Shown: in pieces, positions 1 through 37,265 of the stretch
Layout: every line of letters starts with the position of its first letter
Numbering within the stretch: position 1 is the first letter of the stretch
NCBI GenBank assembly: GCA_903862845.1
Contig: CAIOZS010000216.1
Coordinates: forward strand, 1-37,265
Direction of reading: 5' to 3'
From: an uncultured Thermoleophilia bacterium
GTDB taxonomy: Bacteria; Actinomycetota; Thermoleophilia; UBA2241
DNA: 37,265 bases
The notes under the pieces: generated by a model
Told to the model about the DNA's origin: nothing
What the model saw: only the letters and a program-made list of their open reading frames with translations
Database searches by the model: none
Translations under genes and position numbers: made by a program

Positions 1-219
<219 letters not shown>

Positions 220-303
220 TGAACTTCAATGCCGCTCTGCAGTTTTCAGGTCCGTGCCCGCGTGCCGGCATGAAGATTTGTGCGCCGTGACGGCGCCAGG
301 TTT

Positions 304-419
304 TCGGCGGTCATAGCGGAGGGGTCACACCTCTTCCCATTCCGAACAGAGTAGTTAAGCCCTCCAGCGCCGATGGTACTTCAGGGGCAACCCTGCGGGA
401 GAGTAGGACGCCGCCGGAT
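304..419 (+). rRNA. rrf: 5S rRNA
   Basis: Classical 5S core (ggtcacacctcttcccattccgaacagagtagttaagc...gagagtaggacgccgcc) with complementary termini (cggcgg/ccgccg) just downstream of 23S. Ends approximate. Confidence 0.93.
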
Positions 420-425
420 TAGTGA

Positions 426-465
426 GACAAAGGCCCGCGACTCGTAAGAGTCGCGGGCCTTTGTC
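426..465 (+). terminator. rrn operon terminator hairpin
   Basis: Perfect 18-bp stem GACAAAGGCCCGCGACTC-gtaa-GAGTCGCGGGCCTTTGTC immediately after 5S. Confidence 0.85.
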
Positions 466-499
466 GTGAAGAACGCGAACAACGATCAGAGCTGCCGCG

Positions 500-532
500 G
501 GCCGGAGGGCTTTCCTCCCCAGGCCTCCGGCC
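500..532 (-). terminator. candidate terminator of NHLM export operon
   Basis: Inverted repeat GGCCGGAGG...CCTCCGGCC just beyond the stop of the minus-strand CDS ending at 536. Confidence 0.45.
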
Positions 533-535
533 GGC

Positions 536-3463
536 TCAGATGAGCTGGCGCTCCGCCAGCCGCTTGAACAGGCCCGGCCGGCTCATGAGGTCGTCGTAGC
601 TGCCCTGCTGCGCGACGCGGCCGTCCTCCAGCACGTAGATGCGGTCGGCCGCTCTGACTGTGCTGAGGCGCTGGGCGATCACGACGCGCGTCGCATTGAG
701 CGCCTCGAGGCTCTGCATGACCTTGGCCTGCGTGCGATTGTCCAGGGCGCTCGTGGCCTCGTCGAAGAGCAGGATGGCCGGCTTGGTGCTCAAAGCGCGT
801 GCGATCAGGAGACGCTGCCGTTGGCCGCCCGAGAGCGTCACGCCGCCCTCGGCGACGTAGGTGAACATGCCCATGGGCATGGCCTCGATGTCGTCGGCGA
901 GACCGGCGGCGCGGGCCGCCTCCCAGATCTCGTCCTGCGTGAGATGGGCGGCGCCGGCGATGTTGAGCTGGATCGACCCCGAGAAGACGCGGCCGTTCTG
1001 CAGCACGGTGCTGAGCTGGCGGCGCAGGGCGCCGAGGTCCAGCGTGCGCAGGTCCTGCCCGTCGTAGTGGATCTCTCCGGACTCAGGCGTGTCGAAGCCG
1101 AGGAGCAGGCGGAACAGGGTGGACTTTCCGGCGCCCGAAGGGCCGACGATGGCCACGAACTCGCCGGGCCGCACCTCCAGAGAAAGGTCGTGGAGGGTGG
1201 GCTGCGCATCGGCCTCGTAGGAAAAGGTGACATGGCTCATCTCGATGCGGCCGCGCAGCTCGCCAGGGTCGGCCTTGGTGTCGTCGACCTCGGGCATGGC
1301 CTCGAGGATGGGCTTGGTGCGCTCGTAAAGCGGGGCGGCCGTGGTGAGCGAGACGAGCGCCATGCTCATCGCGAGGAGCCCCGCGAGGAGCTGGGCGAAG
1401 GCTGCCGTGTATGCCATGAACTGGCCGGTCTGGAAGCTGTTGTGGACGAAGAAGAAGAAAACGGCGAAGGCGCCGGCCGAACAGATCAGCGGGAAGGCGG
1501 CATTGAAGACGTTGGCCACGATGGCGATCTTCGAGGCTCTGAGCGTGTGGCGCGTCATCTCGACGAAGCCGTCGCTCCAGCGGGCGAAGGCGCGCTCCTC
1601 AGCGCCCGTGTCGCGCAGCTTGGCGACCGCCGAGACGAGCTGGAGGACGACGCCGGAGAGCTCGCCCTGACGGGCCAGGACGAGGCGTCGCTCACGTAGC
1701 TGCGCCAGGGCCGTGATCAGCGACACCGCGAAGGCGATGGCCATCAGGATGAGCGCCAGCAGTGCGAGCTGCGCGTCGTAGGTGAGGATCAGCACCAGGT
1801 TCACCAGCGAGAACACGGCGCCGAGCAGCGAGCCGAGCACGCTATTGAAGAAGATCGCGCTGATCTGGTTGATGTACATGACTCGCGTGGAAAGGTCGCC
1901 GGCGGTGAACTGGCGGAAGAACGAGGGCGGCAGCGCGAGAAGTCTGTCCCAGAGCGCCGCCTGGAGCTCATTGTCCATGCGCGTCTGGACGCGGACAGTA
2001 GTTACGCCGCGCGTGTAGGAGAACACGCCGAGGGTGACCGCGAGCACGAGGAGGACGGCGGCGATCTGGGTGAGCCCGGAGCTGTTGCCCGCGGGCACGA
2101 CGTAGCTGAACACGATGTTCGTGAAGATGGGCACCGCGAGTCCGATCAGCGCTGCGAGCAGGCTGAGCAGGCCGATGGCGAGGATGTCGCGGCGGCTGCC
2201 GCGCAGCACGTAGGCGAGGATGTCGCGGCCGCGCAGCGGGCGCTCGGGCAGGGGGCGGTAGAACATGTAGCCCGTCGGCTTGAGCGTCGCGGCGAAGGCC
2301 GCGTCCACGACGAGGGGCTGCGGCGAACCCGTCACGTGTGCCCGGTAGCTCTTGGACGAGGCCGGGAGAAGCGCCACAGGCGCGCCGTCGGAGTCGGTGA
2401 AGGCCAGCAGCGGGCCGCTGTCCCGGCGCCACCATCCGCCATCGAGCTTGATCACGCGGAAGCGTACGTGAGAGGCGCGGGCGATCGCCGATACGGGGTC
2501 GTAGATCCTGCCCTTCCAGGTTTCGGGCGGCGGGTGGAAGCGCGCGCCGAGCCGCCCGCCGATGATCCTGCAGGCGCGGAGCAGATCGTCCTCGTCCACG
2601 CCCTCCGTGCCGGGCGCGATGGCGTCGAGCACGCTCGCCTGGCGGGCGAGGGTGTGTGAGAAGGCCTGCTGGAGCACCGTCTCGCGGAGCTGCAGGCGCT
2701 CCAGCTCGGCCTCTTCTTCGCGCTGATAGCGCGCCGAGAGGCCGCGCATGAGGAGGTCGAGCAAGTCGTCCAAGGGGGCCAGCCCGGGCTCGCCCCGCCA
2801 AGCTTGCGCGAGATGCATGACGTCGCAGGTGGCGGCTTCGTGCGCCTCGAGCCACGTGTCGCTGGTGAGAGGGACCCAGCCTTGGCCCGGGTCCAGCGGC
2901 ATGGCTGGATCGGAGACGAGGAGCGCCCGACCCTGGGTGACGCGCACGCAGGTCGCGCCGCCGCGGGCGGTCAGCGACTCCCCTTCGGCCAGCGAAAGGG
3001 TCGTGCCCGGAGCGGCCGCAAGGCAAGCGTACGGACGACGCGCCTCGGGCAGCACGGCGCTCAGCGTCTCTGCCCATTCCGAGAGCGCGAGCACGGCGAG
3101 GAGGCGCTCCTCGGGATCCGCCAGCAGCGCCGACACCTCGGCGCGCGAGAGCGGCACGATCGTGGCCGTACCCGACGGCACGGCGAGCAGCGCCATGCCG
3201 TCGGCGCCCAGGGCGCCGGGCGAGACCGAGTGTCCGGAGATGAACTGGCCCGGCCCGGCCTGAGCCACGTGGTGCCGGGCGCGAGGCTCCCCACCGGCGT
3301 CGATGCTCACGGCGAAGACGTCGATGCCGCCGGCGATGACGGCCCAGTACTGGTCGCGGTCGTCGAGCAACCAGGGCTGGTTGCCCTGCAGTTCGACGTC
3401 GTCGTGGCCGGCGAGCCACGAGCCGTCGTCGGCGGGTGGTCTACTCGCGGACGAGGGCGGCAT
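536..3463 (-). CDS. NHLM-type bacteriocin/peptide export ABC transporter, permease/ATP-binding protein
   Basis: 975-aa ORF; long N-terminal region, ABC TM domain, Walker A GPSGAGKST, signature LSGGQRQR, Walker B ILLFDEATSALD. Architecture and neighbours match the NHLM export family. Overlaps the upstream CDS by 23 bp. Confidence 0.85.
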   Translation of the reverse strand: MPPSSASRPPADDGSWLAGHDDVELQGNQPWLLDDRDQYWAVIAGGIDVFAVSIDAGGEPRARHHVAQAGPGQFISGHSVSPGALGADGMALLAVPSGTATIVPLSRAEVSALLADPEERLLAVLALSEWAETLSAVLPEARRPYACLAAAPGTTLSLAEGESLTARGGATCVRVTQGRALLVSDPAMPLDPGQGWVPLTSDTWLEAHEAATCDVMHLAQAWRGEPGLAPLDDLLDLLMRGLSARYQREEEAELERLQLRETVLQQAFSHTLARQASVLDAIAPGTEGVDEDDLLRACRIIGGRLGARFHPPPETWKGRIYDPVSAIARASHVRFRVIKLDGGWWRRDSGPLLAFTDSDGAPVALLPASSKSYRAHVTGSPQPLVVDAAFAATLKPTGYMFYRPLPERPLRGRDILAYVLRGSRRDILAIGLLSLLAALIGLAVPIFTNIVFSYVVPAGNSSGLTQIAAVLLVLAVTLGVFSYTRGVTTVRVQTRMDNELQAALWDRLLALPPSFFRQFTAGDLSTRVMYINQISAIFFNSVLGSLLGAVFSLVNLVLILTYDAQLALLALILMAIAFAVSLITALAQLRERRLVLARQGELSGVVLQLVSAVAKLRDTGAEERAFARWSDGFVEMTRHTLRASKIAIVANVFNAAFPLICSAGAFAVFFFFVHNSFQTGQFMAYTAAFAQLLAGLLAMSMALVSLTTAAPLYERTKPILEAMPEVDDTKADPGELRGRIEMSHVTFSYEADAQPTLHDLSLEVRPGEFVAIVGPSGAGKSTLFRLLLGFDTPESGEIHYDGQDLRTLDLGALRRQLSTVLQNGRVFSGSIQLNIAGAAHLTQDEIWEAARAAGLADDIEAMPMGMFTYVAEGGVTLSGGQRQRLLIARALSTKPAILLFDEATSALDNRTQAKVMQSLEALNATRVVIAQRLSTVRAADRIYVLEDGRVAQQGSYDDLMSRPGLFKRLAERQLI

Positions 3464-5600
3464 AGAATCCCTTCAGGTCCAAGAGCTGATCGTGCGTGCC
3501 TCGCTCGACGATGACTCCGTTGTCGAGCACCAGGATCTCGTCGCAATCGCGGATCGTGCTCAGCCGGTGAGCGATGATCAAGCACGTGCAGCCGCGGCGT
3601 CGCAAGGCGCGGTCGATTCTCGCTTCGGTCACCGGATCGAGAGCGCTCGTGGCCTCGTCGAGGATGACGATGCGCGGGTTCACGGCAAGCGCGCGCGCGA
3701 TCTCGAGGCGCTGGCGCTCACCGCCGCTGAAGTTGACTCCCCCCTCTGCGATGGGACCGGAAAAGCCACCGCGGCGGCTCGCCAGAACGTCCCGCGCGCA
3801 CGCGTCCTCGGCGGCGCGCAGCACCCAATCCTCGGGCACAGTCGTGTCCCACATCGTGAGGTTGTCCGTGCCGCTCCCGGCGAACAGGTAGATATCCTGG
3901 CTGACGCGCGATACTGATCCGACCATGACCTCGCGGGGTATCTGCTCGCGCGGCCTGCCGTCGAAGAGGATCTGACCTTCCCATGGCTCGAAGAGGCCGC
4001 AGACGAGGTTGGCGATCGTGGTCTTGCCGCTCCCCGAGCCTCCGACGATCGCCACGCGCCGGCCGGGTCGCACGACCAGATTGAAGTCGCGGATCAAGGG
4101 CTCCTCGAGGGGGCTGTACCCGAAGACGAGGCCGCGGACCTCGAGGTGGCCGTCGAGCTTGGGCGTGACGTCGATCCGTGACGGCGCGGAAGACCCGCCT
4201 TCGAGCTGAGGATCGATCGGCGCCTTGAGGACGTCGTCCAGACGGTTCATGTCTCCGTGGGCCTCCTGGACTGTGGCGCCGAGGGTGACGAGCGTCGCGA
4301 ACGGCGCGATGAACGCGGCCATGAGCGCCATGAAGGCGGCCAGCATACCGACCGTTAGCTGGCCCTGGATGACGAACCACGCGCCCCAGGTGAGCATGAT
4401 CAGGGCGTTGAACTGGCCGAGGAAGACGGGCACGGAGTTGAGGAGCTGCGTCTTGACGCCGAGCGTCTGGGTGGCGTCGACCACGGCCGCCTGGAACCCG
4501 CCGAAGCGCGCAAAGAAGCTGTCCTCCATGCCGCTGGCCTTGATCGTCTCGATCATCTGCAGACCGGCCATGGTGGTGCCGGTCAGCTTGCCCGACTCCT
4601 GCAACATGCGCCTGTTGGCGTCGGTGCGGCGCCTCGAGACCACGCGCAGGGCGATCAGATTGAGGGCGGCGACGAGGATGCCGGTCAGCGTGAGCGGCCA
4701 CGAATAGGCGCCCATCATGACGAGATAGAAGACCAGCGTGAGCAGCGTGATCACCGTGGTCGCGAGCTGGCCGGACAAGAGCGTGGCGACGATGTCGTTG
4801 AGCGCCACGCGGCTGCCGATCTCGCCGGCGTAGCGCTGCGAGAAGAACTGCACCGGCAGACGCAGCACGTGCCAGAAGAAGCGGCTTGACGTGGTCACGG
4901 AGAGCTTGACCTGCAGGCGCAGGAGGTAGATCTGCTGGAGCCAGGTGAGAAATGCGACCACGACGGCGGTCGCGACCATGATGCCGAGCAGGGGGATCAC
5001 CCAGGACTCGACGCCCTGCACCAGGTAGCCGTCCACGAAGACCTGGGTGAACACCGGCGAGACCAGCGCCGGAACCACCAGCGCCAGCCCGGCGAGGATC
5101 ACGAAGGCCAGGCCGCCGTGAGACGTTGCAAGGCGCGGCCGCAACGCTGAGACCAGGCTCGGCGGCCGGCCGCCGGTCTGGAAGTCCGGTCCTTTCTCGA
5201 ACAGCAGGGCGACGCCCGTGTAGCTCTCGCCGAACTCTTCGTAGGTCACCCAGCGAGGTCCGCTGGCGGGGTCGTTGAGAAACACGCGCTTCCTGCCAAA
5301 ACCTTCGACGACCACGAAGTGGCTGAACTTCCAAAACACGATGAGCGGCGGCGTGCGGCGCCGCAGCTCGGCGACCTCGAGCCGCCAGCCACCCGCCTCG
5401 AGGCCCAGGGCGCGCGCCGCCTTGAGGATGCTCGTGGCCTTGCTGCCGTCGCGCGAGACGCCGCAGCGGACGCGCAGCTCCTCGAGCGGCACGTAGCGGC
5501 CATAGTACGCGAGGATGATGCCGAGCGCGGCGGCGCCGCACTCTACCGCTTCCATCTGAAGGACCGTCGGGGTCCGCACCCGGCGGTGGGGCTGCTCCAT
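3441..5600 (-). CDS. NHLM-type export ABC transporter with N-terminal C39 peptidase domain
   Basis: 719-aa ORF; C39 motifs (VECGAAAL Cys, FSHFVVVEG His, NDPASG Asp), Walker A GGSGSGKTT, signature FSGGERQR, Walker B IVILDEATSALD. Confidence 0.88.
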   Translation of the reverse strand: MEQPHRRVRTPTVLQMEAVECGAAALGIILAYYGRYVPLEELRVRCGVSRDGSKATSILKAARALGLEAGGWRLEVAELRRRTPPLIVFWKFSHFVVVEGFGRKRVFLNDPASGPRWVTYEEFGESYTGVALLFEKGPDFQTGGRPPSLVSALRPRLATSHGGLAFVILAGLALVVPALVSPVFTQVFVDGYLVQGVESWVIPLLGIMVATAVVVAFLTWLQQIYLLRLQVKLSVTTSSRFFWHVLRLPVQFFSQRYAGEIGSRVALNDIVATLLSGQLATTVITLLTLVFYLVMMGAYSWPLTLTGILVAALNLIALRVVSRRRTDANRRMLQESGKLTGTTMAGLQMIETIKASGMEDSFFARFGGFQAAVVDATQTLGVKTQLLNSVPVFLGQFNALIMLTWGAWFVIQGQLTVGMLAAFMALMAAFIAPFATLVTLGATVQEAHGDMNRLDDVLKAPIDPQLEGGSSAPSRIDVTPKLDGHLEVRGLVFGYSPLEEPLIRDFNLVVRPGRRVAIVGGSGSGKTTIANLVCGLFEPWEGQILFDGRPREQIPREVMVGSVSRVSQDIYLFAGSGTDNLTMWDTTVPEDWVLRAAEDACARDVLASRRGGFSGPIAEGGVNFSGGERQRLEIARALAVNPRIVILDEATSALDPVTEARIDRALRRRGCTCLIIAHRLSTIRDCDEILVLDNGVIVERGTHDQLLDLKGFYAALVRE

Positions 5601-6469
5601 CAGTCCGTGCCACCAAAGAAGCGTTTAAGCGAAGGGAAGGCGTAGGTGATCGGCGGGTCCTCCGACAGAACGATGCGGGCGCTGAAGGCGGTACCGGAGG
5701 AGATCTTCGTGTCGGGGCCGTTGGATGACGACCACGCGTAGCCGCTGGGGTTGCCGGGCGCCTCGATCAGTCTCGCCTGGATGCGCAGCGTCGGCCCGGC
5801 GGCGGAGAACTGCTGCACCAGGTAGTCGTTCTGAAGGACAGCGGACATGCTCTCGGGAGTGGACGGCAGAATGGCCACGAAAACGACGACGCCGCGCAGA
5901 TAACCATACTGCTCGACGTTCACGGTGGCAGGGATGATCTGGACCTGCTGACCGAGCTTGACCTTCTTGCCGATCTCGTCGGGCAGATAGAGCGTCGCCA
6001 TGAGGGGCTCGTCGGTGGCCTCGATGGTGACGATGGGCCCCCCCGGCGCAACGTACTGTCCCTCATAGGCCTGGAGTGAGTCCACGACGCCCGAATACGG
6101 CGAGATGACGTCTGCTGCCATGGTCTGCGTCGCGGCCGGAAGGTCGGCGACGGCCACGGTGGCGATCGCCTGTCCGGTGCTGACGCGGTCGCCGAGGTGG
6201 ACCTTGAGCGTCGCCAGCTCGCCACCGTACAGCGTGACGACGCGCTGCGTATGGCCACCTCGCAGCAGCATGCCCTCGCCGCTGACCGTGGTGGCCAGCT
6301 TGCCGACGGAGGCCCACACCGCGGCGGTGATGATGAGCGCGGCGACCGCGCCGAGCGTGAGCCACGCGCGCGGATGCGTGACCGTGACGAGGCGGTCGAG
6401 CTCGTCGATATCGTTGAGGCGCGCCAGCGCCTCGCGCCGGAAGAGGGTGTTCTTGTCCTGGCGCGGCAT
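5600..6469 (-). CDS. NHLM-type secretion protein, HlyD/membrane-fusion-like
   Basis: 289-aa ORF with one N-terminal TM helix (AWLTLGAVAALIITAAVWASVG) and lipoyl/barrel-sandwich segments; TGATG stop/start overlap with the C39 ABC gene. Confidence 0.8.
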   Translation of the reverse strand: MPRQDKNTLFRREALARLNDIDELDRLVTVTHPRAWLTLGAVAALIITAAVWASVGKLATTVSGEGMLLRGGHTQRVVTLYGGELATLKVHLGDRVSTGQAIATVAVADLPAATQTMAADVISPYSGVVDSLQAYEGQYVAPGGPIVTIEATDEPLMATLYLPDEIGKKVKLGQQVQIIPATVNVEQYGYLRGVVVFVAILPSTPESMSAVLQNDYLVQQFSAAGPTLRIQARLIEAPGNPSGYAWSSSNGPDTKISSGTAFSARIVLSEDPPITYAFPSLKRFFGGTD

Positions 6470-6729
6470 GGGGTTCGAGTACCTCCTCGGTCACCGCGCA
6501 GAGCATATGCTATTTCGGGCGCGAGTTTCGTCCGGGCTCCCGGCCGCGCCGACGTCTCTCGGCGCCGCGGCCGCGGCCCGTCGATCGCTCGCGCTCTCGT
6601 AGGCGGCGAAGTTCGCATTCCTCGCGATCCGTGCGACGAATCGTGCGGCAAACCTCGCGCGCCGGCTGCGAACCAGGTCTGCCGGGCGAGCCCTATGGTA
6701 CCCTGTCGCCGGGCGAAGAAGGAGGCCTT

Positions 6730-8154
6730 GTGGCCAGGGCGAGAGCGACGTATCTGTCTGAGCGCGAGAAGGACTTCCTCCACGAGAAGACTCTCGAGGT
6801 CCTCGAGAAGGTCGGCGTGGCGTACAACACGCCCAAGGCGATCGACCTGCTCGCGGCCGCGGGGGCCGAGGTGGACCGGGACGCGCTCACGGCGAAGCTC
6901 ACCTGGGAGATCATCGAGCCGTGCCTGAGGAGCGTGCCGAAGACGGTGCTCCTGGCCGGCCGGCGGCCGGAGAACGATCGTGTGCTGGGCGAATGGCCCC
7001 TGCACGCGACCACCGACGGCATCCAGACCTACGTGTACGACGATCTCAGCGGCCGGCGGCGCGAAGGCACGGCTGCCGATCTGGAGACCTTCGTCAAGCT
7101 TGGCGATGCTCTTTCGGAGGTCGACGCCATCTGGCCGTCCCCACAGGCCAGCGACATCGACCCGTACATGCTTCCCGTCAAGTTCGCCGAGCTCACGATC
7201 CGCAACACGAGCAAGCACGTTCAGGACGAGGTCCGCGAGCCGGACCTCGTTGAGCCCATTCTCGCCATGTACGAGGCAGCGGCCGGCGCGCCGCTGACCG
7301 AGCGGCCCTGTTTCTCGGTGACCAACTGTACTATCGCGCCGCTGCAGCACGACCGCGACATGACCGAAGCGGCGCTCAAGATGATCACGCGCGGCGTGCC
7401 GATCTTCATCCTGCCGATGCCGCAGGCGGGCACCACAGGGCCGATGACCCTGGCGAGCACGTGCATCGTCAACATGGCCGAGCTGCTCTCTGCCGTGGTC
7501 CTCTTTCAGCTCGCCGCGCCCGGCTGCGCGCTCATCTCCGGGGTCGGCTCGGCGGTCGCGGAGATGCGCACCGGCGGGTACATCGCGGCCGCGCCCGAGA
7601 TCGGCCTCATCAACCTGACGTGCATTGAGATGAGCAAGTACTACGGCCTGCTGACGCAGGCGACCGGCATTTCCGCGGATGCCAAGGCGCCGAATTTCCA
7701 GGCCGGCTCCGAAGGCGGCATGACCGGCCTGTGCGCGGCGCTCGCCGGCGCCGACTCTCTGATCGCCACGGGGGCCTTCGATGGCGTGCAGACCGAGAGC
7801 CTGGCCAAGGCCGTGCTCGACAACGACCAGCTCGGGGCGCTGCGCCGGTATGTCCGAGAGAGTCCTATCGACGAGAGCACCGCCCTGATGGACGACATCC
7901 TCGAGGTCGGCATCGGCGGGCATTTCCTGGCGCGCAAGAGCACGCGCGCCTTTTCGCGCAGCGAGATCTGGCGGCCGCAGGTGTTTCAGCGCGGCTCGTT
8001 CGAAGAGCACCAGGCGCCCGGGCGCGCGCTGATCGAAGTGGCCGTCCAGCGCGCCCACGACCTGCTCGCCGGCCACGAGGTCGCGCCGCTCGCCGAGGAC
8101 GCCGCTCGCGAGATCGCCGCGATCGTGGCGCGTCACGAGGCGGCGCGGCCCTGA
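6730..8154 (+). CDS. MttB/MtgB-family (trimethylamine/betaine:corrinoid-type) methyltransferase, non-pyrrolysine, paralog 1
   Basis: ORF track opens at 6631, but GTG at 6730 follows AGGAGG with a 4-nt spacer and gives the same N-terminus as the paralogs (MARARATYLSEREKDFLHEKT). Conserved blocks NCTIAPLQHD, GLINLTCIEMSKYYGL. No in-frame TAG. Confidence 0.85.
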   Translation: MARARATYLSEREKDFLHEKTLEVLEKVGVAYNTPKAIDLLAAAGAEVDRDALTAKLTWEIIEPCLRSVPKTVLLAGRRPENDRVLGEWPLHATTDGIQTYVYDDLSGRRREGTAADLETFVKLGDALSEVDAIWPSPQASDIDPYMLPVKFAELTIRNTSKHVQDEVREPDLVEPILAMYEAAAGAPLTERPCFSVTNCTIAPLQHDRDMTEAALKMITRGVPIFILPMPQAGTTGPMTLASTCIVNMAELLSAVVLFQLAAPGCALISGVGSAVAEMRTGGYIAAAPEIGLINLTCIEMSKYYGLLTQATGISADAKAPNFQAGSEGGMTGLCAALAGADSLIATGAFDGVQTESLAKAVLDNDQLGALRRYVRESPIDESTALMDDILEVGIGGHFLARKSTRAFSRSEIWRPQVFQRGSFEEHQAPGRALIEVAVQRAHDLLAGHEVAPLAEDAAREIAAIVARHEAARP

Positions 8155-8292
8155 CATCGGCGTCGCGCCGGCGCCCCATGCGCTGTGGCCGGCGCGCCGC
8201 GGGCGTCGCTCTCGCGATAGAGTGAAGGCGGACGCCGCTCCTCTGCAGATGGCGTCTGCTGAAGCAGCTGCGGGAAGAACGAGGAGGGCACG

Positions 8293-9750
8293 CTGGCGAG
8301 AGCCCGCATGACGTACCTCTCCGAGGTGGAGAGGCAGTTCGTCCACGAGCAGACGATGCGCGTCCTCGCGGAGGTCGGCGTCGGCTACAACTCGGCGGCC
8401 GCGATCGACCTGCTCGAGGAGGCCGGCGCCGAGGTCGATCGGGCGCGCCTGCGCGCGCGGCTCCCGTGGGAGCTCGTCGAGCGCTGCCTCAGGACCTGTC
8501 CGCGCCGGGTACGCCTGGCGGGACGCGCGCCGGGCACAGACGTCGTGCTCGGGGACGGCTCGCTCACCTTCTGCACGGACGGCACGGGCACGTACATGTA
8601 CGACGACGTCACCGGGATCCGCAGCGAAGGCACGGCGCAGGCGCTGCGGCAGGTGATGCGCCTGTTCGACGCGCTTCCCGAGGTGGACTATGCGTGGCCT
8701 TCCATCTCGGCCCGCGACCTCGACCCGCTGACGGCCGGTCTGGAGATCGAAGCGATATCGCTGGACTGCTTCAGCAGGCATATTCAGGACGAGGTCCGCG
8801 AGGCGGCGCACGTGAAGCCGCTGCTGGAGATCCTTGAGGCGGTGGCCGGTGGCTCTCTTTGGGACCGGCCCGTCTTCAGCACGATCAACTGCACCATCGC
8901 CCCTCTGCAGCACGAGCGCGAGATGACTGCGGCGACGATGGAGCTCGTCAAGGCCGGCGTGCCGGTGTTGATCCTGCCGATGCCCCTCAGCGGCACGACC
9001 TCGCCGATGACCGTCCTCGGCACGACCATCGTCAACATGGCCGAGCTGCTCAGCGCCGTCGTGCTCTTCCAGCTCGCGCAGCCCGGCTGCGGGCTGATCT
9101 CCGGAGTGGGTGCGGCGGTCGCCAATATGCGCACCGGCGCCTACCTCTGCGGAGCGCCCGAGGTCGGGCTCATCAACGTGATCTGCATCGAGATGAGCCG
9201 TTTCTACGGACTGCCGGTGACCGGCAGCGCCGTGACCAGCGACGCCAAAGCGAGCAACCTGCAGGCCGGCTCCGAGGGCATGCTCACCGGTCTCGCCTGC
9301 GCCCTCGCGGGGGCCGACAGCATGCTGGCCTTCGGCCTGATGGACGGCGCCGAGACGGTGAGCCTGGCCAAGATCATCCTGGACTGCGACGTCGTGGGCG
9401 CGATCAAGCGCTTCGCCCGGGAGGACCCCATTGACGCCATGACGGCGCTCACCGGCGACATCGCCGCCGTGGGGGTAGGCGGGCACTTCTTGGGCGCGAG
9501 GAGCACGCGGCAGTTCTACCGCGCGGGCGAGCTCTGGCAGCCGCGCGTGTTCCAGCGAGACCCGTTCGAGACCTACGCCGGCGGGAGCCTGATCGACGAC
9601 GCGGCCGAACAGGCCCGCGAGCTGCTGGCCGCTCACGCAGTGCCGCCTCTCGCCGACGATGTCGCCGCTGAGATCGAGCGCGTCCTCGAGAGCTACGCGC
9701 GGAGTGTGGGCGCCCCCGAGTCGCGCATCCGCTGGCGCGAGCCTGCGTGA
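8293..9750 (+). CDS. MttB/MtgB-family methyltransferase, paralog 2 (possible CTG start; ATG alternative at 8308)
   Basis: Strong similarity by eye to both flanking paralogs. AGGAGGG at 8282-8288 is 4 nt from CTG 8293 but 19 nt from ATG 8308. Confidence 0.83.
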   Translation: MARARMTYLSEVERQFVHEQTMRVLAEVGVGYNSAAAIDLLEEAGAEVDRARLRARLPWELVERCLRTCPRRVRLAGRAPGTDVVLGDGSLTFCTDGTGTYMYDDVTGIRSEGTAQALRQVMRLFDALPEVDYAWPSISARDLDPLTAGLEIEAISLDCFSRHIQDEVREAAHVKPLLEILEAVAGGSLWDRPVFSTINCTIAPLQHEREMTAATMELVKAGVPVLILPMPLSGTTSPMTVLGTTIVNMAELLSAVVLFQLAQPGCGLISGVGAAVANMRTGAYLCGAPEVGLINVICIEMSRFYGLPVTGSAVTSDAKASNLQAGSEGMLTGLACALAGADSMLAFGLMDGAETVSLAKIILDCDVVGAIKRFAREDPIDAMTALTGDIAAVGVGGHFLGARSTRQFYRAGELWQPRVFQRDPFETYAGGSLIDDAAEQARELLAAHAVPPLADDVAAEIERVLESYARSVGAPESRIRWREPA

Positions 9751-9959
9751 GCGACGAGCACGTGCTCCTCGGCGTCACGTACGTGTCCGTTCTTCCGCAC
9801 GTACGGCTGCGCCGCGGTGGCGTTCGGCCACGAGCGCGATATCCTCATGGGTGAACGCCCGCGCCGCGAGCAGTTCGGCCGCGGCTGCGAACCGCGGGCG
9901 CTGACGAAACGGATCGACGACACCGGCCCGCCGGATGGGCCGCGAAGCAAGGGGGAGGC

Positions 9960-11384
9960 GTGGCACGACCGCGACTGAGCTATCTGACCGACAGTGACAA
10001 GGAGCTCGTCCACGAGCAGACGCTGCGCGTGCTCGCCGAGGTCGGCGTCGGCTACGGCACGCCGACACTGACCGCGCTGCTCGCCGACGCAGGCGCGACC
10101 GTGGACGCCGAGGCGCTCACTGCGAAGCTGCCGTGGGAGCTCATCCAGCGCTGCCTGAAGATGGTCCCGCGAGACGTTCATCTGGCGGGGCGCGATCCGG
10201 CCTACGACTGCTGGATCAACGACCAGGGGATGCTATACACGAGCGACGGCGCCGCCACCTACATGCTCGACGACCTGACCGGTGAGCGGCACGAAGGCAC
10301 CGCCGCCGATCTGGCCACGATGATGTGCCTCTACGACGCGATGCCCGAGATCGACTTCACCTGGGCCACCATCACCCCCGGCGACGTTGACGCGCGAGTC
10401 GGCAACCTCGAGATGGCGCGCATCACGTACGAGAGCTCGCGCAAGCATCTGCAGGACGAGGTCCGGCATCCAGACCAGGTGCCGGTGTTCATCGACATGC
10501 TCCAGGCGATCGCCGGAGCGCCGCTCCGCGAGCGCCCGATCTGGTCGGCGACCAACTGCACGATCGCTCCGCTGCAGCACGACGCCGAGATGACCGAGGC
10601 GCACATCCTCATGGCGCGAGCCGGCTGCCCCATCTTCGTGCTGCCGATGCCCCAGATGGGTACGACCGGGCCAATGAGCGTGCTTGGTACCAGCGTCGTC
10701 AACATGGCCGAGCTGCTGAGCGCGGTCGTGCTGTTCCAGCTCGCGGCCCCCGGGTGCGCGATGGTCTCCGCCGTCGGCTCGGCCGTCGCGGAGATGCGCA
10801 GCGGTCTTTACCTGTCGGGGACGCCCGAAGACGGGCTCATCAACCTCACCTGCATCGAGATGAGCAAGTTCTACGGGCTGCGCAGCCAGGGCAGCGCCGT
10901 GAGCTGCGACGCCAAGGCCTGCGACCTGCAGGCCGGCGCCGAGGGTATGCTCACGGGACTGGCGACGGCTCTCGCCGGGGCCGACGTCATGCTCGCCTTC
11001 GGCCTCATGGACAGCGCCCAGACGGCGAGCCTGGCGAAGACGGTGCTCGACGCCGACACGGTTAACGCCATTGAGCGCTTTCTGCGCGACGATCCGATTG
11101 ACGAGGCGCGTGCGCTGGTCGACGACATCGTCGCGGTTGGCATCGGCGGGCACTACTTGACGCGCAAGAGCACGCGGCAGTTCTATCGCGCCGGTGAGCT
11201 CTGGCAACCGCGGCTCTGGCACCGGGAGTCGTTCGAGCACTACGTCGACACTCCACTTGTGAAGGACGCCTGGGAACGCGCCCACGAGCTGATCGAGAAC
11301 AACGACGTGCCGCCGCTGCCCGAAGACGTTCAGCGGCACGTGAGCACGCTCATCGCCGACTACCTGCGCAGCCGCGAGCAATGA
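9960..11384 (+). CDS. MttB/MtgB-family methyltransferase, paralog 3
   Basis: GTG start, N-terminus MARPRLSYLTDSDKELVHEQTLRVLAEVGVGYG; same conserved blocks as paralogs 1 and 2; no in-frame TAG. Confidence 0.85.
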   Translation: MARPRLSYLTDSDKELVHEQTLRVLAEVGVGYGTPTLTALLADAGATVDAEALTAKLPWELIQRCLKMVPRDVHLAGRDPAYDCWINDQGMLYTSDGAATYMLDDLTGERHEGTAADLATMMCLYDAMPEIDFTWATITPGDVDARVGNLEMARITYESSRKHLQDEVRHPDQVPVFIDMLQAIAGAPLRERPIWSATNCTIAPLQHDAEMTEAHILMARAGCPIFVLPMPQMGTTGPMSVLGTSVVNMAELLSAVVLFQLAAPGCAMVSAVGSAVAEMRSGLYLSGTPEDGLINLTCIEMSKFYGLRSQGSAVSCDAKACDLQAGAEGMLTGLATALAGADVMLAFGLMDSAQTASLAKTVLDADTVNAIERFLRDDPIDEARALVDDIVAVGIGGHYLTRKSTRQFYRAGELWQPRLWHRESFEHYVDTPLVKDAWERAHELIENNDVPPLPEDVQRHVSTLIADYLRSREQ

Positions 11385-12358
11385 AGCCGGGGGGCGCCCG
11401 CGCGACGCGCACGGCGCCCGTGCGCGTGTGGCCGGCCGGCGTGAGCGCGGTGGTCGAGGTGCTCGAGCGCGAAGCGGGGCGCAGCGGCGAGCTGGTGCTG
11501 CGCCGCAGCGGCGCCGCTCTCGAGGTGATCCTGAACGGCGCCTTCCTCATCTCTACCGCCAACGAGGTCTCCAGCCGCGCCATGGTGACGGCCGCCCTGC
11601 CGCACCTCGCCGGCGACGCTCTCGAGGTGCTCATCGGCGGCCTCGGCCTCGGCTACGCTCTCGACGAAGCGCTCGCCGGCGGGCGCGTCTCGGGCGTGAC
11701 CGTGGCGGAGTACGAGCCGGCGATCGTGCGCTGGTTTCGCGCCTACGGGGAGGGGCGCGCGGAGCGCGCCGCCGCCGGCGAGCGCGCCGGGCAAGCCACC
11801 ATTGCGGTCGCGGACGTGGTCGACGTGCTGAAGGCACGCCCGGAGGGCTTCGATCTGGTTGCGCTCGACACCGACAACGGCCCGGACTGGCTGGTGCGCG
11901 AGGCCAACGCCGGCCTCTACTCCGAGGCCGGCGTGCAGCTCGCGTGCCGCGCCCTGCGGCCGGGCGGAGCCGTCGTCTTCTGGTCACCCGAACGCTACAC
12001 CGGGTTCGAGCGGTCGCTGGCCGGGGTCTTCGCTCGTGTCGAGCGCGTCTCTGCCTTCGATGTCGTGCAGGGCCGCCGTCACGAGTACACCATGTACGTG
12101 GGTCTGCGGGACGACGCCCGTCGCGAGGATAGGATAGGTGCAGAGGCTGAAGGAGGCCGCATGGGGCTCACATGGACGGAGCCGGGCGAGATAGCTTGGG
12201 CGTTGATCGACGCGCACCCGGACGCAGACCCTCTCGATCTCAACTTCGTGGATTTGCAGCGCATGATCGTGGCGCTTCCCGACTTCGGCGACGATCCCGA
12301 CGAGGCCAGCGAGACCAGGCTCGAGGCCGTCGTGGTGGCTTGGCATGAGCAGCGCTGA
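11381..12358 (+). CDS. Spermidine-synthase-like (Rossmann methyltransferase-fold) protein fused in frame to a C-terminal IscX-like domain
   Basis: ATGA overlap with paralog 3. SAM-type glycine motif EVLIGGLGLGYAL; LRPGGAVVFWSP. Last 66 codons (MGLTWTEPGEIAWALIDAHPDADPLDLNFVDLQRMIVALPDFGDDPDEASETRLEAVVVAWHEQR) closely resemble E. coli IscX. No stop between the parts. Confidence 0.75.
   Translation: MKPGGARATRTAPVRVWPAGVSAVVEVLEREAGRSGELVLRRSGAALEVILNGAFLISTANEVSSRAMVTAALPHLAGDALEVLIGGLGLGYALDEALAGGRVSGVTVAEYEPAIVRWFRAYGEGRAERAAAGERAGQATIAVADVVDVLKARPEGFDLVALDTDNGPDWLVREANAGLYSEAGVQLACRALRPGGAVVFWSPERYTGFERSLAGVFARVERVSAFDVVQGRRHEYTMYVGLRDDARREDRIGAEAEGGRMGLTWTEPGEIAWALIDAHPDADPLDLNFVDLQRMIVALPDFGDDPDEASETRLEAVVVAWHEQR
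12161..12358 (+). CDS. iscX: IscX-like protein, possible stand-alone product from internal in-frame start
   Basis: AGGAGG (12151-12156) 4 nt upstream of in-frame ATG 12161; 65 aa matching an IscX-sized protein. Confidence 0.6.
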   Translation: MGLTWTEPGEIAWALIDAHPDADPLDLNFVDLQRMIVALPDFGDDPDEASETRLEAVVVAWHEQR

Positions 12359-12974
12359 GGAGGCCACCCTCGGGCTCTTCCCGCTGGGCCTCGTGCTGCT
12401 GCCCGGCGAGGTGGTGCCGCTGCACATCTTCGAGGAGCGCTACAAGCTGCTCGTGCACGAACGGCTCGACGGCGGCGAGCTCGGCATCGTCCTCACGGAG
12501 AACGGCGAGCTGCACGAGTGCGGGTGCACCGCGCGCGTGGCTGAGCTTCTCGAAGAGCTCGACGACGGGCGCATGAACATCCTCGTCGAGGGCGGGCGGC
12601 GTTTTCGCCTTCTGGAGCTGCGCTCGCCGGCCGACCCGGAGGCTCAGTACCTCAGCGGCCTGATCGACTACTACGAGGATGAGGAGCCCGAGGCGCCGGC
12701 GGCGCTGCGTGCCGGCGTGCTTGAGGTCTTTCGCAAGATGCTCCTTCTGATGGACGTGGAGTCGCCGAAAGAGCCGGTCGGCGCAGGCGCGCTTTCCTTT
12801 CGCGTGGCGGCCGCCTTCGACTTCGGCGCGCCGCTCAAACAGGAGCTGCTCGAATCTCTCAGCGAGGCGCAGCGCCTCGAGACCCTTCTCCGCGTCATGG
12901 AGGCGCTGCTGCCTCAGCTCAAGCTGCGCAAGGACCGCGAACAAGCTATCCGCGGCAACGGCAAGGGGTATTAG
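12345..12974 (+). CDS. Lon N-terminal (substrate-binding) domain protein, stand-alone
   Basis: LGLFPLGLVLLPGEVVPLHIFEERYKLLV is the typical Lon-N start; no ATPase or protease domain. Overlaps the IscX end by 14 bp. Confidence 0.85.
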   Translation: MSSAEEATLGLFPLGLVLLPGEVVPLHIFEERYKLLVHERLDGGELGIVLTENGELHECGCTARVAELLEELDDGRMNILVEGGRRFRLLELRSPADPEAQYLSGLIDYYEDEEPEAPAALRAGVLEVFRKMLLLMDVESPKEPVGAGALSFRVAAAFDFGAPLKQELLESLSEAQRLETLLRVMEALLPQLKLRKDREQAIRGNGKGY

Positions 12975-12983
12975 AAGCCGCGA

Positions 12984-13958
12984 CTACGGCAGCAGCACGA
13001 TCTTGCCGAGGTGCGGGCCGGCAAGCAGCTCGTGGGCGCGGCGCGCGTCGGCCAGGGGCAGCGACTCTCCGATCACCGGCCTGACCTTGCCCTCCGCCGC
13101 CATCCGCCCGATCTCGGCGGCGATGGCGGCCACGCCGGCGCGCTTCGCGTTGCTCAGGTTCATGAACAGCAGCGTGGCGTCTTTGGCGAGCGCCTCGCCG
13201 ATGGGCACCGCGGCCTCCGGCGACGGACCCTGCCCGGTGCACACGATGCGCCCGCCCGTGGCAACGAGGCCGATATCGGCGGGAAGGTTCACGCTGACGA
13301 CGAGCTCGTGCACCAGGTCGACGCCCTTGCCGCCAGTCAGCTCCAGAGTGCGGGCGACGACGTCCTCAGTCTTGTAGTCGATGACCTCGTCGGCGCCGAG
13401 GCTGCGCGCGAGGTCCGCCTCTGCGGCGCCGGCCACGGTGGCGAGCACCCGCGCCCCCAGGGCCTTGGCGAGCTGCACTGAGGCGGAGCCGACGCCGCCG
13501 GCCGCGCCCTGCACGAGCACGGTCTCGCCGGGCTGCAGGGCTCCACGCCGCACGAGGCCGTAGTAGGCGGCGGGGAAGACCATGCCCAGCGCCGCCGCCT
13601 CGGCGAACGACAGGCCGGCAGGCACGGGGACGGCCTGGGCCTCGGCGAGCACGACGTACTCGGCGTAGCTGCCCTCACTGCCGACGCCGAGGCCGCTGAA
13701 GAAGACCTGGTCACCCGGCTTGACGGCGGTGATCTCGGCGCCGACCGTCTCGACGACGCCCGCCCCGTCGGAGCCGAGGATCTTCGGCGGCTGCTTCGGC
13801 GTGGGGAAGCGGTTTTCGCGGACCGAGACGTCGATGGGATTCACCGTCGCGGCCGCGACGCGGACGAGGATCTGGTTCGCCTGCGGCGTGGGCTTCTGGA
13901 CCTCTTCGTACACCAGGACCTCGGGACCGCCGTACTCGTGGATCCGCACCGCTTTCAT
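12984..13958 (-). CDS. Zinc-type alcohol dehydrogenase/NADPH:quinone oxidoreductase family protein
   Basis: MKAVRIHEYGGPEVLVYEEV..., GQGAAGGVGSASVQLAKALGA-type NADPH-binding motif. Confidence 0.88.
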   Translation of the reverse strand: MKAVRIHEYGGPEVLVYEEVQKPTPQANQILVRVAAATVNPIDVSVRENRFPTPKQPPKILGSDGAGVVETVGAEITAVKPGDQVFFSGLGVGSEGSYAEYVVLAEAQAVPVPAGLSFAEAAALGMVFPAAYYGLVRRGALQPGETVLVQGAAGGVGSASVQLAKALGARVLATVAGAAEADLARSLGADEVIDYKTEDVVARTLELTGGKGVDLVHELVVSVNLPADIGLVATGGRIVCTGQGPSPEAAVPIGEALAKDATLLFMNLSNAKRAGVAAIAAEIGRMAAEGKVRPVIGESLPLADARRAHELLAGPHLGKIVLLP

Positions 13959-14040
13959 CGTCGCCTCCTCGCGCCGCCGTGTTGCCGCCTCGCGTCCAGA
14001 CTCTACCCGCGAGGCGGCAACGTCTATCGAAGCAGGGCGC

Positions 14041-15093
14041 TCAGGCCGGCAGCGACGGCTGCGCCGGCTGCCGGCGGCCGCGCCGCACCCGGCGCGCGAC
14101 GAACCACGCGACGAGGCCTATGCCACCGAACACGACCACGAAAGGCAGCAGGGCGGTGAGCACCAGGCCGGTGACGCGGGCGCCGTGACCGAGCACCTTG
14201 ATGGAGTGCAGCAAGGTGCCCGAAAACGTGTCGGTCGGGTCTGTGGCTGCGGCCTGCGGCACGCCCTTCTCGCGCAGGAAGATCGAGAGGGTGCCGTAGG
14301 TCGTGGTCTCACGCAGCGACTTGAGCTGGGCGCTCAGCTGCTCGATGGTGAGCTGCACGTTGTCGATGCGATCCTGGACGGCGAGCATCTGGTTGACGTT
14401 GTCGGTGGCGGCCAGGAAACGGACCAGACGCTGCTCCACGGCGTGGTAGTGGCGCAGGCGCGCCTGGAGGTCGACGTACTGCGACGTGACGTCTTCGCTC
14501 GACGTTGACACGCTCTGCACGTCGCCGAGAGCGGCGAACCGCTTCACGGCGACGTCGAAGCTGCGCTCGGGCACGCGCACGCTGAGCGTGGCGTACGGGT
14601 GCGTCGCGATGGTACTGGCGGGCTCGGCGCTCGTGGAGGAGGCAGCCCCGGAGTCGAGCGCGAGGGGCTGGGCGAGGCCCGGCAAACCAGGCGACTCGCT
14701 GCCGAGGGCGCTGGACATCACGTAGCCGCCCATGCCCAGGGTCATCGCGTTGATGCGGTCGACGCTGGACAGGAGCGTGCCGCGGGCGACCAGCAGCGAG
14801 AGATCGCCGGTCCGCACGAGGTGGTGGGTGGAGAAGGCGGAGGCCGGCGGCACGGCTGCGGCGATGTCGCCACCGGTGCTCTTCGAGGCGGTGTCCGCCC
14901 CGACGCCCTGCACCGCCTCGCCGGCGCCGGCGCTGCCGGCAGCGTCGAGGGCGGCAGAAGCGCGGTTCGCCGCCGGCTCGCTGGCGGTGCCCGCCAAGCC
15001 GCCCCGGCTGAGCACGCCGACGACGGCGAACACAACTAGTAGCGCCACGGCGACGGCGGGGATAAGGATCCTGAGTCTCGGTCTGCGCCCCAT
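14041..15093 (-). CDS. DUF4349-like membrane-anchored protein
   Basis: N-terminal TM, TYATLSVRVPERSFDVAV / VDLQARLRHYHAVEQRL / TYGTLSIFLRE pattern, C-terminal TM. ATG 15093 has an AGGAGGAAG SD; the longer upstream ORF extension looks spurious. Confidence 0.7.
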   Translation of the reverse strand: MGRRPRLRILIPAVAVALLVVFAVVGVLSRGGLAGTASEPAANRASAALDAAGSAGAGEAVQGVGADTASKSTGGDIAAAVPPASAFSTHHLVRTGDLSLLVARGTLLSSVDRINAMTLGMGGYVMSSALGSESPGLPGLAQPLALDSGAASSTSAEPASTIATHPYATLSVRVPERSFDVAVKRFAALGDVQSVSTSSEDVTSQYVDLQARLRHYHAVEQRLVRFLAATDNVNQMLAVQDRIDNVQLTIEQLSAQLKSLRETTTYGTLSIFLREKGVPQAAATDPTDTFSGTLLHSIKVLGHGARVTGLVLTALLPFVVVFGGIGLVAWFVARRVRRGRRQPAQPSLPA

Positions 15094-15383
15094 GGTCTTC
15101 CTCCTCCTCGGGCCGCGCTGGCCGCGGCCGGTGTACCATGCGGTGAGACGCGGCCGTTCCCGCCGGGGTTCGCCGGCGCGGCCCATGCGGCCGCGCCGCC
15201 AGGGTACGTGCAGGACCGTCCCTGGGAAGACAAGGTGCACGTCACCGGGGAGCTGCGCGCCGACCTGCGGCTCGGCCGGACGGTCGCCGGCGACGCGGCA
15301 GTCGTCCCCGGCGCCGAAACCGGGCTGTTCCTCAGACAGGTCGTGCGCGCCGGCAGACGGGGCCGGTGCTGTCGCGCGGCCTG

Positions 15384-18300
15384 CTAGAGGTCGTCGAGGA
15401 GCTCGTCGGGCGGCGCAAAACCGCGGCGCATCGTGTTCTCTGTCGTCACGCGCGGCTCGAGGAATTGCAGCAGGTAGTCGGGGCCGCCCGCCTTTGAACC
15501 GACGCCGCTCATCTTGAAGCCGCCGAACGGCTGGCGCTCGACGAGCGCCCCGGTGATGCCGCGGTTGATATAGAGGTTGCCGACGCGAAGCTCGCGGCGG
15601 ACCCGCGCGATCGTAGCCGGGCTGCGGCTGATGAGGCCGCCGGTGAGGGCGTACCTGACGCCGTTGGCGATGGCCAGCGCCTCGTCCATGTCCGCGGCCT
15701 TCAGGACGGCGACCACGGGGCCGAAGATCTCCTCTTGCGCGATGACCGCGTCCGGGCGCACGTCGACGAAGACGTGGGGGGCGACGAAATAGCCGCCGCC
15801 GGGCCAGCCGCCCTCAGGCGGCTCGGTGGTGGCGGCCAGCGTCGCCTCGCGCTTGCCCTGCTCGATGTAGCCCTCGATCTTCGCCATCGCGTCGGCGCTG
15901 ATGACCGGGCCGACGCGGACGCGAACGTCCTCGGGCGGCCCGAGCGCGAGGCTGCGGGTGGCCTCCACGAGGCGGGCCACGAAGTCATCGTAGGCCGCCT
16001 CGAGCACGATCACCCGCGAGGCGGCCGAGCACTTCTGCCCGGAATAGTGGAAGGCCGAGACGACGGTCTCGCCGACGGCCACGTCGAGGTCAGCGTCGGC
16101 GTCGACGATGATCGCGTTCTTGCCGCCCATCTCGGCGATGACCTTCTTGACGCCGTCGGCGGCGGGGTTCTGGGCGGCTTGGCTGATGATGCGCAGCCCG
16201 ACCTCCATGGAGCCGGTGAAGGCGATGAGGTCGACGCCCGGGTGGCGCACGAGAAAGTCGCCGACCTCGCCGCCGGGGCAGGGCAGAAAGTTGACCGTGC
16301 CCGGCGGCGCGCCGGCCGCCTCGAGGAGGCGCGCCATCTGCGCGGCGATCACGGGAGTGGGGCCGGCCGGCTTGACGATGACCGGGTTGCCGGCCACAAG
16401 CGCTGCGCTCGTCATGCCGGTGAGGATCGCGAGGGGGAAGTTCCACGGGGCGATCACGAGCGCCACGCCGCGCGGCTCGTAGAAGTAGACGTTGTGCTCG
16501 CCGGGAACGCGACCCATGCGCCGCGGTCTGCCGAGGCGCAGCATCTCGCGGCCGTAGTACTCGAGGAAGTCGACGGCCTCGTCCACGTCGCCGTTGGCCT
16601 CGCGGCGCGTCTTGCCGGCCTCGAGTGTCATCAGCGCGGCGAGCACGAACGACTCGGCGCGCATGAGCTCGGCGGCCTTGAAGAGCACGGCGGCGCGCTC
16701 TTTGGGCGCGGCGTCGCGCCACGCCGGGAGCGCTGCCCGGGCAGCCGCCACGGCGGCTTCGGCCTCGGCACGGCCGCCGTAGGCGACCGTGCCGACCACC
16801 TCGTCCGGGGCCGCCGGGTTCACCGACGTCAGAGTCCTCGCAGTCTCGATGTCGCGGCCGCCGATGCGCAGCGGGTGGTGCGCTCCGCAGCCGCCGCGCA
16901 CCTTTTCGAGCGCCGCGTCGTAGGCGTCGCGGTTCTCGCGGCGCGAGAAGTCGGCGTGCGGCTGGTTGACGAACGGCGCCGGATCGTCGGGATCGGTGGC
17001 GTCGACCACGGGAAGCCTGGCGGCAGCGGCACCGAAGTCCGCCGACGGCTGCGGGGGCTGGATGAGCTCCTCCACGGCGGCGCCTTCGACAAACGTCTGC
17101 CGCAGGAAGGAGTCGTTGGCCGTGTTCTCGAGCAGCCGCCGCACCAGGTAGGCCATGCCGGGAATGAGCTCGCCGACCGGCGCGTACTCGCGCAGACGCA
17201 GGCCCATGCTCCGAATGGCCTGCTTGACGGGCTCGCCCATGCCGTGCAGCATCTGGATCTCGAAGGCGTTGTCGGCGAGCCCGAGCTCGCGCGCCGTCTC
17301 GATGACCGCGGCCAGCGAGCGCACATTGTGGCTGGCGAAGGCCGGCCGTACGTGCGCGGGTTCCTGCAGCATGGTCCGCGCCAGCTTCTCGAACATAGCG
17401 TCGGTGTCGGGCTTGTGCGTGAAGACCGGCACCGGCCAGCCTTCCTGTGCGGCGAGCACCGTCTCGTAGTCCCAGTAGGCGCCCTTCACGAGCCGCAGGT
17501 TGAACACGCGGTCGCGCTCCCTGGCCCAAGAAAGGAGCTCGTCAAGGTCGCGGGCGGCGTCGCGAAGATAGGCTTGAAGCACGACGCCGGCATCGTTGTA
17601 GCCGCGCAGCTCCGCTTCGTCGAGCAGCGACGTGAACACGCCGAATGTGAGGTCGCGATAGCGGAACTGCTCGAGGTCGAGGGTAAGGGCGGCGCCCGTG
17701 TCGACGGCCCTGCGGAAGATCGGCCGCAGCCGGTCCTTCACCGCGGTCACGCTGCCCGCGAAGTCCAGCGCGTCGATCTGCGAGTACAGCGAGGTGATCT
17801 TGAGACTGAGGTTGACGCGCGGCAGGGATCCCCAGGCGCTGTCGTCGACCACGGGTTGCGGCGTCCATCCTGTCGCCGCGGCGGAGAGACCGTCGAGGAG
17901 CGCCAGGTACGTCTGCTGATAGGCGTGAGCCTCGGTCTCGCTGAGCGAGGCCTCGCCGAGCACATCGAGGGTGAAGCCGGTGCCGTGGTCGCGCAGCGCC
18001 TTGAGGGCCGGGATGGCGCCGCGCGCGTCCCGGCCCACGATGAAGCGCTGCGCGAAGCCCTTCATCTGCCGCTTGATCACGCCGCTCGCCAGCGGAGCCA
18101 CCGGCGAGTGGTCTCCCGCGAGGCTGATGCCCCAGCGCAGAACCTTGGGTGCAGCGACGCCCTGCCGCGCGAAGTACTCGTGCAGGTGGCGGCTCATCTC
18201 GCGGCGGCTGCGCAGCGTGGGGAAGACGTCGACGAAACGCAGCATCTCGACCTTGAGACGCTCGTCCGCCATGGCCCACTCCATCATCTCGCCCTGCCAG

Positions 18301-18401
18301 CGCTCGGGCGAGAGCAGCGAGGGCTTGTCCTCGCGGGTGGCAGCGAAGATCTGCCGGGCCGTAGCCTGGATGCGTTCCTCGCGCGTCGTGCCCGCTTCCA
18401 T
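15384..18401 (-). CDS. putA: Bifunctional proline dehydrogenase / delta-1-pyrroline-5-carboxylate dehydrogenase
   Basis: N-terminal PRODH region (LRLVKGAYWDYE, ASHNVRSLA) and C-terminal aldehyde dehydrogenase (APWNFPLAI, EMGGKNAIIVD, SGQKCSAASR, EEIFGPV). The track ORF extends to 19157, but start MEAGTTREERIQ at 18401 is more plausible. Confidence 0.88.
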   Translation of the reverse strand: MEAGTTREERIQATARQIFAATREDKPSLLSPERWQGEMMEWAMADERLKVEMLRFVDVFPTLRSRREMSRHLHEYFARQGVAAPKVLRWGISLAGDHSPVAPLASGVIKRQMKGFAQRFIVGRDARGAIPALKALRDHGTGFTLDVLGEASLSETEAHAYQQTYLALLDGLSAAATGWTPQPVVDDSAWGSLPRVNLSLKITSLYSQIDALDFAGSVTAVKDRLRPIFRRAVDTGAALTLDLEQFRYRDLTFGVFTSLLDEAELRGYNDAGVVLQAYLRDAARDLDELLSWARERDRVFNLRLVKGAYWDYETVLAAQEGWPVPVFTHKPDTDAMFEKLARTMLQEPAHVRPAFASHNVRSLAAVIETARELGLADNAFEIQMLHGMGEPVKQAIRSMGLRLREYAPVGELIPGMAYLVRRLLENTANDSFLRQTFVEGAAVEELIQPPQPSADFGAAAARLPVVDATDPDDPAPFVNQPHADFSRRENRDAYDAALEKVRGGCGAHHPLRIGGRDIETARTLTSVNPAAPDEVVGTVAYGGRAEAEAAVAAARAALPAWRDAAPKERAAVLFKAAELMRAESFVLAALMTLEAGKTRREANGDVDEAVDFLEYYGREMLRLGRPRRMGRVPGEHNVYFYEPRGVALVIAPWNFPLAILTGMTSAALVAGNPVIVKPAGPTPVIAAQMARLLEAAGAPPGTVNFLPCPGGEVGDFLVRHPGVDLIAFTGSMEVGLRIISQAAQNPAADGVKKVIAEMGGKNAIIVDADADLDVAVGETVVSAFHYSGQKCSAASRVIVLEAAYDDFVARLVEATRSLALGPPEDVRVRVGPVISADAMAKIEGYIEQGKREATLAATTEPPEGGWPGGGYFVAPHVFVDVRPDAVIAQEEIFGPVVAVLKAADMDEALAIANGVRYALTGGLISRSPATIARVRRELRVGNLYINRGITGALVERQPFGGFKMSGVGSKAGGPDYLLQFLEPRVTTENTMRRGFAPPDELLDDL

Positions 18402-18512
18402 GCAGTCGGCCTTTCCTTGCTGTGGGTGGGGCTGTGCCGATTGTACCGCCGGGATCGCCGGTCCAATCTCGGGTGTCTGGCCGATAGAATCGGCGCAGCC
18501 GAGAGGAGCCCG

Positions 18513-18974
18513 ATGCCCACTGCGCACGACCGAGTCACCATCACCGAGGTCACCATGGACGACTACCCAGTGGTCCACGTCCTCTGGCAGCGCGGCGACC
18601 TGTGGATGCGGCCCTCGGACGGGCCGCAGGCGACGCTGCTGAAGCTCAAGCGCGACCCCGGGCTGTTTCTCGGCGCGCGCGACGTGCGCGGGCGCCTGGT
18701 CGGCACCGTGATGGGCGGCTGGGACGGTCGCCGCGCCTACGTGTACCACCTCGCGGTGCTTCCCGAGAAGCGGCGACAGGGCATTGCCGACGCCCTCATG
18801 GACGAGCTCGAGGAACGCTTTCGCCGGCTGGGCGCGCTCAAGGCAAAGACGCAGATCCTCGTCGACAACGTGGCCTCGCGCGCCTTCTTCACCCGCCGCG
18901 GCTATCTGCGCGAGGACGACTGCGAGCCGTGGGGCAAGGAGCTCGTGGAGGGCGGGGCGCCGCCTTGCCGGTGA
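18513..18974 (+). CDS. GNAT-family N-acetyltransferase
   Basis: VYHLAVLPEKRRQGIADALMDELEERF...NVASRAFFTRRGYLRE typical GNAT; ATG at 18513 with upstream gagagg SD. Confidence 0.83.
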   Translation: MPTAHDRVTITEVTMDDYPVVHVLWQRGDLWMRPSDGPQATLLKLKRDPGLFLGARDVRGRLVGTVMGGWDGRRAYVYHLAVLPEKRRQGIADALMDELEERFRRLGALKAKTQILVDNVASRAFFTRRGYLREDDCEPWGKELVEGGAPPCR

Positions 18975-19005
18975 TGAGCTCCGGCGCCTCCGTGGGGGGC
19001 GCGAG

Positions 19006-19776
19006 GTGAACCCGCCGGCCCTCGAGCTCGCGCTGCTCGGCCTGGCCGCCGTCGCCGGCGGGGCCGTGAACGCGCTCGCCGGCGGGGGCACGCTGATCAC
19101 GTTCCCCGCTCTGATCGCGGCGGGCGTGCCTGCACTGAGCGCCAACGTGACCAACACGGTGGCGCTGGTGCCCGGCTATCTCGGCGGCGCGGTAGCGCAG
19201 CGCGACGACCTGAGCGGGCAGCGAAGCCGCGTTACGGCGGCGGCCGTGCCGGCCGCCGCCGGCGGCCTTCTCGGCGGCGGCCTGCTGCTGTGGACCGGCG
19301 GAAGGCTGTTCGAGGCGCTCGTGCCGTGGCTGATTCTCAGCGCCACGGCGCTCCTCGCCGCCGAGCCCTGGCTGAAGAAGTCCGTCGTGCGGCGCCTGGA
19401 GTCGCCGTCAGCGGGCGCGCGGCCGCATCTCTTAGGCGTGGCCGCCGCCGCCTTCGCCGGCTCGGTGTACGGCGGCTACTTCGGCGCCGGGCTCGGCATC
19501 ATCCTGCTGGCGCTGTTCTCACTCGTGCTACCCGACTCGCTCACGCGTGTCAACGCGCTCAAGCAGACCGTGTCGTTGCTCGCCAACGGGGCGGCCGCGG
19601 TGCTGTTTGCCGCCACGGGCAACGTGGTGTGGGCGGCGGCTGCGGTGATGGCCGTGGGGGCATTGCTCGGCGGAGCCCTGGGTGGCCGGTTCGCCGACAG
19701 GGTGCCGGCGACCGTCCTGAGGGCGGTCATCGTCGCCCTGGGGCTGGCGGTGGCGACCGTCTACTTCGTGCGCTGA
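19006..19776 (+). CDS. TauE/SafE-family sulfite exporter-like permease
   Basis: AGGAVNALAGGGTLITFPALIAAGVPALSANVTNTVALVPGYLGG and GSVYGGYFGAGLGIILLALF repeats typical of TauE/SafE; GTG start. Confidence 0.85.
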   Translation: MNPPALELALLGLAAVAGGAVNALAGGGTLITFPALIAAGVPALSANVTNTVALVPGYLGGAVAQRDDLSGQRSRVTAAAVPAAAGGLLGGGLLLWTGGRLFEALVPWLILSATALLAAEPWLKKSVVRRLESPSAGARPHLLGVAAAAFAGSVYGGYFGAGLGIILLALFSLVLPDSLTRVNALKQTVSLLANGAAAVLFAATGNVVWAAAAVMAVGALLGGALGGRFADRVPATVLRAVIVALGLAVATVYFVR

Positions 19777-19777
19777 G

Positions 19778-19822
19778 CCTCAGGGAACGCCGGCCGAGAT
19801 GGCCGGCCGGCGTTCCCTGAGG
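19778..19822. terminator. bidirectional terminator between convergent tauE-like and aguA
   Basis: Perfect 18-bp inverted repeat CCTCAGGGAACGCCGGCC-gagatggcc-GGCCGGCGTTCCCTGAGG between converging genes. Confidence 0.75.
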
Positions 19823-19826
19823 TGCC

Positions 19827-20921
19827 TCAGCCCTTCGGCTGCTGCTGCGTGATGCAGTGCACGTTGCCGCCGCCGAGCACGATCTCGCGGCCGGGCACGG
19901 TGACCACCTTGCGGTCGGCAAACAGGCGTTGCAGCGTGCTCAGCGCGACGGCGTCATTGGGGCCGTCGAAGGCGGGCATGATCACGCCGCCGTTGACGAT
20001 GAGGAAGTTGAGGTACGAGGCGGCCGTCTTGTCGCCGGGCACTCGCGGGATGGTGCCCTCGGCGGCGTCCACGCCCCAAGCCTCGTCCTCGGTGATCACC
20101 ATGATCGCCGGCATGGGCATGGTGTGCACCTCGAGCTTGCGCCCCTTGGCGTCGGTGGCCGCCTGCAGGCGCCGCAGGTTGTCCTGCAGGAGCTCGTAGC
20201 GCCAGTCGGCCTTGTCTTCGGTGATCGCGGCCAGCACGACGCCGGGCTTCACGAAGCAGGCGACATCGTCCACGTGGCCGTTGGTCTCTTCGGGGTCGAT
20301 ACCCTTGGCCAGCCAGATGACCGTGTCCACGTTCAGGTAGTCACGCAGGTGCTGTTCGATCTCTTCGCGGCTGAGCTGCGGGTTGCGACCGGGGGAGAGG
20401 AGGCACTCCTCCGTGGTGATCACGGTGCCTTCTCCGTCGACGTGGATCGAGCCGCCCTCCATGACCAGATGCGCCTTGTAGCGGTCGACGCGCTCGAGCT
20501 CGGAGATCTTGAGCGGGACCATCTGGTCCTTGTCCCAGGGAAAGTAGAGGCCGTCGTAGAGGCCGCCCCAGGCGTTGAAGTCCCAGTCGACCAGGCGCAC
20601 GTCGCCCTTGTCGTTGACAAGGAACGTGGGCCCGCAGTCGCGCATCCAGGCGTCGTTGCTGGAGATCTCGACGACGCGCACGTGCGCCGGCAGCAGGTTG
20701 CGGGCGTTTTCGTACTGGTCGTTGTTCACGCCGACCGTCACCGGCTCGAACTGCGAGACGGCAGTCGCCACCTGGACCCAGGCGCGCTGCGCCGGCTTGG
20801 CGCCCAGGCGCCAGTTGTCGGGGCGCTGCGGCCAGAGCATCCAGAGCTGCGCGTGCGGCTCGAACTCGCCGGGCATGCGAAAGCCGTCGGCGCGGGGTGT
20901 GCTGTCGATGGTGGTGCTCAT
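19827..20921 (-). CDS. aguA: Agmatine deiminase
   Basis: [71 protein letters not shown]. Start ATG overlaps the permease stop (ATGA). Confidence 0.92.
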
Positions 20922-22366
20922 GCTCTGCCTCCGGAGGCTTGCTTGCTGGTATCTGACTTGCGGCTCGCCTGCCAGTAGAGCCACCAGCCGATGAGCAGCG
21001 AGATGATCGTGCCCCCGCCGGTGATCGCCCAGAACGCGCCCTTCGACGTGCCCTCCACCGGGAAGTAGAAGAACAGGAACAGGGTCAGAACGATGCCCGC
21101 TTCGCACAGGATGGTGGCGATCCACGCGCCCGCCGCGCCACCCGGCACCGTGTACGGCCGCGGCTGGTCGGGGAACTTGCGGCGCAGCACGAGGAGCGCG
21201 GGGAACATCAGCAGATACGGGATGAGGAACACGATCGACGAAAGCGCGAAGAGCGTCCAGAAGACGCTCGCCTGACTCGGGTCGAGGACGTAGGCCAGCA
21301 CGGTGATGCCGGTCGCGATGAGGCCCATCAGGACGAACGCGTAGTCGGGCGTGCCGAAGCGCTTGTTCACATGCCCGAACACGCCCGGGGCGGTATCGTC
21401 GAGGCCGGTGGCGCTGATCGTCTGGTTGGCGCCGATCGACCACGTCACCATGTTGCCGAAGAACGTGAAGAGCAGGCCGACGACGACGATGTCGAAGAGC
21501 CACGTCGCGCCGCCGAAGACGTCGTTGAACATGAGCTTGAGCGCGTCGACGATGCCGGTGACGATGCTGACGTCGGCGGTCTTGGTCGCCGCCAGGACCC
21601 CGAAGGTGGCAAAGCAGTACACGGCGAGGATCGCCGCGCCGGCGACGATGATCATCTTGGGCACGTCGCGCTTGGGGTTCTTGATCGCGCCGCCGGCCGA
21701 GCTCATGAGCTCGAAGCCCATGTACGAGTAGATGATGATGGGGAGGAACGAGAGGCTGTCCGTGTTCCACGCCGGCACCCACTGGCTGAACGCGAACGAG
21801 TTGGCGGTACCGTGCTTGATCGCGAACACCACGCCCATGAGTCCCAAGCCGACCAGCACGATGACCTTGAGGGCTGCGCTCAGGTTGGGGATGAACTTGC
21901 TCCATTCGAGCGGCAGGATGCCGACGATCACGATCGCCCACACCATGCCGATGACGATGACGGCCTCCCAGAAGGGCGGCACGTCGACGTTGAACGCCAC
22001 CTCGATGGCGCCCACGAACAGCACGAAGACGGACGGCGCCCACAGGGCCACGTTGACCCAGTACATCCACGAGGTCACGGTGCCCAAGCCGGGGCCAAAG
22101 GCCTCCTTGACCCAGACGTAGATGCCGCCCTCGTCCGGCCACGCGCTGCCCAGCTCGGCGGTGACGAAGCCGTAGGGGATGAAGAAGAGCAGCCCCAGGA
22201 TGATCCAGAAGCCAAGCCCCTGGACACCCATCGCCGCCGAGCTGGCGACGGTGTCGGCGACGAGGATGGCCGAGACGCTGAACAGCACCATGCTGAACAG
22301 GCCAAACACCTTGGGCTTCTCGGCGAGCGTTGCGTCCATCGCTCCGGACTGCAGGTCAGTGGCCAT
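20918..22366 (-). CDS. APC-superfamily amino acid permease, likely agmatine/putrescine antiporter
   Basis: Multi-TM protein ([31 protein letters not shown]..., [23 protein letters not shown]); located between PTC and aguA in one transcription unit. Confidence 0.82.
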
Positions 22367-22399
22367 CGCGGTGCTTCCTTTCGCTGAAGCGGGTGGTGC

Positions 22400-23410
22400 T
22401 TAGATGAGCAGGGCCTTGCCGATCGGCTGCAGATCGAGATCGGCCGGAAGCGCGTCGATGCCGATGAGCGCGAGCATGAGTGCCTTCTGGAAGTGCATGC
22501 GGTTCTGGGCCTGCGGGAAGATGATCGAGGCGTCGCTGTCGGCGACGTCGTCGGTGACCTCCTCGCCGCGCATGGCCGGCAGGCAGTGCATGAACCGCGC
22601 GCCGGCTTTCGTGTGGCTCCAGAAGTCCTTGTTGACCTGGAACGGCTGGAACGCGGCGATGCGGTCCTTGTACTCCTCCTCCTGGCCGGTCCACCACCAG
22701 CAGTCGGTGTAGATGAAGTCGGCGTCGGCGATGGCCTCGAGCGGGTCGTTGGTGAGCAGGAACGAGCCGCCGCTCTGCGCGGCGAACCCGGCGGCCAGCG
22801 CGGCCAGCTCGGGGGACATCTCGTAGCCGGCGGCGTTGCCGATGCGCACGTTGAGGCCGAGCTTGGTGAGCGTTGTCGACAGGGAGTTGCAGGGGTGGGC
22901 GGCGTCACCGACGTAGGCGAACGTGACGCCGGCCAGCGTGCCGGCGTGCTCGAGGATGGTGAACGCGTCGCTCATGCTCTGGCACGGGTGACGGTCGTGG
23001 TCCATGCCGTTGATCACCGGGACCGTCGACCACTCGGCGAGCTCGTTGACGGTCTCGTTGAGCTTGCTGCGAATCTCGATGGCGGAGTTGTACTGGGACA
23101 GGGTGCGTGCCGTGTCGGCGATGCTTTCGCGGCCTGGCAGGTGGATCTCGCCGGGGCGCAGGTAGAGGGCGTTGCCGCCGAGCTCGGCGAAGCCGTTCTC
23201 GAAGCTGACGCGCGTGCGCGTTGAGGCCGCTTCGAAGATCATTGCCAGGTGCTGGCCGGGGAGGAACGGCGTGAGCGGGCGCTTCTTCCACAGCGCCTTG
23301 AGGTTCACGGCGAGCTTGAGCAGGTCCTCGAGCTCCTCACGCGTGTAGTCGAGGTCGGTCAGGAAGTGGCGGCCGCGAAACTTCCTGAGGGCGGGGAGCG
23401 TGGTGTCCAA
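22400..23410 (-). CDS. Putrescine carbamoyltransferase-like (ornithine carbamoyltransferase family)
   Basis: STRTRVSFE, HPCQSMSDAFTI, HCLPAMRGEEVTDDV. SGGSFLLTNDPLEAIADADFIYTDCWW resembles putrescine carbamoyltransferases; operon context with aguA. Confidence 0.8.
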   Translation of the reverse strand: MDTTLPALRKFRGRHFLTDLDYTREELEDLLKLAVNLKALWKKRPLTPFLPGQHLAMIFEAASTRTRVSFENGFAELGGNALYLRPGEIHLPGRESIADTARTLSQYNSAIEIRSKLNETVNELAEWSTVPVINGMDHDRHPCQSMSDAFTILEHAGTLAGVTFAYVGDAAHPCNSLSTTLTKLGLNVRIGNAAGYEMSPELAALAAGFAAQSGGSFLLTNDPLEAIADADFIYTDCWWWTGQEEEYKDRIAAFQPFQVNKDFWSHTKAGARFMHCLPAMRGEEVTDDVADSDASIIFPQAQNRMHFQKALMLALIGIDALPADLDLQPIGKALLI

Positions 23411-23434
23411 GGTGGTGCCTCCTGCCGGCGGTGT

Positions 23435-23454
23435 TTGTCTGTCCGGACGGACAA
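23435..23454. promoter_or_regulatory. Candidate TetR operator
   Basis: TTGTCTGTCC|GGACGGACAA: 20-bp palindrome with one mismatched pair, in the divergent intergenic region 25 bp from the PTC start. Confidence 0.6.
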
Positions 23455-23463
23455 GTGTATGCT
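23435..23463 (+). promoter_or_regulatory. Candidate sigma70-type promoter for the tetR-like gene
   Basis: TTGTCT-17 nt-TATGCT, overlapping the palindrome. Confidence 0.4.
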
Positions 23464-23528
23464 AGCAACCATGGCACGTGATGGCAAGCCTTTGCGGTCG
23501 ACGAGCGGGATCGGGCTGAGGTGAAGCG

Positions 23529-24191
23529 ATGGACGAGAAGCGCGTGAGCCTGGCGCGCGACGAAGGGCTCCTCGAGCCACTCCTCCTGGATGACCCCATG
23601 GAAGCACTGGCCCCGACGGCGCGACGCCTGCTGGCCGCCGCCCAGCGCCTGCTGGCGAGCGGCGGCTTCGAGGCGCTGAAGCTGTCGGCGATCGCCCGCG
23701 AGGCCGGCGAATCGAAGGCCAGCATCGGCTATCACTTCGGCAACAAGGCCGGGCTGGTCACGGCGCTCGTCGACTCCTTCGCGCACGACGCCAACCGTGG
23801 GCTCATGGAGGAGACCGGTGAGATGCCCAGGGGGGAGGAGCGCATCCACGCGCTCATCGACGGCGAGAGGCGCATCGCCGCGGACGCCGAGTCCTTTCAG
23901 TCGTTCTTCGAGGTGCTGCCCCATGCGCTTCGCGACGAGGACCTGCGCGAGCGCGTCGCGGCGCTCTACGACGGCTACCGCGACACCGTGCTGCGCTGCC
24001 TGGGCGCGACCGACCCGGCGGCGGCAGAGCGGCTGCGGCCCTTCGCCATGCTCATGATCGCGATCGTCGACGGCCTCGCGATCCAGCACGGCCTCGACTC
24101 CGAGGGGGCCGACGTGGCCGCCGCGACGGATCTCTGGGAGCGGCTCGCGCGGCCGTATCTCACCGCGGCCGGGTCGCTCGAACAGGGCTGA
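23529..24191 (+). CDS. TetR-family transcriptional regulator
   Basis: TetR HTH: AAQRLLASGGFEALKLSAIAREAGESKASIGYHFGNKAGLVTALV. Confidence 0.88.
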   Translation: MDEKRVSLARDEGLLEPLLLDDPMEALAPTARRLLAAAQRLLASGGFEALKLSAIAREAGESKASIGYHFGNKAGLVTALVDSFAHDANRGLMEETGEMPRGEERIHALIDGERRIAADAESFQSFFEVLPHALRDEDLRERVAALYDGYRDTVLRCLGATDPAAAERLRPFAMLMIAIVDGLAIQHGLDSEGADVAAATDLWERLARPYLTAAGSLEQG

Positions 24192-24242
24192 CGCGGGCCG
24201 GCGGCGTGACTGCGGCGCCCTTTCGCAGGTATCCTAGGCGCC

Positions 24243-25259
24243 ATGGACGCGGCCATCATCTGGGACGAGGCCTACGCCGAGCACGAGACCGGCGCCCACC
24301 CCGAGGGCGCCGATCGCATCGCCAGGGTGGTCGAGCACCTGCGCACCACCGATCTGTGGCCGCGCCTCGCCGTCGTGAAGCCCGAGCCGGCCACCGAGGA
24401 CGATGTCCTGCTCGTGCACACGCGCTTGCACCTGAACACGGTGAAGCGAGCTGCGGCGGGGGGCAGCAGCTGGCTCGACCCCGACACGCACGTCTCGCCG
24501 CGCAGCTACGAGATCGCGTTGCTCTCGGCGGGCGGCGCCATCGCGGCGACGAGGCTGTGGAGCCGCGGCCTCGTACCGTTCGCGCTCATCCGCCCGCCCG
24601 GCCATCACGCGACGCCCGACCGCGCCATGGGCTTCTGCCTCTTCAACAACATCGCCATCGCCGCGGCGCGGCTGCTGGCCGAAGGCTACGTGCGCGTCGC
24701 CATCATCGACTGGGACGTGCACCACGGCAACGGCACCCAGGCCGCGTTCTACGCCGAGCCGAGGGTCCTGTTCGTGAGCCTGCACCAGTGGCCCCACTAC
24801 CCCGGCAGCGGCTTCTTCAACGAGTGCGGCGAGGGTGACGCCCTGGGCCGCACCGTCAACCTGCCGCTGCCGTCCGGGTCGACAGATGCCGACTACGCGC
24901 ACGCCTTCGAGGCGGTCGTCGAGCCCATCGTCAGGCAGTTTGCGCCGCAGGCGATCCTCGTCTCGGCCGGGGAGGACATCCACCGCGACGATCCGCTGGG
25001 GAGCATGCTGGTCACGGAGGCGGGCTTCGCGGACATGGCGCTGCGCTGCGTGCGCCTCGCCCGCGAGCTCTGCGAGGGCCGCCTCGCCTTTGTGCTCGAG
25101 GGCGGCTACGACCGCGACGCGACGGCGCGCTCCGTCGAAGCCATCCTGCGCGCCGTCAGCGACGAGGCGGCGCCGGCCATCGCGGCGGAGGGCACGGAGC
25201 GTGCCGCCGCCGCCATCGCGCGGGCGCGCGCGACCCAAGCGGCGTACTGGGAGCTGTAG
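24243..25259 (+). CDS. Histone deacetylase family / acetylpolyamine amidohydrolase-like hydrolase
   Basis: HPEGADRI, IRPPGHHATPDRAMGFCLFNNIAIAA, IIDWDVHHGNGTQ, SAGEDIHRDDPLGSM, LEGGYD. Confidence 0.87.
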   Translation: MDAAIIWDEAYAEHETGAHPEGADRIARVVEHLRTTDLWPRLAVVKPEPATEDDVLLVHTRLHLNTVKRAAAGGSSWLDPDTHVSPRSYEIALLSAGGAIAATRLWSRGLVPFALIRPPGHHATPDRAMGFCLFNNIAIAAARLLAEGYVRVAIIDWDVHHGNGTQAAFYAEPRVLFVSLHQWPHYPGSGFFNECGEGDALGRTVNLPLPSGSTDADYAHAFEAVVEPIVRQFAPQAILVSAGEDIHRDDPLGSMLVTEAGFADMALRCVRLARELCEGRLAFVLEGGYDRDATARSVEAILRAVSDEAAPAIAAEGTERAAAAIARARATQAAYWEL

Positions 25260-25280
25260 CTCCCGTCCGCCGGGTGCGGC

Positions 25281-26471
<1,191 letters not shown>

Positions 26472-26540
26472 GTCGCTCCTGCCTCACATGTTCGATTGCG
26501 TGCGTCTTGTCGCGGGGTCATAGCCGCCGCGTGCCGCGTC

Positions 26541-27335
26541 TTAGACGACGATGCAGCGCGGCCCGAGTCGCCCGATCTCCTCACGCATGTCTCCGTCGAC
26601 GCCGTCATCGACGATGACGGCGTCGACCCGGTCGAGCGTGCAGATCACGACGTCGCCGACGACGCCGAACTTGCTGCTGTCGGCGAGCACGATCACCTCG
26701 CCGCGGGTCTGGCGCATCATGGCGCGCTCAACGCCGGCCAGGCCGAGGCTCGGCGTCGTGACGCCCTCTTCGAGGCTGAGGGCGTCGGCTCCCAGGATGA
26801 AACGGGAGGCGTGAAAGTGGCCGGCGACCTCGATGGGAAGCGCCCCCTGCAGCGTGTTGGAGCGCGGCCGATACGAGCCCCCCAGGAGGATCACGTCGAG
26901 AGAGGTCCTCTGCGCCGAGGACACCGCGCCGACGTTGTGAGTCACGATGCGCGCCTTGATCTGCGGGTCGACGTGACTGAGGACCTGAGTGGCGGTAGTG
27001 CCGGAGCTGAGAAACACCGTCTCGCCCGGCTTTATCAGCGCCGCCGCTGCCTGCGCGATGCGGCGTTTCTCCTCCGAGTGGGCGCGGACGTTGGTGACGT
27101 ACAGCGGCTCCTCGATCATGCGTCGCTTGAGAATTGCGCCGCCGTGCGTGCGCGACAGCACCCCTTCCTGCTCCAGGCGCTCGAGGTCGCGGCGGATGGT
27201 CATCTCGGAGACGCTGAGGTTCTCGCTGAGCAGCGACACACGGACGGCGCGCCGCTCTTCGAGGAGCTCGACGATGCGCGCGCGGCGCTCGGCCGGGATC
27301 ATCTCACGGACTTCGGGTGCACCCTCTGGTGGCAT
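26541..27335 (-). CDS. DeoR/GlpR-family transcriptional regulator (copy 1)
   Basis: MIPAERRARIVELLEERRAVRVSLLSENLSVSEMTIRRDLERLEQEGVLSRTHGGAI; DeoR sensor domain (FLSSGTTATQVL). Confidence 0.9.
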   Translation of the reverse strand: MPPEGAPEVREMIPAERRARIVELLEERRAVRVSLLSENLSVSEMTIRRDLERLEQEGVLSRTHGGAILKRRMIEEPLYVTNVRAHSEEKRRIAQAAAALIKPGETVFLSSGTTATQVLSHVDPQIKARIVTHNVGAVSSAQRTSLDVILLGGSYRPRSNTLQGALPIEVAGHFHASRFILGADALSLEEGVTTPSLGLAGVERAMMRQTRGEVIVLADSSKFGVVGDVVICTLDRVDAVIVDDGVDGDMREEIGRLGPRCIVV

Positions 27336-27392
27336 CGGCCTCCCCCAGCCGTCGCGGCTCGCTGTCCGTCAAGACCGAACAGAGTCGCACAC

Positions 27393-27420
27393 ATCATAGG
27401 CTGGGGTCGCGGACTGTCAA
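27393..27420 (-). promoter_or_regulatory. Sigma70-like promoter of DeoR copy 1
   Basis: On the minus strand TTGACA-N16-TATGAT, then N8-CTCTG. Confidence 0.65.
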
Positions 27421-27479
27421 GCAAAGGCACGCGGGAGAGCACAGAGCCGACCTCGAAGCGCGTCGCCGCGGCCGCCAGA

Positions 27480-27517
27480 CGCCGGAACGCCGGGCCGACT
27501 GGCCCGGCGTTCCGGCG
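27480..27517 (-). terminator. Hairpin downstream of APC permease gene
   Basis: Perfect 17-bp stem CGCCGGAACGCCGGGCC-gact-GGCCCGGCGTTCCGGCG. Confidence 0.7.
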
Positions 27518-27542
27518 CTTGCGTCTTGCGCGTGCTAGATCG

Positions 27543-29177
27543 TCACTCCGGCGGCACCTCGAGGAAGGCGTAGGACACGTCGATGCCCTTGCCCTTGTTG
27601 TACTGCCGGCCGATCCAGTAGCCGACGAAGCAGACCAGGAAGACGGCGGCGACGACGATGTACGGGGTCGTGCCCTTGAGGCCGTAGCCCGCCTCTGTGA
27701 GGAATGCGATCAGGGCGCCGAGGCCGAAGACAAAGCCGATGATGCCGAAGATCGTGACCAGCGGGAAGCCGCCGAGCGTGTACTTGGCGCCCGGCGAAGC
27801 CTCGTACAGCGCCTTGGCGCGATACGGCATGAGCGCGGCCGCGAGACAGCTGATCGTGAAGACGTAGCCGCAGGCGAACGTCACGCCCAGGGTCAGGTTG
27901 TACCAGCTTGCCCAGTAGTTGTAGCCGTAGATCGCGACGCACCCCAGCAGGAAGTAGATGAGGTGCGCGTTCATCGGGGAACGATAGCGCGGGCTGACCT
28001 TGGAGAGCCAGGCGGGCAGCGTGCGGTCGAGCGACATGCCCACCATGACGCGCGTCATGCCAATGTAGCAGTTGCAGGTGATCTGCAGCGACGCGAGGAT
28101 GAAGCAGAGCGCCACGATGATCGTGATGATCGGGTTGGGCGAGATCACGATGGCGAACATGCCGGGGAAGGGAAGGACGCTGCCTATCCCGTCGCCGGAG
28201 GCGCTCACCAGGTAGTAGTACGAGTGAGACACCGCGTTGAAGAACGCTGTGCCTACCGCATGCTCCTCGGCCCACGCCAGGACGGCGAGGCTGATGCCCA
28301 TGGCGACCATCGAGCCGACGATGATGAACATCTGGTTCTTGAAGACGCGGGCGCCCTTGATCTCGCCGCCCTGCTCCACGCTGTACGTCGCCCACTGCAG
28401 GCTCGTCCAGACGATCGGCATGGCCAGCAGCGTGGCCCCGAGCGCGAACTTGGGCAGGAGGTTGACGCCCGCGGCGGCGACGTCCTTCTGGACCCAGTGG
28501 TAGTAGTCCGTCCGGCCATCGACGACATTGGAGAAGTGGTTCATGGCCGTTGCGAACTGCTCCGGCGACGTGCGCAGGAACTGCACCAGCAGGATGACCA
28601 CCAGGATGGCGGTCGCGGCGAACATGAAGTACTGCAGGCGCACGTAGTGCTTGAAGCCGGCCACCAGCAGCGCTGCCATCGCCGCCGCGCCGATGATGCT
28701 AATGATGACGTGGCCCTGCGCCGACTGTGCCCAGACGGCGGCGTCGATGAGGCTCTTGCTGTCGTAGTAGACGCCGAGGCCCATGAACAGCGGCGCCACG
28801 CCGAGGGTGGCGAGAAGCCAGCCGGCGAGCGCGACCCACTGCAGGATCCAGATCACGAACCCGCTCATCACCACCGGGAACCCGATGGCGCCGCCGAGCA
28901 CGCGGCTCTGGAACACGTAGTCGCCGCCGCTGCGCGGCATGGCGGTGGCCATCCACACGTAGGCCAGTGCGATCGGAAGCTCCAGAAGGATCGCGAAGAG
29001 GCACGCCTTCCACACGGAGACGCCCGGGAACGCCGCCGGCGCCCAGACGAAGGTCCACGGGAAGATGACGCCCATGGTGAGGAAGTTGTACATGAACGCT
29101 GACCAGGGCGACATCACCCTGGAGAGCCCCGAGGCTTTGCGGCTGAAGACCTCAGGCTTTGCTGCTGCTGTTGCCAT
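27543..29177 (-). CDS. APC-superfamily permease
   Basis: Long multi-TM ORF; ATG 29177 preferred over upstream TTG 29195. Segments YVWMATAMPRSGGDYVFQSRVLG, NCYIGMTRVMVGMSLDRTLPAWLSKVSPRYRSPMNA typical of APC transporters. Confidence 0.82.
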   Translation of the reverse strand: MATAAAKPEVFSRKASGLSRVMSPWSAFMYNFLTMGVIFPWTFVWAPAAFPGVSVWKACLFAILLELPIALAYVWMATAMPRSGGDYVFQSRVLGGAIGFPVVMSGFVIWILQWVALAGWLLATLGVAPLFMGLGVYYDSKSLIDAAVWAQSAQGHVIISIIGAAAMAALLVAGFKHYVRLQYFMFAATAILVVILLVQFLRTSPEQFATAMNHFSNVVDGRTDYYHWVQKDVAAAGVNLLPKFALGATLLAMPIVWTSLQWATYSVEQGGEIKGARVFKNQMFIIVGSMVAMGISLAVLAWAEEHAVGTAFFNAVSHSYYYLVSASGDGIGSVLPFPGMFAIVISPNPIITIIVALCFILASLQITCNCYIGMTRVMVGMSLDRTLPAWLSKVSPRYRSPMNAHLIYFLLGCVAIYGYNYWASWYNLTLGVTFACGYVFTISCLAAALMPYRAKALYEASPGAKYTLGGFPLVTIFGIIGFVFGLGALIAFLTEAGYGLKGTTPYIVVAAVFLVCFVGYWIGRQYNKGKGIDVSYAFLEVPPE

Positions 29178-29232
29178 CTCTACCCCCCGTATCAAGTAGC
29201 GAAGCGGACTGGACTGACGCGCGCCGGCGACG

Positions 29233-30234
29233 TCACCCCGACGTCATCTGATAGCCGACGACCTTTCCCGGCTGAAGATTCAAGATGCATCCCCTCAGGA
29301 TGCCCTCGCCGTACTCACTGCCAGGGTTGATCACCGTCGTCTTGCCGACTTTGACCAGGCCCCGCGACTCGTGGATATGGCCGGTGAGCATGAGCATCGG
29401 CTGGTACTTCTCTACGACCTTGCGCACTGCGGTGCTGCCGGCCGGGGCGGACTGTGCGACGCCCCCCACCACCACGGGGGTGGGGGGGTCCGTGGACCAG
29501 TCCAGCTTGGGGCAGTCGTCCAGCGTGCAATCGTAGGGCGGCACGTGGAAGTTGAAGATCGCGCTCGTGAAGTCGTCGATGCCCTGCACTGCTTGTTCCA
29601 GGTGTTCCTCCAGCACCTCCTCCTCGACCTCCCGCGGGGTATCCCAGGGAGTTGGGTTGCTGTATCCGCAGTTGGCCATCGGATACAGGTCGTCCATCAT
29701 GACAACCTTGCCCTCGCAGTTGACGATGTGCTCGCTGTCGATGTTCTCGAGCACGCTCAGCACGTCCATGGGGTCGTCGTTCCCCCCCGTCACGTACCAT
29801 TTGACGCTCGTGCCCGCGAGCCTTTCGTCGGCCAGCGCGATCCAGCGCTCCAGGCGCTCGCGGCCGAGCTGGCGGAACAGGGCGTCGATCTCGCCCTGGC
29901 TCTCCTGCATAGCGTGAAGCTCGTCTTCCTCGAGGGTCACGTGGTAGAAGCCCAGGGTCTCGATGCGCTCCTTGACGGCCTGCAGGGCCGAGTCGCCGTC
30001 GAGGGACTCGGTCGTCCCTTGCAGCGTGACTCGGTAGTGGCCGTCGTGCTCGTGGACGATCGGCACGAGGAACTTGCCGGTGATGTCGCCGCCCATGATG
30101 ATGTGGTCGACCTTGTAGAACTTGGCGCCGTTCAGAAACTTGCGGAAGGTCCGCTCGGACCCATGGATGTCCGTCGCGTAGAACACCCGCGTCTGCTTCG
30201 ATCCGGCGTCATCCTTCTTTTTCCAGAATGCCAT
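29233..30234 (-). CDS. Calcineurin-like metallophosphoesterase
   Basis: Motifs ATDIHGS, IMGGDITG, TGGNDDP, LTGHIHES; start MAFWKKKDDAG at 30234. Confidence 0.82.
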   Translation of the reverse strand: MAFWKKKDDAGSKQTRVFYATDIHGSERTFRKFLNGAKFYKVDHIIMGGDITGKFLVPIVHEHDGHYRVTLQGTTESLDGDSALQAVKERIETLGFYHVTLEEDELHAMQESQGEIDALFRQLGRERLERWIALADERLAGTSVKWYVTGGNDDPMDVLSVLENIDSEHIVNCEGKVVMMDDLYPMANCGYSNPTPWDTPREVEEEVLEEHLEQAVQGIDDFTSAIFNFHVPPYDCTLDDCPKLDWSTDPPTPVVVGGVAQSAPAGSTAVRKVVEKYQPMLMLTGHIHESRGLVKVGKTTVINPGSEYGEGILRGCILNLQPGKVVGYQMTSG

Positions 30235-30356
30235 CGTGCGGTCACCTGTCCTGAGGTCCGTGTGGGGGGGCCTGTAGCGCCCCCGGCTTGGCTGCACTGC
30301 GTTGTGGCTAGGAGCGGCGCGCCGACGGCGCCCCCACGCTAGCGCGTCTTCGGTGG

Positions 30357-31160
30357 CTAATCGATGGTCTTGTACCACCTCACTTTGTCACCGACCCTGG
30401 CGCGGAGCTTCCACTTCGTGCCCTTCGGATAGTCGTCCATCGCCGTGCGAAGCTCGGCGATGCGCCGTGCCACGATGCCCTTGTCCTCTTCCGTCAGGTC
30501 GAGGTGGGGGAGGTAGTCGCGCACCTTGTCGAGGTTCATCGTCGTGGTGCGCCAAAGGCCCCATTCCGCCGCGCACAACTTGGCCACGTGCGCGGAGTTG
30601 ATGCACTCCTCGTCGCTCGCGTCGACGCGATGCTCTCGAAGCAGCATGATGGTGTCGATGATGTCCTTCTCGTTGATCTTGACGATCTGCATCTTCTCGA
30701 GCATGAGCTCCGCGAGCGGGATCGTGGGATCGTCGACTTCGAGGCGGCCTTTCCAGTAGATGGGATGGCAGAAGTCGAGCTTGTCCATGAAGACGTCGAC
30801 GTGGAGCGGGATGCTGGGGTTGTTGAAGATGAGGCGCCCGCCCTCGGCATGAAAGGCGTTGATCTCCACGTCCTCGTCGTAGCCGATCGACTTGAAGAGG
30901 TCGCGGATCGGCTTGGACTGCTTGCCGTATCCGGCGAAGTCGATGTCGGTGTAGACACGGTTCAGCTTCTCCTGAAAGTAGCCGAACTCGGGGCAGTGGT
31001 TGTGGAACGCCAGGGCGCCGATGATGCGCAGCGTCACGCCTTTCTGCTTGCCCGCATCGACGACTCGCACGGCCTCCTCCTGGAAGACCTTGGCCTGCTC
31101 CTTGTCGACTGTGCCCATGCCGATCTCCTCGTCGATGGGCTGCGTCTCTTCGTCGGTCAT
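30357..31160 (-). CDS. Nucleotidyltransferase-fold protein (function unknown)
   Basis: LRIIGALAFHNHCPEF...NRVYTDIDFAGYGKQ (G...DxD-like NTase signature), LHVDVFMDKLDFCHPI; 267 aa. Confidence 0.6.
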   Translation of the reverse strand: MTDEETQPIDEEIGMGTVDKEQAKVFQEEAVRVVDAGKQKGVTLRIIGALAFHNHCPEFGYFQEKLNRVYTDIDFAGYGKQSKPIRDLFKSIGYDEDVEINAFHAEGGRLIFNNPSIPLHVDVFMDKLDFCHPIYWKGRLEVDDPTIPLAELMLEKMQIVKINEKDIIDTIMLLREHRVDASDEECINSAHVAKLCAAEWGLWRTTTMNLDKVRDYLPHLDLTEEDKGIVARRIAELRTAMDDYPKGTKWKLRARVGDKVRWYKTID

Positions 31161-31244
31161 GTGATGCTCCCGTGTCGTCTCTTTCGATGCTCACAGTAGT
31201 GACAGTCGCCGTCGGCGGTGTCTGGCGGGCAGTCCAAGGCATCC

Positions 31245-32030
31245 TCAGACCGCCTCACAACGCGGTCCGGCTCGTTGGATCTCGTCGCGGACCTTCTTGT
31301 CGACCCCGGTGTCGACCAGCACCACGTCGATCTGATCGAGAGGGCAGATGACCACTGCGCACACGAGCCCGATCTTGTTGAAGTCGGCGACCACCACGAC
31401 CTCACCGCGCGTGCGGCGGATCATGGCGAGCTCGATCGCGGCCACGGCGATGCTCGGCGTCGTGAGGCCCGCCTTCAAGTCCAGGCCGTCGGCCCCGAGG
31501 ATCGCCTTGTCGGCGTGGAACTGCCCGATCATGTCGAGCGGCCAGGTGCCTTCGACGGAGTTCAGCTGAGGGCGGTAGAGACCTCCCAGAAAGACGATCT
31601 CGAGGCGAAGGCCCTGGGTCTCCGCGGCGGCTCCCAAGCTGGGAGTTACGATGCGTGCCTCGAGCTCCGGATCTACGTAGCGCAGAACATGCGCCACCGT
31701 CGTGCCCGAGCCGAGGAACACGGTATCGTGCGGCTCGATCATCGCGGCGGCAGCCTTGGCGATCCGCGCCTTCTCTGCCGCCTGCTTCACCTCGGCGCCT
31801 TCGCGGCCTTGATCGTCCGTCGAGCGCTTCCTCAGCACGGCGCCGCCGTAGGAGCGGGCGAGCAAGCCCTCCCGCTCGAGGATGTCCAGGTCGCGACGAA
31901 TGGTGATCTCCGAGACGCCGAGAGCCTCGCTCAGCGTGGCGACCTTCACGACGCGCTGGACCTCCAGCGCTTCGACGATGCGCGTGCGCCTCTCGGCGGG
32001 GATCATCTCTGGAGCGTGAGACACGGGCAA
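31245..32030 (-). CDS. DeoR/GlpR-family transcriptional regulator (copy 2)
   Basis: MIPAERRTRIVEALEVQRVVKVATLSEALGVSEITIRRDLDILEREGLLARSYGGAVL; FLGSGTTVAHVL; clear paralog of copy 1. Confidence 0.9.
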   Translation of the reverse strand: MPVSHAPEMIPAERRTRIVEALEVQRVVKVATLSEALGVSEITIRRDLDILEREGLLARSYGGAVLRKRSTDDQGREGAEVKQAAEKARIAKAAAAMIEPHDTVFLGSGTTVAHVLRYVDPELEARIVTPSLGAAAETQGLRLEIVFLGGLYRPQLNSVEGTWPLDMIGQFHADKAILGADGLDLKAGLTTPSIAVAAIELAMIRRTRGEVVVVADFNKIGLVCAVVICPLDQIDVVLVDTGVDKKVRDEIQRAGPRCEAV

Positions 32031-32102
32031 CGGGCTCTCCTCGCAGTCTTGCGACCATGACTGATCGATCAGAGTCGGGCATAATCGTTCAGAGATGATC
32101 GC

Positions 32103-32130
32103 ATCATATGATTGCGGGACCAGTTGTCAA
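32103..32130 (-). promoter_or_regulatory. Sigma70-like promoter of DeoR copy 2
   Basis: On the minus strand TTGACA-N16-TATGAT, then N8-CTCTG. The -10 lies in a perfect ATCATATGAT palindrome (32103-32112). Confidence 0.68.
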
Positions 32131-32319
32131 GGGGGGTCTGCGAGGCGAACGGCGTCGGCCGCGCCACGAGTGTCGTCAGGCTCTCAGGTGCGCTGCGCGG
32201 CGCGCCCTCCAAGGGCGTCTCTGCGGCGGCAGCGCGCCGTGCGGAGAAGCCCGGTCCACCCACCCACCCCACGCTGATCGTCTGGTGAGCAGGGCGCGCT
32301 CGACGAAGGGATAGAAGAA

Positions 32320-32354
32320 CGCGCCGGGGCGCCGCTTGGCGGCGCCCCGGCGCG
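32320..32354 (-). terminator. Transketolase terminator hairpin
   Basis: Perfect 16-bp stem CGCGCCGGGGCGCCGC-ttg-GCGGCGCCCCGGCGCG, just after the tkt stop. Confidence 0.75.
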
Positions 32355-32375
32355 AAGTACGATCTCGCCGAGTGT

Positions 32376-34409
32376 CTACTCGGCGGCACCGTCGAGCAGG
32401 TTCTTGGCGCTCTGGTAGACGTTGTCGGCGGTGAAGCCGAATTCCTTAAAGAGCGTGCCGGCGGGAGCCGAGGCGCCGAAACGGTCGAGAGCGATGATCT
32501 GGCCGCCGTCACCGACCCAGCGCTCCCAGCCCATCGAGACGCCCGCCTCGACGGCCAGACGGCGGCTGCACGAGAGCGGCAGCACGTCCTCGCGATAGTC
32601 GGCGTTCTGCCGGCGGAACAGCTGCCACGACGCCATGTTGACCACGCGGGAGCGCACGCCCTCGGCCACAAGGCGCTCGTGCGCCTCGAGTACCAGAGCC
32701 ACCTCGCTGCCGCTGGCCATGAGGATCACGTCGGGGGCGCCACCCTCGGAGGCGTCGGCCACCACGTAGGCGCCGCGGGCGATGCCGCTCGCCGGAGCGT
32801 ACTTGGTGCGGTCGATCGTCGGCAGGTTCTGGCGCGTCAGCATGAGTCCGACAGGGCCGTCGCCGGTCTGAAGGGCGATCTTCCAGGCCTCGATGGTCTC
32901 GTTGGCGTCGGCCGGACGCAGATCGATGAAGTTCGGCGTGGCCCGCAGCATGGCCAGATGCTCGACCGGCTGGTGAGTGGGACCGTCCTCCCCCACCCCG
33001 ATGCTGTCGTGCGTCAGCACGTAGGTCACGGGGATCCCCATGAGCGCGGCGAGCCGCATCGCGGGGCGCATGTAGTCGACGAACACGAAGAACGTGGCCA
33101 CGTACGGGCGGACGCCGCCGTGCACGGCCATTCCGTTGCCCATCGCCGCCATGGCCAGCTCGCGCACGCCGAAGTGAAAGTTGCGCCCGGCGGGAGTGGC
33201 CGCCTGCTGGTCGGGCGCGTCCTTGATCCAGGTGTTGTTGGAGGGCGCCAGATCGGCCGAGCCACCAATGAGCGTCGGCAGGTGCGGCGCCAGAGCGTTG
33301 ATGGCCTTGCCAGAGGCGGATCGCGTCGCCACGGCGCCATCCTCAGGCTTGAACACCGGCAGGTCGACATCCCAGCCGGCCGGCAGTTCGCGGCTCCAGG
33401 CGGTCTCCCACTGCGCGGCGCGTGCGGGGTCCGCCGCGGTCCATGCGGCGTAGCGCTCGCGCCAAGCCGCGTGCGCGGCTGCGCCGCGCTTCCCGGCCTC
33501 TTCGTAGAACGCTCTCACGTCGCCCGCCACAAAGAACGCCGGCTCGAGCGGCCAGCCGCAGGCTTCCTTCGTGAGCTTGACCTCGTCTTCGCCGAGCGGA
33601 GCGCCGTGGGCGCCCGCCGTATCTTGCTTGTTGGGCGAGCCGCAGCCGATGTGCGTGCGCACGGCGATGAGCGACGGCTTGCCCGTCTCGGCCTTCGCCG
33701 CGGCGATTGCCGCATCGATGGCCTCCACGTCGTTGCCGTCCGCGACCTTCTGCACGTGCCAGTGATAGGCCTCAAAGCGCGCACACACATCTTCGGTGAA
33801 GGCGAGGTCGGTCGAGCCGTCGATGGTGATGTGGTTGTCGTCGTAAAGGACGACGAGCTTGCCCAGCTTCTGATGGCCGGCGAACGAGGCGGCCTCGCTG
33901 CTGATGCCCTCCATCATGTCGCCGTCGCCGGCGAGCGCGTAGGTGAAGTGGTCCATTACCGCCGGACCGTCGCCGTTGAACGTCGCCCCGAGGAAGCGCT
34001 CGGTCACGGCCATGCCGACGGCGTTCGCGAAGCCCTGGCCGAGGGGCCCCGTGGTCGTCTCGACGCCCGCGGTGTGCCCGTACTCGGGGTGGCCGGGCGT
34101 CTTGCTGCCCCACTGGCGGAAGGCGCGCAGATCATCGAGGGTCAGGTCGTAGCCGGTGAGATGGAGCAGAGAGTAGAGCAGCATGCTCGCGTGACCCGCC
34201 GAGAGCACGAAGCGGTCGCGATCGGGCCAGGCCGGATCGGCCGGATCGAAGCGCAGGTGCCGCGTGAACAGTGTGTGCGCCACGGCGGCGGCGCCCATGG
34301 GCATACCTGGGTGACCGGACTTGGCTTTCTGCACGCCGTCGACGGAGAGAAAGCGGATGGTTTCGATGCAGCGCTCTTCGAGGGTCTGTGCGCTCGCCAC
34401 TGGGCTCAC
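32376..34409 (-). CDS. tkt: Transketolase
   Basis: [92 protein letters not shown] start. Confidence 0.95.
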
Positions 34410-34454
34410 CTGGATCCTTTCGTCCTAGTTCGTCCGCCGCGGTCGGGGGCGGAA

Positions 34455-34509
34455 GCCCGTCAGCCTCCGCCCTCCAGTGAAGACGGGAGGGCGGAGGCTG
34501 CGGACGGGC
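34455..34509 (-). terminator. Long hairpin between aminotransferase and transketolase genes
   Basis: CAGCCTCCGCCCTCC / GGAGGGCGGAGGCTG 15-bp stem extended by GCCCGT/ACGGGC across a 3-nt bulge. Confidence 0.65.
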
Positions 34510-34530
34510 GTCATACGCGCGTCAGACTTC

Positions 34531-35613
34531 TCAGAAGTACTCGCGCACGAAGGTCACGAAGCGCTCGCTCTCTTCGGGGGTGCCCGGCGTGACGCGGAAG
34601 TAGCCTTCTTTGCCGTTGATCGGCTTGATGCTCTTGATGAAGAGCTTCTGCATGTCCGCGCCCGCCTGGACGATCTCGGCGCTGGTCTTGCCGCTCGACG
34701 AGGCGTCGATGAGCATGTAGTTGCCGTGGGGCGGGAACGGCTTGAGGCCCTTTGCCTCGAGCTCCTTTACAAAGGTAGCCATCCACTCGTTGTTGTACTT
34801 GACCTTCTCCTTGACCTCGCCGGTGTCGAGGATCGCCTCGGCCGCTGCCATGGCCATGAGGCTGAGGTTCCACGGCAGGTACATGAGGTTGAAGGCGTCG
34901 ACCAGGGTCGGCGACGCGACGACGTAGCCAAAGCGCACGCCGGCCAAGCCGAAGGCCTTCGAGAAGGTGTGCGAGAGAAAGACGTGCGGGTACTTCTTGA
35001 CGAGGTCGATCTTGGCCTCGACCTGCGGATGATAGTCCAGGTAGGCCTCGTCGATGCAGAGCGGGATGCCGAGCTCGCAGAACTTGATGAGGTCGTCGTC
35101 CTCGATGAAGATGCCCGTCGGGTTGTTCGGGTTGATGATGAGGATGAGCTTGGTCTTGTCGGTGACCGCCGCCAGCATCGCGGGGACGTCGTACTGCAGG
35201 TCCGGCTCGCGCAGGTTGACCTGCACGGTCTTCGCGTTACAGAGGCCGGCGCGCGAGGGGAACATCTCGAAGGTCGGGTTGGAGCAGAGGAATTCATCGC
35301 CCGGCTGCAGGAAGATGCGCATCATCGCGTCGATCGTCTCGGAGGAGCCGTTGGCGAGGGCGATGTTCTCCGCCGCCACGCCGTGGAGCTTGCCCAGCTT
35401 CTCACGCAGCCGGTAGGCGCGATCCGGATAGCGGTTGCCCCTCTTGGCCATGTCGGTGATGGCTTCGACGACCGCGTCCGACGGCGGCACAGGGTTCTCA
35501 TTGAGCATCATGCGGCCCATCTCGGGCTGCGCCCAGGCCTTATCGAGGATGCCGGTGTTGTACTCGGGAGCCGTCCACACGTAGGGGTTGATGAGATCTT
35601 TGATGTCGGCCAT
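34531..35613 (-). CDS. Class I/II PLP-dependent aminotransferase, HisC-like
   Basis: NPNNPTGIFIEDDDL, CIDEAYLDYHP, SHTFSKAFGLAGVRFGYV PLP-lysine motif. Confidence 0.85.
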   Translation of the reverse strand: MADIKDLINPYVWTAPEYNTGILDKAWAQPEMGRMMLNENPVPPSDAVVEAITDMAKRGNRYPDRAYRLREKLGKLHGVAAENIALANGSSETIDAMMRIFLQPGDEFLCSNPTFEMFPSRAGLCNAKTVQVNLREPDLQYDVPAMLAAVTDKTKLILIINPNNPTGIFIEDDDLIKFCELGIPLCIDEAYLDYHPQVEAKIDLVKKYPHVFLSHTFSKAFGLAGVRFGYVVASPTLVDAFNLMYLPWNLSLMAMAAAEAILDTGEVKEKVKYNNEWMATFVKELEAKGLKPFPPHGNYMLIDASSSGKTSAEIVQAGADMQKLFIKSIKPINGKEGYFRVTPGTPEESERFVTFVREYF

Positions 35614-35638
35614 GCTCTATTTCCTTTCGTCAGCGCGG

Positions 35639-36838
35639 TCAGACGTCCGCGAGGCAGCTGCCCGCGAACGCGACCATCTCGTTGGTGGCCTTCGAGAAGG
35701 CCTCCGCGGTCTTGACCAGCGCCGGATGCGTGTTGTACTCGGCACGGGTGTAGCCGTCTTCGTCGTAGGCCCGCGAGAAGTACGGGATCTGCATGAGCTT
35801 GTCCATGACTTCCTTGGGCGGATCGACGGCGATGCGATTCTCTTCGAACTTGATATCTTCGGGATGCGGGAAGTTGATGCATTCGTCGATAAGCGACGGC
35901 GGGCAGGTGACGACGATGTCGGCGCCGGCCTTCTCCTCGAGGTGCCAGATCCGCTGCTTGCCGTCCACCGTTGGGCCCAGGCGCAGTGAGCAGGAGAGCA
36001 TCTTGCTCTGGTAGTCGCGCTCCTTGAGGGTGCGGTAGGCCTTCTTGAAGATCGCCAGCTCGGCGAGGCGCACGTCGCCCTCGGTGATCTCGATGCCCTT
36101 CTCTGCGCCTGCCTCGCGCAGACCGCCGAGGTCGCCGTAGCGGGCCTCCATGTGGGTGATCACCGAGCGCCACTTCGAAAGGTCGACGCCGTTCGCTTTG
36201 GCTTTCTCCAGGCCCCTCATCACCGACTTCGCGCAGTCCAGGAGCTGCGAGAGGACGAAGGTCAGGGTGTTGTTCGTGGCGATGCCGCGAGAGGTGAGCT
36301 CCTCGATGACCCCGTAGCCCTCCGCGGTGCCGGGCACCTTGATCATCACGTTGGGGTTGATGGTGTGGATCTCAAGGGCCTGCGCCAGCATCGCGTCCGC
36401 GTCGAAGGCGCTGCGCGGATCGACCTGACCGGACAGGAAGCCCTCCTTGTACCCCGACGCCTCGAACAGCGGCAGGAACATGTCGGAGCCCTGCTTGACG
36501 ACCTGCTTGTAGAGGAGCCAGAAGAGGCCTTCGGTGTCGAGGCCCTCGTTCTCAGCCAAGATCTTCGCGGCGACCTTCTGCCAGCGCGCCGGGTCGTCCT
36601 TGATGGCCGCCAGCGACAGGGGCGGGTTGGTGGTGACGCCGCGGAACAGCTGCCCCATGGGGTCATCCAGGTTGTACATGCGTGTGAACTGGTGCTTGAG
36701 GTTGTCCCGATCGCCGGCGTCCGCCTTGGCGAGCATCTTCTGGCACCAGTTGCCGAAGATCACCGGTGAGGAGTCCCACCAGATCTCCATTCCAGGACTG
36801 ACTGCGACAAGGTCTTCCAAGAGATTGCGTTCTTGCAT
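35639..36838 (-). CDS. Transaldolase family protein (long form, 399 aa)
   Basis: GVTTNPPLSLAAI, NVMIKVPGTAEGYGVIEEL, GIATNNTLTFVLSQLLD. Confidence 0.8.
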   Translation of the reverse strand: MQERNLLEDLVAVSPGMEIWWDSSPVIFGNWCQKMLAKADAGDRDNLKHQFTRMYNLDDPMGQLFRGVTTNPPLSLAAIKDDPARWQKVAAKILAENEGLDTEGLFWLLYKQVVKQGSDMFLPLFEASGYKEGFLSGQVDPRSAFDADAMLAQALEIHTINPNVMIKVPGTAEGYGVIEELTSRGIATNNTLTFVLSQLLDCAKSVMRGLEKAKANGVDLSKWRSVITHMEARYGDLGGLREAGAEKGIEITEGDVRLAELAIFKKAYRTLKERDYQSKMLSCSLRLGPTVDGKQRIWHLEEKAGADIVVTCPPSLIDECINFPHPEDIKFEENRIAVDPPKEVMDKLMQIPYFSRAYDEDGYTRAEYNTHPALVKTAEAFSKATNEMVAFAGSCLADV

Positions 36839-36955
36839 GTCTCCCCCTAGCTGATTGATTCCGCGAACGAGGCGCTGCGCACAGAGAGCCGAGCCGAGCC
36901 GGTCGCCGAGGCTCGGCGAGCGATCGTCTTCGAGTGAAGCTCACAAACGAGCACT

Positions 36956-36970
36956 GAAACGAACAGTTTC
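36956..36970. promoter_or_regulatory. Inverted repeat GAAAC-gaaca-GTTTC in the transaldolase leader
   Basis: 5-bp perfect arms plus adjacent CGTTT-type repeats (minus strand TTCGTTTCAGTGCTCGTTTG). Confidence 0.4.
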
Positions 36971-36992
36971 GCTCCTTTGATACCTGCTGCGC

Positions 36993-37021
36993 ATGTTAGT
37001 TCACGTTCTTCTACGTGTCTA
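36993..37021 (-). promoter_or_regulatory. Candidate promoter of transaldolase-aminotransferase unit
   Basis: Minus strand TAGACA-N17-TAACAT. Confidence 0.4.
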
Positions 37022-37148
37022 GCGCCGCGCCGTAGCTTCGTGCTCAACAGCCTGAGAGCGCCGCGGTCTCGCCGCGCGACAGGCTGCGCCGGTTGACGCG
37101 CGAGCGCCGCACGGCGGCGGTGCGGCATGGGGGTCGGGCAAGCGAAGA

Positions 37149-37175
37149 GGCGCGGCGGGCTTTGCCCGCCGCGCC
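37149..37175. terminator. Hairpin near window end
   Basis: Perfect 12-bp stem GGCGCGGCGGGC-ttt-GCCCGCCGCGCC. Confidence 0.55.
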
Positions 37176-37241
37176 CAGGATCTGACCTGCGCAACGGCGC
37201 GCCGGCAAGCGCCGTGCAGGCTTCGCTCCAGAAGGAAGGGC

Positions 37242-37265
37242 CGGGCGGCGCTTTCGCGCCGCCCG
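37242..37265. terminator. Second hairpin at window end
   Basis: Perfect 10-bp stem CGGGCGGCGC-tttc-GCGCCGCCCG running to the last base. Confidence 0.5.

Follow-up and report, generated by a model that had tools for sequence, protein, structure and literature searches.

Nitrogen uptake is controlled by GlnD, a uridylyltransferase/uridylyl-removing enzyme, acting with PII and AmtB. Nucleotide transfer also occurs in settings away from nitrogen control, as in the antibiotic adenylyltransferases ANT(2'')-Ia and LnuA, which carry out small-molecule NMP transfer. Here we describe a locus in a 37,265-nucleotide stretch of DNA (the window) from an uncultured Thermoleophilia bacterium, in which genes for a nucleotidyltransferase (NTase), a calcineurin-like metallophosphoesterase (MPE) and an APC-superfamily permease lie together, a combination that was found neither in the literature nor in the family libraries searched and that appears to be undescribed.

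The three genes follow a DeoR-family regulator gene, DeoR1, on the minus strand, between a promoter and a hairpin (Table 1). A sequence-only reading had proposed this arrangement, and it held up with minor changes of start codon: its four co-directional genes were recovered, profile, motif and structure comparisons agreed with its NTase-fold call, and motifs, fold and Pfam score with its calcineurin-like call. For the MPE, a start at GTG 30378 was set aside in favor of ATG 30234, which is most likely since the resulting length agrees with that of relatives, and the permease most likely starts at ATG 29177, preceded by GGGGG.

Table 1. Features of the cassette locus and its flanks, in window coordinates.
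Feature	Position	Strand	Basis and remarks
Sigma-70-like cassette promoter, TTGACA-16-TATGAT	32103..32130	-	11/12; conserved in L021, L032, L033
Candidate DeoR1 operator, conserved block GATCATCTCTGAACGATTATG..CTGATCGATCAG 3' of the -10 box	32061..32100	-	Phylogenetic footprint, four loci
DeoR1 (HTH_DeoR + DeoRC)	31245..32030	-	Profile matches; local regulator, outside the conserved core
NTase, 267 aa, pol-beta superfamily	30357..31160	-	Core; catalytic-type residues D72, D74, D122, K156 kept; AlphaFold2 model
MPE, calcineurin-like metallophosphoesterase, 333 aa	29233..30234	-	Core; motifs and model
APC-superfamily (AA_permease_2) permease, 544 aa	27543..29177	-	Core; profile and genome co-occurrence
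Codons of conserved permease C-terminal peptide GIDVSYAFLEVPPE and stop	27543..27587	-	Tail comparison; candidate docking/modification site
Perfect 17-bp hairpin, loop of 4, 3' of the permease gene	27480..27517	-	Folding and L021; probable terminator without T-run
DeoR2, second DeoR-family regulator, flanking	26541..27335	-	Own conserved promoter 27420-27393
APH/homoserine-kinase-like phosphotransferase, flanking	25281..26471	-	Profile matches

The promoter and hairpin of that earlier reading likewise stood. A promoter scan returned 3 sites where 0.8 +/- 1.1 were expected, and at three related loci (L021, L032 and L033) the -35 box, the spacing of 16 and a -10-like hexamer of the cassette promoter are retained, together with an operator-like block directly downstream of it, GATCATCTnTGAACGGTCATG..GGTCATGATCG. 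The hairpin pairs exactly (-48.9 kcal/mol over 27470-27525) and is kept at L021, where a compensatory change has replaced G-C by A-T; no T-run follows it. Another strong hairpin (32354-32320), which has a T-rich tail, ends the upstream transketolase gene. DeoR2 forms a separate transcription unit, since it is preceded by a second TTGACA-16-TATGAT promoter, also retained in relatives. A DeoR2 gene also lies 3' of the permease gene at L021 and L107, and the APH/homoserine-kinase-like gene adjoins a DeoR2 homologue at L033 too.

Across 297 Actinomycetota genomes, the MPE was detected in 39, the NTase in 38 and the permease subfamily in 38, with all three in 36 genomes and neither enzyme in 257. 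Both enzymes occurred in 37 genomes of this phylum set (Fisher p ~1e-43, computed over related, non-independent genomes), and in the class set every MPE genome (23/23) carried the NTase, which was found without the MPE in 2 more. The same association appeared in 201 Chloroflexota genomes, 44 with the MPE and 45 with the NTase, the NTase being present in 44/44 MPE genomes (p ~1e-43, again from related genomes that are not independent samples). Most of the surveyed genomes are draft MAGs. In many Chloroflexota the NTase and MPE genes are distant or on separate contigs, so that their coupling exceeds what linkage would produce.

The sequence-only reading had named rarity of the genes together as the outcome that would count against a unit, and the survey gave the opposite: at 38 of 40 loci picked by the MPE alone, an APC permease lay less than 4.5 kb away, on the same strand in 37. 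A nearby NTase was missing at 17 of these 40 loci, nearly always with an NTase elsewhere in the genome. Median gaps were 59 bp between MPE and permease and 33 bp between MPE and NTase, and distance matrices correlate with r of 0.75-0.82 (Mantel test, uncorrected for the species tree). The trio is also present on a plasmid of the haloarchaeon Halobellus limi, and on a Thermomicrobium roseum plasmid the permease gene adjoins that of the MPE, a search of the plasmid finding no NTase. The permease tail of T. roseum is identical over the last 14 residues to that of another genome, G517, whose NTase lies elsewhere in the genome. No fusions among the three proteins were found. The pairing is well supported, and the trio is a real conserved unit rather than a chance cluster.

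The NTase carries the pol-beta superfamily motif hG[GSA] followed by DhD and a third Asp (G48-A49, D72, D74 and D122), with the second motif position being A in the window and S, P or G in relatives, and it retains a basic C-terminal block, PKxxWxxRAxxG. It matches no Pfam or NCBIfam family, with no other Pfam domain in the chain, and weak profile matches to Aminoglyc_resit and NTP_transf_5 appeared in other members. Its AlphaFold2 model resembles MenT1 (8an5), ANT(2'')-Ia and LnuA, with a TM score of only ~0.5 for the top match, normalised by the target's length; the substrates onto which these NTase fold neighbors transfer NMP are small molecules or tRNA. The MPE scores 25.5 bits against Pfam Metallophos (cut-off 21.5) and contains D22xH24, GGD50, GN152DD, H230 and GH286IH288, the metal ligands of the pattern D-x-H, GD, GN[HD], H and GH-x-H being invariant across 12 diverse members. 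Nearest to its model (pLDDT 84) among solved folds are aq_1956 (2yvt), TT1561 (1uf3), Dbr1 and MPPED2, and its fold neighbors include phosphodiesterases as well as SapH. Sequence searches of both enzymes against solved structures gave no significant match.

The permease belongs to the APC superfamily (AA_permease_2, 58.3 bits, cut-off 27) and ends in a conserved, probably cytosolic tail (…E-I/V-P-P-E), which occurs in 84 of 86 permeases from cassettes or cassette genomes and in 2 of 920 other ORFs. The tail is missing from all 4 homologues whose genome or gene context lacks the cassette, a comparison of four negatives only, and it was not seen in the window's other APC gene (20918-22366). Orphan copies of the permease exist.

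The uptake-linked module of the sequence-only reading proved real and conserved, with no named system matching it in the libraries and papers searched, but that reading missed amine metabolism and placed a DeoR protein at the head. DeoR1, which combines HTH_DeoR with a DeoRC sensor domain and falls below the NCBIfam cut-offs for every regulon type (GlpR, AgaR etc.), adjoins the trio only in the nearest relatives, close to the window's own clade, and at a few other loci; being local, it was rejected as a core member. Elsewhere, LacI-type and further regulators lie nearby. Genes around the cassettes include choline-kinase-like genes, MttB/MtmB/MtbB methyltransferases and dimethylglycine/sarcosine-dehydrogenase-like genes, as well as agmatinase, N-carbamoylputrescine-amidase-like, OTC and DDAH genes, and the theme differs by locus (methylamine/betaine, dimethylglycine, choline-kinase-like, agmatine/polyamine, arginine). 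Since these catabolic neighbors vary while the trio is constant, the trio belongs to amine uptake rather than to any one pathway, a pattern that points to the transporter as what the loci share. CBS-like proteins occur at three loci. Near the cassettes, Rfam yielded only rRNA, tRNA and PYLIS_2 matches, and no riboswitch naming a substrate (guanidine, SAM or others).

From these comparisons we infer a mechanism, from enzyme activities and their antagonism, through target, direction and effect on transport, to substrate and inducer. The permease would import amines or guanidino compounds; in the window's clade, the likeliest cargo would be methylated amines or betaine-type compounds. The NTase would attach a nucleotide group to a common target and the MPE, as a phosphodiesterase-type enzyme, would strip it off, toggling uptake between on and off states. 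The likeliest target would be the permease itself, reached via its C-terminal peptide, or else a partner binding to this peptide. At the window's locus, DeoR1 may act as an operon repressor sensing a phosphorylated metabolite. That the NTase and MPE form an antagonistic nucleotidylation pair acting on permease uptake, in a three-protein amine-import cassette, is a possibility that we put somewhat below even. The fuller version, in which they reversibly nucleotidylate the amine permease or a tail-docked partner across Actinomycetota, Chloroflexota and haloarchaea, for many amine substrates, is rather doubtful.

The enzymes may instead act on the cargo, the NTase nucleotidylating the imported amine, or its phosphorylated form, to trap or activate it, and the MPE later splitting the phosphodiester for catabolism. 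The NTase's closeness in fold to MenT1, ANT(2'') and LnuA and its relatives' weak profile matches agree with such chemistry, and choline-kinase-like genes beside several cassettes could provide a phosphorylated amine. However, a single small-molecule chemistry is hard to see for neighbor substrates as diverse as betaine/methylamines, agmatine and arginine, a kinase is missing at several loci, and nothing in this account explains the conserved permease tail; we regard it as unlikely.

A further alternative is a nucleotide signal, made by the NTase and degraded by the MPE, by which the permease or a CBS-domain partner would be gated. Synthases of signal nucleotides occur within the pol-beta superfamily, and some MPEs are cyclic-nucleotide phosphodiesterases; MPPED2 and SapH in the MPE's fold neighborhood and the CBS-like proteins fit this view, and a signal would work in trans, which is what Chloroflexota with scattered genes require. 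Yet CBS partners are rare, profile search detected no nucleotide-binding domain in the permease, and no CD-NTase is among the listed fold matches of the NTase model; we judge this reading very improbable. Separate functions carried jointly because they suit amine-rich habitats, with the MPE acting on a catabolic phosphoester and the NTase on RNA, as AbiEii/MenT relatives do, would account for NTase and MPE genes that are not always adjacent, for stand-alone NTase paralogues in the window's family and for the basic NTase block, which could bind nucleic acid. Arguing against this are the near-perfect co-occurrence seen in two phyla, the adjacent genes spaced by tens of bases in many families and the presence of the trio in an archaeon, and we consider it distinctly unlikely.

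Reversible control of the permease, if true, would be a new prokaryotic control over amine uptake, with reversible nucleotidylation outside PII, and would assign a role to an NTase that no family model covers and to a phosphoesterase subfamily that is uncharacterised. Even if this mechanism is wrong, the cassette can serve in uncultured lineages as a marker that methylated amines, polyamines and guanidino compounds are taken up.

The proposed likeness to GlnD is that a pol-beta NTase adds a nucleotide and a metal-dependent hydrolase removes it. In GlnD, which acts on PII, a single chain holds both activities along with HD and ACT domains, whereas the window's NTase is a single protein without this architecture, the remover would be a calcineurin-like MPE, the cassette has no PII and an APC permease is proposed as target. 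The AbiEii/MenT toxins (PF08843) share the superfamily and, in MenT1, the closest solved fold, but the NTase scores 13.3 bits against the PF08843 cut-off of 22.5, and in place of the adjacent cognate antitoxin of AbiEii/Men type IV systems its neighbors are DeoR, MPE and APC genes in the window and MPE and APC genes in relatives. A toxin-antitoxin or defense system was rejected on this sub-threshold score, the partner genes and the absence of a PADLOC match for the NTase. ANT(2'')-Ia and LnuA have the same pol-beta fold, with a weak profile match in two members, but identity is only ~10-17%, and the NTase has a conserved C-terminal extension and permease and MPE partners. The MPE resembles aq_1956, TT1561 and YfcE/MJ0936-type proteins in fold and in its D-x-H, GD, GN-D and GH-x-H motifs; it differs in its greater length, its conserved segments beyond the short Pfam/NCBIfam matches and its dedicated permease partnership. 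The permease is a distant superfamily member relative to GkApcT (5oqt, 6f34) and CAT1, with the conserved C-terminal peptide added. The parts come from known superfamilies; the papers and family libraries searched contain no description of their combination, of how nearly obligate its co-occurrence is in two phyla, of its archaeal presence or of the conserved permease tail.

The window is contig C216 of a draft genome placed in the class Thermoleophilia from its named relatives. The operon had been read from sequence as four co-directional genes, headed by a DeoR regulator, between a promoter and a terminator-like hairpin. Gene calls and domain profiles agree with this layout, placing DeoR1 (the repressor gene heading the operon), NTase (a pol-beta-type nucleotidyltransferase), MPE (a metallophosphoesterase) and an APC permease on the minus strand, and both signals were likewise upheld: four related loci retain the -35 box, 16-bp spacing and -10-like hexamer of the promoter, and the hairpin consists of 17 pairs, all perfect, with a compensatory pair change in the relative L021. 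Comparison of the four related loci also revealed a conserved block directly after the promoter, GATCATCTnTGAACGGTCATG..GGTCATGATCG, a candidate DeoR operator where repressor binding would be expected. The upstream transketolase gene terminates at a separate hairpin whose tail is T-rich, and DeoR2, a separate regulator gene downstream of the permease, has a second, likewise conserved promoter of the form TTGACA-16-TATGAT. Given the conserved promoter, the flanking hairpins and the separate DeoR2 promoter, DeoR1-NTase-MPE-APC very probably forms one transcription unit.

Coordinates of features in the window and, where a locus or contig is named, in its own genome (G000) or relatives
Feature	Position	Strand	Basis or remark
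Promoter TTGACA-16-TATGAT	32130-32103	-	11/12 of consensus
Conserved block after promoter	32100-32061		locus comparison
DeoR1	31245-32030	-	gene call
NTase	30357-31160	-	gene call
MPE	start ATG 30234	-	start set by comparison with relatives
APC permease	start ATG 29177, end 27543	-	start set by comparison with relatives
Downstream hairpin	27480-27517		
Transketolase hairpin	32354-32320		
Transketolase, HisC-like aminotransferase, long transaldolase-like gene	32376-36838	-	upstream of cassette
Three MttB-family genes	6631-11384	+	in succession
APC2 (second APC gene), ornithine/putrescine-carbamoyltransferase-like gene, BetI-like TetR, HDAC-family gene	20918-25259		
23S rRNA 3' end, 5S rRNA gene	1-419	+	
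Pyrrolysine-machinery sites	G000:C15:983-1708 (L102); L023:7852-9276; L032:147-1547; L033:11999-13399; L093:11179-12582		
CBS-like proteins	L025:3590-4453; L079:10868-11674; L042:2963-3766		sequence-judged, one cluster

Profile searches at the usual threshold assigned the NTase to no family of Pfam or NCBIfam; its match to the AbiEii profile is faint (13.3 bits; cut-off 22.5), and other members match the NTP_transf_5, MdcG and aminoglycoside-adenylyltransferase profiles weakly. Its earlier assignment to the NTase fold was borne out by an AlphaFold2 model (pLDDT 76, built from only 8 sequences) whose structural matches, MenT1, ANT(2'')-Ia and LnuA, have the pol-beta NTase fold, and since D72, D74, D122 and K156 are invariant across 14 diverse members, the protein is likely an active enzyme. 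The window's genome encodes four further paralogues, one on contig C33 within a second full trio and three (C291, C272 and C218) without an adjoining MPE or APC gene. The reading of MPE as a calcineurin-like phosphoesterase also stands, with every metal-ligand motif invariant and a model (pLDDT 84) closest to the solved folds of aq_1956, TT1561 and the phosphodiesterases Dbr1 and MPPED2. In the 97%-identical relative L021 (2959-3973; JAPLCL010000180.1), the MPE gene reads in two frames and lacks a stretch, whether through genuine disruption or through faulty assembly. The permease matches the AA_permease_2 profile and is only distantly related to transporters of known structure, GkApcT and CAT1 among them.

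Among 40 MPE loci for which MPE was the sole selection criterion and whose flanks each spanned 2.5 kb or more, an APC gene occurred within 4.5 kb of MPE in 38 (on the same strand in 37) and an NTase in 23, such that neighbourhood conservation held for MPE-APC. Median gaps were 59 bp between MPE and APC and 33 bp between MPE and NTase, and pairwise protein distances in 28 trios correlated among the three proteins (r = 0.75-0.82, species-tree signal included). The remaining neighbours, some named by eye from sequence, vary: FAD/GcvT dimethylglycine- or sarcosine-dehydrogenase-like and choline-kinase-like proteins, MttB/MtmB/MtbB methyltransferases with a corrinoid protein, agmatinase, nitrilase-type amidase, an HDAC-type (acetylpolyamine-amidohydrolase-like) protein, aldehyde and alcohol dehydrogenases, ornithine carbamoyltransferase, DDAH and a putative cyclase. 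Within about 25 kb, the window itself carries HDAC-family, ornithine-carbamoyltransferase-type, BetI-like TetR and three MttB-family genes. Regulators also differ between loci (DeoR close to the window, an IclR in Halobellus, LacI-type and further kinds at other loci), making DeoR peripheral rather than a defining head of the unit. The sequence-only reading thus stood as to a module but not as to DeoR as its defining head; the core is APC, MPE and NTase.

Several further genes were observed around the cassettes. The window's three MttB-family genes are all open, with no in-frame stop, score under the NCBIfam TMA-methyltransferase cut-off and are likely non-Pyl (betaine-type) members, and the APC2 region may be an island for degrading polyamines or arginine. 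The transketolase, HisC-like and transaldolase-like run likewise adjoins the cassette in the relative L022. Thermoleophilia also show pyrrolysine machinery: a PylRS C-terminal domain (TIGR02367, 312 bits, cut-off 178) occurs in the window's genome and four relatives; tRNA-Pyl was not found within 1.5 kb of pylS. MtbB-type dimethylamine methyltransferase genes adjoining the cassette have one in-frame TAG each (read in three), with an Rfam PYLIS_2 element in four cases. CBS-like proteins near cassette genes at three loci are a possible nucleotide-sensing partner in some lineages.

We examined co-occurrence in genome sets that are non-independent samples, include several draft MAGs and count the centring genome within each. 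Class-wide (119 genomes), MPE was present in 23 genomes; 25 had NTase, every MPE genome among them, and 25 had the permease subfamily. Phylum-wide (297 genomes), the respective counts were 39, 38 and 38, with both enzymes in 37, all three in 36 and neither enzyme in 257 (NTase versus MPE, Fisher p about 1e-43, treating genomes as independent). Furthermore, among 201 Chloroflexota genomes, all 44 with MPE also had NTase, which occurred alone in one more. Positive genomes spread over about ten family groups, and in most positive groups of the window's own class other sampled members are without all three. As the NTase lies several kilobases away or on a different contig in many Chloroflexota, linkage alone is insufficient and the association goes beyond it; shared ancestry, too, does not readily account for a near-perfect pattern repeated in two phyla. 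Halobellus limi carries the trio on a 398-kb plasmid, its NTase annotated only as 'hypothetical protein', and a Thermomicrobium roseum plasmid carries an APC-MPE pair.

Permeases of cassettes and cassette-bearing genomes end in G-[IVM]-[DN]-[VIL]-x(4-5)-[EDQ]-[ILV]-P-x-[ED] (GIDVSYAFLEVPPE in the window). Scored as a simple pattern over the last five residues, this tail was found in 84 of 86 such permeases, orphan copies without neighbouring MPE included, in 2/920 other ORFs, and in none of only four homologues from MPE-less genomes or a different, response-regulator-linked context. With just four negatives, the association with the cassette is a lead rather than proof. A peptide so well kept despite an overall identity of only about 25% among the permeases likely has a binding or modification role.

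The strongest inference from these patterns is that NTase and MPE are functionally coupled, even in trans. The simplest meaning of an NMP transferase coupled with a phosphodiesterase-type hydrolase would be a writer and an eraser of one modification, an NMP group being added and then removed. The likeliest target would be the permease or a docked partner, since the permease is constant while catabolic genes vary and has the conserved terminal peptide. Amine and guanidino-compound import is the factor common to cassette loci, and in a metabolic variant NMP would instead be placed on the imported amine; a nucleotide signal and co-selection are the other rivals. Taken as a whole, the chain from coupled enzymes through writer and eraser to the permease or its docked partner, whose enzymatic steps we infer, is possible, somewhat short of probable.

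The proposed writer-eraser mechanism is open to direct testing. A search of open-licence papers found none on the APC, MPE and NTase combination, and the module, solid and widely conserved, is apparently undescribed so far. AbiE/MenA membership was tested and did not apply. In its logic of action, the proposed switch resembles GlnD/PII/AmtB; its domain architecture and proposed target differ from those of GlnD, ruling out the cassette as a GlnD family member.
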